DNA of 64,000 nucleotides from Nitrospinia bacterium (GCA_029261715.1 JAJDAT010000038.1:124001-188000), one strand, 5' to 3'; numbered from the stretch's first letter, positions 1-64,000 are shown. Program-made: numbers and translations. Notes: generated from the sequence alone by a model not told the origin.

Positions 1-2122
1 CCATGATCTTTTTGTCTGATTTTAAAGTCGCGTTTAAATCTAAAGAACCAATGGGAGCGGTCAATTTTGATTCTATCAGCCGGATAGCTCCATCCACGCT
101 TTTTTTAATATGTCCTTGAAACCCTAAACGGCCTTGAGAAATTTCATCGGCTATTTCAATTCCCGTTTTTAAGCCGGCAGTCCGTAAAGACAATTGCGAC
201 TCTAGATTATTTCCAAAATCATAGGAGATTGCGCCTAAACTCAAAGAGACCATTCCTTTTAAAGGGATATTAGCAATTTGAGAAAATGAGGATAAGTCTG
301 GTAATTTTAGGCTAGCATTGATAGTCGCTGTTTTACCCCACTCTTCTAAATGTCCATTCGTCGACAAATGAGCGGATGGTAGATGAACGTTTAATTTGTT
401 TATTCGAACCTTTTTCTGGCTTGCATTCACTTTACCCATAAATTCCCAACGAACATTTGGGACTAGCCTTCCTATCTTTGGATCTAATCCCATTATGGTT
501 GCGATAGAACCAGAAGTATTCAAACCCCAATTGGTTTTTTGGTCCTTTATAAGACCATCTGGAACCGCATTAGCTTTTATAAAAACTTTTTTTATTTGAT
601 ATTCTTTAACCAAAGTATCAAGAACCGTTAACTCCGTTTTAATACTTGGTTGTGTAAGATCTCCCGTAACTTGTGCTTTCAAGCCGACTTCTCTAATTTT
701 AATATCCTGAATATTAGGACTCTTAACTTTCAGATTAGTCACTACAGTTGGGGATGTTAGAAGACCAGAAGAACTAGCTCTTAAATCTACAGATTGTGCG
801 GAAAAATTAGCTGCCTGTGGATTCATTACTGTAGCATTGACGATAATGGTGGGACTGTCCAACTTCCCTTTTGACGTGGCAATAATGGAAACGGAATCGG
901 CAAAATTATTTTCAAAACTTGGTTTTTGTAACTTTAACTTTGCGTAAACGTTGGGCTCCGATAAATCGCCTAAAACTTCGCCCAATATCGAGAACGAATT
1001 CCATTTAGCTCCTTGCGCCAATTGGTCAAAGGGTTTTGAGTTGTTATTTTGAATATTGAACTTAAGGCTACCTATATTTTGAGTAGAATCAAAATTACCC
1101 GATGCATTGAGTATTGCCCCAGCTCCGTTAATATTTAATTCTTTTAATTCAACAGCTCCTAGTGGATCTATCGATGCTGTTGTCTTTATCTTCAAAACAT
1201 CTCCGACCAAAGGTCTCAATTTTGGTTCTAGTAAAACCGAAAAACCACTTTGAAGATCTAATTCAACATCGTACTTTGTAGGATCTTTAACCGCTATAAT
1301 AGAAGTTGATCCTTTCGCCCAAAGCTCTGCCCCAGCTTTAACATCCAAAGTACCTTTCCAATAATTTAATGTTCCCTCGCCCTGAATACGAAACTCTGTT
1401 TCAGGAAAGCCTGGTAGATCCAATTTTTTAACTAAAATACCGCCTTTGGGTTCTCCCGCTATAACATTTAATTTTATTTGACCATTAATGGGATTAAAAC
1501 CTAAATTGGCTTTTAAAAAGGCCGGGACGCCATCTAATCTACTTACCGAAGCGTTGAATTCGATTCCTTTTTTCAAATCACGGTATTCGCCATCGCTTTC
1601 TATGCCCAATATAACTCGTTCACCTAACAACTCTTTTCCAAGAGTTATTTTTTCAAATTTTAATTTCTGTAATACAACAGGAATAGGAACACCTTTAATA
1701 AAAGCTTTCCCACTCGACTTAGGATCTGTTTTTATTTCAACCGCAGGTTCTGTTGATTCAGGAGCTCTTTCTACACTTATGCTTTTTCCTGATATTTCTA
1801 CAATATTTAATTCTGGATTCATTAAAGCTAGCGGTTCCCATTCCAACCGAATATCTTTTCCTTCAAACCATAGGCCCTTTTTATCCGAAATTTGAACCAT
1901 TCCAAGCTCAATTCGAAACGGCAACAAACCGTCTAATGATTCTAATTTGAGTTTTAAATCAGGAGAGTCAACTGTCTCGCTGATAAAGTTTTCTAAAAAC
2001 CGTTTCCCAGAGTTTGTTTGTAATGCACCAAAGCTTCCTCCCATCAATAAAATCAGGCAAAAGAAAACCACAGCAAAAGCCTTGATGAAAAACAAAAATG
2101 ATTTTTTAAAAAACTTTTTCAA
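1..2122 (-). CDS. tamB: TamB-like translocation and assembly module protein (3' part missing, runs off window)
   Basis: This is the N-terminal 707 codons of a large inner-membrane-anchored periplasmic protein, open to the window edge with no stop. I translated it by hand. It has a basic start, a hydrophobic anchor at about residues 10-30, then a TamB-like stretch (GKRFLENFI, LDGLLPFRIELG, and IRLEWEPLALMNP near residues 35-95), followed by long repetitive beta-rich sequence. TamB is known to partner TamA in outer-membrane protein or lipid transport as a periplasm-spanning beta structure. The start is a TTG that overlaps the tamA stop by 4 nt, a classic translationally coupled arrangement; no ATG lies near. 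The C-terminal TamB domain is outside the window. Identity is inferred from gene order plus these motifs. Confidence 0.85.
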   Translation of the reverse strand, partial: MKKFFKKSFLFFIKAFAVVFFCLILLMGGSFGALQTNSGKRFLENFISETVDSPDLKLKLESLDGLLPFRIELGMVQISDKKGLWFEGKDIRLEWEPLALMNPELNIVEISGKSISVERAPESTEPAVEIKTDPKSSGKAFIKGVPIPVVLQKLKFEKITLGKELLGERVILGIESDGEYRDLKKGIEFNASVSRLDGVPAFLKANLGFNPINGQIKLNVIAGEPKGGILVKKLDLPGFPETEFRIQGEGTLNYWKGTLDVKAGAELWAKGSTSIIAVKDPTKYDVELDLQSGFSVLLEPKLRPLVGDVLKIKTTASIDPLGAVELKELNINGAGAILNASGNFDSTQNIGSLKFNIQNNNSKPFDQLAQGAKWNSFSILGEVLGDLSEPNVYAKLKLQKPSFENNFADSVSIIATSKGKLDSPTIIVNATVMNPQAANFSAQSVDLRASSSGLLTSPTVVTNLKVKSPNIQDIKIREVGLKAQVTGDLTQPSIKTELTVLDTLVKEYQIKKVFIKANAVPDGLIKDQKTNWGLNTSGSIATIMGLDPKIGRLVPNVRWEFMGKVNASQKKVRINKLNVHLPSAHLSTNGHLEEWGKTATINASLKLPDLSSFSQIANIPLKGMVSLSLGAISYDFGNNLESQLSLRTAGLKTGIEIADEISQGRLGFQGHIKKSVDGAIRLIESKLTAPIGSLDLNATLKSDKKIM

Positions 2123-3954
2123 AATGCTTGTCCTAAACTGATATAAAATGCAAATGAATCGTCGAAATCCCTTTTATTTAAAGGAATTGCTATATCAACT
2201 CTGGCGGGACCAAAGCTCGCATAATATCTAAAGCCTATGCCAGCGCCCCATTGCAATTCTTCGTCAAAATTTGGAATTTCATCGTTAAAAACATTTCCGC
2301 CATCGACAAATAAAACCAAACCATATTGTTTAACGCGAAATCTAAACTCTGAACTGACTTCTATTAAGCTCCTTCCACCGTCTGGATCTAACTCTGCATC
2401 GAGCGGTCCTACTTTTTGAAATTCATATCCACGAATTGAACCGCCGCCACCTGAAAAAAACCTCTTATCTTTTGGAATATCAATAGTAGAGTCGCCAATA
2501 ATTCCTCCAACGCTTCCACGCAAAGCTAGGACAAAGTTTTTACTACCTAAAACGTCAAAATATACTCTGCTGGTAAGACGTCCGATCGTAAAATTGTCGC
2601 CATCTCCAGATACAGTAGCAAATGGAGTCACGCCTAATTCATGCCTCATTCCTTTGGTGGGATTTAATAAATCATCCGCGTTATCAAATTTCAATCCAAT
2701 TGGCACGCTTATTAGAGTGAATTCACTTTTAATGCCATCATCGTCAATTTCAGCAAATTCTCCCGCAGCTCTACCAGTAAACGATATATGGCGACCAAAT
2801 CTTCTGCTTAAACCTATAGAACCCAAAATAGCGTCACGGTCAAAAGCGTCAAAACTTTCTGTCAATACTTTCCCCTCCGCCACTAATTCTTGACCTATGA
2901 TTTTATAGTCAGGTTGATTAAACTCTAGATTCAGTTTTTTGTTAATTTTACTAAACTCGTTTTCTCCAATGCGATCAACGCGACTCCCTAGCTTTAACTT
3001 TTCCCCTCTTCCAAAATAGTTTCGATGTCCCCAAAATCCTGTAATTCCAGCTCCAAAGTTGGTCGAGTAATCGCCTCCAAAACCAACAAAGCGCATTTTC
3101 TTTTCTTCAACCGTGGCAATGACGTTCACTGGTTTCAGTATTTTTTTAGGAAGTTTATTTCTTTCTGGCATTCGAACTTTAACGGATGCAAACAACCCGA
3201 GATTTGATAAAACACTCTGATAACCCTTAATTGTCTGTGGTTTATAAATATCACCGTTTTCCCAAGAAACTTTTCGGATAATAAAATCAGACTTAACTTT
3301 TTTATTCCCCTTTAAAATAACCCCTCCTAAACGAATTTTTTGTCCAGGAACTGCCACCAAATAAACGTCCATCGTTTGCTTTTTGCGGTCTATTTCTAAC
3401 CTTCTCTTCCCTAAACTCGCATAGGCATATCCATTGACTTTTAATTGAGCAATTAAGTCACTTTCTGTTTTAAGGATCTCTGAGCCTAAAGCGGGATTTC
3501 CAGATTTAATATTGGAGACTACTGGTTTGGATTTCATCAACTCAAAACCACGAATTCTTATCTTTCCAAACTTGTATAGAGGGCCAGCAGTAATTTTAAT
3601 AGCAACGGGAAAGCTTTTAGCTTTTCTGAGAACAAGAGAACGCAAAGATTGCATTGGTTTACCCGCAACCCGGATTTTAACTGTTCCCGAAAAATAACCG
3701 AAAGATTGAAGGACTTTTTGAAAACGCTCTTCGTCATTTTGGATTCGACGAATAAGTCCAGTAAGACTTAAGGGAGGAGAATTTTTTAATTGGATAAGAC
3801 TTGAGGAAGCTTGAAGGGTCTTTTTTAATTCCGGGTTATTAACTCCGAAAAATTTAGTCTGATAAGCTACACCTTGAGCGTTTGATGGAGGAGGGATAAT
3901 AAAAACGCATAAGGCAATAAATATAGAAATGTAAAATGACCGAAGGATTTTCAC
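2119..3954 (-). CDS. tamA: TamA/BamA-family outer membrane protein (Omp85)
   Basis: Omp85-superfamily beta-barrel protein of 611 residues, which inserts proteins into the outer membrane. There is a signal peptide (hydrophobic core at residues 8-22, ending in SNAQG). POTRA-type domains follow at about 30-270, then a C-terminal barrel with the conserved family signature IRGYEFQKVGP near residue 505. It ends in a terminal Phe (SLGQAF), the usual outer-membrane barrel C-terminus. Length fits TamA (about 580) better than BamA (about 800), and coupling to tamB supports TamA. The start is GTG with no obvious Shine-Dalgarno, 11 bp after the epimerase stop, so coupling to the upstream gene is plausible. 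Confidence 0.9.
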   Translation of the reverse strand: MKILRSFYISIFIALCVFIIPPPSNAQGVAYQTKFFGVNNPELKKTLQASSSLIQLKNSPPLSLTGLIRRIQNDEERFQKVLQSFGYFSGTVKIRVAGKPMQSLRSLVLRKAKSFPVAIKITAGPLYKFGKIRIRGFELMKSKPVVSNIKSGNPALGSEILKTESDLIAQLKVNGYAYASLGKRRLEIDRKKQTMDVYLVAVPGQKIRLGGVILKGNKKVKSDFIIRKVSWENGDIYKPQTIKGYQSVLSNLGLFASVKVRMPERNKLPKKILKPVNVIATVEEKKMRFVGFGGDYSTNFGAGITGFWGHRNYFGRGEKLKLGSRVDRIGENEFSKINKKLNLEFNQPDYKIIGQELVAEGKVLTESFDAFDRDAILGSIGLSRRFGRHISFTGRAAGEFAEIDDDGIKSEFTLISVPIGLKFDNADDLLNPTKGMRHELGVTPFATVSGDGDNFTIGRLTSRVYFDVLGSKNFVLALRGSVGGIIGDSTIDIPKDKRFFSGGGGSIRGYEFQKVGPLDAELDPDGGRSLIEVSSEFRFRVKQYGLVLFVDGGNVFNDEIPNFDEELQWGAGIGFRYYASFGPARVDIAIPLNKRDFDDSFAFYISLGQAF

Positions 3955-3965
3955 TTTCGGCAGTT

Positions 3966-5093
3966 CTAAACAACCAAGCCTTTTTCCACTAATTGGTCAT
4001 GAGCAAGATCCACTTTTGATTCTGCGGCTTCTTTCTCAACCCAATTAGACAAATCCTCTAGTCCTTTTTTTAATGAAAACTCTGGTTTAAAACCTAATTT
4101 TTCAATTTTTGAAACGTCTGCAAAACAATGCCGAATATCTCCATTGCGAAACTTATGGATAATATTAGGAGAGAAGTTTTTACCGGATAAATCAATGAGA
4201 GCTTGAGCTAATTGCAAAATTGAAGTTGGCTGACCAGTTCCGATATTAAAAATATCAAACTTTGATTCAGGAGAATCCAATAAAAGAAGTTTACCACGCA
4301 CTAGATCTTTTACATGAATAAGGTCTCGGGCCTGTTGACCATCTTCATAAATCAAAGGCGGTTTGTCGTTTTTTATACTTGAGGAAAATATTGCGGCGGC
4401 TCCAGTATAAGGATTATTTAAACTTTGTCTTGGGCCGTAACAATTAAAATAACGACATGCAACCGTTGGCAATTGATAAGCTTTGCCAATCATTATGGAG
4501 TAAACTTCCTGGTCCTTTTTACTCTGCGCATAAACAGAAGTGCAATCCAACTCTTTTTCTTCATCTGTGGGAGTGGGTTTTAAAACACTGCCACAGTCGG
4601 GGCAATACATTTCCCATTTTTTAGCCAATAAATCTTCTTCTAGCCTGGGCTTAGGTTTCACTTGACCATGTTCTTCACATTCAAACCGACCTTCCCCATA
4701 AAGGCTCATCGAACTCGCAACAAGAACTTTTTCGATGGAATGTTTTTCATTAACTAAAATATCCCATAAAATTCCCGTACCTTGAACGTTAACGGAAATA
4801 TATTGATCGATCGAATACATTGATTGACCAACACCCACTTCCGCCGCATCATGAATGATAACGTCCATGCCCTGAACAGCTTTTTTTAAGCTATCGCGAT
4901 CCCTGACATCGCCTTTAATAAATTCCACTTCCGAACTCAAATATCGCGGAATTTTGGCGTCGGGTCCATGAACTTGAGGATTGAGATTATCGTAAACGCG
5001 GACTTCATCTCCACGTTCTAATAAGGCGTCTACGGTATGCGATCCTATAAAACCGGCGCCTCCGGTAACCAATACTTTTCGGTTTGATTTCAT
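3966..5093 (-). CDS. NAD-dependent nucleotide-sugar epimerase (extended SDR), possible dTDP-L-rhamnose 4-epimerase
   Basis: Extended short-chain dehydrogenase acting on a nucleotide sugar. Seen: the NAD motif GGAGFIGSH (residues 11-19), catalytic Ser127/128, and Tyr188-x3-Lys192. An insertion at about 135-185 between the Ser and Tyr carries Cys139, His142, Cys164 and Cys167 (CPDC), which looks like a small zinc ribbon. The DNLNPQVHG motif after the first beta strands is one I associate with dTDP-L-rhamnose 4-epimerase-like members, but UDP-glucose 4-epimerase or another sugar epimerase cannot be excluded. It lies upstream of tamA in the same direction. The 295 bp between it and the tRNA gene hold nothing I recognise beyond AT-rich DNA likely to contain its promoter. 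Confidence 0.8.
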   Translation of the reverse strand: MKSNRKVLVTGGAGFIGSHTVDALLERGDEVRVYDNLNPQVHGPDAKIPRYLSSEVEFIKGDVRDRDSLKKAVQGMDVIIHDAAEVGVGQSMYSIDQYISVNVQGTGILWDILVNEKHSIEKVLVASSMSLYGEGRFECEEHGQVKPKPRLEEDLLAKKWEMYCPDCGSVLKPTPTDEEKELDCTSVYAQSKKDQEVYSIMIGKAYQLPTVACRYFNCYGPRQSLNNPYTGAAAIFSSSIKNDKPPLIYEDGQQARDLIHVKDLVRGKLLLLDSPESKFDIFNIGTGQPTSILQLAQALIDLSGKNFSPNIIHKFRNGDIRHCFADVSKIEKLGFKPEFSLKKGLEDLSNWVEKEAAESKVDLAHDQLVEKGLVV

Positions 5094-5388
5094 TTGAAAA
5101 ATAGATTTTAGAAAGCTTCTAAAAAGAAGTTCCCTTTGTTATTAAAAAAGGACTACTTTTATTTAACGAAATCTGGGGTGAATTTCTTTAGCGTTTAGGC
5201 GATAAATAATGAAATAATATTTAGGGAAAGCCTAATAATTCATCGTCTTACTAGTTTTTGGCTATTATCTGCCAAAAAAGACATCTCATGTATAAAAATT
5301 AAGTATATTAGAGATTCTTTTTCTTATTTAAATACGATAAACCAGAAACTATTAAATGGGAAGACAAGTCAAATAAAACAAAAAAACT

Positions 5389-5473
5389 TGGTGCCGATGG
5401 GGAGACTCGAACTCCCACGGATCGCTCCATACGCCCCTCAAGCGCACGTGTCTACCAATTCCACCACATCGGC
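5389..5473 (-). tRNA. tRNA-Leu (anticodon GAG), CCA encoded
   Basis: On the minus strand this folds as a class II tRNA. The acceptor stem GCCGATG pairs with CATCGGC and the discriminator A is followed by genomic CCA. The anticodon stem TGCGC/GCGTA encloses the 7-nt loop TTGAGGG, giving anticodon GAG. There is a long variable arm and a T-arm with GTTCGAGTC. It reads CUC/CUU leucine codons. It sits 10 bp downstream of secG, the same secG/tRNA-Leu(GAG) neighbourhood known from E. coli (secG-leuU). Confidence 0.96.
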
Positions 5474-5483
5474 TCTTTATATT

Positions 5484-5792
5484 TTATTCAGCTGGTTTGG
5501 GGTCTGAAGAAGCCGGTTGGCTTTGTTCCTGAACTTGCTCAGGTATTACCGAGTTAATCTCTTTCCTAGATGAAAGAGTAGCTAATGCGAGGGAAGTACA
5601 CATGAATATGACTGCGGCGACAGTGGTTAACTTGCTTAAAATATTACCAGCGCCGGAGCTACCAAACATTGCCTGGCTTCCTTGTCCTCCAAAAGCCGAA
5701 CCCATTGCCGCTCCTTTACCTGTTTGTAAAAGAACAATTAAAACTAAAAATAAAGCGGCTATTATGTGAACGGAAACCAAAATGGTATTCAT
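5484..5792 (-). CDS. secG: Preprotein translocase subunit SecG
   Basis: Small inner-membrane subunit of the SecYEG channel (102 residues). Two hydrophobic segments are visible (about residues 3-22 and 54-72), with the conserved loop LLQTGKGAAMGSAFGG between them. A short polar tail rich in Gln, Pro and Ser follows, as is usual for SecG. It starts at an ATG with AAGGA upstream, 18 bp after tpiA, so tpiA-secG-tRNA-Leu probably form one transcript. Confidence 0.95.
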   Translation of the reverse strand: MNTILVSVHIIAALFLVLIVLLQTGKGAAMGSAFGGQGSQAMFGSSGAGNILSKLTTVAAVIFMCTSLALATLSSRKEINSVIPEQVQEQSQPASSDPKPAE

Positions 5793-5810
5793 GTAATCCT
5801 TTTCTCCTCC

Positions 5811-6566
5811 TTAATTAATTGAGTTAATAATCGCATAAAAAGACTCTGCAATCAAGCTTGCGGTCCCTACTAATACGCCATCAACTCCTTCTTGCGCTAA
5901 TAATTGTGAGCTATTTTGGGAATTGACGCTTCCTCCGTAAATGATGCTCATTTGATCGCTTGCGTCAGAGCCATAAAGTTCTTTTAAAGCTGAACGAATA
6001 TAACCATGAGACTCACATGCTTGTTCTGGTGTAGCATTTTTCCCGGTTCCAATCGCCCAAACCGGCTCATAAGCAATAACAATAGAGTTTAGCTTATCAC
6101 CCATAACACCCTGAAAACAAACAGATAATTGACTTCTTAAGATTTCTTCTGTTTTGTTTTCTTCTCGTTGTTCTAAAGTTTCACCTACACATAAAATTGG
6201 CAATAGCTTTTTACCCAAAGCCAAGTGTAGCTTTTCATTTATCTGGCTGTCAGTTTCTCCAAAAAGAGTACGCCGTTCAGAATGCCCAAGAAGCACATGA
6301 GAACATCCGCAGTCTAATAACATATCGGCGGAAATTTCTCCTGTATAAGCGCCACTAACCTGACTGCACATATTTTGGCCGCCAATTTTAATTTTGGCGC
6401 AGTCAAGTAAGCTATGAACGGGCTTAAGAACTGTAAAAGCTGGAAACAAAATAATCTCAGCATTTACAGGGCCAGATAACTTTTTGGTCAATTCACTAAC
6501 AAATTCCTGAGCCTCTGGCCAAGGAAGGTTCATTTTCCAATTACCGGCTATAATAGGCCTTTTCAT
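5811..6566 (-). CDS. tpiA: Triosephosphate isomerase
   Basis: Interconverts dihydroxyacetone phosphate and glyceraldehyde-3-phosphate in glycolysis and gluconeogenesis. At 251 residues it is full length. The active-site set is complete: NWKMN with Lys11, GHSERR with His95, and AYEPVWAIGTG with Glu167 followed by the mobile loop. It sits 75 bp downstream of gap and 18 bp upstream of secG. In many bacteria pgk lies between gap and tpiA; here it is absent from that position. Confidence 0.97.
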   Translation of the reverse strand: MKRPIIAGNWKMNLPWPEAQEFVSELTKKLSGPVNAEIILFPAFTVLKPVHSLLDCAKIKIGGQNMCSQVSGAYTGEISADMLLDCGCSHVLLGHSERRTLFGETDSQINEKLHLALGKKLLPILCVGETLEQREENKTEEILRSQLSVCFQGVMGDKLNSIVIAYEPVWAIGTGKNATPEQACESHGYIRSALKELYGSDASDQMSIIYGGSVNSQNSSQLLAQEGVDGVLVGTASLIAESFYAIINSIN

Positions 6567-6641
6567 TTATTATCTTTTTTGGGGTTTTCCAAGGAGGACA
6601 ATTCGTCACAAAATCGGTAATCGTTTTTTAAAGAAACTTTA

Positions 6642-7658
6642 CTAAATACCCTTTTCCAAAATGAATAACACAAGATCTCTAACCCGGCAAGAATATCCCC
6701 ACTCGTTATCGTACCAAGCTAAAACCTTAATCATATTCTTATCGACAACTTTGGTAGAGAGAGCGTCTACAGTTGAAGAAGCTGGGTTTCCATTATAGTC
6801 AGAAGAAACTAAAGGGGCTGTTTCAAAATCCATAATGCCTTTCAATTCATTTTCGCAAACGGCTTTCAGAGCTTCATTCACCTCTTCTTTAGTCGTTTCT
6901 CCATCTATATCGACCACTAAATCCACTAAAGAAACATTTGGGGTCGGCACTCTTATTGACGTTCCATCTAGTTTTCCATTTAATTCCGGTAAAACCAACC
7001 CAACAGCCTTAGCAGCCCCTGTAGATGTTGGGATCATCGAAAGCGATGCAGCTCTTCCTCTTCTTGGATCTTTATGCGGAACGTCTAATATTTTCTGATC
7101 ATTAGTATAGGAATGAACCGTTGTCATAAAACCGCGTTTAACTGTGAATTTATCGTGAAGAGCTTTTGTCAAAGGAGCTACACAGTTTGTGGTACAAGAT
7201 GCGTTCGAAATAACCTGATGTTCGTCCGGATTGTATTTATCCTGGTTAACTCCCAAAACTATAGTTATATCAGAATCATTTGCAGGCGCAGAAATAACGA
7301 CTTTTTTAGCCCCAGCGTCCAAATGTTTTTGTCCCCCAGCCTTACTAGCAAAAAAGCCTGACGATTCTATGACAATATCAATATTGAGTTCTTTCCAGGG
7401 TAAGTTTGATGGATCTTTTTCGGCGGTAACTCTAACACTTTTACCGTTTATTTTAATTCCATTTTCTTCCGTTTCAATTTGAGCGGAATTTCTACCATGA
7501 ACGGAATCATATTTAAACAAATGAGCTAATGTTTTCGTGTCCATCAGGTCGTTTATTGCGACAATTTCTAAATCGTCACAATGGCTATCTTCTAAAATAG
7601 CACGCAAAACCATTCTGCCAATACGGCCAAACCCATTAATCGCAATCCTTTTCGACAT
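6642..7658 (-). CDS. gap: Glyceraldehyde-3-phosphate dehydrogenase, type I
   Basis: Phosphorylating GAPDH of 338 residues. It has the N-terminal Rossmann motif INGFGRIGR, the active-site SNASCTTNC with Cys155, and His182 in TTVHSYT. The C-terminal WYDNEWGYS is a hallmark of the family. Asp37 in AINDL fits NAD specificity. The start ATG is preceded by a GAGG-type ribosome site and is the first gene of a gap-tpiA-secG-tRNA series. A short inverted repeat (ctcg-ttta-gcgag type) lies about 20-30 bp upstream of the start, in the leader. Confidence 0.97.
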   Translation of the reverse strand: MSKRIAINGFGRIGRMVLRAILEDSHCDDLEIVAINDLMDTKTLAHLFKYDSVHGRNSAQIETEENGIKINGKSVRVTAEKDPSNLPWKELNIDIVIESSGFFASKAGGQKHLDAGAKKVVISAPANDSDITIVLGVNQDKYNPDEHQVISNASCTTNCVAPLTKALHDKFTVKRGFMTTVHSYTNDQKILDVPHKDPRRGRAASLSMIPTSTGAAKAVGLVLPELNGKLDGTSIRVPTPNVSLVDLVVDIDGETTKEEVNEALKAVCENELKGIMDFETAPLVSSDYNGNPASSTVDALSTKVVDKNMIKVLAWYDNEWGYSCRVRDLVLFILEKGI

Positions 7659-7994
7659 TCTATTATTCGCTCCTCATCTCGCTAAACGAGACAAACAAGT
7701 TTTCAACTGATTTATATTTGGAAATATTCCTAAGGAATGATTTTAAAAATCTATAGGCTGGAAAAAATCAGAAATTACTGTTCAAATTCTAAATTGCTTA
7801 AAAACAAAGTTAGTGGGGATTATACAGAATCAAAATTGTGGTGACAAGGGAGGGAGAAGTAATAAAATGCCACAAGTGAAACTTTTTATGATTATCGGAA
7901 CTACTTTCGAGTCATTCATCTTAAAAAACAACTTATTAATAAGACTTTTTTATCAAAATAAAGAAGAATGACCTTAAAAAGTAAATTATAAAAA
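7659..7994. other. Intergenic region upstream of gap
   Basis: This 336-bp AT-rich stretch separates gap from the coiled-coil gene. It carries the gap leader with a Shine-Dalgarno and a small CTCG/CGAG hairpin around 7677-7690. I see no convincing open reading frame, tRNA or strong intrinsic terminator; the gap promoter is presumably here. Confidence 0.5.
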
Positions 7995-8831
7995 TTAATT
8001 AACTATCTTAAGTCTTACCTCTTCTTGACCTTTGGAAGAATTGGATTCGTTCTGCTCTGATGTCATATTAAAGAGCATTTTGTCGGTTTGAGGTTTTATC
8101 TCTAAGCTTGCTCCAATTGGACGGAGAACTTCTCGGTATTCGTTAATTAAGTAGTTTTCTTGGCGCATCACGTTTTCTAGTTCTTTATCAAGCGTCTTTT
8201 TTTCATCTGTAACGGTTTTATATCTCGCCTCTATAGATGCCTTCATATCTTTGGCTTTTTCTTTTTTTGCGCTAATTTCAGAAAGTGCAGCCATTAAGTT
8301 GGTACGAACGCCATCTATATAAAACAAATCTTCGTCAAATTTTTTAAATGCGTTATCTAGTGACTCTAAATATTCACGTCTTCTTTTAATCAAATGGTCA
8401 CGTCCTAGGCAATTTTTATTATACTGCCCCATCAATTTTTCTTCGACATCCATCGTGACTCTTTTTTGGACTGATAAATTTCCCGGCTCAAGAGGCATTA
8501 AATCCGTTAAGCTAGAACTACCAACCAATAGGCTCTCATAACGTTCTTTTATCATTCGCTCATTAGCATCTAATTGATCCAAAGCGGCAGTAACTTTTGC
8601 TAAATTTTGATCGTATATGGAAAGATTTGTGGAAAGAATGCGTAATTGACCAAGGGTCTCTTCAGAAATAAGCTTTAATTGATCAATTCGATCAACGAGA
8701 ACGGTTCGTTCATTCTCCTTCGCTTCTAAAGCATTATTAAACGTCTGAACGACTCCCTCCAGCTCTCGACTTAAATTACCACCCTCTTCTCTCACTTTTG
8801 TATTATTTCGGCCAGTTTCTACTGCGCTCAT
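7995..8831 (-). CDS. Coiled-coil protein of unknown function
   Basis: I do not recognise this 278-residue protein. It has no signal peptide and no membrane segment. From about residue 20 to 240 it is highly charged, with heptad-like spacing of Leu and Ile, so it is almost certainly a long alpha-helical coiled coil. A Pro/Gly break near residue 112 (LMPLEPG) suggests two helical arms. It starts at ATG with a good GAGG site. It lies downstream of pdxJ in the same direction, 139 bp away. Coiled coils of this size often organise cell-surface, division or chromosome structures, but nothing here shows which. Confidence 0.7.
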   Translation of the reverse strand: MSAVETGRNNTKVREEGGNLSRELEGVVQTFNNALEAKENERTVLVDRIDQLKLISEETLGQLRILSTNLSIYDQNLAKVTAALDQLDANERMIKERYESLLVGSSSLTDLMPLEPGNLSVQKRVTMDVEEKLMGQYNKNCLGRDHLIKRRREYLESLDNAFKKFDEDLFYIDGVRTNLMAALSEISAKKEKAKDMKASIEARYKTVTDEKKTLDKELENVMRQENYLINEYREVLRPIGASLEIKPQTDKMLFNMTSEQNESNSSKGQEEVRLKIVN

Positions 8832-8970
8832 CGCTTACCTCGGATCGAATATATTGGTCAAATTATTGGCGCGTTATTCCACAAGACATAAAAAGGCAAA
8901 AAACGTGCCAAGTCTCCCCAATCCTCGATCAAACTAATATTATTTGGATAGGAAAATCATACACCGTTTA

Positions 8971-9708
8971 TTACTGCGGACGCAAATTAATTCCGCGATC
9001 AATTGCATGGAACATTTCTTTAACGGCTTTTTCTATCCCAAGGTAAATAGATTTTGCAATAATATTATGCCCTATATTCAATTCCTCAATTTCTGGGATA
9101 GCGGCAATAGCCACTACATTTTGGTTATTTAAACCATGTCCCGCAAAAACTCGCAGTCCTAATTGAGACGCCAATTTACTAGAACTCTTTATTTTTTCTA
9201 ATTCTTTGGCGATTTTATCGGCATCTTTCAATTCCGTATATTGTCCAGTATTAAATTCTACACTATCTGCTCCTACTCGCTTTGAAGCTTCTATCTGCTT
9301 ATGATCTGGATCAATAAACAAACTAAAAAGAATTTTATTCTCCTTAAACTGCTCTCCCATATTTTTTAGCCGGTCTTCCATTGAAACAATATCTAATCCG
9401 CCTTCTGTCGTAATCTCTTCACGTTTTTCGGGAACTAAAGAAACTTGGTGTGGTTTACTTTTAAGGGCAATATTTAACATTTCGTCTGTCGGGGCCATTT
9501 CTAAATTCACTTTTGTTTTTACCGATTCACGAATCCGGACAACATCATGATCTTGAATATGCCTCCGATCTTCCCTCAGGTGAATAGTAATTCCGTCAGC
9601 TCCAGCCATTTCAGCTAATAAAGCCGCTTGCAAGGGATCTGGTTCATCGGTTTTTCTCGCTTCGCGAACGGTAGCGACATGGTCGACATTAATAAACAAA
9701 CGAATCAT
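8971..9708 (-). CDS. pdxJ: Pyridoxine 5'-phosphate synthase
   Basis: PdxJ condenses 1-deoxyxylulose-5-phosphate with 3-amino-2-oxopropyl phosphate to pyridoxine 5'-phosphate in the DXP-dependent vitamin B6 pathway. The 245 residues include the hallmark N-terminus LFINVDHVATVREAR, the second-strand DGITIHLREDRRHI, the Glu-rich NLEMAPTDEM segment and the C-terminal GHGLNN plus ELNIGHNIIA phosphate-binding part. It starts at ATG with GGAG upstream. It follows a TPR gene in the same direction. Length matches the family. Confidence 0.96.
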   Translation of the reverse strand: MIRLFINVDHVATVREARKTDEPDPLQAALLAEMAGADGITIHLREDRRHIQDHDVVRIRESVKTKVNLEMAPTDEMLNIALKSKPHQVSLVPEKREEITTEGGLDIVSMEDRLKNMGEQFKENKILFSLFIDPDHKQIEASKRVGADSVEFNTGQYTELKDADKIAKELEKIKSSSKLASQLGLRVFAGHGLNNQNVVAIAAIPEIEELNIGHNIIAKSIYLGIEKAVKEMFHAIDRGINLRPQ

Positions 9709-9776
9709 CTAAACATTTCTCCAAATGAGCAAGTTTCAAATCTAATTAAAAAAATCCTTTAATACGGCTGGTTATT

Positions 9777-10319
9777 CTATTTAGTTTTTGCTTCCATTAT
9801 TTTCGATAAAAATATCTTGGGACGTTTGAGTTCAGGCATAAGACTAAGAGCTTGTTTTAATAATTTTTCTGCATCGTCGTATTTTTTTTGTCGAAAATAA
9901 ACTTCTCCTAAGTTTAAATATGCTAATTCAAACTCAGGATTTACTTTTATTACTTGTTTAAGAGTAATCTCAGCTTTTTCATAGTCTCCACTTTGTTTGT
10001 AAGTATCGCCCAAAGTGTTGCCTGCCATATAAAATTTGGGATTAAGTTCCCAAGCTTTTTTTAATACGACAATCGCTTCATCAAATTTTTTTGAGTCTAA
10101 ATAAATCTTCCCTAAATTATTTAGCGCAAATATATTATTTGGGTTTGATTTTAATATGGCATTAAATATATCTATCGCTCTTTGAGTATGACCTTTCATA
10201 CCCGCCTGTATTGCTTCGTGCATCCATTCCTTGGTATGCATGGTTTTGTTTTGGGCTTCGGAATTTAATGGCAGCATGAATACCATTAATGAAATAATTA
10301 AAGAAAGAGCTTTAATCAA
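9777..10319 (-). CDS. Secreted tetratricopeptide-repeat protein
   Basis: This is a 180-residue protein with an N-terminal signal peptide (hydrophobic at about residues 5-18, ending SEAQN) followed by about four TPR units. The repeats carry the usual LNNLGKIYLDSKKFDEAI type pattern at about 60-175. It is probably a periplasmic protein-protein interaction module. The start is TTG with a GAGG Shine-Dalgarno 8 nt upstream. It lies 14 bp after folP and upstream of pdxJ, so it is probably cotranscribed. The partner is not evident from sequence. Confidence 0.8.
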   Translation of the reverse strand: MIKALSLIISLMVFMLPLNSEAQNKTMHTKEWMHEAIQAGMKGHTQRAIDIFNAILKSNPNNIFALNNLGKIYLDSKKFDEAIVVLKKAWELNPKFYMAGNTLGDTYKQSGDYEKAEITLKQVIKVNPEFELAYLNLGEVYFRQKKYDDAEKLLKQALSLMPELKRPKIFLSKIMEAKTK

Positions 10320-10333
10320 CTTTATATCCTCAC

Positions 10334-11149
10334 TTATAGTTTTAGTATATTTCCAGCAACACTAATTGCTCTAACAGTCTCTTTTACGTCGTGAACTCGA
10401 AAAATCCGAGCTCCTTTTTGTAAACCAACCACTGCTGCGGCCAAAGAACCTTCTAACCTTTCTTCGACGGGTAAATCTAAAATCTTCCCTATAAACGCTT
10501 TCCGTGAAACTCCCAGCGCTATTGGATAATTTAAGGTTTGAAACGTATCTAACTCCCGAATGATTTGAAAATTATGTTCAATTGTTTTACCAAACCCAAT
10601 ACCTGGATCTAACGCAATTTTATCTGGACTTACTCCTGCCTGAACCGCTTTATTCGCAGATTCTTTCAAAAACAATCCAATTTCAGATATCAAATCCTTG
10701 TAATGAGGAGTTTCTTGCATTGTTTGAGGAGTTCCCTGCATATGCATAAGAGCCATGCCTGCGTTAAACTTTGCGACTATAGACGCGGTTTCGGGATACT
10801 TTTTTAACCCGGTAATATCATTAATTATTGCAGCTCCCCCATCTAAAACACATTCCGCCACCTTTGGTTTGTAAGTATCTACCGAAATGGGGACAGAAAA
10901 TCTTTTTACCAGCTCTGGAATAATATCTTTTAATCGGTCGATTTCGGTTTCTTCGGGGACAGGTGAAGAACCAGGGCGCGACGATTCAGCGCCAACATCC
11001 AAAATATCAGCGCCCTCATCAACCATTTTCTCAGCAAACTCAAGAACTTCTTTTAGATCAATTTTTCTGCTAGTGTCATAGAAAGAATCAGTGGTTACGT
11101 TTATAATTCCCATGATCCAATACTTTCTATCGGAAAACTTAAAGCTCAT
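10334..11149 (-). CDS. folP: Dihydropteroate synthase
   Basis: Joins p-aminobenzoate to the pterin pyrophosphate in folate synthesis. At 271 residues it is full length. It shows the IMGIINVTTDSFYD start motif, DVGAESSRPGS, the central ISVDTYKPKVAE and INDITGL, DPGIGFGKTIEHN, and a C-terminal FRVHDVKET. It lies downstream of ftsH in the same direction, the widespread ftsH-folP order. A terminator separates the two, so folP probably depends on read-through or its own promoter in the short gap. Confidence 0.97.
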   Translation of the reverse strand: MSFKFSDRKYWIMGIINVTTDSFYDTSRKIDLKEVLEFAEKMVDEGADILDVGAESSRPGSSPVPEETEIDRLKDIIPELVKRFSVPISVDTYKPKVAECVLDGGAAIINDITGLKKYPETASIVAKFNAGMALMHMQGTPQTMQETPHYKDLISEIGLFLKESANKAVQAGVSPDKIALDPGIGFGKTIEHNFQIIRELDTFQTLNYPIALGVSRKAFIGKILDLPVEERLEGSLAAAVVGLQKGARIFRVHDVKETVRAISVAGNILKL

Positions 11150-11175
11150 AAGTCAAAAAGAGATCTCAAAAAAAG

Positions 11176-11210
11176 AAAAACCCCATTCTTTTTTAAAGAA
11201 TGGGGTTTTT
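11176..11210 (-). terminator. Intrinsic terminator after ftsH
   Basis: A 16-bp inverted repeat (aaaaaccccattcttt and its complement, 3-nt loop) lies 21 bp after the ftsH stop. On the minus strand the stem runs directly into a T-rich tract. It lies between ftsH and folP, so it limits or ends ftsH transcription. Confidence 0.85.
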
Positions 11211-11230
11211 AAAACTAAACGTAAGTTTGA

Positions 11231-13156
11231 TTAAGCTGGTGTCGGATCTGGCATTCCTCCTGGAAACAACCCACCTTCGTCGGATTTATTGGCTTGATTG
11301 TCTTTTGCCTCATCCTCTGATACGACTTTTGAATCCGTTCCAACAGGCGTGCCACCATCGCCAGGTTTTTCGTTGTTGATTAATGCTTTCATTTCTTTAA
11401 AGTCAACCGATTCAGTTTCAAGAAGACCTTGTGCAAGTCTTTCTAAAGCGTCGCGATTTTCTTCTATCAACGTTTTGGCTTTGGTATAACCATCCATAAC
11501 CAATTCTTTAATTTCGTTATCAATGAGCTTAGCGGTTTCATCGCTAAAATTCTTTTGATTATTAAAATCCCTTCCTAAGAAAACTTGTTCTTCTTTAGTT
11601 CCATAGGTTAAGGGTCCCATTTTTTCACTCATTCCCCACTCACATACCATTTTTCTAGCCATGTCAGTAGCGCGTTCAATATCATTACCTGCGCCAGTAG
11701 TCATTTGCCCTAAAGCGAGTTCTTCGGCAACCCGACCACCCATTAAAATGGCTAAATTATTATACAAAAAGGATCTAGGATAAGTATGCTTTTCGTCTTC
11801 AGGTAATTGCATAGTTACCCCTAAAGCTCTACCACGCGGTATGATTGTAACTTTATGAATTGGATCGGTTCCTGGAAGCATAAATGCAACCAATGCATGA
11901 CCCGCTTCGTGATAAGCAGTTGTGGTTTTTTCTTTTTCAGAAATAACCAGACTTCTTCTTTCCACTCCCATAAGCACTTTGTCTTTAGCCTGCTCAAAAA
12001 AATCTTGGGATACCGCTTTTTGATCTCCTCTTGCTGCAAGTAAAGCCGCTTCATTAACTAAATTGGCTAAATCTGCGCCAGTAAAACCAGGAGTTCCTCT
12101 AGCAATCACTTTTAAATCGATATCATCAGTTAACGGAACATTGGATGTATGTACTTTTAGAATACCTTCTCTACCCTTAACATCAGGTCGATTGACAGTT
12201 ACTTGTCGATCAAAGCGTCCTGGACGTAATAAAGCTGGATCCAAAACATCTGGTCTGTTGGTAGCGGCAATCATAATAACGCCATCATTATTTTCAAAAC
12301 CATCCATTTCAACCAGAAGTTGGTTTAGGGTTTGTTCTCTTTCATCATGTCCTCCCCCTAATCCCGCTCCTCTATGTCTACCAACTGCATCGATTTCATC
12401 GATAAAGATGATACAAGGGCTGTTCTTCTTTCCCTGCTCGAATAAATCTCGAACACGAGACGCTCCAACGCCCACAAACATTTCTACAAAGTCCGAGCCG
12501 CTTATACTAAAGAAAGGAACATTTGCTTCGCCAGCTATTGCGCGTGCTAGTAGTGTTTTCCCTGTACCTGGAGGCCCTACGAGTAAAACCCCTTTTGGTA
12601 TTTTCCCGCCTAAACTACTAAATTTTTGCGGTTCCTTTAAGAATTCGATGATTTCATGAAGCTCTTCTTTTGCCTCATCAACTCCAGCGACATCTTTAAA
12701 AGTAGTTTTATTTTTCTTGTCAGACATCAGCCTAGCTTTACTTTTCCCAAAGGAAAGAGCTTTGCCGCCTCCAGATTGCATTTGACGCATAAAGAAAATC
12801 CATATTCCCAAAAGTAAAAGCATTGGGAACCAAGAAATCAATATATTCATGTACCAGCTAGTTTGCTCTGGTGGTTCAACGACAATTCGCACGCCTTTTT
12901 CCCGTAACATCTTGATAATATCAGGATCTTTAGGGGGAGCGTATGTTTGGAAAGTCAGACCGTCGGTATAAGTTCCTCTAATTTGATCCCCTTGTATAAC
13001 CACTTCAGAAATCTGCCCAGTTTCGACTTTATTATAGAAGTCGCTAAAGATAATTTCACTTTGGGGAGCAAGCGGTCTATTAAAAATATTAAATAAGGAA
13101 ATCATAATCAGCCCAATTACCAACCAAAGGGCTAGATTTTTATAAAATTGGTTCAA
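11231..13156 (-). CDS. ftsH: ATP-dependent zinc metalloprotease FtsH
   Basis: Membrane-anchored AAA+ protease that degrades misassembled membrane and regulatory proteins. Of 641 residues, transmembrane segments lie at about 9-26 and 105-123 with a periplasmic domain between. Walker A is GPPGTGKT (194-201), Walker B IIFIDE (249-254), and the second region of homology contains [20 protein letters not shown]. The zinc site HEAGH is at 416-420. The start is TTG with AGGAG 7 nt upstream; no better ATG is present. It is flanked by tilS upstream and folP downstream, the common tilS-ftsH-folP order. Confidence 0.97.
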
Positions 13157-13300
13157 AACGGTCTCCTCTTAATAAAGGCTTCAGTCAATTTATTCTAATA
13201 TTTTAACATAATTGAATTTGGAGTTGCTAACCCTTTATTCTAATAGAACTTTAGGGAAAGGTCGTTAAAAAAAGAAGAAAATCAGCCTTTTTCATGTTAG

Positions 13301-14713
13301 TTAACTCAAATCTCGTCCTCGAATGGCAATAATTTGCCGAGTTTCTTCTCTAACTCTAAAATTATGACCAATTCGATGTCCATATATCCAAATAATATCA
13401 TTTTTCCCATTTGTCAAAATAGGAATGCGATTTCTTTCATTTTTTGGAACTTTTTCATCAATAAAAAATGATTTCACCTTTTTAACACCTTTCATTCCTA
13501 ATGGAACAAATCGATCTCCCGGTTCAAATAAACGACAGGATATTTTGTCGCCAGTTTCTTCAAAGTCAAAAAACTCTTCTTTTTCATTTTTATTATTAAA
13601 ATCAAAACTGGTTCGATCTACTAATCGGCAATTCAGTTCGATGCCTAAATCATTAATTATGGTTTTACCGGGAACGTCTATTGACCTAAAAGTTGAAACA
13701 AGTTCTATTTTATTTCCCTCTCTTTTTTTTCTAAGAATTAAAGAATCCTCCGATATAAAAGCTTCGATCAAACAAGGAATTTGCAACGTTTTTCCCAAAA
13801 TATTTTTTCTAGAGAACGCATCTAACCTATTTATATGTGACGATTCAATACTTCTCAAATCCCCTTTAATAAATTTAATCGCCGCCAATAAAACACGTCT
13901 TTTTAAACCCGGCTTAATTAAATTTAGTTGACTTAGACCCAGGGATACCCCTCCTCCAATACCCTTATCAAAACTCAATTTATCAAAATACTCTTGAGTC
14001 AAACTATCTAGTATATCCATATCATCGCGAATTAACTGGGACATCTCGCTAAGTCGATTGACAATATTTGGATTATAGTTTTCTTCTAAATATGGAATGA
14101 AATCGGCGCGGACTCTGTTTCTTAAATAAATCTTCGAAGCGTTTGTCGAATCATCACAAAACTCGGTTGAGGACTCTTCTAAATAATTTAACAATTCTTT
14201 TTTCCGGCATTCAATTAGCGGTCTAATTATTCCTTCTCTAACAGGGGGGATACCAGATATTCCATTAAGTCCGGCCCCTCTTGTAAAGTTTATCAGCACT
14301 GTTTCGGTTTGATCGTCGACGGTGTGCCCCAAAGCAATTTTGTCGCCTTCAACCTCTTTCAAAACATCTTTAAGAAATTGATACCTCAATATTCTCGCAG
14401 TTTCTTGAAATGAACGTTTAAATTTTTCCTGCTCTTTTTTAACGTCTTTTTCTGCTAAGTAAGATTTAATATTCCAATTACCACATAATTCCTTAACGAA
14501 TTCAGCATCTCGATAGGAATCTTCACCTCTTGCGAGATGATTTAGATGAGCCGCAAAAAGCTCTATTTCCAACTCGTCGGATAATTCACGAAGCAAAGCT
14601 AATAAAGCTACAGAATCACTCCCACCGGACAAAGCAACTAACACTTTATCTCCAGGAGAAACCATATTATGCGAATTAAGAGTTTTTCTTATTTTATTTA
14701 AGAGAGGTCTCAT
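13301..14713 (-). CDS. tilS: tRNA(Ile)-lysidine synthase
   Basis: TilS modifies C34 of the AUA-reading isoleucine tRNA to lysidine, using ATP and lysine. The PP-loop motif ALSGGSDSVALLALL sits near residues 28-42. HTVDDQTETVL, RGAGLNGISGIPP and a FCDDSTN segment follow, as in the family. The C-terminal third carries the TilS substrate-binding region with PGDRFVPLGMKG near residue 400. At 470 residues it is the longer, bacterial two-domain type. It lies upstream of ftsH, as in many genomes. Confidence 0.95.
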   Translation of the reverse strand: MRPLLNKIRKTLNSHNMVSPGDKVLVALSGGSDSVALLALLRELSDELEIELFAAHLNHLARGEDSYRDAEFVKELCGNWNIKSYLAEKDVKKEQEKFKRSFQETARILRYQFLKDVLKEVEGDKIALGHTVDDQTETVLINFTRGAGLNGISGIPPVREGIIRPLIECRKKELLNYLEESSTEFCDDSTNASKIYLRNRVRADFIPYLEENYNPNIVNRLSEMSQLIRDDMDILDSLTQEYFDKLSFDKGIGGGVSLGLSQLNLIKPGLKRRVLLAAIKFIKGDLRSIESSHINRLDAFSRKNILGKTLQIPCLIEAFISEDSLILRKKREGNKIELVSTFRSIDVPGKTIINDLGIELNCRLVDRTSFDFNNKNEKEEFFDFEETGDKISCRLFEPGDRFVPLGMKGVKKVKSFFIDEKVPKNERNRIPILTNGKNDIIWIYGHRIGHNFRVREETRQIIAIRGRDLS

Positions 14714-14794
14714 GAAAATAGAATACCTAAATTAAAAAAAATAGATATGAACGGGGGGAAGTTTTTTGTGAAATAAATGAAGGGGGGTTAATTA

Positions 14795-16126
14795 CTAAAG
14801 ATTTTTCAAAAGATCTCTTTTTCTTTTTTCGTATTCTTCTTCAGAAATTATATTTCTTTTTTTAAGAATTTTAATATATTGCAAACGTTTCTTTAAAGCT
14901 TCTGCATCCGAATCATTCACACTGCTTTTCGAGCTCATTTTTGTTTTTTGTTTTTTTAAAGCTCTATTTTTTCTATTATTTAACTCGCTTTTACGTGGCA
15001 ACCTAGCTGTTTGACTTATTTTTTTAGAAAGTATCTTCTTTTTAGGAGAATCAAGATAAACCTCCAAAAACGCATCTTTCTTTAATTCGCCGATCCAACG
15101 AATATATTGTTTTTGGGCAACTTTACCAAATAAAGTATTTTCAATTTCTGGTTTGACCTCTTTATAAGTCCTATATTTTTTAGGAATGACTTTATCGACT
15201 TTAATTATATGTAATCCATAGGGTGTTTCCACAATAGGGCTAACTTGCCCTTGTTTTAGCCTGAAAGCCGCTTCTTCAAACTCTTTAAGCATTTTTCCTC
15301 GTTCTAAAACTCCTAAGTCGCCGCCCGAAGACGCTGACACATCTTCTGAATATTTTTTAGCCGCTTTCTTAAAAGACATTCCAGAACGTATTTTTTTCAG
15401 GGCTTCTTCTGCCTTTTCCCTTTTTAATTCTTTTGAAGTTTCTGAAATACTTTCTCCAAAAATAAATAAAATATGGCGAACATGAATTTTAGAAGGGGTT
15501 AAAAAATCTTTTCTATTTTTTTTGTAATATTGCTTTATTTTTTTTTCGCTAATTCTGGCGCTATTTCTTAAGTGGTGATTTCTTACTTTTGAAATAATGA
15601 TTTGTTCGCGAATTTTTTTCTTATAGCCTTTAAGATTCATCCCCTCTTTTTCCAACATTGCCAAAAAAACATCGTCGGGAACTCTATTCGCGGTTTTAAT
15701 CTCTTTAATAGCGTCTTCTACGTTAGTCTCTGAAACGGTAATATTTAGTGTTTTTTTACCCTCTTGTATTAAGAGTTTCTCTTCTAAAATCAAATCAAGG
15801 GCTTGTTTGTTATATTCTTTATTCGTAAGGAGCTTAACGCCTTCTTGGCCTCGTCTTTCTAGTCTGATTAATTTAGCGCGGTCTTCTACTTCACTAAGAG
15901 TGACAATACTGTCGTTAATTTTTGCGATCACCCTGTCAAAGGCTTTAGCGTTTGCAAACATTGGTAACGCCAAGATTAAAAAACTAAGAAAGGATAAGGT
16001 CTTCAGGAAACCTCTAAAACTTATTTTTAGACGCGAACTGGCTTTATGAAATAAGAAATTGTGGTTTACCGCAAACAGAGAGGTGTTCTTAAAATATCTT
16101 TTATTTGACATTTTCAATGGCTTCAT
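14795..16126 (-). CDS. SurA-like periplasmic chaperone/parvulin with SHOCT-like C-terminus
   Basis: Secreted chaperone of the SurA/PpiC type, expected to help outer-membrane proteins fold. A hydrophobic signal core is at about residues 42-58 (LSFLSFLILALPMFANA). The SurA N-terminal region covers about 60-190, and one parvulin domain about 210-315 (HVRHILFIFGES, SASSGGDLGVLERG, TPYGLHIIKVDK). The last 35 residues resemble a SHOCT motif (ILKKRNIISEEEYEKRKRDLL), unusual for SurA. The start is uncertain: the listed ATG gives a 40-residue pre-signal extension, and the ATG at 16111 (MSNK) overlapping the upstream stop is equally possible. No clear ribosome site supports either. Confidence 0.8.
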   Translation of the reverse strand: MKPLKMSNKRYFKNTSLFAVNHNFLFHKASSRLKISFRGFLKTLSFLSFLILALPMFANAKAFDRVIAKINDSIVTLSEVEDRAKLIRLERRGQEGVKLLTNKEYNKQALDLILEEKLLIQEGKKTLNITVSETNVEDAIKEIKTANRVPDDVFLAMLEKEGMNLKGYKKKIREQIIISKVRNHHLRNSARISEKKIKQYYKKNRKDFLTPSKIHVRHILFIFGESISETSKELKREKAEEALKKIRSGMSFKKAAKKYSEDVSASSGGDLGVLERGKMLKEFEEAAFRLKQGQVSPIVETPYGLHIIKVDKVIPKKYRTYKEVKPEIENTLFGKVAQKQYIRWIGELKKDAFLEVYLDSPKKKILSKKISQTARLPRKSELNNRKNRALKKQKTKMSSKSSVNDSDAEALKKRLQYIKILKKRNIISEEEYEKRKRDLLKNL

Positions 16127-17078
16127 AATTAATTTTGATAACTGCCTTATTTTTTAAATCTACTACCCAATCCTTAAAAGCTTCTTCTTGCTTTTTTCTT
16201 AATAAGTTTTCGCGAATTATTTTTTTTGATTCGTCATAACTCATTTTGCGAGCTGGCTTTTTATCAACTACTTTAAAAATATGATAACCATAAGGGGTTT
16301 GAATCACATCGCTGTTTTCATATAGTTTTAAATCAAAAACACCATCAAATTCTGCAGGCATTTGCCTTGCTTCGAAATAACCTAAATTCCCACCCTCAAC
16401 ACTTTCAGGTCCAAGAGAATGTTTTACTGCCATATCAGTGAATTTGGCTTTCCTTGATTTAATCTTTTTTAACAACCGTCTCGCTTCTTCTTCGGTTGCT
16501 ACATTAATGTGGAGCGCTTTAACCTGCTCTCCTTTTTGGAACTCTTCGGGGTGTTCCTCAAAATACTTTTTTGAAGCATCCTCTCCAACAGTTACCTTAC
16601 TATTGACCTGTTCGTTTATCAAGTTTTTCAAAATCAAGGAATTTTTCAACTTATCTTCCCACTCTAACTGACTGATATTTTGTATTTTAAACGTTTTTTT
16701 GAAAGAGTCATCTAAATAATCAGTTTTAATTATCTCCATAGTAGTTTGAAACTCATTTGGATCCAAATTTACCTGATATTTTTTTGCCTCTTGCTTAAAA
16801 AGGGTATTTTGAATTATTTCATTCAAAGTTTTTAGCTTTAGGAACAAAACTTCTTTTTCGCTTTGTTCAGAGTTGTCCTCTACTCTATATTTTCGGCTAG
16901 TTAATCTAAGCTCCTTTCTAAATCTTTCAATATTAACTACTTCACCATTTACCGTTGCAACAACATCCAGACTTAATCCTGATTTTGAGACAACCTCTTC
17001 TTTTTCACAGGAAGTAATCCAAATTGCGATAAAAACAATCCAAAAAATAAAATATGACTTATGTGTCTTTTTTTTCAA
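16101..17078 (-). CDS. PpiC-type peptidyl-prolyl isomerase lipoprotein
   Basis: A 325-residue lipoprotein with a lipobox (ITSC, Cys24) after a hydrophobic segment, so it is anchored to a membrane on the periplasmic side. A SurA-like N-terminal helical region spans about 35-170. A single parvulin domain spans about 180-280 (VKALHINVATEEEARRLL, PESVEGGNLGYFEARQMP, TPYGYHIFKVVDK). The start is TTG with AGGA upstream, inside the 3' end of mfd (20-bp overlap). It overlaps the next parvulin gene, so mfd, this gene and the SurA-like gene look like one translationally coupled operon. Its role as folding helper is by family. Confidence 0.87.
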   Translation of the reverse strand: MKKKTHKSYFIFWIVFIAIWITSCEKEEVVSKSGLSLDVVATVNGEVVNIERFRKELRLTSRKYRVEDNSEQSEKEVLFLKLKTLNEIIQNTLFKQEAKKYQVNLDPNEFQTTMEIIKTDYLDDSFKKTFKIQNISQLEWEDKLKNSLILKNLINEQVNSKVTVGEDASKKYFEEHPEEFQKGEQVKALHINVATEEEARRLLKKIKSRKAKFTDMAVKHSLGPESVEGGNLGYFEARQMPAEFDGVFDLKLYENSDVIQTPYGYHIFKVVDKKPARKMSYDESKKIIRENLLRKKQEEAFKDWVVDLKNKAVIKINYEAIENVK

Positions 17079-20000
17079 TGCGGGCTTTTCCTAGCTTAAT
17101 TAAATATCCTTTAACTAATCGTAAATCCTCTTTCCATCCTTTTTGCGGAGAGAAAATTTTCAATCGAAATTCTGAATCAAACTTGAGGTTTTTATCTAGT
17201 AAACTTACTACTGCTTCAGCAGGCATATTGTTGTTTTTATCAAATTCTAAAAATATCCAACCGGATTTCAATTCAGTTTTTACAATATCCATTTTTTGAC
17301 AAAGTATTTTAATTTCTAATAACTTAGTTAATTTTTCAACAGGGTCTGGCATAGCCCCAAATCGATCTACTAATTCCTCTTCCAAGCTTTCCGCAGTTTC
17401 TAAGTCGTTGGCCAAATATAATCGTCTATAAAACTCCAGTCTTTGATTTAAATCTGAAATATAGTATTTCGGAATAAAACCTTTTACCTTAAAGTCAATT
17501 TCAGCCTCTTTATGCGCTTCAACTTTCTGCCCTCGTAATTCTTTGACCGTATCCTCAATTAACTTACAATACAAATCAAATCCAATCGTATTTACATGCC
17601 CAGATTGCTGGTTTCCAAGCATATTACCTGCTCCTCTAATTTCAAGATCTCTAGAGGCTAGTTGAAAACCCGCTCCAAGTTCCGTTAACTCTTCAATAGC
17701 TGAAAGCCGTTTTCTTGCTTCTTCAGTGACCGCCATAAACCCAGGAATCAATAAATAGGCATACGCCTGATTTTTATAACGTCCTACTCGGCCTCTTAGT
17801 TGATACAATTGTCCTAAACCAAATTGATCCGCTCGATTGATGATGATTGTGTTTGCCGTAGATATGTCTATGCCATTTTCTACAATGGTGGTGCACAAAA
17901 GAACATCAATTTCCTTATTCACAAATTTTTTCATCACTTTTTCAAGCTCTTTCTCTGGCAATCTGCCATGAGCTATACCAAAGTTCAGATTAGGAAATAT
18001 GCGTAAAAGCATTTCAGCGACAGAATTAATGCTAAAAATTTTATTGTGAATAAAATAAACTTGCCCTCCTCTTTCTAATTCTCTCGTAATCGCTTCCTTA
18101 ATCACATGTTCTTCAAATTTTCGTATGTAAGTCTTTATAGCTAACCTGTCTTCGGGAGGAGTTTCTATAACGCTTAAGTCGCGGACCCCCATCAAAGAAA
18201 AATAAAGAGTTCTCGGAATTGGCGTCGCTGTTAAGGTCAAAATATCTACTGAAGCTCGTAACTTTTTAAGCTTTTCCTTATGTTTAACGCCAAACCTTTG
18301 CTCTTCGTCTATAACTATTAAGCCTAAATTCGGAAACTTCACTTTATCTCCTAATAACTTGTGAGTTCCTATAATTATATCGATTTGATTATTCTTAAGC
18401 TTTTCTAATATTTCTTTTTGTTCTTTTGCAGAGCGAAAGCGGCTTATCATCTCAATATTGATAGGATGCGCTTTAAATCGTTCGCAAAATGTATTGTAAT
18501 GTTGTTGCGCTAATAATGTTGTAGGAGCAAGCACAGCAACCTGTTTTTCATTTATAGCGACTTTAAATGCCGCCCGCATAGCCACTTCTGTTTTTCCAAA
18601 ACCTACATCGCCACAAACCAGACGATCCATAGGCTTTTCACTTTCCAAATCTTCATAGACTTCTTCAATCGCTTTCATTTGATCGTCGGTTTCAATATAA
18701 TCAAAGGAATCAGCAAACTCTTGTAGCAGCACTGGATTGCTTTGGAAGGCTTTACCGGTAGATAGTTCCCTTTGTGCGTAAAGCTTTAAAAGGTCCTCGG
18801 CCATTTCTCGAATGGATTCTTTAATCTTATTTTTTTGTTTTTTCCAAGAAACCCCACCCAATTTATCCAGAGGCGGAGGGGACTCCGTTGTTCCAACAAA
18901 CTTCTGAATATAGGCCAAGCCATCCATAGGAAGATAAAGCTTTTCATTCCCTGCATACAGAATATCTAGAAACTCACCGCCCCCTATCCCCGTTTCTAAT
19001 TCTTTAGTTCCCAAATAACGCCCAATTCCATAATCGATATGAACCAAATAATCTCCAGGCTTTAAATCTTTAAACCCTCTTTGGAAAGCCGAAGATTTTG
19101 GTTTCCTTCTATATTTATGTTTATGACTTCTACCAAAAATCTCATGTTCGGCAACAAAAATGGTATTGGCCTCAGGAATCACGAAACCATGACCAATAGT
19201 TCCAATATCAACTGCAGCCTCTAATCCATATTGTTCTAGTAACTGACGGGAGCGTGTCGCATGGCCTTTAGTCGGAGCTACAATTTGAACCTTTGCTCCC
19301 TTTTCAATATATTTCAAAGCCCATTCGGTGAACTGTTCAAATCGACCAGTTAAAGGAGGAATAGAGCGAATGTTTAACTGATTATTTGAGTCTTCATCAG
19401 AAGAAATACTTAGCGCCCTCAAATTTAAGGTCTTTCTTTTTGCAATTTCGTTTTCAAACTTTTCGGAATCTATGTACAACGATTCTAATAATGGCAAAAG
19501 ATCTCCCTCAGAAAGACCTTTCTCGTATTCCATCGCAGCTATATCTAGGACGTTTTCAATTTTCCCTCTACAGTCTTCCGGTTCGTCAAAAATGACTAAT
19601 GTTTCTGCTGGGAAGTAATCAAAAAGGGTGTTTTTTTCTGTATAAAAAAAAGAAGAAAATGCCTCCATACCGGGAAACCGCCCTAAATTTTCAAACTTTT
19701 CTTTTAATTCTTTAACATGAGAGGAATGAGCTTCTATTTCGATAGCTCTTTTACTTAGTTTCTCGAAACCCTTTTCCATCAATTCAGGCGTTAAACATAA
19801 TTCTCTAACTGGAATAACGCTTAATGATTCAATTTCTCGTATTGTCGTTTGCGATCCAACATCAAATAACCTGATCGATTCTATATCATCGCCAAAAAAT
19901 TCAATTCTTACAGGGTCGTGTAAAGAAGGAACAAAAATATCTAAAATATCCCCACGAGAACTATATTGTCCTCTTTCATCTACCATACCAAAACGCGAGT

Positions 20001-20511
20001 AGCCGCAATCTATCAAACAAGTTTCAATCAATTCTCGGTCGGTACTTTCCCCTGTAGTTAGGGAAAATGCGGCTCTTTTTAGATTTTCTTTTGGAAATAT
20101 ATACTGAATTGCCGCGTCTACCGGAGCTATTACTAATGGAGAATCTCCATCTAGTAATTCCTTTAAAACCCCTATTCGTTCTCCGCTAATTTCTTTAGAG
20201 GGAGATAACGGCTCAAAGGGCAAAATTTCCCAAGATGGAAAAAAAATTGGATGGCGTTTAATCTTTTCATGACGAGTAAAATAACGAATCTCTCCTAATA
20301 ATTTTTCAGCATGGTTTTGATCGGGAGCTAAAACTAAAATAGGAGTTTTCAGTCGCTTTTGTATTCTGCTTAAAAAAAGCGCTTTAGATGCGCCTTTAAA
20401 TCCTGTTAAATTTTCATTAAGACTTGGAGAAGCTGCCTTTTCGGAAATCCAATCAATTTTCTCCGCAAAAGAATTAGAATAAGACTGACTTATAGAAGCT
20501 GTTTGATTCAT
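17059..20511 (-). CDS. mfd: Transcription-repair coupling factor
   Basis: Mfd removes RNA polymerase stalled at DNA damage and recruits UvrA. The 1150 residues match the family length. Seen in order: the UvrB-like N-terminal module (DQNHAEKLLGEIRYF, SRGDILDIFVPS), the RNA-polymerase-interacting domain around 475-550 (LKPGDYLVHIDYGIGRYLG), then superfamily 2 translocase motifs GDVGFGKTEVAMRA, DEEQRFGVKHKE, LTATPIPRTLY and QLRGRVGR. A C-terminal TRCF domain closes it. It begins the mfd-parvulin-parvulin series. The start ATG lacks a strong ribosome site. Confidence 0.97.
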   Translation of the reverse strand: MNQTASISQSYSNSFAEKIDWISEKAASPSLNENLTGFKGASKALFLSRIQKRLKTPILVLAPDQNHAEKLLGEIRYFTRHEKIKRHPIFFPSWEILPFEPLSPSKEISGERIGVLKELLDGDSPLVIAPVDAAIQYIFPKENLKRAAFSLTTGESTDRELIETCLIDCGYSRFGMVDERGQYSSRGDILDIFVPSLHDPVRIEFFGDDIESIRLFDVGSQTTIREIESLSVIPVRELCLTPELMEKGFEKLSKRAIEIEAHSSHVKELKEKFENLGRFPGMEAFSSFFYTEKNTLFDYFPAETLVIFDEPEDCRGKIENVLDIAAMEYEKGLSEGDLLPLLESLYIDSEKFENEIAKRKTLNLRALSISSDEDSNNQLNIRSIPPLTGRFEQFTEWALKYIEKGAKVQIVAPTKGHATRSRQLLEQYGLEAAVDIGTIGHGFVIPEANTIFVAEHEIFGRSHKHKYRRKPKSSAFQRGFKDLKPGDYLVHIDYGIGRYLGTKELETGIGGGEFLDILYAGNEKLYLPMDGLAYIQKFVGTTESPPPLDKLGGVSWKKQKNKIKESIREMAEDLLKLYAQRELSTGKAFQSNPVLLQEFADSFDYIETDDQMKAIEEVYEDLESEKPMDRLVCGDVGFGKTEVAMRAAFKVAINEKQVAVLAPTTLLAQQHYNTFCERFKAHPINIEMISRFRSAKEQKEILEKLKNNQIDIIIGTHKLLGDKVKFPNLGLIVIDEEQRFGVKHKEKLKKLRASVDILTLTATPIPRTLYFSLMGVRDLSVIETPPEDRLAIKTYIRKFEEHVIKEAITRELERGGQVYFIHNKIFSINSVAEMLLRIFPNLNFGIAHGRLPEKELEKVMKKFVNKEIDVLLCTTIVENGIDISTANTIIINRADQFGLGQLYQLRGRVGRYKNQAYAYLLIPGFMAVTEEARKRLSAIEELTELGAGFQLASRDLEIRGAGNMLGNQQSGHVNTIGFDLYCKLIEDTVKELRGQKVEAHKEAEIDFKVKGFIPKYYISDLNQRLEFYRRLYLANDLETAESLEEELVDRFGAMPDPVEKLTKLLEIKILCQKMDIVKTELKSGWIFLEFDKNNNMPAEAVVSLLDKNLKFDSEFRLKIFSPQKGWKEDLRLVKGYLIKLGKARIEKKDT

Positions 20512-20572
20512 TTATAATTTCAAAAAGGAGGAAAAGATTAAAGAATTGCGATTAAATGTAGGGGCTTAAAAA

Positions 20573-20959
20573 TTAGGACTTCTTGGAGTCTTTAGGCAAA
20601 AGGTGTTCCCATTTAGGGGGAGCTTTGGGTTTATAATTTACGCACATGGCAAAGGTTGGTCCCTCATACATATTTAGTTTAAACCATCCTCCACCAAATT
20701 TCTCGGTAAAATAACCTTCTACATCTTCGTAAAAAGTTTCGAATTCTTCTAACGTAAATTTGGCAATTTCATAGAATTGGACACTTACCCCTTCATAGGT
20801 TCCAACAAGTAGGTTGAAATGAAGATTGGGATAAATTTCACGAAATTTGGCATCCACTTCTTCAGGAGTTGGGTTTCGTTTTAAATCTCTTTTTAATTTA
20901 GGCTTATAATAATCGCGTAATTCCGTCTTAACCCACTCGACTTTGCTCCAATCTTCCAT
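20573..20959 (-). CDS. Hypothetical protein, soluble, aromatic-rich
   Basis: I do not recognise this 128-residue protein. It has no signal peptide or membrane segment. It is rich in Trp, Tyr and Phe, with an alternating charged N-terminal half (KPKLKRDLKRNPTPEEVD) and a likely alpha/beta C-terminal half (FTEKFGGGWFKLNMYEGP). It reads in the same direction as mfd and ends about 60 bp before it. The coding frame, a normal ATG start and the operon-like position support a real gene. No function can be stated. Confidence 0.65.
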   Translation of the reverse strand: MEDWSKVEWVKTELRDYYKPKLKRDLKRNPTPEEVDAKFREIYPNLHFNLLVGTYEGVSVQFYEIAKFTLEEFETFYEDVEGYFTEKFGGGWFKLNMYEGPTFAMCVNYKPKAPPKWEHLLPKDSKKS

Positions 20960-21108
20960 AAAACTTCTGATACCTCAAAACAAAAAGTGCTACAAAACTT
21001 AAAGGAACCTCTAAAAGCTTGAGCTTACCAAGAGCTTTTCACTTCAATCTACCTATAAAGAGATAGTAAACCTCTAATAGCTTTAATTTTTAGAGACTTT
21101 TTTAGCTA

Positions 21109-21130
21109 TTTTACAGGGAAACCCGTAAAA
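21109..21130 (+). promoter_or_regulatory. Small hairpin in the divergent region upstream of aguB
   Basis: TTTTAC and GTAAAA flank GGG-AAA-CCC with one bulged A, giving a compact stem-loop about 95 bp before the aguB start, between divergent genes. It could be an operator or a leader hairpin. There is no T-tract long enough to call it a terminator. Confidence 0.35.
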
Positions 21131-21225
21131 TCTTTGCAAAATAAAGATTTATTTTTTAGCATAAAAGACAATTTGTTACAATCTCCAAACTTTTGTATTT
21201 ATTAAAGATCTAATACTCAAAAACT

Positions 21226-22089
21226 ATGTCACCTGTTCAAATTGGCTTAATCCAGATGAAGTGCGAAGAAGATGTCGCGAAAAACCTCCATCGCGCTGAA
21301 CTTTTTATAAAAGAAGCCAGTGACAAAGGGGCTCAAATAGTTTGCTTGCAAGAGCTCTTTTATTCCAGATATTTCTGTCAAACAGAAGACCATCAAAGCT
21401 TTGAGCTTTCAGAGCCTATCCCTGGTCCAATCGTTGAAAAACTACAAAAATTAGCCGAATCTTTGAAGATTGTATTAATCGCCCCCGTTTTTGAAAAACG
21501 AACAGAAGGAATTTATCATAACTCCGCTATTGTAATCGATGCTGACGGCTCTTTGGTAGGTACTTACCGAAAAATGCACATTCCAGATGATCCATGCTTT
21601 TACGAAAAGTTTTATTTCACCCCTGGCGACTTGGGATTTAAAACATTTTCTACACAATATGGAAAAATTGGAGTACTCATCTGCTGGGACCAATGGTTTC
21701 CTGAAGCGGCTCGTCTTTGCGCTTTATCTGGAGCTCAAATATTGTTTTACCCAACTGCAATTGGCTTTCAAGAAATAGACGCTGAATTCTCTAAAAAACA
21801 GCATTCAGCCTGGGAAACCATTCAACGTAGCCATGCTATTGCTAACGGACTTTTTGTAGCCTCAGTAAACCGAGTTGGCAAAGAAGATGCTATCTCTTTT
21901 TGGGGACAATCTTTCGTATCCGACCCCTTTGGAGAAGTCATATCCAAAGCGGATTCAGAATCCGAACAAGTTTTACTCGTTGAATGTGATTTTTCTAAAA
22001 ATGAGGAAACTCGTCAAAACTGGCCATTTTTCCGCGATAGAAGAGTAGATTCTTACTCTCCAATAAATAAAATCTACATCGATTCCTAA
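21226..22089 (+). CDS. aguB: N-carbamoylputrescine amidase
   Basis: Nitrilase-superfamily enzyme that hydrolyses N-carbamoylputrescine to putrescine, CO2 and ammonia. The 287 residues carry the catalytic triad Glu43 (LQELFYS), Lys116 (YRKMHIPDDP) and Cys153 (LICWDQWFPE), with flanking residues typical of this branch rather than of general nitrilases. It is followed after 2 bp by agmatine deiminase, so the pair performs the two-step agmatine-to-putrescine route. No ornithine or arginine decarboxylase is in the window. The ATG start is chosen by the reading-frame limit; the ribosome site is weak. Confidence 0.95.
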   Translation: MSPVQIGLIQMKCEEDVAKNLHRAELFIKEASDKGAQIVCLQELFYSRYFCQTEDHQSFELSEPIPGPIVEKLQKLAESLKIVLIAPVFEKRTEGIYHNSAIVIDADGSLVGTYRKMHIPDDPCFYEKFYFTPGDLGFKTFSTQYGKIGVLICWDQWFPEAARLCALSGAQILFYPTAIGFQEIDAEFSKKQHSAWETIQRSHAIANGLFVASVNRVGKEDAISFWGQSFVSDPFGEVISKADSESEQVLLVECDFSKNEETRQNWPFFRDRRVDSYSPINKIYIDS

Positions 22090-22091
22090 AT

Positions 22092-23135
22092 ATGGAACCA
22101 AACCCAATCGACCAGGGTTACCGCATGCCTGCAGAATGGGAACGTCATTCCGCAACCTGGTTAGCGTGGCCTCAAAATAGAGAATATTGGCAAGGCGAGG
22201 CTATGGGGTTAATTGAAGTCGCTTATATTTTGGCTGTTAAATCTCTATCCCCCGGAGAACATGTACATATTCTGGCTAACGACGATAAAAATGTTCGCCG
22301 GATATCTCAACTGCTAATTAAAGAGCAAGTCTCCATTTCTAACGTTTCAATTCATATCATTCCAACAAAAGATATTTGGATAAGAGATTACGGACCTAAC
22401 TTTTTAGTCGCTAAAACCCCCACTAAACCAGCAAGAATGAATCGCTGGTTATTTAATGCATGGGGTGATAAATACGAAATGGAAAATGAAAAAAACGTCG
22501 CTCCTTCAATTGCAAACAAACTAAATATAAAACCATTCCAACCTAATATTGTTTTGGAAGGTGGAGCTATTGAAGTGAATGGCCAAGGACTTTGCCTCAC
22601 CACGGAGGAATGTCTATTGAACAAAAATAGAAATAATGGCCCTAGTAAAACGACTATGGAATCTTACTTGAAGAGCTTCTTAGGAGTTACAAAAGTAATC
22701 TGGTGCAAAGGAGGAATGGAAGGTGACGATACAGACGGGCATATCGACAATTTAGCTCGGTTCGTCTCGCCTGATACAGTTGTTTGTGTTTATGAGGAAG
22801 ACCTGGAGGATGCAAACTATCAAAACTTAAAAGAAAACTTTGAGATTCTACAAAATTCTACAGATCAAAATGGGAATCCCTTGAAACTCGTAAAATTACC
22901 CACCCCAGGGTATGTTGGGGAAGATTCTTTAAGATATCCCGCCAGCTACGCTAATTTTTATATTGGGAATGAGGTTGTTTTAGTCCCTTCTTACGATCAT
23001 CCAAACGATGATAAGGTTTGCGAAATTTTAAAACCTTTTTTTCCAAATAGAAAAATCGTTAAACTACCCAGTAATATTTTCATCACCGGCAACGGAGGAA
23101 TTCACTGCGCCACACAACAGCAACCCTCAGTATAA
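22092..23135 (+). CDS. aguA: Agmatine deiminase
   Basis: Peptidyl-arginine-deiminase-family enzyme that converts agmatine to N-carbamoylputrescine and ammonia. The 347 residues show the N-terminal MPAEWERHSATWLAWP, the central IWIRDYGP, the GDDTDGHIDN segment carrying catalytic Asp/His, and the nucleophile Cys339 in GNGGIHC near the C-terminus. It lies 2 bp behind aguB, so it is translated from the same message. The pair makes putrescine from agmatine in the cytoplasm. Confidence 0.96.
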   Translation: MEPNPIDQGYRMPAEWERHSATWLAWPQNREYWQGEAMGLIEVAYILAVKSLSPGEHVHILANDDKNVRRISQLLIKEQVSISNVSIHIIPTKDIWIRDYGPNFLVAKTPTKPARMNRWLFNAWGDKYEMENEKNVAPSIANKLNIKPFQPNIVLEGGAIEVNGQGLCLTTEECLLNKNRNNGPSKTTMESYLKSFLGVTKVIWCKGGMEGDDTDGHIDNLARFVSPDTVVCVYEEDLEDANYQNLKENFEILQNSTDQNGNPLKLVKLPTPGYVGEDSLRYPASYANFYIGNEVVLVPSYDHPNDDKVCEILKPFFPNRKIVKLPSNIFITGNGGIHCATQQQPSV

Positions 23136-23272
23136 ACTCTAACTCCCTACTTACTTTTACTGTGTTTCTACATTTTCACTAGACGAAAGAATCAATTTTT
23201 TGTTAAACTCTTTAAAATACTATAATTAGCCTTCCTTATTACCTAGCTTTTTATCCTTATAAAGCTCTTTTA

Positions 23273-23458
23273 TTGCAAATCATGAAAAAGCGTCTTTACT
23301 TAAATCTAGATAAAAATAAAGGGATAATAAAAAAACAAAAAAATCAGGACGAAGACTCACCTTTAAACGTTAAATCTAATAAGAAAAACGAAGATATCTA
23401 CCGAGAACAATATCGGCTCGATATGGAAACAAAATCTTCGAAAAACATAAATAAATAA
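23273..23458 (+). CDS. Possible small Lys-rich protein (uncertain)
   Basis: A 61-codon frame beginning at TTG, or 58 codons from the ATG at 23282, lies between aguA and ahcY in the same direction. The product would be highly charged (Lys, Asp, Asn, Glu), with no hydrophobic core and no recognisable domain. No clear ribosome site precedes either start. It could be a small expressed protein or a chance frame in AT-rich DNA; I lean only slightly to real because of its orientation and its placement filling the gap. Confidence 0.3.
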   Translation: MQIMKKRLYLNLDKNKGIIKKQKNQDEDSPLNVKSNKKNEDIYREQYRLDMETKSSKNINK

Positions 23459-23499
23459 CCGACATTTTTTAAACATTTTAATAATTAAAAAGGAGCATT

Positions 23500-24810
23500 A
23501 TGACCTCTACAGCAGTTGTGGCCGAAAAATATAAAGTTAAAGACATTTCTCTTGCCGATTGGGGAAGAGATGAAATCATTTTGGCCGAAAAAGAAATGCC
23601 AGGATTGATGGCGTTGCGCGAAAAGCATGGAAAAGATAAACCATTGGCTGGAGCGCGAATTGCCGGTTCTTTGCATATGACAATTCAAACCGCTGTTTTG
23701 ATTGAAACTCTTATTGAATTAGGCGCAGAAGTACGTTGGGCATCTTGTAATATTTTTTCTACTCAAGACCATGCTGCGGCGGCAATTGCGGCTAAAGGCA
23801 TTCCGGTATTTGCTTGGAAAGAAGAAACTGAAGAAGAATACTGGTGGTGTACCGGTCAAACCTTACTATTCGACAACGATCAGGGTCCTAATATGATCTT
23901 GGACGATGGCGGCGACCTCACGCAATATGTTCACGATAAATTCCCTGAACTATTAGACGAAATTAAAGGAGTCACCGAGGAAACCACAACCGGTGTCCAT
24001 AATCTTTATAAAATGATTGAAAAGGAAACTCTAAAAATTCCAGCAATCAACGTTAACGACTCCGTTACAAAATCCAAATTTGACAACTTGTACGGTTGCC
24101 GAGAGTCTCTAGCTGATGGAATCAAAAGAGCGACCGACGTTATGATTGCCGGTAAAGTGGTCGTTGTCGCAGGTTATGGCGATGTAGGTAAAGGTTGCGC
24201 ACAATCCATGAAAACATATGGCGCTCGCGTCATCGTTACGGAAATCGATCCGATTTGCGCCTTACAAGCGGCTATGGAAGGTTATGAAATCACCACCATG
24301 GAAGAAGCCGTTAAAGAAGGCGATATCTTTGTTACTACAACAGGTTGTAAAGATATCATTCGAATCGACCATATGGAAAAAATGAAAGACACCGCTATTG
24401 TTTGTAATATTGGTCATTTCGATATTGAGATCCAAGTAGATCAACTCAATAACTTTCCAGGAATTGAAAAAAAGGTCATTAAACCGCAAGTGGATCGTTA
24501 CACCTTCCCTGACGGCCATCGAATCATTCTGTTAGCAGAAGGACGACTGGTTAACCTAGGTTGTGCAACCGGACATCCTTCATTTGTAATGTCTAACTCT
24601 TTCACCAATCAAGTACTGGCTCAAATAGAGTTGTACAATAAAAAATATGAAATTGGCGTTTATATGCTTCCTAAACACTTAGATGAAGAAGTCGCTCGAT
24701 TGCATTTAGAGAAGTTAGGTGTAAAACTAACCACTTTAACTAAAGATCAAGCAGATTATTTAAGTATTTCTCCTGCAGGTCCATACAAGCCAGAGCATTA
24801 CCGCTATTAA
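23500..24810 (+). CDS. ahcY: Adenosylhomocysteinase
   Basis: Hydrolyses S-adenosylhomocysteine to adenosine and homocysteine, relieving product inhibition of methyltransferases. The 436 residues include [13 protein letters not shown], the substrate segment [25 protein letters not shown], the NAD motif [14 protein letters not shown] (about residues 220-233) and the C-terminal signature [13 protein letters not shown]. It starts at ATG with AGGAG 5 nt upstream. A strong terminator follows 20 bp after the stop. Confidence 0.98.
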
Positions 24811-24830
24811 GTCATAAGTTTAGCTTCATA

Positions 24831-24866
24831 AAACGGCGTTCCCCCTTCGGGAACGCCGTTTTTTTT
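24831..24866 (+). terminator. Intrinsic terminator after ahcY
   Basis: A 12-bp GC-rich stem (aacggcgttccc at 24832-24843 pairing with 24849-24860) with a 5-nt loop is followed by eight T residues. It ends the aguB-aguA-ahcY strand and insulates the recombinase gene downstream. Confidence 0.93.
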
Positions 24867-25111
24867 GCCCCTGCCCGTTTCCATACCCTTCATAATAACG
24901 CTGGAGTTTCGTCATATTTTAGAGTAGATTACTCCGCCTCAGACACCAAAAAATAGCATTTTAGCCTTATTTTAAAGGCCAAAATAGATTTTCAAAATAC
25001 AGATATTTTGGAGATTCGAATTTTATTTACAAGGTATCAAATCCATTATTGGATTTATCCATGTAAAGAGTTTGTCTTCAAAAATAAAAAGATGGAGGCA
25101 AATATTTTGAA

Positions 25112-26089
25112 ATGAGGCAAAAGAACACTTCTCTAAAACTATCGACCGACCTTTTTATTGATCATTGCCGTATATCAAAGAGCTTATCGGATAATACGCT
25201 GAAAGCCTATTGCATCGATTTAGACAACTTTAAAATATTTTGTGGCGAAAGAATTAATCTAAAAAAAATAGATAAAGAACTAATAAGAAAGTTTCTAACT
25301 TATTTAATCAAGGCAAGGGAACTAAAACCAAGTTCTGTAAAAAGAAAAATAGCTTGCCTAAAGGCTTTTTTTGTTTGGTTAGAAAACGAAGACCAAATAG
25401 AAATCAGCCCGTTTCATAAATTAGGCATTAAAATCTCTATCCCCGCAAGGCTCCCTAATACCCTCTCGACAGAAGAACTACAGAAACTATTCAAGCTTGG
25501 CAAAAGGTTTAATCAACAAGCGCAAAAAAGCTTAAACGCTAATTCAAGACAATCAAAATTCTGGAATTTAAAAGACTTTAATTCTTATACAACTCATTTA
25601 GCTTTAGAAATTATGTTCACAACCGGTATCCGAGTTGGAGAATTGGTTACAATCAAAATCAAAGATATTGACCTCATTGAAGGATCAATAAAAGTCATTG
25701 GAAAAGGCAATAAGCAAAGAAAAGTTTTTTTAGTAGACGAAGAAATCAAAAATCTAATTCGCCACTATGTTGAAATCAGGCAACAATTCAGCCCTATTAC
25801 GGAAGTTTTACTAATCAATAGTCGAGGTTTAGCGGCCACCACACAAATAGTGAGACTTTATCTTCGGGAAGCGTCAAAGAAAGCAAGTCTGGAAAGATGT
25901 ATTACTCCTCATATGTTGAGACATTCAGCCGCAACGCATTTATTGGAAGCTGGAGTCGATATAAGATTTGTTCAGAAGTTATTAGGCCATAATAGCATCA
26001 CCACAACCCAAATTTACACGCAAGTCAGCGACCGCAGCCTACAAAACACGATCACCCAAGCCAACACACGTAAACTTTTTGGAGGATAA
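25112..26089 (+). CDS. Tyrosine recombinase, XerC/XerD type
   Basis: Site-specific recombinase of 325 residues with a complete catalytic set: Arg174 (TGIRVGE), Lys198, His267 and Arg270 (HMLRHSAATHLLEAG), His293 (LLGHNSITTTQ) and nucleophile Tyr302. An N-terminal SAM-like core-binding domain covers about 10-100. An extra loop of about 25-30 residues (about 132-160) makes it longer than typical XerC/D (about 300). Its stop lies 3 bp before one arm of a 19-bp inverted repeat and 32 bp before the STAND gene, with no terminator between. It could be the housekeeping dimer-resolution Xer, but its position beside the repeat argues for a dedicated role in DNA inversion (inference). Confidence 0.9.
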   Translation: MRQKNTSLKLSTDLFIDHCRISKSLSDNTLKAYCIDLDNFKIFCGERINLKKIDKELIRKFLTYLIKARELKPSSVKRKIACLKAFFVWLENEDQIEISPFHKLGIKISIPARLPNTLSTEELQKLFKLGKRFNQQAQKSLNANSRQSKFWNLKDFNSYTTHLALEIMFTTGIRVGELVTIKIKDIDLIEGSIKVIGKGNKQRKVFLVDEEIKNLIRHYVEIRQQFSPITEVLLINSRGLAATTQIVRLYLREASKKASLERCITPHMLRHSAATHLLEAGVDIRFVQKLLGHNSITTTQIYTQVSDRSLQNTITQANTRKLFGG

Positions 26090-26092
26090 AAC

Positions 26093-26111
26093 TATGGATA
26101 ACTAGGAATTA
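26093..26111 (+). repeat. Left arm of 19-bp perfect inverted repeat
   Basis: TATGGATAACTAGGAATTA lies 3 bp after the recombinase stop and 10 nt before the STAND gene start. Its exact reverse complement is at 31745-31763. It contains a 3-codon reading frame (ATG GAT AAC TAG), an AGGA ribosome-site-like core, and short arms ATAA/TTA(T) around a 7-nt centre, which is the size of a tyrosine-recombinase core. Confidence 0.8.
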
Positions 26112-26121
26112 AGGATAATAA

Positions 26122-29100
26122 ATGAGCAAGGAAAAGGTTCCTAAAAATGCGGTTGAGGTCTGGAAATTGATGAGATCTTATACTGAATCCATTCCTAAGT
26201 GTATTCGGCCAAGTGAACATAATAAAAAAAGAAAATTTCAACTTTTTGAAGTTGTTGCGGCCTCTCTGTTTTCTATTTTAAATAATTCAATTAAATGGAC
26301 TGTTACACCGGTACAGGGTGATAACGGGATAGATTTTAGTGGAGAGATTGAAATAATTCCTAAATCTAAGTTTATTGAACCGGCAAAAATGATATTAGGA
26401 GGTCAATGTAAAGCCTTAGATTTAGATAGGAAAAACAAAATTGACATTATAGGACAATTTTCAACTGATTTTTTTAGAATGAAAGAATCAATAAATCCAA
26501 ATTTTTTTTCATGTTTGATAGCATGTTTAAATGGAAAATTTAAACCCAAAGATTTAAGTGAAGCAAAGGCTTCTTTTCAAAGACAATTAGCAGTAAACAC
26601 AGAAGTTTTAGGATTGGAGCAAGTAGAGCATTTAATAAAAGAAAACTATCGAAAAATAAGACCTGTAATAACTAAAAGTTCACTTTCTAAGGAAAAAATT
26701 AAGACTATAGATAGTTATTTTTCAACTATTGATAAAATAACTAAGAATGATTTATCTGTTGACCTTTCTATTGCTTGTGATGGAAAAGCTCAATCAGGGA
26801 TTCCATTTAAATGTAATATTAGTATCAACTCTCATTACTTAAGCTCTGGAAGAATTAATCTAATTTATCGAAAACACAAAACTTACCTTTCAGAAAGTGG
26901 AAAAGATTCTGAAGATTCAATTAAAGTTCTGTCTCCAAAACAAATTATAGAAAAAAAAGGCTTTGATGTTAACGTTGAGTGGAATCAAAAATATGTTTTA
27001 AATTTAACTTTTTTGAGTTATTTAACAGGTGAAATAGAATTAGGCTTCTTAGATATTTTTGATAAAGATAATTTTGTCGATTCTATCAGTTTGGGGCTAA
27101 TTCATCTTTCAGATACTTTTACTCCTCCATTTTTTTGGACCAATAAAAATAGAGAATATTCAATAAACTTTGAAAGAATATTAGAAAATGCTTTCTCAGG
27201 TGAATTTAATCCAATTGCTGTATTAGGTTATGGAGGAAATGGAAAGTCTAGATTTTGCCAGGAATTAGGTTTTATTTCAGAAACAAAAGGGGCAGAATTT
27301 GCTTCTTTATCACATCAAAATAATTTTGAAAACCCTTATGGAATCATTAGAGATATATTGAGCGCCTTATGCGTGCCTCTAAATGACGTGGAATCCCCCT
27401 TAGATACCGTGAAAAGAGTTATACACTCAAACTCTCCATCTCTTGCCCAAAAAAGCGAACCTACTTTAGAAGTTATTTTTTCTATTAAAAACACAGAACA
27501 ATCTACCTTTGCAGATCACTCAGTTATAGTAACAGTCTTAATTTTTTTATTACGTTTAAAAGCTTTAAATAAAACCTTTGTATTGCATTTATCAGATATG
27601 CATTGGTGTCATGGCCAAGTTTTACAGTTATTTATTGAACTAATTAAGCAAATCAAATTTTCAGGTAATAATAAACATTCAAGAATTATTATTATTTTTG
27701 AAGGTCGAATTTCTGAAATAAATACTAAAACAAAAGACTTGAATAAAAAATTTGATTTTTCAAGCGCAAGTTTTGAAAACTTTGTAAATAGTAATATTCA
27801 AAATCAGTTTTTAATATCAAGCTTGACGCGAATTGAAAGTTTTAAGTTTTTGAAAAATTTTTTCGAGTTTCAGGATAGATTTAATCCCAAGTTAACAAAA
27901 AAACTGATCCCCCATCAATCTGACCTTTTAGAAAATATAGTTTTACTGGCAAATGGAAATCCTTTTTATATGATCGAAATAATCAGATCTTTAAGGGATA
28001 AGGGGTTTATTCGAAAAAATAATCGTACTGGTAGGCTTTTCTTAATAAAGAAACTACCAAAAAACTTTCATATTCCAGTTAATGTTGAGTTAATGATCAA
28101 AGCTAGATTTAAATATCTTTCAAGAAATAATCCGCAACTTGCAAACTTAATTCAAGCTGTTGCTCTAATTAAAAACAGGATTGAATTTGATCTTTATAAA
28201 AAATTAATAAAAAAAATAGGAAATGGAATTTCAAATGATGACGTAGAAAAAACAGAATTTTTGTTTTTTGAAGAAACTTCATTCGGCAATATAAAATTTC
28301 GCCATGAATTATACTTTCAAACTATCCGAAATATTAAACTAGATGAATATATTAAGGAAAAAGTAGTTGAAGTATATTTAAAATTCCTTAATTGTAAAGA
28401 CTCGGAACTTCCATTAATTAATTTAGAAAAAGCATTAGTTTTAAAAGAATCAAAAAGTTTTGATTTCCAAAAAATCAAACACTTTTTAGTTAGAGCAAGT
28501 AATCAGGCACAAAAAAGAAAAGAAACTATTTTGTTAACCAGAGTTTTATCTGAATTAATAAAACTTTTTGGACCTATTGATGATTCCTTAGAGAAGCCAA
28601 TTGATGTTAATTTAGAAATTAGTCGAATTATTAGGAGTTATGCAGAATTAAATTTGTGGCATGGGGATCGTGAAGAATCAGTTAAACAACTAGAAGAATT
28701 AATAGACCATTTAAATAGAGTAAAGGAGAAAACGAAAGCTAATTGTCTTTATGAAAACTTTTTTGAGTTTGAATATGAACTAAATATGACAAAAGTTCAG
28801 TATGCAAACGCTTTGATGAATCAATTTAAATCACATAAGGCTATTGAAACAATACTAGGTTCCTTACCCTCTATTAAAAGTTCTTATTCTCAAACCTCTG
28901 GGGTTTCAGAAAAAATATTAAAAAACCAATGGAGTGATCTTTTATCACTTTCTTTTAATAGATTGGGAGTTGCCTATAAAATAGAGGGGTGTATTGATGA
29001 ATCGATTAAAGCTCATTTAGATTCATTTGAAAGCTTTATATCGAAAAATAAAGAAGCAAAATTTGGTATTTATTTTGATTTGGCGAGAACTTATTGCTTA

Positions 29101-29766
29101 GTTGATCAAAAAAGAGCTTCTAATTATTTGAAGATGAGTAAAGCAATTCTTGTAGATTCTGATTTAAATAAAAAATATAAGTGTATGTTAGATATAGCAA
29201 AACTTAATTTTGACGTTCTTACCTTAAATAAAAAAGGGACGAAAGCCCTAAATAAATCTCTTGAAAATATTTTCCATAAGTCCCAAAACGTTTATTTTGA
29301 ATCGATTAAACTGGGTCTAGGCATGGAAATAGCCGCTTCAGCTCTTTTATGTGGTTCTTTGAAAGCCTTAATGAAAGATAGATCGGCATATGATTGGTTT
29401 ATGGAAGCTATTAATATTACTTTTACTAAAAGTTATTATGAGATGCTTTGGAAAGCACATTTAAACCTAAGTCAATACTGCTTGGGAGATAAAAGCTTTA
29501 ATGAAGACGCTTATCAACACGCAATTTATGTTTATAAATATATAATTGAAGATGATTTATTTCAACGCGATCCTTTGGAAAGACAATGGCGTACGAGAAA
29601 AATGGAACGCCCTATCGCGCAGCTTTATAGAGTTTTGAAAAATTTTAATGATCCAAACGCGGATACTCTTAAAGTGAACTTTGCATGCATAAAGAGAAAT
29701 AATAGATTTTTATCTAAAAATATTGAGTTTTTGAAATTAGATAAAAGTGAATATTTTCTTTTTTAA
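26122..29766 (+). CDS. Mrr-like nuclease / STAND-type NTPase / helical-repeat protein (Avs-like candidate)
   Basis: A 1214-residue protein whose domain order resembles antiviral STAND (Avs) proteins. Residues about 35-130 look like an Mrr-type PD-(D/E)xK nuclease: Glu43 (LFEVVAASL), Asp71 (GDNGIDFSG) and Gln95-x-Lys97 (GGQCKA). A beta-rich linker of unknown type follows (about 200-340). The NTPase has Walker A GYGGNGKS (369-376) and an AAA_16-like Walker B LHLSDMHW (Asp492). Residues about 700-1150 look like helical TPR-type repeats. It starts at ATG with AAGG 7 nt upstream. It is more AT-rich than its neighbours and lies at the left end of an inverted-repeat-bounded segment. Family knowledge suggests target sensing through the repeats and DNA cleavage by the nuclease; no close relative is recognised, and a regulator of another kind is possible. 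Confidence 0.75.
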   Translation: MSKEKVPKNAVEVWKLMRSYTESIPKCIRPSEHNKKRKFQLFEVVAASLFSILNNSIKWTVTPVQGDNGIDFSGEIEIIPKSKFIEPAKMILGGQCKALDLDRKNKIDIIGQFSTDFFRMKESINPNFFSCLIACLNGKFKPKDLSEAKASFQRQLAVNTEVLGLEQVEHLIKENYRKIRPVITKSSLSKEKIKTIDSYFSTIDKITKNDLSVDLSIACDGKAQSGIPFKCNISINSHYLSSGRINLIYRKHKTYLSESGKDSEDSIKVLSPKQIIEKKGFDVNVEWNQKYVLNLTFLSYLTGEIELGFLDIFDKDNFVDSISLGLIHLSDTFTPPFFWTNKNREYSINFERILENAFSGEFNPIAVLGYGGNGKSRFCQELGFISETKGAEFASLSHQNNFENPYGIIRDILSALCVPLNDVESPLDTVKRVIHSNSPSLAQKSEPTLEVIFSIKNTEQSTFADHSVIVTVLIFLLRLKALNKTFVLHLSDMHWCHGQVLQLFIELIKQIKFSGNNKHSRIIIIFEGRISEINTKTKDLNKKFDFSSASFENFVNSNIQNQFLISSLTRIESFKFLKNFFEFQDRFNPKLTKKLIPHQSDLLENIVLLANGNPFYMIEIIRSLRDKGFIRKNNRTGRLFLIKKLPKNFHIPVNVELMIKARFKYLSRNNPQLANLIQAVALIKNRIEFDLYKKLIKKIGNGISNDDVEKTEFLFFEETSFGNIKFRHELYFQTIRNIKLDEYIKEKVVEVYLKFLNCKDSELPLINLEKALVLKESKSFDFQKIKHFLVRASNQAQKRKETILLTRVLSELIKLFGPIDDSLEKPIDVNLEISRIIRSYAELNLWHGDREESVKQLEELIDHLNRVKEKTKANCLYENFFEFEYELNMTKVQYANALMNQFKSHKAIETILGSLPSIKSSYSQTSGVSEKILKNQWSDLLSLSFNRLGVAYKIEGCIDESIKAHLDSFESFISKNKEAKFGIYFDLARTYCLVDQKRASNYLKMSKAILVDSDLNKKYKCMLDIAKLNFDVLTLNKKGTKALNKSLENIFHKSQNVYFESIKLGLGMEIAASALLCGSLKALMKDRSAYDWFMEAINITFTKSYYEMLWKAHLNLSQYCLGDKSFNEDAYQHAIYVYKYIIEDDLFQRDPLERQWRTRKMERPIAQLYRVLKNFNDPNADTLKVNFACIKRNNRFLSKNIEFLKLDKSEYFLF

Positions 29767-29774
29767 ATTATATA

Positions 29775-30605
29775 CTAATAGTTTCCTGTTTTAATATTTA
29801 GTATTTTTTTTGACCATTGGTTCAATACATAATGGAATTTCAAAAACAAATGAGAAATTCGCATTAATTGATTTGCTAATTGTTTTCTGAAAAAGTTTTC
29901 ATTTTTTACATTTACTTTATTTAATTGCCAAAAAACAGCTGGTTTTATTTCTCCTACCCCATCTAATTGCGAAGAATAATAAAATAGAGCTAATGATTTC
30001 CGAAAACTGTTTTTTATAGGTTTTGATATACCATGAATGGCTTTTGATGAAGTCTCAAAAAGAATAACCTGTCCTTTCTTAGGTAGAATATCTTTTTTTA
30101 CTTTATTACCTTCCCATAGCTCTAAAGCTCCGTAATTATAATTATTCCATTGTTCATTCAAATAAATAATAAGAGTTAACTTTCTTTTTAGGTTTGGGAT
30201 ATTACTAAATTGAAAATCTGCATGTGGCGTTAAAAAGCTATTTGGTTCCATACATTGTAGACCTGCTCCGAATAAATGAGGATCAGGAAGTAAATTCTTA
30301 TTATTTGAAACTATTTCTAGCCATTTAATCACAGGGCCGCTTTGTAGTTCAAAAATCAATTGCCGTATTGACATGGGCATTTCTAAGATATCATTAAATG
30401 AATATTTCCCTTTTTGTAATTCGTGACCAACATTTTTCCATGCGCTTTGTTGTAAACTTGGAAATGATTCAATTATTTTATTTAATTTTTGTTCATGTAA
30501 GAATTGAGAGAATACAATATGTTTAAAGGGATCGGCTTTCTTAAATTCTTCTGCATCTTTTTTAGCTCTTGATACTAAATATTCTATATTTATGTATTCA
30601 AGCAT
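29775..30605 (-). CDS. 2-oxoglutarate/Fe(II)-dependent oxygenase
   Basis: Double-stranded beta-helix dioxygenase of 276 residues. The iron ligands His128-x-Asp130 (TPHADF) and His191 (AIHGISKP) are present, and Arg202 (FRKSLALFYYS) fits 2-oxoglutarate binding. The HADF/HGI/FRxSLALFYY set is typical of the prolyl-4-hydroxylase-like branch, often seen near glycan genes. Its start overlaps the glycosyltransferase stop by 16 bp, so the two are coupled and presumably act on one substrate. The substrate is unknown. It converges on the STAND gene with only 8 bp between the stops. Confidence 0.85.
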   Translation of the reverse strand: MLEYINIEYLVSRAKKDAEEFKKADPFKHIVFSQFLHEQKLNKIIESFPSLQQSAWKNVGHELQKGKYSFNDILEMPMSIRQLIFELQSGPVIKWLEIVSNNKNLLPDPHLFGAGLQCMEPNSFLTPHADFQFSNIPNLKRKLTLIIYLNEQWNNYNYGALELWEGNKVKKDILPKKGQVILFETSSKAIHGISKPIKNSFRKSLALFYYSSQLDGVGEIKPAVFWQLNKVNVKNENFFRKQLANQLMRISHLFLKFHYVLNQWSKKILNIKTGNY

Positions 30606-31735
30606 AAATCTGAAGTCTTGATTATATTTGCGAAATGATCAATGACATATTCGTTATCAAGCAAATTTAATCTACAATTAAACCAATATTTATTTTTATC
30701 TAATTGCGGAAATTGATCGACTACATAGAAAAAACGTTTCGATTCTGATAAAAAGTTCAAGGGAAGGATTAAAGGCAAGTACAATTGATAATTAGGATTG
30801 GAAGTTTGCCTAAAATTAAAAACTTTTAAATTGCCTGTAGATTTTAACTTTTGTTTGATAAAAGAAATTATTCCTTTATCTAATAAACCTCTCGATAGGT
30901 TAATGATTGCCCAATTATTTATTTCTATTTTTTTTTCTGACTGAAATTGATTCTTCCACGACTCTAGGAGATACTTAAGCATATCCTGTTCGATTTTATT
31001 GCCCCAATCTGTCCAAAAACGAGCTTCATTACTCTCATCTAAGGAAAACCTTGGGGTTCCAGATAAACTTTCCCAATGGTAAGAAATCGATTGAGAATCA
31101 ACAATGATTTTTAAACCGTTTTTCCTAACTCTAAGGCAATAATCGATATCCTCATTTCGGTTAAAGTAAAATGGATTTAAGTTTCCAGTTGCTTGCCATA
31201 CTTTAGATGGAATACATACTTGCGCAAAAGTTGTAGCTTGAACTTCTCTATTTTTATTTACTAAAGAGTTTGAATAAGGGGAATTTAAGAAAAAATGATA
31301 TTTTTTGATATCAGAAAACCCAACCCCAATATGTTGAATTCTTCCAGTTTGAGGGTAAATCAGTTTTGACCCGATTATTCCGCAGTCTTTTGTGTCTCCC
31401 AGGGTTTTAATCATGGAGTTTAAAGAATCTTTTTGGAGTATCAAATCTGTGTTGAGGATAAAATAATATTTTCCCTGTGCCTTTGAAACTCCAAAATTTA
31501 CTGCGTTAGCATATCCTTCCGGGAATTCATTCCTATAAAAAAGGAAGTTTTTCTTTTTTAAATCATTTGGAATCGTTTCTTTTATATTTTCAGTAGAACC
31601 ATCATCCACAACTATAAGCTCAAAATTTTTCGAAATAGACGTTTTAATATTTTTCCAAAATTGAGGTAAAAAATTAATTCCATTGTGAACAGGTACAACA
31701 ATGCTAACTTCTGGTTTTGAGTTTTTAGCTACCAT
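30590..31735 (-). CDS. Family 2 glycosyltransferase
   Basis: GT-A fold glycosyltransferase of 381 residues. The N-terminal domain has VSIVVPVHNG (residues 10-19), LIVVDDGSTE and the metal-site-like FILNTDLIL; a downstream NRNEDIDYCLRVRKNG segment matches the rhamnosyltransferase-type GT2 group. The last 120 residues are unassigned. It starts at ATG 9 nt from the right repeat arm, whose AGGA may serve as ribosome site. Coupled to the 2OG oxygenase gene, it probably modifies a surface glycan (inference). Confidence 0.88.
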   Translation of the reverse strand: MVAKNSKPEVSIVVPVHNGINFLPQFWKNIKTSISKNFELIVVDDGSTENIKETIPNDLKKKNFLFYRNEFPEGYANAVNFGVSKAQGKYYFILNTDLILQKDSLNSMIKTLGDTKDCGIIGSKLIYPQTGRIQHIGVGFSDIKKYHFFLNSPYSNSLVNKNREVQATTFAQVCIPSKVWQATGNLNPFYFNRNEDIDYCLRVRKNGLKIIVDSQSISYHWESLSGTPRFSLDESNEARFWTDWGNKIEQDMLKYLLESWKNQFQSEKKIEINNWAIINLSRGLLDKGIISFIKQKLKSTGNLKVFNFRQTSNPNYQLYLPLILPLNFLSESKRFFYVVDQFPQLDKNKYWFNCRLNLLDNEYVIDHFANIIKTSDLCLNT

Positions 31736-31744
31736 TTTTATACA

Positions 31745-31763
31745 TAATTCCTAGTTATCCATA
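31745..31763 (-). repeat. Right arm of 19-bp perfect inverted repeat
   Basis: This is the exact reverse complement of 26093-26111. It sits 9 nt upstream of the glycosyltransferase start, as the left arm sits 10 nt upstream of the STAND start. On this side ATAA/TTAT arms around CTAGGAA make a slightly better core palindrome. Together the arms bound 5,671 bp. Confidence 0.8.
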
Positions 31764-31780
31764 TTATTAAAATAATTTAT

Positions 31781-31891
31781 CTAAGAATAATTTTTTAATT
31801 TATCTTTTTCAACAAAAATTATTGGATAAGCAAACTTTTTATCACTATCCAAATATTTTAAAGCATCATTTAAGGCAACTATAATTTTGAT
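31781..31891 (-). pseudogene. Short open fragment abutting the right repeat arm
   Basis: A 36-codon frame (ending PIIFVEKDKLKNYS then TAG) begins directly after an in-frame TAA with no start codon. It stops 17 bp before the right repeat arm. The sequence looks protein-like, not random, and could be the tail of a gene cut off by rearrangement at the repeat. I do not recognise the family. Confidence 0.3.
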
Positions 31892-32240
31892 TTAGTTTGA
31901 ATTGGAAAGGGTTAAAGCTTGGTTTTCACTTTTTATTCGCTAAAATAAATTAATCCATCAAGTAGACAGAAAACCTTTTCATTTAAGTAAAAAAACATGA
32001 CGAAAAAGCAAAAGGAGCTATTTAGTCGAGAAAGGCAAATCATATTGCCTATCTTTCCTAACTGTACTTTAGAGGAAAAACGCTAGAAAGATTAGATATT
32101 AGTGTGTGCCCCCTCCCATAATCAATTTTTGGGATCATAATCCTCTATACGGTCTGCAAACAGTTTAGCAAGGTATGTAAATCAAGTCGTTCCAGCTAAT
32201 GGGATAATAGCTTCTTATTCATCGCCAACCACTAACCCCC

Positions 32241-32278
32241 TGAAAATAAAAAACCCTCTCCCTAAATAGGGAGAGGGT
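32241..32278 (-). terminator. Intrinsic terminator after the lipoprotein operon
   Basis: accctctccct (32253-32263), a 4-nt loop and the complement agggagagggt form an 11-bp stem. On the minus strand it is followed by a T-rich run. It lies about 50 bp after the stop of the 303-residue lipoprotein and ends that leftward operon. Confidence 0.85.
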
Positions 32279-32329
32279 CAATCAAACTTTAGTATCAAAC
32301 AAATATATTAAAAGTAAATTCCAGCTTTA

Positions 32330-33241
32330 CTACTTTGAACCGCCACAAATACTGTCTCCAAGAAACATCTTACAAAGCCCAATAAAAATGCCATCGTAAT
32401 TAGCAGCTTCTAGATGTGTAAACAAAGATGTAACATCCGCTTTAGCGCTTTTAAAGATGGATTTAAAGGTACCGACACTGTCTTCTAATTTCTTTATTTC
32501 ATCTTCAACGCCTTTATAATAGCCTTGAAATTTTTCAACTTTTTCTTTAACTGCCGCAATTTCATTTTTTAAACTTTCAGCTACGTCTCCCTGATCATCT
32601 TTTACAAGGGCAATTAAATTAGCTAATCTAACTTGATAAACGTTGTGTTTATTACCGTCAAAGTGATTTTGATCGTTATCAAAAGCGACTACAGCTTTTG
32701 ACTTGTGAACGCCAAATTCACCGAAACGACCACCTGGACCACGATTGGGCGTGGTATCTGAAGGTGTATATCCTGCATCCCAAACACTTTTACCAATCAT
32801 ATTTTTTTTATCTTCATCCAAGCGTCTAGATAAAATATTTGCAGCTTCACCAGAAGCAAAGTTTTGGTAAAGAGTAAAACCTTCAATCGTTTTTGATTTT
32901 AAATCAAATAAGCTTAGTACCGAAAGAGCTTCCCCTGAATGACCTCCAGCATTAACTGTGTCATCTGTGGAGGGTGGATTGCCTTGAAAACAAGCCTTAG
33001 TCAAGTCCCCTTTTTTTCCTGCCTCATCATCTTTATAAGGACAGGCAGGGGGAACAATAGCAACCACCGTCCGCTCTAAACCTAAATTAACGCTTAGCGG
33101 TTCAAGAGTATCTGTAGGGTTGGCTTTAATCTGCAAGCCTACGTGAGTTCCTTCGTGATACAAAAGAGTATTTTTAGTAAGGCCGCAACCTCCAAAAAGA
33201 ATCCCGCTTATTAACAAAAGAATCCATTCTTTATGTTTCAT
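32330..33241 (-). CDS. Lipoprotein of unknown function (long paralogue)
   Basis: A 303-residue predicted lipoprotein with lipobox FGGC (Cys19). I do not recognise the family. It shares two regions with the 154-residue lipoprotein next door: the N-terminal LLYHEGTHVGLQIKA...ERTVVAIVPP part, and the later LFDLKS plus NFASGEAANILSR part. It extends with a charged, probably coiled region (about 215-265) and a C-terminal helix. A GGGG ribosome site precedes the ATG. It is last in a three-gene lipoprotein operon. It faces the periplasm or cell surface; its role is unknown. Confidence 0.75.
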   Translation of the reverse strand: MKHKEWILLLISGILFGGCGLTKNTLLYHEGTHVGLQIKANPTDTLEPLSVNLGLERTVVAIVPPACPYKDDEAGKKGDLTKACFQGNPPSTDDTVNAGGHSGEALSVLSLFDLKSKTIEGFTLYQNFASGEAANILSRRLDEDKKNMIGKSVWDAGYTPSDTTPNRGPGGRFGEFGVHKSKAVVAFDNDQNHFDGNKHNVYQVRLANLIALVKDDQGDVAESLKNEIAAVKEKVEKFQGYYKGVEDEIKKLEDSVGTFKSIFKSAKADVTSLFTHLEAANYDGIFIGLCKMFLGDSICGGSK

Positions 33242-33341
33242 TATATATCCCCTTTCATGTTTTAGTCGTGGGGTAAAACCAAATCAAATAAGATATGATC
33301 CTAATAGTTTTTATTGATTATTAATTAACTTAAAACTTACT

Positions 33342-33806
33342 TTATTTCTTCTGCTTTCCGTCTAGGGCGTCAATTCCTCCAGGAACCCTGGCCAAATTTT
33401 GGGCAGCTTCTCCAGTTGCAAAATGTAGCTTTATTTGAGTGCCTCCTAACCAACTGATATCGAATAAACCTTTGGATATAACTGACATTGCCTTTGGACA
33501 AACGGTTTTTCCTTTTGCCGTAGCTCCATTTTTTGATTCAGTTTTACTATCAACACATTGAGGATTAGTCCCTTTTGAACCTTTACTAGCAAGTACTCTA
33601 GATTTAGGGATAATTGTAGTAGTCTCTCTATCATAACCAAAACTAGCGTCTAAACTTCCTGGTTCTACAGAGCCCTTCGCATTAAATCCAAAACTTAGAT
33701 CCTCGTAAAAAATTAGATGGGATGGGTCTTTAGTCGCACACCCACTAGCAAAAATAAAAGCTAGAATAAACACCGAATTAAGGAGCGCCATTGCAAGTTT
33801 TTTCAT
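33342..33806 (-). CDS. Lipoprotein of unknown function (short paralogue)
   Basis: A 154-residue predicted lipoprotein with lipobox ASGC (Cys23). It resembles the first half of the 303-residue neighbour. IFYEDLSFGFNAKGS then DRETTTIIP match the N-terminal beta strands, and LFDISWLGG then HFATGEAAQNLAR match the later SGEAA motif. It lacks the coiled C-terminal half. The GGAG ribosome site is good. The gene starts inside the preceding lipoprotein gene (29-bp overlap), so the three are coupled. No function is recognised. Confidence 0.75.
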   Translation of the reverse strand: MKKLAMALLNSVFILAFIFASGCATKDPSHLIFYEDLSFGFNAKGSVEPGSLDASFGYDRETTTIIPKSRVLASKGSKGTNPQCVDSKTESKNGATAKGKTVCPKAMSVISKGLFDISWLGGTQIKLHFATGEAAQNLARVPGGIDALDGKQKK

Positions 33807-34287
33807 ATTCCTTCTCCTTTTTTAAAATTAGGACACAAGTTTTGGCAGGATCGTCGGGAATATAATCTAAATGAACCACCCTACTATCTCCGAAACTCGG
33901 ACCAACTACTATAAGGTTGTCGCTGTAACCGACATTAAATTTATTAAAAAGATCAAGCATTTCCGCTTCAATCCCTAGATTCGCTCGTTTTATTGCACCT
34001 ACTTCACCTTCAGGTAAAGGAGCTCTAAAAAATTTCCACTCTTGTTCCCCAGATCGAGTCTCTCCTTTAGGCTTTGGAAACAAATAGGTGGCATTACGCG
34101 CCCCCAAACTGAAACCTTTATCTATAGAATCCGTACGTATCTGAGCGCCAATGGAATAAACGTCGACGACAACAGCTGTCGGCGTATAAGTATACCTCCC
34201 GACCAAAGTTCCATAATTACCGACGGAACAACTGGAAGAAAAACATATGACTAAAATAAAAATTGTAAAATATTTTAGTTTTTCCAT
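33778..34287 (-). CDS. Lipoprotein of unknown function
   Basis: A 169-residue predicted lipoprotein with lipobox SSSC (Cys20) and a beta-rich body. I do not recognise it. It is first of a three-gene leftward operon and overlaps the next gene by 29 bp. Only weak resemblance to the other two is visible. The repeated VVxxxY/YxxG pattern suggests a beta-barrel or beta-sandwich envelope protein, which is inference. Its promoter should lie in the AT-rich gap to the right. Confidence 0.7.
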   Translation of the reverse strand: MEKLKYFTIFILVICFSSSCSVGNYGTLVGRYTYTPTAVVVDVYSIGAQIRTDSIDKGFSLGARNATYLFPKPKGETRSGEQEWKFFRAPLPEGEVGAIKRANLGIEAEMLDLFNKFNVGYSDNLIVVGPSFGDSRVVHLDYIPDDPAKTCVLILKKEKEYEKTCNGAP

Positions 34288-34747
34288 GTGAAACTCTTTG
34301 TATTTTCGGAAATTGGATTTTTTGGTTCAAATAAATATTTTTATAACCCAAATACATATTTTCGTCAATCAAACATATCCGATTATTGAACTAATGGGTT
34401 ATTTATCAATAAGATAAAAACTATTGATAAACAAACGCTAAAACATTAATAAATTGAATAATATTGATTCTAAAAACATAATTATGACTACACATTTCAA
34501 AACCCTCAAAAACATGTCTGAAAAATGCTACAACCTATCCATATTTATTAATTAGCTAATTATTATTTATCACCATTAAGGAGTATTCCCCCTGTTTTCC
34601 ACTAGCGTCTTGATAACTCATCAATAGTATTTCTTTAAATTCAATTAGTTAGATTCCTAGAAGCCATTTGTATTTTTACAGTAAGTCTTATAAAATAAAT
34701 AAAGGACCATTTTGCCTTTTTTGCAATTAAGGGATTAAGTTTGATTC
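34288..34747. other. Divergent intergenic region
   Basis: These 460 bp lie between the leftward lipoprotein operon and the rightward receiver-kinase gene. The DNA is very AT-rich, with no open frame of note. It presumably contains back-to-back promoters; I cannot point to convincing -35/-10 pairs or operators. Confidence 0.5.
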
Positions 34748-35923
34748 ATGAGTTTTAGCAAGAAAATTTTAATTGTCGACGATTCGAAAACAAACCTGGC
34801 CGTTATTTCTAGTTTATTGAGTTCTAATAATTACGTCATCTCATTTGCCGTTAGCGGAGAAATGGCTTTAAAGATAGTCGAAAAGGCACCTCCTGAGCTA
34901 ATTTTAATGGACGTAATGATGCCAGGTATGAATGGATTTGAAACATGCAGAGAGCTTAAAAAAAATCCTGCTACAGAAAAAATTCCAGTTATTTTTGTCT
35001 CCGCGAACAACGATACAGAAAGTATTGTGCAAGGTTTTGAAGCAGGCGGCGTTGATTATGTCGGTAAACCTTTAGTTGAAAAAGAAATTTTGGCGCGTGT
35101 TGCGCTACACCTGGAAGTCGCCGAGTTAAGAAGTTCTCTAGAAGAAAAAGTACAAGTGCGAACTAAAGAATTAGAAAAAGCCAATAACCAATTAACTCAA
35201 TCTAAGGAAATAGTAGAAGCCGCATTAAGAGTGAAAAACGATTTTTTTGCACGAGTCAGTCATGAATTTCGAACGCCATTAAATGCTATCATTGGGTTTT
35301 CGGAACTTCTCCAAATGAACTTTGAAAACACGTTAACCGAAAATCAGATCAAAGATATCGATAACATTAATGATGCAGGGAAAGCCCTTCTCAAAATGTT
35401 TGAAAACATTTTAAAACTAACGGAACTAGAATCTGGCGATCTTGATTTAGATATTGAACCTGTAGAAATACTTCCTTTATGGAATCATGTAAATGATAGC
35501 TATTCAAATTGTGCACATGAAAAAAATATTGAGGTGATCACAGAAATTCCCGAAGAAAAAAATCCTTGCGTTTTGGCTGACCCTAGTAATTTACAATGGG
35601 TTTTTGAAGCCTTACTTTATAATGCAATCCTCTACAATAATCCTAATGGGAAAATTTGGTTTTCCAGTGAACCCGTCACTAATGGACACATTCGTTTAAA
35701 TATTAAAGATAATGGAACAGGGATTTCTGCCGAAAAACAAGAACGTATTTTTAAGTCAGTCAATACCTTCGACTCTGATTACGCTTCTGAAGAGGGTTTA
35801 GGCGTTAGCTTGACCGCTGCCCACAAACTTATAGGAAAAATGTCTGGTCAAATTGGATTTACTACTGAAGTTAACAAAGGAACTACATTCTTCCTCGAAT
35901 TGCCTTTGGCCCCTAAAGATTAG
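34748..35923 (+). CDS. Response-regulator receiver / histidine kinase hybrid (REC-HisKA-HATPase)
   Basis: Cytoplasmic signalling protein of 391 residues. An N-terminal receiver has Asp55 (LILMDVMMPGMNG) and the conserved Lys in VGKPL. A short coiled linker follows, then HisKA with His172 (RVSHEFRTPLNAIIGF) and an HATPase domain with DNGTGIS and GLGVSLTAAHKLI. Having the receiver first suggests it is controlled by another kinase; the two kinases downstream are candidates. No transmembrane segment is present. Separated by 126 bp from the CHASE kinase, it probably belongs to the same phosphorelay (inference). Confidence 0.92.
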   Translation: MSFSKKILIVDDSKTNLAVISSLLSSNNYVISFAVSGEMALKIVEKAPPELILMDVMMPGMNGFETCRELKKNPATEKIPVIFVSANNDTESIVQGFEAGGVDYVGKPLVEKEILARVALHLEVAELRSSLEEKVQVRTKELEKANNQLTQSKEIVEAALRVKNDFFARVSHEFRTPLNAIIGFSELLQMNFENTLTENQIKDIDNINDAGKALLKMFENILKLTELESGDLDLDIEPVEILPLWNHVNDSYSNCAHEKNIEVITEIPEEKNPCVLADPSNLQWVFEALLYNAILYNNPNGKIWFSSEPVTNGHIRLNIKDNGTGISAEKQERIFKSVNTFDSDYASEEGLGVSLTAAHKLIGKMSGQIGFTTEVNKGTTFFLELPLAPKD

Positions 35924-36049
35924 CTTTTATTAAAAGCCTTTTCTTATTTTTCAAGATACGTCATTATAGTTTTAAATACTTAACTCTCTTCCTAATCCCA
36001 TCTAATTTCAGTTAATAGATTATGTTTTAAACTGAAATTCTAAAAAACA

Positions 36050-38569
36050 ATGTCATTTCCAAACCTAGCAAAGCAAACCAAATTGATTTTGGTAGGCGGA
36101 ATCATAATCGCTTGCATTGGTTTCATTCTTACTTGGAATCAAAAGCAAAAAGCGTGGTTTGGAGAGTTAGAACAAGAAGCTCTTGAAGATACTCTTATTC
36201 TTAGCGGCGAATTAGAAGTCGTTAAAAGAGAACTGATGGGAATAGTTTCTCTATACGACTCTTCTCAATTTGTAACATGGGAGGATTTTCAAACCTACGT
36301 TCAACCAATATTAAAAAATCATAACTTTATCCGACGATTCGAATGGGCTCCTAAAGTATTACACGATGAACGAAGTGTCTACGAACGTTCAACCCAAGCA
36401 GGCGGAGTTAATGGGTTTAAGTTTTTATCGCGCGGACCTGAAGGCTCTTTTGTAACTAGAAAAAAAGCTGAAATATATTATCCCATCTTTTATATAGAAC
36501 CATTCAAGGGTAACGAGTCTTTATTAGGATTCGATTTATCAACTCAAAAAGATTTCTTTAAGTATTTAGTGGAATCCCAAAATACGGGTAAACCTTTAGC
36601 GACACAAAAAATTCAATCCCCTACAAATTCTAATGGTTCAGCGTCTCCAGAAATATCGATTGTAGCTCCATTCTATGGGAAAAAGAATACTCCTGAAAAG
36701 CAGGAAGTCAGAAAGAAAACGCTAAAGGGTTTTGTAATTGGCGTTTACCGAATCAAAGATATGATCGACCAAATGGTTACTCCCTACCTGGCTAAAGGTA
36801 TGAACCTTTCTATATATCAAACGGCAACCACAGACGAAAAAGACAAACTGTATGGGAATCCACTGGCCAATCCAGCTTTGGAAATTAAAAACGTTGTCAA
36901 TATTGCAGGGCGCCGTTGGCTATTGGTTTGGCAAGCCTCCGAAATTTTTAAAAATGGTTCAAATAAATCGTATGGATTTTGGGTAGCGGGAAGTATTTTA
37001 GCTTTCTTCATTTTTATTTCAATCATCTTTGAAATGATGGCGTCTCGCACACGTCTGGTTGAGAAACAAGTAAAAACTCGAACCGAAGAACTAACTACAG
37101 CAAACCTCCACTTAAAACACGAAATAAGAGCGAGAGAACAAGCTGAGAAAAAACTCCATACAGCTAAAGAAGAAGCGGAGTTAGCCAATCGAGCAAAGAG
37201 CGTTTTTCTAGCCAATATGAGTCACGAGATTCGCACTCCAATGAATGCCATCTTAGGCTATGCGCAACTCCTTGAAGGACAAATCTCGAAAAACTCTGAG
37301 CCGCAAAATCAACTCAAGAAAATACTTAATAGCGGCGATCATTTAATGCAAATAATCAACGATATTTTACAGCTATCTAAAATAGAAGCGGGAAAATTAG
37401 ACTTAGCTCTGGCGGACTTTAATCTTTCACAACTGGTCAAAGATATCGTTACAATCATTCGCCCCTTGTGCCAAGAAAAGAATCTTGTTTTAAATTTAGA
37501 CGCCAATATTCCAAATCCCCTATGGGTTACTGGCGATGAAATGAAAATCAAGCAAGCCTTAATCAATTTATTAGGAAACGCGGTTAAGTTCACGGATAAA
37601 GGATCTATATCGCTCAAAATAGAACCCAAAGGGGAAGCTGTTTATGGTTTTGAAGTTCAAGATTCTGGTAAAGGAATTGCGGAAGAATATCGACAAACAA
37701 TCTTTGACCCATTTGAACAAGGCGAAAATATCAAAAAAAGCGGCACCGGTCTTGGACTAGCTATTTTTAAGAAACAAATCGAATTGATGAAGGGGACCTG
37801 GGGGTTTGATTCTGAATTAGAAAAAGGATCGCGTTTTTATTTTGAATTGCAATTACCAGAAGCGGAAAAAAAGATAGAAAGAAGACCTTTCAAACCTCCA
37901 GTGCCAATTATCAATGGAGCAAAAAAAATCAAAGCGCTCGTTGCGGATGATAACGAATTGGGAAGAGATATTTTATCTAAAGCCTTAGAGGAAGCAGGAA
38001 TTTCAGTATGGACAGCGTCAAACGGCGAACAAGCTGTCGAATTAGCGCTTAAATTTGAACCCGATATAATTTTCATGGACCTGCGAATGCCGATTAAGGA
38101 CGGTTACGAAGCTTTAAAAAGTATTCAAGATCAATTTGGAATGTCTAAAATTAAATTTGTAGCCGTTACTGCGTGGGCTTTTGAAGACCAACGAAAAAAA
38201 TCAATAAATGCCGGATTTGATGACTTCATCTCCAAACCTTTTCGGCTAGAAACAGTATTCGATTCTTTATCAAGATTATTAAACGTTGAGTTAGACTATG
38301 GGGAATCGATTCATTCTGAAAATTTAAAATCAAAAAATTTCGAAAGTTTCCCCTCAGTTATAACAATCTCTGAATCCCTTCTAACCAAACTCAAAGAAGC
38401 CGCAAAACTTCACGACATTACCGACTTCAAAAAATATTTTGAAGAGCTTGAGAAGGATGAAAAAGGAGGAAAAGAGTTGTCCAACTTCATTCGCCCTCAC
38501 TTAGATCAATATAATATGGATGCTATTTCCAATATTTTAGATAAATTAGAATATGAGCCAAAATCCTAA
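36050..38569 (+). CDS. CHASE-domain hybrid sensor histidine kinase
   Basis: Membrane sensor of 839 residues. Two transmembrane segments (about 10-27 and 310-330) flank an extracytoplasmic CHASE domain (about 70-250, with FIRRFEWAPKVLHDERS). A coiled linker follows, then HisKA with His392 (ANMSHEIRTPMNAILGYAQLL), an HATPase domain (DSGKGIAEEYRQ, GTGLGLAIFKK), a receiver with Asp677 (IIFMDLRMPIKDGYE), and a helical C-terminal tail of about 90 residues with no obvious Hpt histidine motif. CHASE domains bind small extracellular ligands; the ligand here is unknown. Its stop overlaps the next kinase by 17 bp. Confidence 0.93.
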   Translation: MSFPNLAKQTKLILVGGIIIACIGFILTWNQKQKAWFGELEQEALEDTLILSGELEVVKRELMGIVSLYDSSQFVTWEDFQTYVQPILKNHNFIRRFEWAPKVLHDERSVYERSTQAGGVNGFKFLSRGPEGSFVTRKKAEIYYPIFYIEPFKGNESLLGFDLSTQKDFFKYLVESQNTGKPLATQKIQSPTNSNGSASPEISIVAPFYGKKNTPEKQEVRKKTLKGFVIGVYRIKDMIDQMVTPYLAKGMNLSIYQTATTDEKDKLYGNPLANPALEIKNVVNIAGRRWLLVWQASEIFKNGSNKSYGFWVAGSILAFFIFISIIFEMMASRTRLVEKQVKTRTEELTTANLHLKHEIRAREQAEKKLHTAKEEAELANRAKSVFLANMSHEIRTPMNAILGYAQLLEGQISKNSEPQNQLKKILNSGDHLMQIINDILQLSKIEAGKLDLALADFNLSQLVKDIVTIIRPLCQEKNLVLNLDANIPNPLWVTGDEMKIKQALINLLGNAVKFTDKGSISLKIEPKGEAVYGFEVQDSGKGIAEEYRQTIFDPFEQGENIKKSGTGLGLAIFKKQIELMKGTWGFDSELEKGSRFYFELQLPEAEKKIERRPFKPPVPIINGAKKIKALVADDNELGRDILSKALEEAGISVWTASNGEQAVELALKFEPDIIFMDLRMPIKDGYEALKSIQDQFGMSKIKFVAVTAWAFEDQRKKSINAGFDDFISKPFRLETVFDSLSRLLNVELDYGESIHSENLKSKNFESFPSVITISESLLTKLKEAAKLHDITDFKKYFEELEKDEKGGKELSNFIRPHLDQYNMDAISNILDKLEYEPKS

Positions 38570-39677
38570 AGAATTATTTGGAAAAAAGATTTTAATAGTC
38601 GACGACACTCCGGCTAACATTGATCTTTTGTATCAAACCCTGTCTCCAGAGGGTTATAAGATATCTGTAGCGAGCACAGGTGAGGAAACGCTCAAACTTG
38701 TTTCCCAAATCAAGCCTGACTTAATTCTATTAGACGTAATGATGCCTGGAATTGACGGCTTTGAAACTTGTAAAAAATTGAAGAAAAATCCTGAGACAGC
38801 ATCCATTCCTATCATTTTTATAACCGCCAAAGCCGAAACGGAAGATATTGTCAAAGGGTTTACGCTAGGTGGAGCCGATTATCTTACAAAACCATTTAAC
38901 CGAGAAGAAGTCTGCGCAAGAATAAAAACTCATTTGCACTTTCAAGTTCTTTTAAATACTTCAGAAACTCAAAACAAAAAGCTCAATGAATTAAACGATA
39001 CTAAAAATAAACTAATGGGAATGACCTGTCATGACTTACGCAATCCAATTACATCCATACAAGGTTTTTCAAAATTTGTATTAGGAAAAGGCGAACATAT
39101 TTCCGCAGAATCCAGAAATGAATGTATTGAAAACATTTATGCAGCAAGCACCAACATGCTGGAGTTAATAAACGATTTAGTCGATATTACAGCCATTGAA
39201 AGCGGGAAATTAAATTTAAATATTAGACCAGATTCCATAATAAACCTCGCCCAGGAAAAAACAAAAATGTACGTTCCTTTGGCAGAGAATAAAGATATCA
39301 AACTGCACTTTCAATCCCAAAAAGTTCCCATATTTAAATTTGACTCGAATAGAATTGGACAGGTTTTAGATAACTTAATAGGCAATGCCATAAAATTTTC
39401 ACCCTCACACAAAAACGTAACCATTAGCGTTTCTTCAGACGAGTCACAAATGGTATGTTCGGTTAAAGATGAAGGTCCCGGTATTTTGCCAGAGGACCAA
39501 AACAAACTATTTATTCCATTTCAAAAATTAAGCGCAAAACCAACAGGCGGAGAAGTTAGTTCAGGGTTGGGATTGGGAATTGCTAAGAGGATGGTGGAAG
39601 CCCACGGCGGGAAACTGTGGGTGGAAAGCGAACCCGGTAACGGAGCTGATTTCCGCTTTCAAATACCTCTTGTATAA
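38553..39677 (+). CDS. Response-regulator receiver / histidine kinase hybrid (REC-HisKA-HATPase)
   Basis: Cytoplasmic protein of 374 residues with the same architecture as the kinase two genes upstream. The receiver has Asp61 (LILLDVMMPGIDGFETC) and LTKPF. HisKA follows with His160 (GMTCHDLRNPITSIQGFSKF), then HATPase with DEGPGILPEDQ and GLGLGIAKRMVEAHGG. It overlaps the CHASE kinase and so is coupled to it, which makes it the likely phosphorelay partner. No DNA-binding output is present in any of the three, so the final target is elsewhere. The 286 bp after it hold no gene. Confidence 0.92.
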   Translation: MSQNPKELFGKKILIVDDTPANIDLLYQTLSPEGYKISVASTGEETLKLVSQIKPDLILLDVMMPGIDGFETCKKLKKNPETASIPIIFITAKAETEDIVKGFTLGGADYLTKPFNREEVCARIKTHLHFQVLLNTSETQNKKLNELNDTKNKLMGMTCHDLRNPITSIQGFSKFVLGKGEHISAESRNECIENIYAASTNMLELINDLVDITAIESGKLNLNIRPDSIINLAQEKTKMYVPLAENKDIKLHFQSQKVPIFKFDSNRIGQVLDNLIGNAIKFSPSHKNVTISVSSDESQMVCSVKDEGPGILPEDQNKLFIPFQKLSAKPTGGEVSSGLGLGIAKRMVEAHGGKLWVESEPGNGADFRFQIPLV

Positions 39678-39910
39678 AACCCACTATTTGATATCAAATC
39701 TGGCAGACGATATCAGACATTATCAAGTCCAAAAGACAGCTATCAGATATTAACAATTATTATTGGTAATAAACTCGAGCATTTTCTGAAATCAAATATT
39801 TTCTAAAAATGGATAGAAACGTTTGGGAAATCGCGCCAAAATGGTTATCACCCCACCCCATACAGCTATGGCATTCAAAAATTATTATACTAAACTAAAT
39901 CGAAATAATC

Positions 39911-39940
39911 CGTTGCAGTCGAAGTCCGCAACGTCTTTTT
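39911..39940 (+). promoter_or_regulatory. Terminator-like hairpin in nuclease leader
   Basis: CGTTGC (39911-39916) pairs with GCAACG (39928-39933), followed by TCTTTTT. It lies about 24 bp before the nuclease start. It looks like a weak intrinsic terminator or an attenuator ahead of the gene; it may simply end transcription from the kinase operon. Confidence 0.4.
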
Positions 39941-39963
39941 AACAATTTGAAAAGGAGCCCATA

Positions 39964-40710
39964 ATGTTTGAAATCCCGAGTCTGAGACCAGAGACGCGAT
40001 ATGGAATTCCCACTGCGGACTTATTGCTGTATAACCGAGAATACATAGTTGGATATTCCTACCTGTTTCGTCAGCCTCGGTGGGCGTTACAAATTATCGA
40101 TAAAAGTACGAAGCCCCATAAGGAAGATAAGGATTTTGATCGACTTGACAATTTCCGCGAGGATTTACGTATTCCAGAGAAGTTTCGTTCGACTCTGAAC
40201 GATTATAGAAAAAGCGGTTTTGATCGAGGACACCTAATTAATAGCGCTGATCGTAAAACTTCAGAAATTATCAATAGCGAAACGTTTCTTTTAAGTAATA
40301 TGAGTCCACAGAAACCTAAATTCAATCGTGGCATCTGGAAGAAATTAGAAGATGCTGTGCGTGTTCTAGCAGAAAAAGAAGAATTTATAGAAGTCTATAC
40401 CATCTGCGGCCCTTTGTTCAAAATAGGGGATAAAATCGATGCGATTGGCGAAAACAAAGTGGTTGTTCCAGACGCGTTCTTCAAATCGGTTCTGGCTGAA
40501 AGAGCAAAACCTAATTCCATCAATCAATTAATAATGTGGTCCTTCGAGATCCCAAATAAGGAGGCTAATAAGCCATTAGAGGAATTTTTAGTTCCAACTT
40601 TGGATACTGAGCGACGAGCCGGACTCCAATTATGGGATCGGCTACAAGGTGAAAAGGTTAAAAAAATGGAATCGAAAAAAGGTAGGATGTGGTCGCTAAA
40701 AAAATCATAG
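39964..40710 (+). CDS. DNA/RNA non-specific endonuclease (NUC1 family, beta-beta-alpha metal)
   Basis: A 248-residue nuclease with the family motif Asp87-Arg-Gly-His90 (GFDRGHLINSAD), where His90 is the general base. Asn121 (KFNRGIWKKLED) is positioned to hold the metal. No signal peptide is evident, which is unusual for this mostly secreted or periplasmic family; a cytoplasmic or non-classical location, or a wrong start, is possible. The ATG is preceded by AAAGGAG. It is a single gene ending before a convergent cytochrome operon. Confidence 0.88.
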   Translation: MFEIPSLRPETRYGIPTADLLLYNREYIVGYSYLFRQPRWALQIIDKSTKPHKEDKDFDRLDNFREDLRIPEKFRSTLNDYRKSGFDRGHLINSADRKTSEIINSETFLLSNMSPQKPKFNRGIWKKLEDAVRVLAEKEEFIEVYTICGPLFKIGDKIDAIGENKVVVPDAFFKSVLAERAKPNSINQLIMWSFEIPNKEANKPLEEFLVPTLDTERRAGLQLWDRLQGEKVKKMESKKGRMWSLKKS

Positions 40711-40762
40711 TATTAAACTAGTACGAAGATCTAAGTCCAATCAACTCTTGACTATTAAGTAT

Positions 40763-40793
40763 AAAAAAAGGGCGAGCTCCCAAGAGCTCGCCC
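40763..40793 (-). terminator. Intrinsic terminator after cytochrome c gene
   Basis: gggcgagctc (40770-40779), a ccaa loop and the complement form a 10-bp GC-rich stem. On the minus strand it is followed by seven T residues. It is the stop signal for the leftward cytochrome operon and may also serve the nuclease gene. Confidence 0.92.
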
Positions 40794-40811
40794 GAACCTA
40801 CTCACCTAAAC

Positions 40812-41249
40812 TTACTTCATCAAGTCGGTTCTGATGTATTTCACGATGTCCCAGATGTCTTTATCTTTTAGAGTTTTCTTATGGGCTACCATTCCAGTAC
40901 CAGGGGAACCATTCTTAATAACCCAGAACATTTGACCTGCGGAAACTTTTTTCATCGTATCAGAGCAAGTAAAGTTTCTTGGATTTGGTTTTAACGCTTT
41001 ACCCAGTTTACCCATGCCATCGCCTTTGGCGCCATGGCAGTTCTTACAAGCCATAGGCTTTACTTTTTTGTTGTATAAAGCCTTGCCGTGCGCTGCATCC
41101 GCTTTTTTGGGAATTACTTTTTTGAAATCGGCTGAAGGAGCGGATTTGGTTTTTCTCGGTTGCGGACAATTTGCTCCGGCGAAAGATTGCCCAGCTACCA
41201 TCAGTGTGAAAGCGGTTGCTATTACGAATACCGTTGTCTTTTTCATCAT
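40812..41249 (-). CDS. Periplasmic c-type cytochrome (mono-heme, class I)
   Basis: A 145-residue secreted electron carrier. A signal peptide (about residues 1-25) is followed by one heme site Cys68-x2-Cys71-His72 (CKNCHGAKGDGMG). A likely axial Met120 lies in GTGMVAHKK, and the protein ends with the usual DIWDIVKYIR helix. Extra cysteines at 28 and 95 could form a disulfide. The second ATG (41246) is spaced better from GGAG than the first. It lies 67 bp after the cupredoxin-like gene in the same direction, and the two may form one redox operon. Confidence 0.93.
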   Translation of the reverse strand: MMKKTTVFVIATAFTLMVAGQSFAGANCPQPRKTKSAPSADFKKVIPKKADAAHGKALYNKKVKPMACKNCHGAKGDGMGKLGKALKPNPRNFTCSDTMKKVSAGQMFWVIKNGSPGTGMVAHKKTLKDKDIWDIVKYIRTDLMK

Positions 41250-41316
41250 ATTTCTCCTTGAAGTTTAGGTGAGTCATTTGAACCAATCTTTTATTTAATT
41301 TCGGTTCTGCATTGCG

Positions 41317-42126
41317 CTACTTACTAGCTATTTCAAAGTTTGCGTTTGCGGCTTTACCTGCGGTTACTTCAATTTCTTGGGTACTTTCTCCTGCGTATGG
41401 ATGCCATGCAGTCACTTTATATTTCCCTGCAGGAACTTGATCTAATACAAACTTCCCGTCATTACCCGTGATGTTGTAGTAAGGGTTCCACACAATCAAT
41501 CCATCCGCTTCCATGAAGTTGTGTTGGTCGCATTGAAGAAAGAAATGTCGATCTTTTTTCATTTTGAACCGTTTCATATTCTTTGTTACGTCCGCTACAG
41601 CCCCTTGAGAAGGTAAAGGTTTGTTGAACAACGTCTTTCGGCTTGCGCCCACTACAGAGTAACCATGAGGATTATGTAGAACGTCTTTATCCTGATTCGT
41701 TATTGTTACTAAGCCTTTTTTCATACCCTTAGGAGTTTTTCTAACAATTGAAACCTTTGGAAAAATATCGCAATTTTTCATATCGTAATTGATAGTCTCT
41801 GTCTTCCAAGCCTTACCGCTTTCGATCTTCTTGATATAAACCACTGCGTCTTTCAGCATTCCATCATTGACAATAACTTTTTGGCGTGGACGAATGTTTC
41901 CTTCCTTGGTATCAGGATGTGTCGCGCAAAACTCGACGTTTTTCCCTTTATTTAAATCTTCCATGATTGGAACGGGAACAGTTCCTTTAAAGGAGATCGT
42001 GCCCGTAATTTTCCCGCCATCTTTTACGTCGCCTTCTGCGTAACTAGCCTTCTTAGCTAATGCCGTGCCAGTCGCGCCTGCGGTAACTAGAGCTCCAATT
42101 AATACTGCTATCAATGTCTTTTTCAT
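41317..42126 (-). CDS. Secreted protein with cupredoxin-like and carboxypeptidase-regulatory-like parts
   Basis: A 269-residue protein with a signal peptide (about 1-24). The middle looks like a cupredoxin-type beta barrel with possible ligands in VLHNPHG and LQCDQHNFMEADG. The C-terminal third resembles a carboxypeptidase regulatory-like fold (ITGNDGKFVLDQVPAGKYKVTAWHP). Metal binding is inferred from those His/Cys/Met residues. It is first of the operon ending in cytochrome c, and so is likely a periplasmic redox or copper protein. A GGAG ribosome site precedes the ATG. Confidence 0.75.
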   Translation of the reverse strand: MKKTLIAVLIGALVTAGATGTALAKKASYAEGDVKDGGKITGTISFKGTVPVPIMEDLNKGKNVEFCATHPDTKEGNIRPRQKVIVNDGMLKDAVVYIKKIESGKAWKTETINYDMKNCDIFPKVSIVRKTPKGMKKGLVTITNQDKDVLHNPHGYSVVGASRKTLFNKPLPSQGAVADVTKNMKRFKMKKDRHFFLQCDQHNFMEADGLIVWNPYYNITGNDGKFVLDQVPAGKYKVTAWHPYAGESTQEIEVTAGKAANANFEIASK

Positions 42127-42172
42127 GATGGTTTCTCCTTTTTTAACGATTCAACGACTCTTGCTATATTCA

Positions 42173-42187
42173 GCTGAAATTTTCAGC
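42173..42187 (-). promoter_or_regulatory. Leader palindrome near the operon start
   Basis: GCTGAAATTTTCAGC is a perfect 7-bp inverted repeat around one central base, about 47 bp upstream of the cupredoxin-like gene. It could be an operator or an RNA hairpin. Confidence 0.35.
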
Positions 42188-42525
42188 GATTAATCAAACG
42201 AGGCGTCAGCCGAAGCGACAGAAGGTAGGAGGCGGCTCCCCCGGCCACTTCAACCGACGACAAGTCAAGGGGTTAACCAAAACCTGTTATGTTGGCAGAA
42301 AAAATCTTTCCTCTTTTTTTTGCCATGTTGAACTTGTTTTCTAGTGAGTTTTTCATCTTATTGTTTCCTGCTTGGTTATCTAAACAGCTAACTTAATCAT
42401 TTAAATAGCAATGGCTATGCCAAAACATTAAACAGAAAATACAATTTATAACTTATTGTTTTTATATGATTTACAAGGGGCACCTAATAAAGGTGTGAAA
42501 AGAGTAGAAGAAAAATAGGGTTCAA

Positions 42526-42560
42526 TTCCCTAACTGGGAATCAGATTCCCAAAATGGGAT
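42526..42560. promoter_or_regulatory. Two TTCCC-N5-GGGAW palindromes 20 bp apart
   Basis: TTCCC-TAACT-GGGAA (42526-42540) and TTCCC-AAAAT-GGGAT (42546-42560) share the same architecture and begin exactly 20 bp apart, about two helical turns. A weaker relative (TTCAATATGGGAA) follows at 42571-42583. About 400 bp upstream of the cupredoxin-like gene, they look like binding sites for a dimeric regulator that could act as an enhancer. The regulator is unknown. Confidence 0.5.
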
Positions 42561-42705
42561 AAGTTTGTGATTCAATATGGGAAGAAAATAATTAGGAAGA
42601 CTTTGGAGAGGAAATTAAAACAATAACTGAAGACAATAAAAGCGGAAAACAATTTATAATTTGATTAGCCAACAGATTAAAAATGACAAACAAATATTAA
42701 AGTCT

Positions 42706-44643
42706 TTAATCCGAAGAAGAAGTGGTTTTAATTTTATTATCGTAAGTAGAAAAATATTTTCTAAAATTATATTCAGGTTTTAACTTTTTTATCTTTTCTA
42801 AAATTTCCAAAATCACATCGGGATGGATTTTATTTTTTATGAGATTGATCACCAAGTTTTCAAAGATTGATTTAGCCATCAATGGGTTCGAATAGTATAG
42901 AAAAGAAGTTATTTCTAATTGTTTATTGATTTGAGCGTCTTGATTATGCTTTAGCCACCAAAAGAAAGTATATGCCGAAACGTTTTTTGGCGCTTTTTTT
43001 AAGATAAATATTAAATCGCTTAATCTTCCCAAAAAAGGGTTTGGGATATTTTTAGTTTGGAAAGATTGATATTCCTTTTCAATGTTTATATTCTTTAATA
43101 AAGGATTTAATTTAAACGCTTTTTGAAAGTTTTTTTGAGATTCAATGTTTTTCATCCATTCTTTATTCATAATTCCCGCAACCCAATACGACAAAGAATA
43201 ATTAGGGTTCATTTCTAAAACCCTTGATATTAACTTTTCTAGAACAAGTCTATTGGATGAATCCTTTACATCATTTCGAAATTGTAACCAACTTCCCAAA
43301 ATAAATTCTAAAATTCCGTTTAGCTGAGTATCAGATTTATCAAGATTAGATTCGATATCACACATTTCATGGAAAGCAATACACCCTGAATAAGAAAGAT
43401 CTTCAATTTTATTAGCTTGAAAAATTCCTTTTATATAAACGGTTTCCAATAAGTTTCTCGAAATTTCTTCACGTTCTGGAAATAGAACTTTATATTCACG
43501 GTTAATTTGAATTTTTTTTAAGAGAGCTTGATATATTGCAAAAGCTTGTATCCTATTCCCACTTTCCCTTAAATGCATAAAATCCAAAAAAAACATTTGT
43601 TTATCTTCTGAATTGAAAGATAAACCACTGGGGATGTAAAAAGTATTGGAATATTTTTTTATTAAATTTCGATATAGTTTGTCTATTCTCAATCCAGCAA
43701 GCCGATAATTTTTTAATTTATTTTTTTCAAAGCCTTTGAATTCTTCAATATTTTTTAATTGATCGTTCGACATATTTCTACCTGCGATAAATGGAATACT
43801 AACTAAACCAACTTGAATTCCTTCTTCCTTCGCGCTACTAATAATTTCTTCAAGGTTATTACGGTAAAATCCAAAATTGCGATCTATTATCGATCCACCC
43901 GGTTTCTGAGAAGTTTTTCCCTTAGAATAGTTATTTCTTAAATGATTTAATAGTTTAAAGGTATTAGTAGAAGCAAAGAAGGAGGGAGTTTGACAATATT
44001 TTTTTAAAGTATCAAATCGCGGATTTTTAAAAAGCTCAAGATCATTCCAACCTAACATGATTAAAAGTAAATCAGGTTGAAGTTTCAAAACATCTTTTTT
44101 GTAGAGCCGCGTGACATCGCAAGACCGATGCGCATTTTGACCGGCATTTATTACTTGGAAAAAATTATTTTTATTTAGTTTATTGTTTAGCATCCTTTCC
44201 AATATTCTTGGATAAGTCATTTCATTTGCTACCCGCCACCCGAAAGTAGCCGAAGCGCCTAACGTGATAATCCTATAAATATTTTCAGGTTTTTTCTCCT
44301 CAAAATAAGGTCCACGAAACCCCCATTTATTAATATAGATATCCCCTAAGTCACTACTTATTAGTCCTTCTTTTTTAAAAAAAGATGCGATTCCTAAAAT
44401 ATTTTTCTCCTCACGATTTGGATTTTTTTTTATACCTACCCAATACTTTTTAGAATCGCTATTAAATGGATCTTTTCTTAAACGAGGACGACCATTTTCA
44501 ATTTCAAGTAAAGGATTGGTATCAAATTGAAATTCATTTTGGAAAACTTTTTTTATAAGAAGATAAGATCCTAGTTCTACTAGAATTATAAAAAATGCAA
44601 CAGTAAGGATTTCTAAACTTAATTTTTTAAAATCTTGCTCCAT
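42706..44643 (-). CDS. Membrane-anchored SGNH/GDSL hydrolase-like protein
   Basis: A 645-residue protein with one N-terminal membrane segment (about 10-30), so the body is probably periplasmic. SGNH blocks are visible: Ser131 (LGASATFGW), Gly168 (INAGQN), Asn200 (GWND), and Asp354/His357 (FLDFMHLRES). Such enzymes cleave or transfer acyl or acetyl esters on glycans and lipids. Residues about 400-640 are helical and may form TPR-like repeats. A motif NKWGFRGPYFE (105-115) just before the Ser block recurs in a shortened relative at 49884. It lies downstream of an ABC exporter on the same strand. The substrate is unknown. Confidence 0.85.
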   Translation of the reverse strand: MEQDFKKLSLEILTVAFFIILVELGSYLLIKKVFQNEFQFDTNPLLEIENGRPRLRKDPFNSDSKKYWVGIKKNPNREEKNILGIASFFKKEGLISSDLGDIYINKWGFRGPYFEEKKPENIYRIITLGASATFGWRVANEMTYPRILERMLNNKLNKNNFFQVINAGQNAHRSCDVTRLYKKDVLKLQPDLLLIMLGWNDLELFKNPRFDTLKKYCQTPSFFASTNTFKLLNHLRNNYSKGKTSQKPGGSIIDRNFGFYRNNLEEIISSAKEEGIQVGLVSIPFIAGRNMSNDQLKNIEEFKGFEKNKLKNYRLAGLRIDKLYRNLIKKYSNTFYIPSGLSFNSEDKQMFFLDFMHLRESGNRIQAFAIYQALLKKIQINREYKVLFPEREEISRNLLETVYIKGIFQANKIEDLSYSGCIAFHEMCDIESNLDKSDTQLNGILEFILGSWLQFRNDVKDSSNRLVLEKLISRVLEMNPNYSLSYWVAGIMNKEWMKNIESQKNFQKAFKLNPLLKNINIEKEYQSFQTKNIPNPFLGRLSDLIFILKKAPKNVSAYTFFWWLKHNQDAQINKQLEITSFLYYSNPLMAKSIFENLVINLIKNKIHPDVILEILEKIKKLKPEYNFRKYFSTYDNKIKTTSSSD

Positions 44644-44659
44644 TTTAATATTTAGAAGC

Positions 44660-46426
44660 TTATCTATGGTTATAAAAATTAATCAACTTATAATAAACGC
44701 CTTTTTGCTTTATCAAATCGTCTTGCAGACCAAACTCTACTAACTCGCCTTTTTTAAGTACCGCAATTTTATCAGCGTGTTTAATTGTGGAAAGCCGATG
44801 CGCAACTATTATCGAGGTTCTACCCAGTACAAGTTTTTTGATAGCATTTTGTATCATAGATTCAGTTTCAGTATCGACGCTGGAAGTAGCCTCGTCTAAA
44901 ATCAATATCCGTGGATCAAAAACAAGGGCTCGAGTCAAAGAAAGCAATTGTTTTTCTCCCATTGACAGAGAACTACCCTTCTCCTTCACTGAGTTCAGAT
45001 ATTTATCAGGAAGTTTATTTACAAAACGATCTGTTCCTAAACTACGGGAAGCTAGTTCGATCGTTTCTTTTTCGATATCGTTGTTGCCTAAACGAATATT
45101 ACTGACAATATCGCTTGAAAAAATAAATGGGTCTTGTTGAACCCATGAAGTTTTAGCTCGAGCGTCTTTTTTTGATAATTGGGATAAAGGGATATCATCC
45201 AATAAAATTTCGCCTTTTTGCGGTTCATAAAATTTGCATAAAAGATTAATCAAAGTGCTCTTCCCTGATCCTGTCGCTCCTATAATTGCTAGACTCTCCC
45301 CTTCGTTGACAACAAAAGAAATGTCTTTAATCACATAGTCGTCTTTTTTATAAGCAAACCAAACATTCCGAAACTCAATTTTGCCACGCTCGATTTTTTG
45401 GCTTTTAACTTTAGGCGGGTCCAAAATTTCTTCTGGAGTATCCAGTAATTCAAAAATTCTTTCAGAAGATGCAACTGCTGACTGAATGATATTAAACTTC
45501 TCAGCCAAGTCGCGAATAGGTTCGAATAGTTTATTTAAATACTGCACAAACGCCACTAATACACCTAATTGAATCTGATCTTGAACAAACTCTCCGCCTC
45601 CATACCAAATAACTAAACCAATGCCAAGAGCGCTAAAAACGTCAATGGACGGAACGTACACCGCGTTGTAGTGTAAAGCCCTTAAATCTTCGCTTAATTT
45701 AGCGCGATTAATAGATTCAAAATCATTTACTTGCTTCTTTTGGCGGTTAAAGAGTTGCACCGTCCTCATTCCAGAAAGATTCTCTTGTAAAAATGTATTA
45801 AGCCGAGTTACATGGGAACGATTTTTTCTTAACGCATCGCGCGCTCTCACTCTATAAAAATGAGTTGCTACTGCCAAAAAAGGGAAAATTACGCAAATCA
45901 CCACAGTCAATTTCCAATTTAAGAAAAATAAGACTGCAAAAACCCCAACAAGAGTGAACAAATCGCTAAAGATAAGAATCAACCCCGAAGTCAGCATTTC
46001 ATTTAAGACTTCAACATCGTTGACAGTCCGTGTGATCATTTTTCCAACAGGGTTTTTATCAAAAAAGCTAAAAGACATCTTATGAATATGAGCAAAAGTT
46101 TCACGACGAAGATCTTTCATCACGTTTTGCCCAATATATTGCATCAAAAGAGTTTGGGTGAATTGAAAAACAAATCCTCCAACCAAAATGGAAAGAAAGA
46201 TCCAAGCAATCTGGTCAATACCTTCCAGATTGCCAACAGCAATATAATCGTCAATGGCTACTTTAGCTAGATAAGGGCCAGCTAACTGGCATAATGAGCT
46301 TCCTAAAAGCAATAATATCGATAATAAGGCGAGCGTTTGATAAGGTTTTAAGTATTGAACGATACGCCGGAAAACAGCCCAGTCGTAGTAGCGTTCTTCA
46401 AGGTTTTCTCCAGCCAATTCCGTCAT
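44660..46426 (-). CDS. ABC exporter half-transporter (catalytically competent Walker B)
   Basis: Membrane-spanning exporter subunit of 588 residues: a six-helix membrane domain (about 30-320) and a nucleotide domain. Walker A is GATGSGKST (383-391). The signature is degenerate (LSMGE, 487-491 instead of LSGGQ). Walker B ends in Asp511-Glu512, and the H-loop His is 543. With its partner (upstream, 4-bp ATGA overlap) it forms a heterodimer in which only one ATP site is fully catalytic, as in MdlAB/TM287-288-type exporters. A lipid, peptide or glycolipid substrate is possible; the nearby manC and SGNH genes hint at the envelope (inference). Confidence 0.93.
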   Translation of the reverse strand: MTELAGENLEERYYDWAVFRRIVQYLKPYQTLALLSILLLLGSSLCQLAGPYLAKVAIDDYIAVGNLEGIDQIAWIFLSILVGGFVFQFTQTLLMQYIGQNVMKDLRRETFAHIHKMSFSFFDKNPVGKMITRTVNDVEVLNEMLTSGLILIFSDLFTLVGVFAVLFFLNWKLTVVICVIFPFLAVATHFYRVRARDALRKNRSHVTRLNTFLQENLSGMRTVQLFNRQKKQVNDFESINRAKLSEDLRALHYNAVYVPSIDVFSALGIGLVIWYGGGEFVQDQIQLGVLVAFVQYLNKLFEPIRDLAEKFNIIQSAVASSERIFELLDTPEEILDPPKVKSQKIERGKIEFRNVWFAYKKDDYVIKDISFVVNEGESLAIIGATGSGKSTLINLLCKFYEPQKGEILLDDIPLSQLSKKDARAKTSWVQQDPFIFSSDIVSNIRLGNNDIEKETIELASRSLGTDRFVNKLPDKYLNSVKEKGSSLSMGEKQLLSLTRALVFDPRILILDEATSSVDTETESMIQNAIKKLVLGRTSIIVAHRLSTIKHADKIAVLKKGELVEFGLQDDLIKQKGVYYKLINFYNHR

Positions 46427-48174
46427 GAAAGAAACACCTCTAACCCCTTTTGAAAGGATTGAGCAGTTGAAATTTCTTTAAAATACCCCTCCTGCGTCTC
46501 TAACTGTTCACGACTGCCAAGCCCAGATATTTTTCCATTTTCTATAACCACGATTTGGTCTGAAAAACGTTGTGTGGAAACGCGATGCGCAATTATTATC
46601 ACAGTTGTTTCTTTTTCTAAAAGACGAATATTGTTTAAAATTTTTTCTTCCGTTTCTACGTCTAAACTAGAAAAAGCGTCATCTAGAATCAAAATTTTTG
46701 GTTTACGAATCAAAGCTCGCGCTAAAGCAATGCGTTGCTTTTGTCCTCCAGAAAGAGATACTCCCTTTTCTCCAACCATCGTTTCTAAACCGTTTGGGAA
46801 AGATGATATATCTGGCTCTAAACCCGCAAGACAGGCAATCTCTTCAATTATTTTTTGATCTGAAATATCAGTCCCAAAAGCAATATTTTCCAGAATCGTG
46901 GCGGAGAACAAAAATGGTCCCTGTTCCACATAGCCAATTTGTTTTCTCAATAGATCCAGCGGCAACTCTTTTATGGGAATTCCATCTAAATAAATATTGC
47001 CTTTATTAGGATCAATGATTCTTAGAGGAAATTTAAATAAAGTTGATTTACCAGCTCCTATTGGACCCGTAACCCCCATCCATTGTCCCGGTTCAATTTT
47101 CAAACTAATTTCTTCTAAACAAAATCCTTTTTCAGAATATTGATAACTAACAGATTGAAACTTTAATTCGCCTTGAAAATCTTTTTTATGATTTCCCTGT
47201 AATGGAGCTTTAATCTCAGATTGTTCGGAAAAAATATCTTGAACTCTCCTCATGGCGCTAGCCCCTTTTTGAGACAAATTAAATACATACCCAATTCCCA
47301 TCATCGGCCAGGAGAGCATCAGTAAATAACCGTTGAAAGCGACAAACGAACCCAGCGTTAGATTGCCAGCTATTACTTCTTTACCTCCAATCCATAGCGA
47401 AATTAAGGTAGCTAATCCGAGAAAGAAACTAAGAGATGTCGGAAAAATTGCGTACAGTTTAGTTAGAGCCATATTTTTAGTTAAATAGACGTCGTTCTGC
47501 TTTTCGAATTTTTCCTTTTCAATCTCCTCTTGACCGTAAGCATGCAAAGTTCGAATCCCAGAGAGGTTTTCCTGCACTATATCCGAAATATTTGCCAACT
47601 CTTCCTGAACAATTCGATGTCCTTCACTAATTTTTTTCGTGTATAAATAAAACAAAATTGAAATTAAAGGCAGAGGTAAAAAAGCCATTAATGTTAACTT
47701 CGGACTGATATAAATCATCAACGCAAAACAAGAAATTATGACAACAAAGCAATCGGCCAGAACCAAAAGACCTAACCCTAAAAAATCACGAACTGATCGA
47801 ATATCATTTGTCGCACGCGATAACAAATCTCCAATTTTTATTTTTTGATAAAATGAACTATCTAATTTAAGAAAATGTCTAAACAGATCATTTACAATAT
47901 CAAATTCAACTTTCCTGGAGGGCCCAAAAATATACTTCCTCCACCCAAATCTAAATAATCCTTGAAAAGTTGCCGCCAAGCCTAATATCCCTGCAAATAC
48001 CAATAATTCTTCATTTGCTGGTTTACTCGGTAATTTATCTATAAATTGTTTAAGAATCCAAGGAATAGCTAATCCAATAACATCAGTCAAAATAAGGGCA
48101 ATCATCCCTACCAACATTTCTTTACGATATGCTTTTAAATAGGAAATAAATATTTTTAACTGGCTAATGAGCAT
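46423..48174 (-). CDS. ABC exporter half-transporter (degenerate Walker B)
   Basis: The 583-residue partner of the exporter subunit just downstream. It has a six-helix membrane domain (about 15-310), Walker A GPIGAGKS (370-377) and a canonical signature LSGGQ (474-478). Walker B ends in Asp498-Asp499, so the catalytic Glu is replaced by Asp. H-loop His is in IIIAHRVST. The two genes overlap by ATGA, so they are made in equal amounts. The intact ATP site is made from the other subunit's Walker B and this subunit's LSGGQ. Confidence 0.93.
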   Translation of the reverse strand: MLISQLKIFISYLKAYRKEMLVGMIALILTDVIGLAIPWILKQFIDKLPSKPANEELLVFAGILGLAATFQGLFRFGWRKYIFGPSRKVEFDIVNDLFRHFLKLDSSFYQKIKIGDLLSRATNDIRSVRDFLGLGLLVLADCFVVIISCFALMIYISPKLTLMAFLPLPLISILFYLYTKKISEGHRIVQEELANISDIVQENLSGIRTLHAYGQEEIEKEKFEKQNDVYLTKNMALTKLYAIFPTSLSFFLGLATLISLWIGGKEVIAGNLTLGSFVAFNGYLLMLSWPMMGIGYVFNLSQKGASAMRRVQDIFSEQSEIKAPLQGNHKKDFQGELKFQSVSYQYSEKGFCLEEISLKIEPGQWMGVTGPIGAGKSTLFKFPLRIIDPNKGNIYLDGIPIKELPLDLLRKQIGYVEQGPFLFSATILENIAFGTDISDQKIIEEIACLAGLEPDISSFPNGLETMVGEKGVSLSGGQKQRIALARALIRKPKILILDDAFSSLDVETEEKILNNIRLLEKETTVIIIAHRVSTQRFSDQIVVIENGKISGLGSREQLETQEGYFKEISTAQSFQKGLEVFLS

Positions 48175-48383
48175 AAATTCAATTGTTAGGTTTTAAATTT
48201 TCAGACAAAAAAGGGATTCATTATGCTAGGATATAATGGAAATTACGGTTGAGAAGGGCTGCAATATAGTAACATTCTTGAAAACAGGAAAAAACCCCAG
48301 AGAAAAATTCAGGTTCATCCCATCTTTTTGAAATCACGACTCTTCCCTTATATTAAAAAGCTATTTTAAGGTGCTATTATAGA

Positions 48384-49823
48384 ATGATCGGTATTATTTT
48401 AGCAGGCGGAAGCGGCACCAGGTTTTGGCCTAAAAGCCGGGAATTACTCCCCAAACAATTGATTAAAATTGCAGGCTCCAAGACAATGATCCAGTCTACT
48501 GTGGAGAGGCTGCTTTCTACGATACCTATTAAAAATATATATGTGGTAACTCATGAGTTTCACGCATATGAAACTTGTAGACAATTAGAAGAATTTAATT
48601 TTTCGCCTTCAAATTTGATAGCAGAACCCATTGCGAGAAATACCGCCCCAGCTTTAGCATTAGCTTCACTCTTCCTAAAAGAAAAACATTTTAACGAAGT
48701 ATTAGGCGTTTTTCCGGCAGATCATGTTATTGACGATATTGGGAAGTTTGACCAAACATTAAAAGAAGCTGAAGGAACTGCTTTAAAAGATTATTTAGTA
48801 ACTCTTGGCGTTCAGCCTACCAGGCCAGAAACGGGTTATGGATATATTAAAAGAGGAGAAGCTATAGAGGGATGCTCAAACTCTTTTATCGTCAGTGAAT
48901 TTGTGGAAAAACCAAATATTGAAAAAGCGAAAACATTTTTAGAAACTAAAGAATATTTTTGGAATTGCGGCATATTTTTTTGGAAAACCTCTAAGATATT
49001 AGCAGAATTTAAATCTCATATGCCACAAACTCTGAAAAATATTGAATCGGCGATCCCATGTTTACAAAAACAAAAAGGTCCCTATCCTTACCTTGCCCTC
49101 AATGAAACGGGAAAAGACATTTATGATTCTCTAGAAAAAGAATCAATTGATTATGGAATCATGGAAAAGTCAAACCAAGTTGCGGTAATTGCCGCAGACA
49201 TGCCTTGGAATGATGTTGGTTCATGGGTCGCATTAAGCGATTTAGAAGAAAACGACGCAGAAGGGAACGTTCTTTCAAAAGAAGTCGTTGCTATCGATTG
49301 CAAAAACTCAATCATTCAAGGTAATGATCGTTTAATAGCCGCCGTAGGAACTGAAGACTTAATCATAGTTGACACTCCCGATGCATTACTCGTTTGCCCC
49401 AAAGACAAAGCTCAAGATGTCAAAAAAATTGTTGAAACACTAAAGGAAAAAGGCAAACCACAGGCAAAGTTCCCTTCAACGGTTAACAAACCCTGGGGTT
49501 CTTATACAATATTAGAAGACTCTCCAGGTCAACTAGTTAAAAGACTCGAAGTATTGCCAGGAGCCAAACTCAGCCTACAAATGCATAATCACCGCTACGA
49601 GCAATGGCTAGTCGTTAGAGGAACTGCAGAAGTGCAGCTAGAAGACAAAACTTTTTTATTAGAAAAAAACCAGTCTACCTTCATCCCACAAGGTTCTAAA
49701 CATCGCTTGGGCAATCCAGGTGAAGAGCCACTTACCATTATAGAAGTTCAATTAGGCGATAAAATCGACGAAGACGATATAGTCCGCTACAAAGATGATT
49801 TTGGAAGAGAAAATTCGAAATAG
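48384..49823 (+). CDS. manC: Mannose-1-phosphate guanylyltransferase / mannose-6-phosphate isomerase
   Basis: Bifunctional type II enzyme of 479 residues making GDP-mannose for surface polysaccharides. The nucleotidyltransferase half has GGSGTRFWPKSRELLPKQL near residue 8, AEPIARNTAPA and FVEKP. The C-terminal cupin half (about 365-475) has PWGSYTILED, the metal-binding LSLQMHNHRYEQW and FIPQGSKHRLGN. It starts divergently from the ABC exporter, with 209 bp of promoter space. A degraded copy of its 3' end is 680 bp downstream. Confidence 0.96.
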   Translation: MIGIILAGGSGTRFWPKSRELLPKQLIKIAGSKTMIQSTVERLLSTIPIKNIYVVTHEFHAYETCRQLEEFNFSPSNLIAEPIARNTAPALALASLFLKEKHFNEVLGVFPADHVIDDIGKFDQTLKEAEGTALKDYLVTLGVQPTRPETGYGYIKRGEAIEGCSNSFIVSEFVEKPNIEKAKTFLETKEYFWNCGIFFWKTSKILAEFKSHMPQTLKNIESAIPCLQKQKGPYPYLALNETGKDIYDSLEKESIDYGIMEKSNQVAVIAADMPWNDVGSWVALSDLEENDAEGNVLSKEVVAIDCKNSIIQGNDRLIAAVGTEDLIIVDTPDALLVCPKDKAQDVKKIVETLKEKGKPQAKFPSTVNKPWGSYTILEDSPGQLVKRLEVLPGAKLSLQMHNHRYEQWLVVRGTAEVQLEDKTFLLEKNQSTFIPQGSKHRLGNPGEEPLTIIEVQLGDKIDEDDIVRYKDDFGRENSK

Positions 49824-49883
49824 AAACAAAAGATAGATTTTTTAACCATCAAAGATTAATCAAAAATCTAGAGTTATCTCCAA

Positions 49884-50396
49884 ATGTTACTACTTCGAAA
49901 TATTCTATTCTCAATTATAGCCATCAGTATATTGTTAATTGGTATGGAATATAGCGCAGACGTTTATCTCAGAAATTCTCCAGGTTATCTACAAACCTAT
50001 ATCATATTAAATGCACAACCCCTTCTAGAATATGCCCCAGAAACCAAAGCTAGCCCTCCTTATCATTTTCGGAGAAAAGCAAATAACGCAAAAAAAGTAG
50101 CTTGGCATAAGGATAGTAACGGTGTATTGCAAAAGTTATTTTTTTCAGAAGAAGAAGGTATGATAAGAAATACCATGGGAGACCATGTTTTAAACAAGTG
50201 GGGTTTTAGAGGTCCCTACTTCGAAAAAGAGCCACCTTTTCTAATACGTTCTATTTTCATGCATGAAGCAAAATTATCTGTGGAAATGGGAGAAGTTGAG
50301 CAAGCAAAGAATATTTTGAAAATAATTAAAACGTTGAAACCAAACTTTAAGGATAATATCGATATTTTTCAAAAAAAACTTTTGAAAGAAAGTTAA
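49884..50396 (+). pseudogene. Internally deleted relative of the SGNH hydrolase
   Basis: A 170-codon intact frame. Its N-terminal membrane segment (about 5-22) and NKWGFRGPYFE motif (104-114) align with residues 1-115 of the 645-residue SGNH protein at 42706. Immediately after, the sequence jumps to a C-terminal-like helical tail (VEQAKNILKIIKTLKPNF) matching that protein's last 40 residues. The whole catalytic domain with Ser, Asn and His is missing. It is best read as a deletion remnant, though the frame is still open and a short anchored protein could be made. Confidence 0.7.
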
Positions 50397-50729
50397 TTTA
50401 AAAAAACATTAAAAAATAGATCCAAGCTAACCTTCCGTATAAAAAGTTTTCTTTGTGAAACATAAATCTCTTACTTTTATTTGGATTTGGGTTTTTGAAA
50501 ATATAACTAAGCGACAAAATCGACGTAGATGATATAGTGCGAACAAAAGACAATTTTGGATGAGAAGATCCTAAATAAAAGCTTTAAAGATGTTATTCCT
50601 CCTCAACACCCCCTAAACATGATTTTTTGTTTTTTGCTTTTTCAGTCTTCTTGTTGCAATGAGAAATATTATTGAGTGATTTTTTAAGATAGCCCATTTT
50701 AAAAGCTATAGAAAAGGAACAAATACACC
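50397..50729. other. Intergenic region with manC fossil
   Basis: These 333 bp of AT-rich DNA hold the fossil of the manC 3' end (separate entry) and the leader of the methyltransferase gene with an AAAGGA ribosome site. No other gene is seen. Confidence 0.6.
50507..50563 (+). pseudogene. Fossil of the manC 3' end
   Basis: The frame reads LSDKIDVDDIVRTKDNFG then TGA, matching the ManC C-terminus LGDKIDEDDIVRYKDDFG (ending 49823). Nucleotide similarity extends a few codons upstream with an indel. It marks an old duplication of manC and its downstream gene, later deleted. Confidence 0.75.
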
Positions 50730-51797
50730 ATGGAAAAACAGCCTACTTACGGAGAAAATTTTTTTTTGGCCTTTGACTATCAACTGCCTCCTGTCTCTAA
50801 AGAAATTAAAAATATCCTTTATATTCATTCCACGAAAATTAAGCAAAGTAAAAAAACATTTAAAAGGCTTCAGGAAATATTCCCCAGCGCTAATTTTTAT
50901 GTTTTACAAAATAAAGACATTAATTTTATGGAGGAGGATCAAAATAATTCTAATATAATTTATTGTTCCCCAAAAGTAATCCCAGATGATTTCCACCAAA
51001 CTGAGGAAGGTAAAACTCTTAATGAAAAAGAAATAGATATTATTTTTTTTGGGGTGAACCTTGATATCCAAATGGGAAATATAGATCCATTGAACTCTTA
51101 TGTAGCAAACCCGTATGAAAACATACTAGAACTAACCAAAAACATGGGTCTGTATGATTGGACGGTCCTTATCGACAATCAATATTGTGTTTACTATCCA
51201 TGGCAAATTGAAGTGGGTCGAGTCAACAACCATAAACCATTTCAGATGGATGGAGTTTCAATTTCCCTTCCATGGACTTTATTATCTCCAAAAGAAAAAG
51301 AAACATTATTCAAACTCAGTCAATCCGGTCCCTCAGATGGTTCAATTGTCAATATTGGTTATTTTCAAGGAGGATCTTCAATAATTCTTGCTGCAGGCTC
51401 AAAGTTTTCCAAAAGAGAAAAAGTATTTGCTTTTGATATTGAAGAATACCCAAGATCAAAAAAATTTATTACTGAAAATGATTTGGAGGATTGGATCATT
51501 TTTGAAAAGGAATGTTCCTTGGAAGCGGCAAAGAAATGGGCTAAAAAAGAAAAAAACGGAGTCCGCCTTCTTTTAATTGATGGAGATCATAGTTATCAAG
51601 GATGTAAGGATGATATACAATCATGGAGCCCTGTCCTTGTCTCGGGTGGAGTGATTGCCATCCATGATTATGGAAACATTTCTGAAGGAGCTAAATATTC
51701 AGAAGTAGTTCAGGCCGTATACGATACTATTTTAAATAGTTCAGAGTTTAAAGATTTTCGACGCGTAGATACCCTTTTTATGGCTACTAAGATTTAA
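50730..51797 (+). CDS. Class I SAM-dependent methyltransferase (Methyltransf_24 type)
   Basis: A 355-residue protein whose C-terminal half (about 190-355) carries the Rossmann motifs IVNIGYFQGGSSI (SAM loop), VFAFDIEEYP, LLIDGDHSYQGCKDDI and GVIAIHDYG. This pattern is found in methyltransferases of glycan and antibiotic loci. The N-terminal 180 residues are unassigned. The ribosome site AAAGGA lies 10 nt before the ATG. It follows the manC region on the same strand, so methylation of a surface sugar is a reasonable guess, not shown. Confidence 0.82.
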   Translation: MEKQPTYGENFFLAFDYQLPPVSKEIKNILYIHSTKIKQSKKTFKRLQEIFPSANFYVLQNKDINFMEEDQNNSNIIYCSPKVIPDDFHQTEEGKTLNEKEIDIIFFGVNLDIQMGNIDPLNSYVANPYENILELTKNMGLYDWTVLIDNQYCVYYPWQIEVGRVNNHKPFQMDGVSISLPWTLLSPKEKETLFKLSQSGPSDGSIVNIGYFQGGSSIILAAGSKFSKREKVFAFDIEEYPRSKKFITENDLEDWIIFEKECSLEAAKKWAKKEKNGVRLLLIDGDHSYQGCKDDIQSWSPVLVSGGVIAIHDYGNISEGAKYSEVVQAVYDTILNSSEFKDFRRVDTLFMATKI

Positions 51798-51806
51798 ATT
51801 TCTTAG

Positions 51807-52175
51807 CTAGTTTAAGCAGCTTTCACCTTTTTGAATTAGCTTTTCAAATTCTTTGAAAGATTTTTCCACTAGTTCAAACTCTTCTGGACACTCATTCTCA
51901 TTCCGCGACCTTCTCATTTTACGAAGCTCTCTAGTACAATCAAATCTATTATTCCCATCCTTAACCAAATTAATGCAAACCTTTAATCTATTAGCCCTAT
52001 ATTTTATATTGCTATAAACCTTATCGAGAAAAGGAGAAACTGGTTCAGCGCAATCTTCTAGTTTTTGAATTTTCTGAATTAAAATAATTGATTCATTATT
52101 GAACTTGCTTTTATAAACATCACATCTATCCGTTACACTTAAGGTAAGGAATAAAGCCAACAAATAGCTTTCCAT
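51807..52175 (-). CDS. Small secreted Cys-rich hypothetical protein
   Basis: A 122-residue protein with a short N-terminal hydrophobic segment (YLLALFLTLSV) consistent with a signal peptide. It has six cysteines (residues about 18, 42, 67, 79, 95 and 120), suggesting disulfides in the periplasm. The rest is helical and charged. I do not recognise it. It lies 9 bp after the LRR gene on the same strand and ends 10 bp from the convergent methyltransferase. Confidence 0.55.
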   Translation of the reverse strand: MESYLLALFLTLSVTDRCDVYKSKFNNESIILIQKIQKLEDCAEPVSPFLDKVYSNIKYRANRLKVCINLVKDGNNRFDCTRELRKMRRSRNENECPEEFELVEKSFKEFEKLIQKGESCLN

Positions 52176-52184
52176 AATGAATAA

Positions 52185-52685
52185 CTAATGAACGTTTCTA
52201 AGAAAATCTAAAATAGCTTGTGTCCCCTCATGAATAATTTCTTCAGAAGGCTCTTCCAAAGGATTTGCATCAACATATAATAAATTTAGGTTTTTTAACT
52301 TTCCTAATTCTTTAGGTAAATACGTTAATTTATTGCCGCGTAAATCCAACCCTTTAAGACTTATTAAATTTTCTATATCAGATGGTACTTCCGTAATTTT
52401 ATTACCTCTAAGATATAGCTCTTCTAGTTTTTCCAAACGACAAATAGAGGTAGGAAAAGATGAAAAATCAGAATAATCTATGGCCAATTTTTTTAAAAGT
52501 TTTAAATTCTGAAAGCTTTCAGGAAGACTATCTATTTCATTGCCGCTTAGATTAAGTTGCCTTAAGTTTGTAAGCTCGCCCATCTCAGAAGGAATTTCTT
52601 TAATCCTTTTTTTTGATAAATCTATCATTGTCCTTCTACTTCTTTTTGCTTCTTGAATTACTTTTAACAGCCTTTCATTAGTCAT
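52185..52685 (-). CDS. Leucine-rich-repeat protein
   Basis: A 166-residue protein made of about five LRR units of 23 residues each (for example LRQLNLSGNEIDSLPESFQNL and LKGLDLRGNKLTYLPKELG). These are the typical bacterial/plant-like LxxLxLxxNxLxxLP type that forms a curved binding surface. It has no signal peptide and no fused enzymatic domain. It is presumably an intracellular protein-interaction module. It precedes the small Cys-rich gene and follows a TPR gene, all leftward. Confidence 0.88.
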   Translation of the reverse strand: MTNERLLKVIQEAKRSRRTMIDLSKKRIKEIPSEMGELTNLRQLNLSGNEIDSLPESFQNLKLLKKLAIDYSDFSSFPTSICRLEKLEELYLRGNKITEVPSDIENLISLKGLDLRGNKLTYLPKELGKLKNLNLLYVDANPLEEPSEEIIHEGTQAILDFLRNVH

Positions 52686-52747
52686 TACAATAAATTCCCT
52701 AATCTAAGTAAAACTAGAAATCATCAAAAAATTACCATCATACCCGT

Positions 52748-53419
52748 TTACTTTACTAATTCGCGAAGACCGGGGATCGTACCTAATACTTTTTCGTCGT
52801 TAAGGGTTTTCGCCAACAATTCAGCTTCCAATAAATGAGTATTAGCTTCTTCTCTCTGTCCCATATATAAACAAAGCGGCGCTAAAGTGAAATGCCCTTG
52901 CATAATACGAAGGGGATTATTATTCATTTGAGCGGCAGGAATTCTATTTCTTATCTGAGTTACGGCTTTTTCTATCGCACTATGTAAAACCCTGTAAGAA
53001 TCCGGTATAGAGGCTATATCGATGGGTAAAACTTCTTTTAATAACGCCAGCGATTCCGTCCAATCTCCTTTCCTCCATAATGAAAGACCTAGTATAGCTT
53101 CCACAATTTTCTGCCCATTGACATCGCTAATTTCGTTAATTATTTTTAGAGATAACTTAAAAGAGTCGATAGCTTTTTGAACCTGAGCCTGTTCCCAGAA
53201 GACGAGTCCTAAATATGCAAGTATATGAGCTTGTTCAGCCTTCATTTTTTTTTCTTCAAATATTTCCAGGGATTTTTTGAATGAGCTTGCCGCGCGCGGC
53301 CATTTCCTTTGGCCAAGGAAATAGTTACCCATTCGAATAAGAATCTGAGCTTCGTTTATTTGATCATTTTCTTGACGACATTGATCTAAAGCTTTTTCTA
53401 AATCTATCAGAGTTTCCAT
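52748..53419 (-). CDS. Tetratricopeptide-repeat protein, cytoplasmic
   Basis: A 223-residue all-helical protein with about five TPR-like units (for example ARILIRMGNYFLGQRKWPRA-type and AHILAYLGLVFWEQAQVQKA-type repeats) from residue 15 to 210. No signal peptide or catalytic motif is seen. It is probably a scaffold, first of a leftward trio with LRR and Cys-rich proteins. Confidence 0.82.
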   Translation of the reverse strand: METLIDLEKALDQCRQENDQINEAQILIRMGNYFLGQRKWPRAASSFKKSLEIFEEKKMKAEQAHILAYLGLVFWEQAQVQKAIDSFKLSLKIINEISDVNGQKIVEAILGLSLWRKGDWTESLALLKEVLPIDIASIPDSYRVLHSAIEKAVTQIRNRIPAAQMNNNPLRIMQGHFTLAPLCLYMGQREEANTHLLEAELLAKTLNDEKVLGTIPGLRELVK

Positions 53420-53578
53420 CTTTCAAAAAATCATGTATTCTATAAAATCTTGTGTAAAATAAGCCAATATCGTAACGGAATGCAGATCCGAAATGCTATC
53501 TTTATTTTTTAAAATAGCGTTTTTTGATTTTGTTCTATAAAAAATAAAACCTTACTTTTTTAAAGGAGTAACAGTCCA

Positions 53579-53857
53579 ATGTCTTCAGCATCTGCGCGCC
53601 ATATATTAGTAGGAAGTGAAGAAGAATGTAATAAATTAAAAAGTGAAATTGAAAACGGCGGAGACTTTGGCGAGTCTGCAAAAAAACATTCAAAGTGTCC
53701 ATCCGGAGCAAGCGGTGGAGACTTAGGTGAGTTTCGTCCAGGTCAAATGGTGCCAGAATTCGACAAAGTGGTTTTTAACGAAGAAGTCGGAAAAGTACAC
53801 GGCCCCGTTAAAACCTCATTCGGTTATCACTTAATCGAAATCACAAGTAGAAGTTAA
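53579..53857 (+). CDS. Single-domain parvulin peptidyl-prolyl isomerase
   Basis: A 92-residue minimal PpiC. The start ARHILVGSEEECNKLK, the central KHSKCPSGASGGDLGEF and the C-terminal TSFGYHLIEITSRS give the entire parvulin fold with its conserved His residues. It has no signal peptide, so it is cytoplasmic, like E. coli PpiC. It starts at ATG with AGGAG. It is a lone gene closed by its own terminator. Confidence 0.95.
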   Translation: MSSASARHILVGSEEECNKLKSEIENGGDFGESAKKHSKCPSGASGGDLGEFRPGQMVPEFDKVVFNEEVGKVHGPVKTSFGYHLIEITSRS

Positions 53858-53878
53858 TAAATCCATTTATCTATACCG

Positions 53879-53921
53879 GGCTTTCCATTCTGCTTTTACG
53901 CAAAAATGGAAAGCCTTTTTT
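53879..53921 (+). terminator. Intrinsic terminator after parvulin gene
   Basis: ggctttccatt (53879-53889) pairs with aatggaaagcc (53905-53915), then six T residues. The loop is about 15 nt. It ends the parvulin gene and lies just before the stop of the convergent response regulator. Confidence 0.88.
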
Positions 53922-53926
53922 ATTTA

Positions 53927-54583
53927 TTACTGAACCAATCCATTGCGAATAGCGTATTGGATCAACTGAGCGTTGTTACTCATCTTCATTTTTTCTAGAA
54001 TATGAGTTCTATGGGTACTGATAGTTTTGACGCTAAGAGATAATTTCTCAGCAATCTTTGTCAACGATTTACCAGTCACCAACATTCCAAAAACTTGATA
54101 TTCTCTATCAGATAAATATTCATGAGGAGGTTTATTTTGATCGGCAAAATCAAAGGCCAATTTTTCGGTTAATTCGGGACTGGTATAACGACCGCCTTTA
54201 GCTATTTTACGAACGGCTGCCATTAGCGTATCAGGATCTTCTTCCTTTGTTATATAGCCTGATGCTCCCGATTTAATAAATCGAATCGCAAAATGATCTT
54301 CAGGGAAAACGCTTAAAACCAAAACAGGAAGTTTTGGACAGTCAATTTTCATTTGTTTTAACGTATCAAGCGTATTGTTTCCTCCCATGGAAACATCTAA
54401 TAAAACAATATCGTAACTATCTTCTCGAATTTTTTCCAAAATCTCGAATACCGTCGCCGCTTCGCCAGCAACATTCATATCGGACACTTCAGAAAAAGCG
54501 TGTTTAAGTCCTTGCCGAAAGATAGGATGATCGTCGGCGATTAAAACTCTAATTTGGGTCTTTGTTTCTGTTTCAGTGATCAT
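53927..54583 (-). CDS. NarL/FixJ-family response regulator
   Basis: A 218-residue transcription regulator: receiver with phosphorylation site Asp63 (IVLLDVSMGGNN) and a LuxR-type HTH (about 150-215, SDREYQVFGMLVTGKSLTKIA). It lies 7 bp behind the sensor kinase on the same strand, so the pair is a two-component system. Its targets are not evident. Confidence 0.95.
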   Translation of the reverse strand: MITETETKTQIRVLIADDHPIFRQGLKHAFSEVSDMNVAGEAATVFEILEKIREDSYDIVLLDVSMGGNNTLDTLKQMKIDCPKLPVLVLSVFPEDHFAIRFIKSGASGYITKEEDPDTLMAAVRKIAKGGRYTSPELTEKLAFDFADQNKPPHEYLSDREYQVFGMLVTGKSLTKIAEKLSLSVKTISTHRTHILEKMKMSNNAQLIQYAIRNGLVQ

Positions 54584-54590
54584 ATAAACT

Positions 54591-56186
54591 TTACAATGAA
54601 ATGGTTATTACAACTTTGGCGCCTTCTTTAGGCTGGCTGAAAAATTCAACCGTTCCGCCCCAAACAAAGGCGCGTTCCCTCATACCCAAAATCCCCAAGG
54701 ATTTTGGATTAGACACCTGATCTTTGGTTATTCCTATTCCGTCATCTTCAACTATTAATATAATTTCTCTATCTTTTTTATATAAATTTACTGATATTTT
54801 TTTTGCGTTAGCGTGCCTTGAAATATTCGTTAAAGTTTCTTGAAAAATTCTGAACAAGGTAGTAGCCCGGTTCTGATCTATTTCATCGCTCGTTAAATTT
54901 ATTTCACTTTTAAAATCGATATTTGTTCGCTTCTGAAATTCCTTGCCCTGCCATTCTATAGCATCTCCAAGTCCTAAAAAGTCTAAAATTGGAGGACGTA
55001 AATCTGCAGATATTCTTTTTACAGTTTGAATTGTATTATCAACTAGATCAGTCATGTGTACGATTTTTTGGCTAGAATCTTTGCTCCCGGCGCCCCACTT
55101 TTTGCCAAACAAGGAAAGCTCTAATCTCAAAGTCGAAAGCACTTGCCCCAACTCGTCATGAACCTCTCTCGCAATTCGAGTCCTTTCTTCTTCTCGAATC
55201 AATTCCAATCTTTGCGATAAGTCTCTTAATTGCTTCCTGGATCGAATAATTTCATTTTCCCCTAACTTCTTTTCATAAGCTTCGCCCAAAAGCCGGGAAA
55301 TTCCGTCAATCAGATTACGTTCTTCTTTTAAAAAAGGGCCTTCGTTAGCTTCTGGCATTTCTTTTATATAATAAGCTTCAACCGTTCCTCGCAACTCTCC
55401 TTTAATTGTAATTTCACTTGTTTGTTTCCATAGAGTTTCCTCAAATGGGTTTGGGCAATATTGCTTACCATCAAAGTAAATTTTAGTTCTCGTTATTTCT
55501 GGATACTGCCACGCCTGAGCCATGAAAATAGCCGCTTTATCAAAAATATCTTCAACGTTTTCGCAATTACCAACTAAATTCGTGATTTCATAGATACAAG
55601 TAAGTTCTTTAATTCTCTCGCTAACATTGTGTAAAAGATCTTTTTGCTTTTCCTCTGCCCTTTTTCTTTCCAGTACCCGGCCAATTTGAGTACCAATATT
55701 TTCCATACTTTCAAGAATTTCTTCGTCTGGCTCTAAAGCCATTGACGAAAAAAATTCCATAACGCCAACAACTTCTTTTCCTATAAATATAGGAAATGCA
55801 AACCCAGCGTGAACGCCTATATCTTCCGCGAGGTTTGCTCTTGGAAAGTTTTCGTCTTTTGTAACATCCTGAATCCAAGCAGGTTTTTTGCTAGCCATAA
55901 CTCGACCAGGCAACCCTACTCCTGGAGCAAGTGGCGTATTCTCAGTTATAGTTCGAAACGTATCAAATCGATCAGGATTTTCCAGATACCATATTACCGA
56001 AGGAACCATCCCCTCTCTAGAATCTTCAGCAGTAAAATAAATATGCCCAACAGGCCATCCTGTTTCTTCACAAATTCGCTTCAACCCCTTATGTAATGCT
56101 TTTTCTAATGGTTGGTTCTCGTTAGAATAAACGGCAATATCTTTATGAAGCTGAATTAAGTTACCTTTTTGTTTCATTAATGCCAC
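54591..56186 (-). CDS. GAF-domain sensor histidine kinase (NarX-like, HisKA_3)
   Basis: Cytoplasmic kinase of 531 residues. One GAF domain spans about 15-175, a second GAF-like part about 190-300, then HisKA_3 with His343 (RIAREVHDELGQVLSTLRLE) and an HATPase domain (VEDDGIGITKDQ, SLGILGMRERA). No membrane segment is present, so it senses an internal signal; GAF domains often bind small molecules, heme or light-sensing chromophores. The start is GTG; the ATG three codons in is an alternative. It pairs with the NarL-like regulator 7 bp downstream. Confidence 0.93.
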   Translation of the reverse strand: MALMKQKGNLIQLHKDIAVYSNENQPLEKALHKGLKRICEETGWPVGHIYFTAEDSREGMVPSVIWYLENPDRFDTFRTITENTPLAPGVGLPGRVMASKKPAWIQDVTKDENFPRANLAEDIGVHAGFAFPIFIGKEVVGVMEFFSSMALEPDEEILESMENIGTQIGRVLERKRAEEKQKDLLHNVSERIKELTCIYEITNLVGNCENVEDIFDKAAIFMAQAWQYPEITRTKIYFDGKQYCPNPFEETLWKQTSEITIKGELRGTVEAYYIKEMPEANEGPFLKEERNLIDGISRLLGEAYEKKLGENEIIRSRKQLRDLSQRLELIREEERTRIAREVHDELGQVLSTLRLELSLFGKKWGAGSKDSSQKIVHMTDLVDNTIQTVKRISADLRPPILDFLGLGDAIEWQGKEFQKRTNIDFKSEINLTSDEIDQNRATTLFRIFQETLTNISRHANAKKISVNLYKKDREIILIVEDDGIGITKDQVSNPKSLGILGMRERAFVWGGTVEFFSQPKEGAKVVITISL

Positions 56187-56310
56187 TCAATTTCCATTAC
56201 GAACAAATTCTATCAACTGGGGGAGGATTTTTTAACAAATACGTTGGATAATTTAGGAATGTAAAGTTAGGATAATCTAGCTAATGATCAATTATACAAA
56301 AAACTAAAAC

Positions 56311-56330
56311 TTGTCTATTATATCAGACAA
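56311..56330 (-). terminator. Weak terminator-like hairpin
   Basis: TTGTCT/AGACAA form a 6-bp stem with an 8-nt loop; on the minus strand a T-rich run follows. It is about 50 bp after the 145-residue hypothetical's stop. The stem is short, so the call is tentative. Confidence 0.4.
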
Positions 56331-56380
56331 AAAAAACATAAAAACATATAAATCAACTAACAATAAATAAAGCTTCAAGT

Positions 56381-56818
56381 TTATTCAGAGTCTTTTAATC
56401 TAAGCTTAGCGTTTCTCTCCTCAATCTCCTTATGCAACTTTTCTTTAAAAGCTTCAACACCGCCATATTTCTTTTCATACCGAGCTCTAATTTGATCGAC
56501 AGATCGTATTTTATCCGCTGTCTCCCCGACTAAACAATTACCTGATACATCGCAAGCCCAAATAGGAAGATCCTTAGCAATTTCCTCTCTTAAATCCTCG
56601 GGAATATTATTTCCATGTGGCAGAGAAGCGTAATTAGGGTCGGCCGTTTCCTCAATTCGATCAATCTCTTTAACTAAATCTTCAATAGATTCACCGTTCC
56701 ATGAGCCAAGCTCATCATCTCCGTCAGCCGATATAATCCGGTTGGCTACTTTTGGATCTACAACGACTTTATCTAAAGAAAACCTTCTTTTATTATCTTC
56801 GCTCACAATATTGCTCAT
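56381..56818 (-). CDS. Hypothetical acidic protein
   Basis: A 145-residue soluble, acidic protein I do not recognise. No signal peptide is present. A possible folded core contains IAKDLPIWACDVSGNCLVGE with two cysteines (about residues 97 and 103), and the C-terminus is a long charged helix. It lies 28 bp after the pentapeptide gene and reads the same way. Confidence 0.65.
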   Translation of the reverse strand: MSNIVSEDNKRRFSLDKVVVDPKVANRIISADGDDELGSWNGESIEDLVKEIDRIEETADPNYASLPHGNNIPEDLREEIAKDLPIWACDVSGNCLVGETADKIRSVDQIRARYEKKYGGVEAFKEKLHKEIEERNAKLRLKDSE

Positions 56819-56846
56819 TCATAAGTGTGGTTTACTAATTAAACTA

Positions 56847-57275
56847 TCATGCCAATTGGTCATTAAGATAATCTGGCAATAATGTTTCTTCATCCATCAA
56901 AGCTACTACCACTTGTTCCAAAAGCAGGCCCTTTGCCCCTCTTAGATCAGCGCCATTTAAATAAGAACCATTCAAGTTAGCTCCACTAAAGTCTGCATCT
57001 TTAGAGTTGGACCACATTAAGTCAACTTCTTCTAAATTAGTTCCGCAAAAAACCGCGTTACTCAAATTAGCGTCTTGAAGGTTTGCTCCTCTTAAATCGG
57101 CACCGGAAAAATCAGAACAGGAAAAATTTCCACCCATTAAGTCGGCTTCAATCAATTTTGCGTTCTTAAATTCGGTATTTTCCAAATTCATACCACGCAA
57201 ATCAGCTTTTTTACCCATTTCACCCATTGAATCGAACCAAAGCTCATGATCTTTAATTATCCTGGTTAAGTCCAT
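56847..57275 (-). CDS. Pentapeptide-repeat protein
   Basis: A 142-residue protein with about 18 pentapeptide units A(D/N)LxG type between residues 22 and 118 (for example ADLRGANLQDANLSNAVF). These coil into a right-handed beta helix. Some family members mimic DNA and protect gyrase; others are structural. No membrane segment or effector is present. It sits between rfbD and a hypothetical on the same strand. Confidence 0.9.
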   Translation of the reverse strand: MDLTRIIKDHELWFDSMGEMGKKADLRGMNLENTEFKNAKLIEADLMGGNFSCSDFSGADLRGANLQDANLSNAVFCGTNLEEVDLMWSNSKDADFSGANLNGSYLNGADLRGAKGLLLEQVVVALMDEETLLPDYLNDQLA

Positions 57276-57309
57276 ATGGGAGAAAATTTAAGATGACTTT
57301 AAGTTTACT

Positions 57310-58173
57310 TCATTTTGAAATTGTCGAACTCTTTCTATGTTCTAAATAATCTTTTAACGCCTCTTTCCAATCTCGTAACCTATAACCCGCTACTTTTTCA
57401 AATCGTTCAGATGATAACCTTGAGTTTTTAGGACGTGGCGCTTTTGCTCCAAATTCCTCAGTCGAAATTGAAGCGACCTTACTTTCATCTAATCCTATTT
57501 CAGAATATATTGCTGCAGCGAACTCTTGCCATGAACATTCACCGCTATTAGAAATATTAATAATTCCTTTTGTGTCATTGCGAAGCAATTTCACGATAGC
57601 CACGGCAAGGTCCTTCGTGTTAGTAGGCGCTCCAATTTGGTCGCTAACAACTCGTAAATCTTCTCCTTTTTGCCCTCTCTTCAAAATACTTTCGACAAAA
57701 TTTTTGCCACCTAGACCAAAAAGCCACGAAGTTCTGATAATCAGATAATCACTCAATATATCTTGAATATTTTTCTCGCCGAGTAATTTAGATTGACCAT
57801 AAACATTTATAGGGTTTGTTAAATCTTCTTCTACATAAGAGCTGTCTTTTGAACCATCAAAAACATAGTCAGTACTTACATATAAAAGCCGAGCCCCAAT
57901 TTTTTTACAAACTAGCGCTACGTTCTTTGCCCCATCTCCATTTATAGAGTTTGCTAACTCTTTTTGATCTTCACAGTTATCCACCAAAGTGTATGCAGCA
58001 GATAAAATTACAACACTTGGGTTAACTTTTAAGAGTTTATTCTCTATGGCTTTAAGGTCTGTAATATCAAGATCCGATTTCCCTAATCCAAGGAACTCAA
58101 ATGAAGAACCCCTCAATACCTGGACAAGGTCTTTTCCAAGCATACCATTAGCGCCGATTATCAGAATACTCAT
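57310..58173 (-). CDS. rfbD: dTDP-4-dehydrorhamnose reductase
   Basis: Last step of dTDP-L-rhamnose synthesis, reducing the 4-keto sugar with NAD(P)H. The 287 residues have GANGMLGKDL (7-16), the catalytic Tyr/Lys in NVYGQSKLLGE, STDYVFDG and the substrate part SWLFG. It lies 89 bp downstream of rfbB. The rhamnose would feed cell-surface polysaccharide. Confidence 0.95.
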   Translation of the reverse strand: MSILIIGANGMLGKDLVQVLRGSSFEFLGLGKSDLDITDLKAIENKLLKVNPSVVILSAAYTLVDNCEDQKELANSINGDGAKNVALVCKKIGARLLYVSTDYVFDGSKDSSYVEEDLTNPINVYGQSKLLGEKNIQDILSDYLIIRTSWLFGLGGKNFVESILKRGQKGEDLRVVSDQIGAPTNTKDLAVAIVKLLRNDTKGIINISNSGECSWQEFAAAIYSEIGLDESKVASISTEEFGAKAPRPKNSRLSSERFEKVAGYRLRDWKEALKDYLEHRKSSTISK

Positions 58174-58262
58174 ATATTAAAAACCAATTTCAATCTAACT
58201 TCGGAACTAATAAGTTTCGTTATCACAAAATATCTCTCACCTCAAACCCCTAAAGTGATACA

Positions 58263-59237
58263 TTAAGAGCTCCCCTTCAAAGGGCGCCACCACCATTCAT
58301 TTTCCCGGTACCATTTAATTGAATCCACAATAGCTTGATCAAAATTAAATCTAGGTTTCCACCCGCATTCTTTTTCAAGTTTCGTTGAATCTATCGCGTA
58401 CCTACGATCATGGCCTAGTCTATCCTCAACATATTTTTTGAGAGAGTCTGGCTTTCCCAATTCTCTTAATAATATATCTGTTATTTCCAAGTTTGTCTTT
58501 TCTTGCCAAGATCCAACATTATATACCTCACCCGGTTTGCCATTTTTATAAACAGCATCAATTGCGCTGCAATGATCTTCTACATGAATCCAATCGCGCA
58601 CATTCTTACCGTCTCCATAAATTGGTACAGATATATCCTCCATTAAATTGGTAATAAAAAGAGGAATAAGCTTTTCCGGGAACTGATAAGGACCAAAGTT
58701 ATTACAACAACGAGTGATTAATACCGGGAAAGAATAAGTTTCGAAAAAAGAACGACAGATTAAATCTGCGGAAGCTTTGCTAGCCGCATAGGGGCTATTA
58801 GGCTGGATTTGCGATTCTTCTGTAAAAAGGCCTTCTGGCCCTAAAGATCCGTAGACTTCATCAGTAGAAATTTGTATGAATCGCGATATATTAGTTTCTC
58901 TAGCTGCTTGTAAAAGATTATATGTTCCCTGAATATTTGTGGTTAAAAAAACAGCCGGATTATCAATACTACGATCAACATGGGATTCAGCTGCAAAATT
59001 AATCACAACATCAAACTTTTCAGTCTTAAACAATTCGCCGATAAAATTTGAGTCTTCAATATCCCCCTTAACAAATCGATAGAAAGGGTTTGCCTCTAAA
59101 TCTTTAAGGCTCTCTAAGTTTCCTGCATAAGTTAACTTATCTAAATTAACTAATTGGTCATCTTTATAATTTTTCAAGAAATAGCGAACAAAGTTTCCGC
59201 CAATAAAGCCGGCGCCGCCGGTAACTAAAAATTTCAA
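58263..59237 (-). CDS. rfbB: dTDP-glucose 4,6-dehydratase
   Basis: First committed dehydration to dTDP-4-keto-6-deoxyglucose. The 324 residues include GGAGFIGGNFVR (7-18), the Thr-Asp-Glu site STDEVYGSLG, the catalytic SPYAASKASADL (Tyr-x3-Lys), and CCNNFGPYQFPEKLIP. The start is TTG with GAGG 7 nt upstream. rfbD follows; the other two pathway genes (rfbA, rfbC) are not in the window. Confidence 0.96.
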   Translation of the reverse strand: MKFLVTGGAGFIGGNFVRYFLKNYKDDQLVNLDKLTYAGNLESLKDLEANPFYRFVKGDIEDSNFIGELFKTEKFDVVINFAAESHVDRSIDNPAVFLTTNIQGTYNLLQAARETNISRFIQISTDEVYGSLGPEGLFTEESQIQPNSPYAASKASADLICRSFFETYSFPVLITRCCNNFGPYQFPEKLIPLFITNLMEDISVPIYGDGKNVRDWIHVEDHCSAIDAVYKNGKPGEVYNVGSWQEKTNLEITDILLRELGKPDSLKKYVEDRLGHDRRYAIDSTKLEKECGWKPRFNFDQAIVDSIKWYRENEWWWRPLKGSS

Positions 59238-59358
59238 CGTTTAACCTCAAAAAAGAAATCTATATTTCTATAATTTAATAACTTTCGTCCTAACAGCCCA
59301 TTAGTTTGGAAATTTTTGACAAAAAAATCAAGGTAAATTGTAAAAAACCACGCCCTTC

Positions 59359-59823
59359 TTAATCCCATTCCTCTTCATAAACAACATACCCCGAATCATT
59401 CATTCCAATTTTTGAATAAACGTTCTTACCAGTTTCATTGTCATCCATAACATAAAGCCGGATAGCTCTAGATAAAGGGTCTTTCTCTGCTAAATGTTTT
59501 ATAAAACAATAAAGAGACCTAAAACATCCTTTATCTCTATACTTTGGTAGCACATACACACTCTGCAACCACCATATTTGCCCAGCTCGCCAATCACTCC
59601 ACTCATAAGTGACCATTGTCTGCCCAGCTATTGAACCAGAGCTTTCTGCCACAAAATATCTAGCCAGTGATGAATCGGACACAGCCATCTCCACCCCTTT
59701 GGCAATAATCTCTTGATCTAGTTCCTTATCTTCGGTTTCACGAGCGATTCCAACATTCATATCAACTATAATCGGAACATCGAGGATAGTCGCTTCACGT
59801 ATATCAAACTTTTCTGACGTCAT
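59359..59823 (-). CDS. GNAT-family N-acetyltransferase
   Basis: A 154-residue acetyl-CoA-dependent transferase. The beta-strand/loop motif VYVLPKYRDKGCFRSLY near residues 91-107 gives the family pyrophosphate-binding turn, with the N-terminal IREATILDVP typical of GNATs. The acceptor substrate (protein, small molecule) is unknown. It stands 121 bp upstream of rfbB on the same strand and may be unrelated to it. Confidence 0.85.
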   Translation of the reverse strand: MTSEKFDIREATILDVPIIVDMNVGIARETEDKELDQEIIAKGVEMAVSDSSLARYFVAESSGSIAGQTMVTYEWSDWRAGQIWWLQSVYVLPKYRDKGCFRSLYCFIKHLAEKDPLSRAIRLYVMDDNETGKNVYSKIGMNDSGYVVYEEEWD

Positions 59824-60018
59824 CGGGTCTATTCCCTAACAAGTGTAAAAACTAAATAAAGTCACACAAAAAATTAGTATGAAATTTGGTAGAAATTAAC
59901 GGTAATTTATCATGATTAAATCCGCATTACTGTTGTAATTTCAAATAGATAGTTGTACGATATAATAAAGTTCTGGATATATTGAAACAGTTTTTTTTAC
60001 ACTAAATCTTAAAATTTC

Positions 60019-62937
60019 ATGTCGCCGAACACCCCCAAAACTCCTACTTCTGGGAATACAGAAGTTAACCCACCTTCTACAAAACAGAAAATAGGCTCAA
60101 CGAAATCGAATGTCACTCCGGTTTCTTACGCGTCCAAAACTTTGAAGCGTGAACGTCGATATTCGGACAAAATCCAACCCATCATAGATCAAATCCTTGC
60201 TTCTAAAAATATAAAACCAATACTGTTCAATTTAACAAAAGATCTAACAGAGGCCTTCGATGCAGAAGAAGCCACGATATACGCTATTGACAGAACAAAT
60301 AAACAAATTTTTTCACGTAATGTAAAGCTGGAAAAGATAAAAGAGATTCGCTTAGATATTTCTCCGCTAAGCATGGCTGGGTATTCAGCCTCTGCTGGAA
60401 AAATGCTAAACATCGAAGATGCCTATGACAACGTTGAACTTAAAAAACTTCACCCAGATCTTCATTTCGACAATAGTTGGGACAAAAAAACCGAGTTCTT
60501 AACTAAATCCGTTCTAATTGTCCCTCTACCACATAACAAAAGGCTAATGGGCGTTCTGGAGCTGTTGAACAAAAAAGGCGGAGGTAAGTTCAATAACGAT
60601 GATGTAAAAATGGCCAGAGAATTAGCGGCCACCCTTGGGCTTGCCATGGTAAAGATGGAAGTGGAGGATGTCCAAGAACGTCTTATTTCAACCTCTCACG
60701 CCATTCATTCAGCAGAATCTATCGATGATATTTTAATCACTCTTAAAAAACCTATTTTACAGCTTTTTGACGCATCTCTTGTCACCGTATATGCAGTGGA
60801 TTATTCAAAAAATGAAATCTACTCCAAAGTTAAATCAGGAAACTCCGTTAATGAGATTCGAGTCCCCATTTCGTCTAAAAGCATTTCTGGCTGGGTCGCT
60901 TTAGAGAAAAAAGTAGCCAAAATTATAGATGTTGCAAAAACTAGCGAATTAAAAAAATTCAGTCAGGATTTAACTTTCGACGATTCCTGGGATAAGAAAT
61001 CAGGATTTAAAACCAAATCAATGCTGGCTATGCCCATAATGAATCAAGGGAAACTGATGGGCGTTCTCCAATTGGTGAATAAAGTTAACGAAGAAGAGTT
61101 TTCTCAATACGATGAACAAAATGGGAAAATTATCTGTGACGTATTAGGACTAGCGTTTAGCAACCAATTGCGATTAGCTAGCGCTAAAGCATCGAAATTT
61201 AGCTTTTTACTTGTTCGTGGAGTTATAACCGAAGAAGAGTTGAGCCGAATCACAGCCAAATCTCGCGAAGAAGATGTTGAGATTGAGAACTTGATGTTAA
61301 AAGAACTTTCCCTAAAACGTGAGGATATAGGCAAATCTCTAGAACACTTTTATAAAATCCCCTATTTTGAATTCAACGGCTCTTTTATTTTACCTGAAGA
61401 AATTTTTTCTGGGCTTAATAAGGAGTTCCTTCTTAATAATTATTGGACTCCCCTTCAACAAGATGAAGAAAAAGCTGTAATTCTTATTGACGACCCAGAA
61501 AACGAGAAAAAAATTGAAGAAATAAAGCTTAATTATCCTACGCAAACCTTAGAGTTTAAAGTAGGACTAAAAGCCGATATAGCCGATTTTATCAATTCAG
61601 CAGTGCCAGCCACTCAAACAAAATCTTCTGATAAACCAGAAGAACTATCTTCTATCTTGGATTCTCTTCAAACCGAAAGAGAAATAAATGAAGCTCAGGA
61701 ATCTACAAAAGAAGAAGAAGTTAGTATGTTCAGCGACCGCAATAGCGGAATCGTTAGACTAGTTAATAAAATCATTACCGAAGCTTATGCCGACGGAGTT
61801 TCGGATATTCATATAGAACCCGGAATTGAAAAGAAAAACATGAAGATTCGATTCCGTAAAGACGGCGTATGTCGAATATATGAAGAAATACCTTTCATGT
61901 TTAAACAAGCGGCAATATCTAGGCTCAAAATTATGGCGCGCTTAAACATCGCCGAAAAACGTCTTCCGCAAGATGGCAAAATAAAAATGAGTTTTGGGAA
62001 AAACGAGATAGAACTTCGAGTCGCCACCTGCCCTACTGTTGGCGGCAATGAAGATATCGTTATGAGAATTTTGGCGTCCAGCAAACCAATTCCTCTCGAC
62101 AATATGAATTTTTCAAAGAGAAATCTTGAGCTTACAAAAAGTATGATCCAAAAGCCTTACGGTTTGATGTTAGTAGTTGGACCTACTGGCTCAGGAAAAA
62201 CGACGACTCTGCATTCAGTCTTGGGGCACATTAATAAACCCGAAAAAAAGATTTGGACCGCAGAAGATCCTGTGGAAATAACCCAAGAAGGATTACGCCA
62301 GGTTCAAATGCAATCAAATATTGGATTAGATTTTGCTCGAGCCATGCGATCATTTTTGCGAGGCGACCCCGACGTCATTATGGTAGGTGAAATGCGAGAC
62401 GTAGAAACTTGCGCTATTGGCCTCGAGGCTTCTTTGACAGGTCATTTGGTTTTAAGTACTTTGCACACTAATTCTGCTCCTGAAACTATCACTCGCCTTA
62501 TTGACATGGGGATGAATCCTATCAATTTTGCCGATGCTCTTTTAGTCATCTTGGCACAACGACTAGTCAGGACACTTTGCAAATTTTGCAAACAGCCTTA
62601 TCAGCCAACCCAAGAAGAATTTGATCGCATAATCGAAGAATATGGCCCCGAAAACTTTGAAAAACTGGGAATACAATTCTCAGAATATTTGACATTCTAT
62701 CGGGCTGTTGGATGTGCCCGTTGTAGCCAATCTGGATATTCTGGACGAACAGGACTACATGAATTATTGGAAGGGACTTCCGAGATCAAACGTATGATTA
62801 TGAAAAAAGCTTTAATGGAAGATATACGAAAACAGGCTATAAAAGACGGTATGACCACTTTAAAACAAGATGGTATCGCTAAAATTTTTAAAGGCGACTG
62901 CGATTTAAAACAAGTTTTAGCCGTTTGTGTGGCATAA
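60019..62937 (+). CDS. GAF-GAF-fused type IV pilus / type II secretion ATPase (PilB/GspE-like)
   Basis: Hexameric assembly ATPase of 972 residues. A low-complexity N-terminus is followed by two GAF domains (about 50-205 and 225-395), each with FDxSWDKK near the end of a conserved loop. An MshEN-like N-domain (about 405-535) precedes the T2SSE ATPase with Walker A GPTGSGKT (721-728), Walker B DPDVIMVGEMRD, and the zinc ribbon Cys854, Cys857, Cys899, Cys902. PilB and GspE power pilus or pseudopilus extension. GAF fusion suggests direct control by a small ligand such as a cyclic nucleotide (inference). Confidence 0.93.
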   Translation: MSPNTPKTPTSGNTEVNPPSTKQKIGSTKSNVTPVSYASKTLKRERRYSDKIQPIIDQILASKNIKPILFNLTKDLTEAFDAEEATIYAIDRTNKQIFSRNVKLEKIKEIRLDISPLSMAGYSASAGKMLNIEDAYDNVELKKLHPDLHFDNSWDKKTEFLTKSVLIVPLPHNKRLMGVLELLNKKGGGKFNNDDVKMARELAATLGLAMVKMEVEDVQERLISTSHAIHSAESIDDILITLKKPILQLFDASLVTVYAVDYSKNEIYSKVKSGNSVNEIRVPISSKSISGWVALEKKVAKIIDVAKTSELKKFSQDLTFDDSWDKKSGFKTKSMLAMPIMNQGKLMGVLQLVNKVNEEEFSQYDEQNGKIICDVLGLAFSNQLRLASAKASKFSFLLVRGVITEEELSRITAKSREEDVEIENLMLKELSLKREDIGKSLEHFYKIPYFEFNGSFILPEEIFSGLNKEFLLNNYWTPLQQDEEKAVILIDDPENEKKIEEIKLNYPTQTLEFKVGLKADIADFINSAVPATQTKSSDKPEELSSILDSLQTEREINEAQESTKEEEVSMFSDRNSGIVRLVNKIITEAYADGVSDIHIEPGIEKKNMKIRFRKDGVCRIYEEIPFMFKQAAISRLKIMARLNIAEKRLPQDGKIKMSFGKNEIELRVATCPTVGGNEDIVMRILASSKPIPLDNMNFSKRNLELTKSMIQKPYGLMLVVGPTGSGKTTTLHSVLGHINKPEKKIWTAEDPVEITQEGLRQVQMQSNIGLDFARAMRSFLRGDPDVIMVGEMRDVETCAIGLEASLTGHLVLSTLHTNSAPETITRLIDMGMNPINFADALLVILAQRLVRTLCKFCKQPYQPTQEEFDRIIEEYGPENFEKLGIQFSEYLTFYRAVGCARCSQSGYSGRTGLHELLEGTSEIKRMIMKKALMEDIRKQAIKDGMTTLKQDGIAKIFKGDCDLKQVLAVCVA

Positions 62938-62995
62938 GTCACTGAACTTAAATTACATTTTTTGTAAAATTAAGCATTAATAACTTGGAACCTCC

Positions 62996-64000
62996 ATGCC
63001 AACTTATCTAAAATCTCCAATACCCGAAGACAACTTAAAAGAAGTTGAAAATCGTTGGCAAGCCCTATCCGACCTTATCCAATCGGGGGATAAAGTAAAC
63101 GACTTGATTCCCGATTTAGCTCAACTTTTAAAAGAAGTTTTTTCTTGCCAGGTTGTTACCTTGTTTGGATTAGACAGGGCAAACAGACAGTTGTTTTCTA
63201 GAAATCAAATCACTGATAAATACCCAGAAATTCGTATAGATATTTCGAGAAAAAGCATCGCCGGCTTTGTGTCTGCTGTAGGAATGTCTCTAAATATAGA
63301 AAACGTTCACGATAAGGAAGAATTGCTAAAGTATCACCCCGATCTAAAATTCGACCCAACTTGGGATACAAAACTAAATTTTAAGACCAATTCAATAATG
63401 GCAATCCCTCTACCTCATAACAAAAAGTTGGTTGGCGTTTTAGAGGTTATAAACAAAAACTCTGATACAAAGTTTACAGAAAAAGATTTTCGCCGAGCAA
63501 AAGAAATTTCCCCCATCCTTGGGCAAGCAATGTCTAAATTAGATTTGGATATTTTGCAAGTTGATAGCGCTACAAAATCTAATCTAGAAAGACAAGAAAA
63601 GTTCCATGCTATCACGCAAGCGATTCATTCCGCACGAAATGTCGATGAAATTTTAATCGAACAGAAAAACTCTATTCTAGAGTTATTCGATGCCGAATCA
63701 ATAACTATTTATGCCGTTCAATCAGAAAGAAACGAAATCGTTTCCAAAGTTAAAAGTGGAGATTCAATAAACGAGATTCGAGTTCCAATATCCCCAAGAA
63801 GTATAGCGGGATTTGTCGCTTTAGAACAAAAACGACTCAATATACAAGACGTTTACGAAGATAAAGAACTCAAAAAAATTCACGCAGAATTAAGCTTCGA
63901 TGGATCATGGGATAAAAAGACGGGTTACAAAACACGCTCAATGTTAGTTTACCCTTTGATTTTTGATAATCAATTAATGGGTGTCATTCAACTAATAAAC
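62996..64000 (+). CDS. GAF-GAF protein, tandem paralogue of the PilB-like ATPase (3' part missing)
   Basis: Start of a second protein built like its upstream neighbour, 58 bp behind it and open to the window end (335 codons seen). Two GAF domains are visible (about 20-185 and 205-335), with the same FDxxWDxK signature in each and clear similarity to the first protein's GAFs. It lacks the Ser/Thr-rich N-terminus. Whether the ATPase half follows cannot be seen; the paralogy suggests it does. It starts at ATG with GGAA upstream. Confidence 0.85.
   Translation, partial: MPTYLKSPIPEDNLKEVENRWQALSDLIQSGDKVNDLIPDLAQLLKEVFSCQVVTLFGLDRANRQLFSRNQITDKYPEIRIDISRKSIAGFVSAVGMSLNIENVHDKEELLKYHPDLKFDPTWDTKLNFKTNSIMAIPLPHNKKLVGVLEVINKNSDTKFTEKDFRRAKEISPILGQAMSKLDLDILQVDSATKSNLERQEKFHAITQAIHSARNVDEILIEQKNSILELFDAESITIYAVQSERNEIVSKVKSGDSINEIRVPISPRSIAGFVALEQKRLNIQDVYEDKELKKIHAELSFDGSWDKKTGYKTRSMLVYPLIFDNQLMGVIQLIN

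Follow-up and report, generated by a model that had tools for sequence, protein, structure and literature searches.

What does a pair of identical short sequences do when the two copies face each other across several kilobases of coding DNA, beside a recombinase gene? We met this arrangement in a 64-kb stretch of DNA from a Nitrospinia bacterium (64,000 nucleotides, hereafter the window), for which an initial annotation had proposed a cassette that the neighboring tyrosine recombinase inverts, so as to switch between a defense-like protein and a pair of glycan-modifying enzymes.

Anatomy of the locus

The sequence TATGGATAACTAGGAATTA lies at 26093–26111 on the plus strand and again at 31745–31763 on the minus strand, forming an exact inverted repeat of 19 bp with zero mismatches, as first reported. 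It is the sole exact 19-bp inverted repeat within the window, and it exceeds what chance produces: shuffles of the window (n = 100) had a mean of 0.01 matches to the repeat with ≤3 mismatches, and in dinucleotide shuffles (n = 400) inverted repeats with one arm at the 3′ end of the recombinase gene reached at most 16 bp, compared with the 19 bp observed. The surroundings described for the repeat also held up. Its left arm starts 3 bp past the end (26089) of a complete recombinase ORF, and inward-facing start codons lie 10 nt inside the left arm (26122) and 9 nt inside the right arm (31735). The locus therefore has the anatomy of an invertible element, with inverted repeats at both ends and a recombinase adjacent. 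The repeat is not a widespread leader element, a reading that the initial annotation had itself raised, as a search of the assembly (5.33 Mb in 52 contigs, 96.9% complete) found no exact copy besides the two arms, and one copy with a single mismatch on another contig.

Within the 19 bp is an Xer-like core, ATAA-CTAGGAA-TTA. The predicted left recombination site reads ATAA (26098–26101), CTAGGAA (26102–26108) and TTAA (26109–26112), and the predicted right site, in inverted orientation, reads ATAA-CTAGGAA-TTAT. The inner arm of the left core is TTAA, compared with the TTAT usual in the family described below, a deviation that could mean that the site or the enzyme is decaying. Two other identities for the repeat were rejected: a genome-wide search for dif-like patterns, made for a chromosomal dif site, returned background matches only, and an integrative element would have direct attL/attR repeats enclosing its integrase, whereas here the recombinase is external to a pair of inverted repeats. 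Separately, a near-copy of the site, GGATAACTAGGAATTATATA, with one mismatch, occurs on the minus strand at G000:C47:176967–176983 (= L005:1501–1517). It is intergenic, about 80 bp ahead of an ORF, and overlaps a promoter-like TTGACA-TATAAT; we saw no cassette layout around it, and it may be either a secondary site or a chance match. Elsewhere in the window, an intergenic perfect 16-bp hairpin with a 3-nt loop at 11176–11210 (AAAAACCCCATTCTTT / AAAGAATGGGGTTTTT) is an ordinary bidirectional terminator.

The recombinase gene (25112–26089, plus strand) encodes 325 aa with a strong match to Pfam PF00589 (5e-41). By Pfam the protein has the make-up of a simple Xer-type tyrosine recombinase, a SAM-like core-binding domain and a catalytic domain with R-K-H-R-H-Y, and its catalytic residues R174, K198, H267, R270, H293 and Y302 are all present and invariant. 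It is not an XerC or XerD orthologue, scoring under both equivalog cut-offs (229 vs 335 and 219 vs 330 bits), and Xer genes of chromosomal type are found elsewhere in the genome, on contigs C47 and C25. An IntI-type integrase was likewise rejected (124.7 against a cut-off of 265). On a profile built from seven site-flanked recombinases, the window protein among them, it scored 430 bits, a value partly due to this construction, compared with ≤262 bits for XerC/D-type proteins of its phylum.

Between the arms lie 5.65 kb with two convergent units. The one proximal to the recombinase, reading inward from the left, is a single gene for a STAND-type ATPase of 1214 aa (26122–29766, plus strand). It had been described as a nuclease-STAND protein. 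The STAND part of that label has an AAA_16 match (3.7e-5, below the cut-off), weak similarity to TPR_12 (0.02) and nSTAND6 (0.044), and a Walker A sequence, GYGGNGKS. The nuclease part goes back to an Mrr-like GID...QCK (GxD...QCK) motif at the N-terminus that was seen by eye only and was matched by no profile; an AlphaFold model of this region, with a mean pLDDT of 38, was unusable for checking a nuclease fold. We found no homologues of the protein in 77 genomes of the phylum, in plasmids or in viral contigs, and no PADLOC model matches it. The distal unit reads inward from the right and consists of overlapping genes on the minus strand for a family-2 glycosyltransferase of 381 aa (30590–31735; PF00535, 9e-22) and, second, a 2OG-Fe(II) oxygenase of 276 aa (29775–30605; PF13640, 5e-15). 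Both domains named in the initial annotation are thus present, and these two domains are the whole basis for calling the unit glycan genes. A role in defense is plausible for part of the family's cargo and is not established for this cassette. The GC content of the cassette genes (0.284–0.307; 0.29 for the segment) is below that of the recombinase (0.356) and of the adjoining flank genes (0.382–0.410), which suggests that the cassette has a history different from its surroundings.

Transcription signals frame the locus on both sides. A strong intrinsic terminator, read from sequence, follows ahcY on the plus strand (24830–24866), so the recombinase needs its own promoter, within 24867–25111. 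Beyond the right arm, a terminator on the minus strand follows the neighboring 303-aa gene (32252–32279), and the distal unit could have a promoter in the approximately 490 bp that are left. Consensus promoter scans on both sides of the cassette stayed at chance level.

Related recombinases and their site rule

Within this non-XerC/D family, eleven further recombinase lineages have a cassette between inverted ATAA-N7-TTAT sites; they come from Methylobacterium, Aliarcobacter, Paenibacillus, Streptococcus, Ruegeria, Bacillota genomes and viral contigs. The closest relatives, at 33–42% identity, are on plasmids of Methylobacterium radiotolerans (pMRAD01), Aliarcobacter and Paenibacillus, all with the order recombinase, site, gene, convergent gene(s), inverted site. 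Further systems are a second one in Aliarcobacter, the phage-like contig L120, streptococcal megaplasmids, a human-gut contig (L110), Ruegeria pSD25 (L103) and three Bacillota genomes (L251, L252 and L257). Their cassettes are mostly two convergent genes or gene sets, with L257 having just one long reading frame between its sites, and in the streptococcal-type systems the recombinase is outside the cassette, facing away. On L120, the recombinase-plus-cassette unit (8824–15222) sits among apparent phage structural genes, judged from translated ORFs.

In 12/12 systems, counting the window, the site has the form xATAA-N7-TTATx and the cassette lies to one side of it. The 7-mer is the same on both arms in each of the 12, a uniformity that is partly due to selection because the site search required exact repeats, and it is mostly unlike between systems. 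Identical 7-mers on the two arms fit the requirement of a tyrosine recombinase with a putative 7-bp overlap. The window core, ATAA-CTAGGAA-TTA, fits the form and is near the 7-mer of Paenibacillus and L257 (CTATGAA). Gene starts in the relatives fall at the sites or just inside them, and a ribosome-binding site and start codon are often found close to the core on its inner side (GGAGG in Paenibacillus, GGTAGGAG in streptococci).

To control for chance occurrence of the motif, we counted GATAA-N7-TTATC with ≤1 mismatch within 250 bp of recombinase genes. It was present beside 18/35 high-scoring family members compared with 6/121 other Xer-like proteins, two of which (L257 and L103) turned out to be family members. 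About 11 of the 35 high-scoring recombinases had no recognizable site nearby, some of them at contig ends. Plasmid relatives in Roseobacter, Rhizobium and Bradyrhizobium had no site pair, Ruegeria pSD25 excepted, and none was found for the nearest recombinases in the phylum of the window (G063, two copies). A quick tree with long branches did not support a single clade of site-flanked recombinases, which fall inside a broader non-XerC/D group (SH-aLRT 94), counting 6 changes of label. At E ≤ 1e-90, independent family members were present in 10/392 genomes when the phylum was that of a Bacillota centre, and in 2/396 genomes when it was that of an Acidobacteriota centre.

Inversion, replacement and cargo in homologous systems

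For a homologous system in A. cryaerophilus, both orientations of the cassette occur naturally. Plasmids pM830MA and pACRY43158 carry a 3.46-kb cassette, 99.9% identical, in opposite orientations: positions 969–4425 of pM830MA align in reverse to 14399–10942 of pACRY43158. The flanks are collinear and 99–100% identical, the recombinases are identical, and the breakpoints fall inside the site, with alignment overlaps of 17–20 bp that correspond to the sites. The annotation of pM830MA splits the large gene, here in distal position (L102:1937–4407), into two ORFs. Since it aligns in inverted orientation to the intact copy with a single gap, a frameshift or an error of sequencing is the likely cause.

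Cassettes are also replaced. A. faecis pAFAEC, compared with pACRY43158, has an unrelated cassette whose junctions are at the sites, with a recombinase 97.6% identical over that segment and flanks of about 91% (91–98% overall), so that Aliarcobacter plasmids with a common recombinase and common flanks hold two unrelated cassettes. Three unrelated cassettes are found among five streptococcal plasmids with recombinases 95–100% identical, which match one another in the flanks outside the sites but not inside. Relatives in both genera thereby combine other cargo with the same sites and a matching background, the pattern of cassette exchange. Judged from these alignments, site-delimited inversion and cassette replacement both occur in homologous plasmid systems. 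Because the junctions coincide with the sites, the comparison favors replacement by the recombinase over homologous recombination in the flanks, without settling the matter.

The predicted cargo is recurrently a STAND ATPase opposite an enzyme. In four plasmid systems an ATP-grasp protein resembling D-ala-D-ala ligase is the partner of an AAA_16/STAND-type ATPase of about 800 aa, and in L251 an ATP-grasp protein faces a 777-aa protein without a Pfam match. The ATP-grasp proteins, that of L251 included, are related to each other, whereas most of their large partners are not detectably so. The ICDC2 cassette has an nSTAND-TPR gene with SHMT, and that of Ruegeria pSD25 (L103:2884–9776) an Mrr-nuclease STAND gene, interrupted by IS21, with a carbamoyltransferase. 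On the human-gut contig (L110:7589–9690), a ThsA-type SIR2-STALD gene faces a TIR gene between inverted sites at 7558 and 9701, a Thoeris-like pair. Other cassettes lack a STAND protein and contain acetyltransferase/methyltransferase or polyprenyl synthase/unknown genes. As an observation apart, the convergent arrangement of a STAND/AAA-type or unclassified protein of about 780–820 aa with an ATP-grasp protein recurs in L076, L078, L079, L117 and L251, which are plasmids unrelated to one another and one Bacillota genome, and is possibly an undescribed two-gene module.

A switch-and-exchange model and its alternatives

We consider it probable that an Xer-derived recombinase flips the 5.65-kb cassette at its inverted sites, and that the same sites allow one cassette to be exchanged for another. 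The enzyme would act on two sites, each made of ATAA, a 7-bp overlap (CTAGGAA) and a TTAT-like arm, with the two convergent transcription units, the STAND ATPase gene and the glycosyltransferase-oxygenase pair, between them. Since the sites are inverted, recombination would flip the segment and could not delete or excise it. A flip would put the other unit in the position read from the recombinase side, which the STAND gene now occupies, and either unit should be translatable there because its first codon is close to the inside of the site and a ribosome-binding site often accompanies it. A newly arriving cassette, if its sites match, would take the place of the resident one by double-site exchange. 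The model supposes that the window copy is active, that transcription starts at a promoter upstream of the recombinase and reaches the proximal unit by read-through, that flipping alters expression, and that replacement is recombinase-mediated rather than the result of homologous recombination in the flanks. For the distal unit, a second promoter could lie in the roughly 490 bp between the site and the neighbor's terminator. The flip might act as an either/or switch or as a promoter swap. The Thoeris-like pair speaks for the promoter swap: cooperation between its two proteins is to be expected, which weighs against a strict either/or switch.

The proposal of a recombinase-worked cassette finds strong support in homologous systems, in the A. 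cryaerophilus inversion and the shared layout and site of 11 further lineages, and would apply to the window by analogy. The window contributes the anatomy; its orientation was read from one assembly, and its genome is the sole representative of its family in the genome set. An invertible cassette, the central idea of the initial annotation, is very likely correct. The Xer-like core, the distinct composition of the cassette and the recurrence of a device that also swaps cassettes go beyond the initial annotation.

The repeat could be explained without recombination, as a leader or translation element shared by two unrelated genes or as chance, and the distance from arm to start codon is indeed similar on both sides. 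With two exact copies only in 5.33 Mb, shuffles that exclude chance, and a fit to the site consensus of recombinases just 32–42% identical, this explanation is highly improbable. That recombinase and sites once worked and are now fixed in this genome as a dead remnant is unlikely: the TTAA of the left arm, unlike the family's TTAT, and the single orientation in a single assembly would suit such a remnant, but the recombinase ORF is complete with all catalytic residues and the 19-bp arms are still identical.

Two further accounts keep the device alive and differ over its purpose. Cassette exchange may be the main function, with inversion a by-product and both units expressed either way from promoters on both sides. 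Inverted sites permit a gene pair to be captured and replaced without loss, and this account would also suit the wholesale replacement in two genera, the foreign composition of the window cassette, the intergenic gap outside its distal site, and the presence in one cassette of a Thoeris-like pair. However, systems of type A, the window included, place start codons directly behind the recombinase transcript, which suggests that expression is coupled to orientation, and natural inversion has been observed; we regard the account as a serious contender that falls somewhat short of an even chance. Natural inversion would also follow from a simple phase-variation switch with one promoter on the recombinase side and a silent distal unit, the differences between plasmid cassettes then arising by homologous recombination. 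The spacing between recombinase and proximal gene is operon-like in the window and in four plasmid lineages, as this account would have it, but the junctions of replacement are the sites in all compared plasmids and the distal gaps are long enough for promoters, leaving it a tentative reading on the doubtful side.

The combined flip-and-exchange model shares features with several known systems. Tyrosine-recombinase invertons (FimB/FimE, C. difficile RecV) likewise have short inverted repeats and two orientations; here, by contrast, the sites are Xer-like with a 7-bp center, multi-kb convergent units take the place of a promoter segment, and the cassette is also replaced. We rejected an invertible promoter, the inverton in the strict sense, for the window, where the segment is 5.65 kb of coding genes with start codons 9–10 nt inside the arms. 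In hsdS shufflon-like systems (Streptococcus CreX/PsrA) and gene-altering programmed inversions (Milman et al., 2023, as cited in PMC11892184), a recombinase also lies by convergent genes and inversion sets what is read, whereas here the sites are upstream of whole genes, the units are unrelated and coding sequence is not recombined; the intergenic position of the window sites excluded this class. Integrons, too, have a tyrosine recombinase gene by a site where foreign cassettes come and go. Unlike their same-direction attC arrays, the arrangement here is two inverted sites of double-strand type around a convergent pair, and an integron was rejected for the window on its single inverted pair and an integrase score under the cut-off. 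XerCD-dif and Xer-using mobile elements share the ATAA-spacer-TTAT sites and a recombinase homologous to XerC/D, but the present recombinases are a separate group with a 7-bp rather than 6-bp center and inverted site pairs, and the chromosomal Xer genes lie elsewhere. Thoeris (ThsA/ThsB) is approached by the homologous L110 cassette; the window cassette has no Thoeris gene. The layout is not described in the open-access papers that we searched.

Phase-variation invertases and integrons are usually treated apart, and here one Xer-like recombinase group, present in several phyla on plasmids and other elements, is associated with both. The whole looks like a little-noticed switch-and-exchange device for defense-like and enzyme genes, one that would let entire immune-type modules be flipped on or off and traded while keeping them safe from excision. 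The odds seem evenly balanced that such recombinases form a cross-phylum flip-and-swap platform for convergent pairs that are undeletable, flippable and replaceable, often a STAND/NADase effector opposite a small-molecule or glycan enzyme, and that it circulates immune-type modules including Thoeris. The recurrence of a STAND ATPase convergent with ATP-grasp, SHMT or another enzyme suggests that such pairs are functional two-component modules. Further members of the family are easy to look for by its site rule, an ATAA-N7-TTAT motif next to the recombinase. Four draft contigs (L119, L253, L260 and L261) stop at or near a recombination site, which fits assembly breakage at a repeat, from coexisting orientations or several copies, and is only suggestive.
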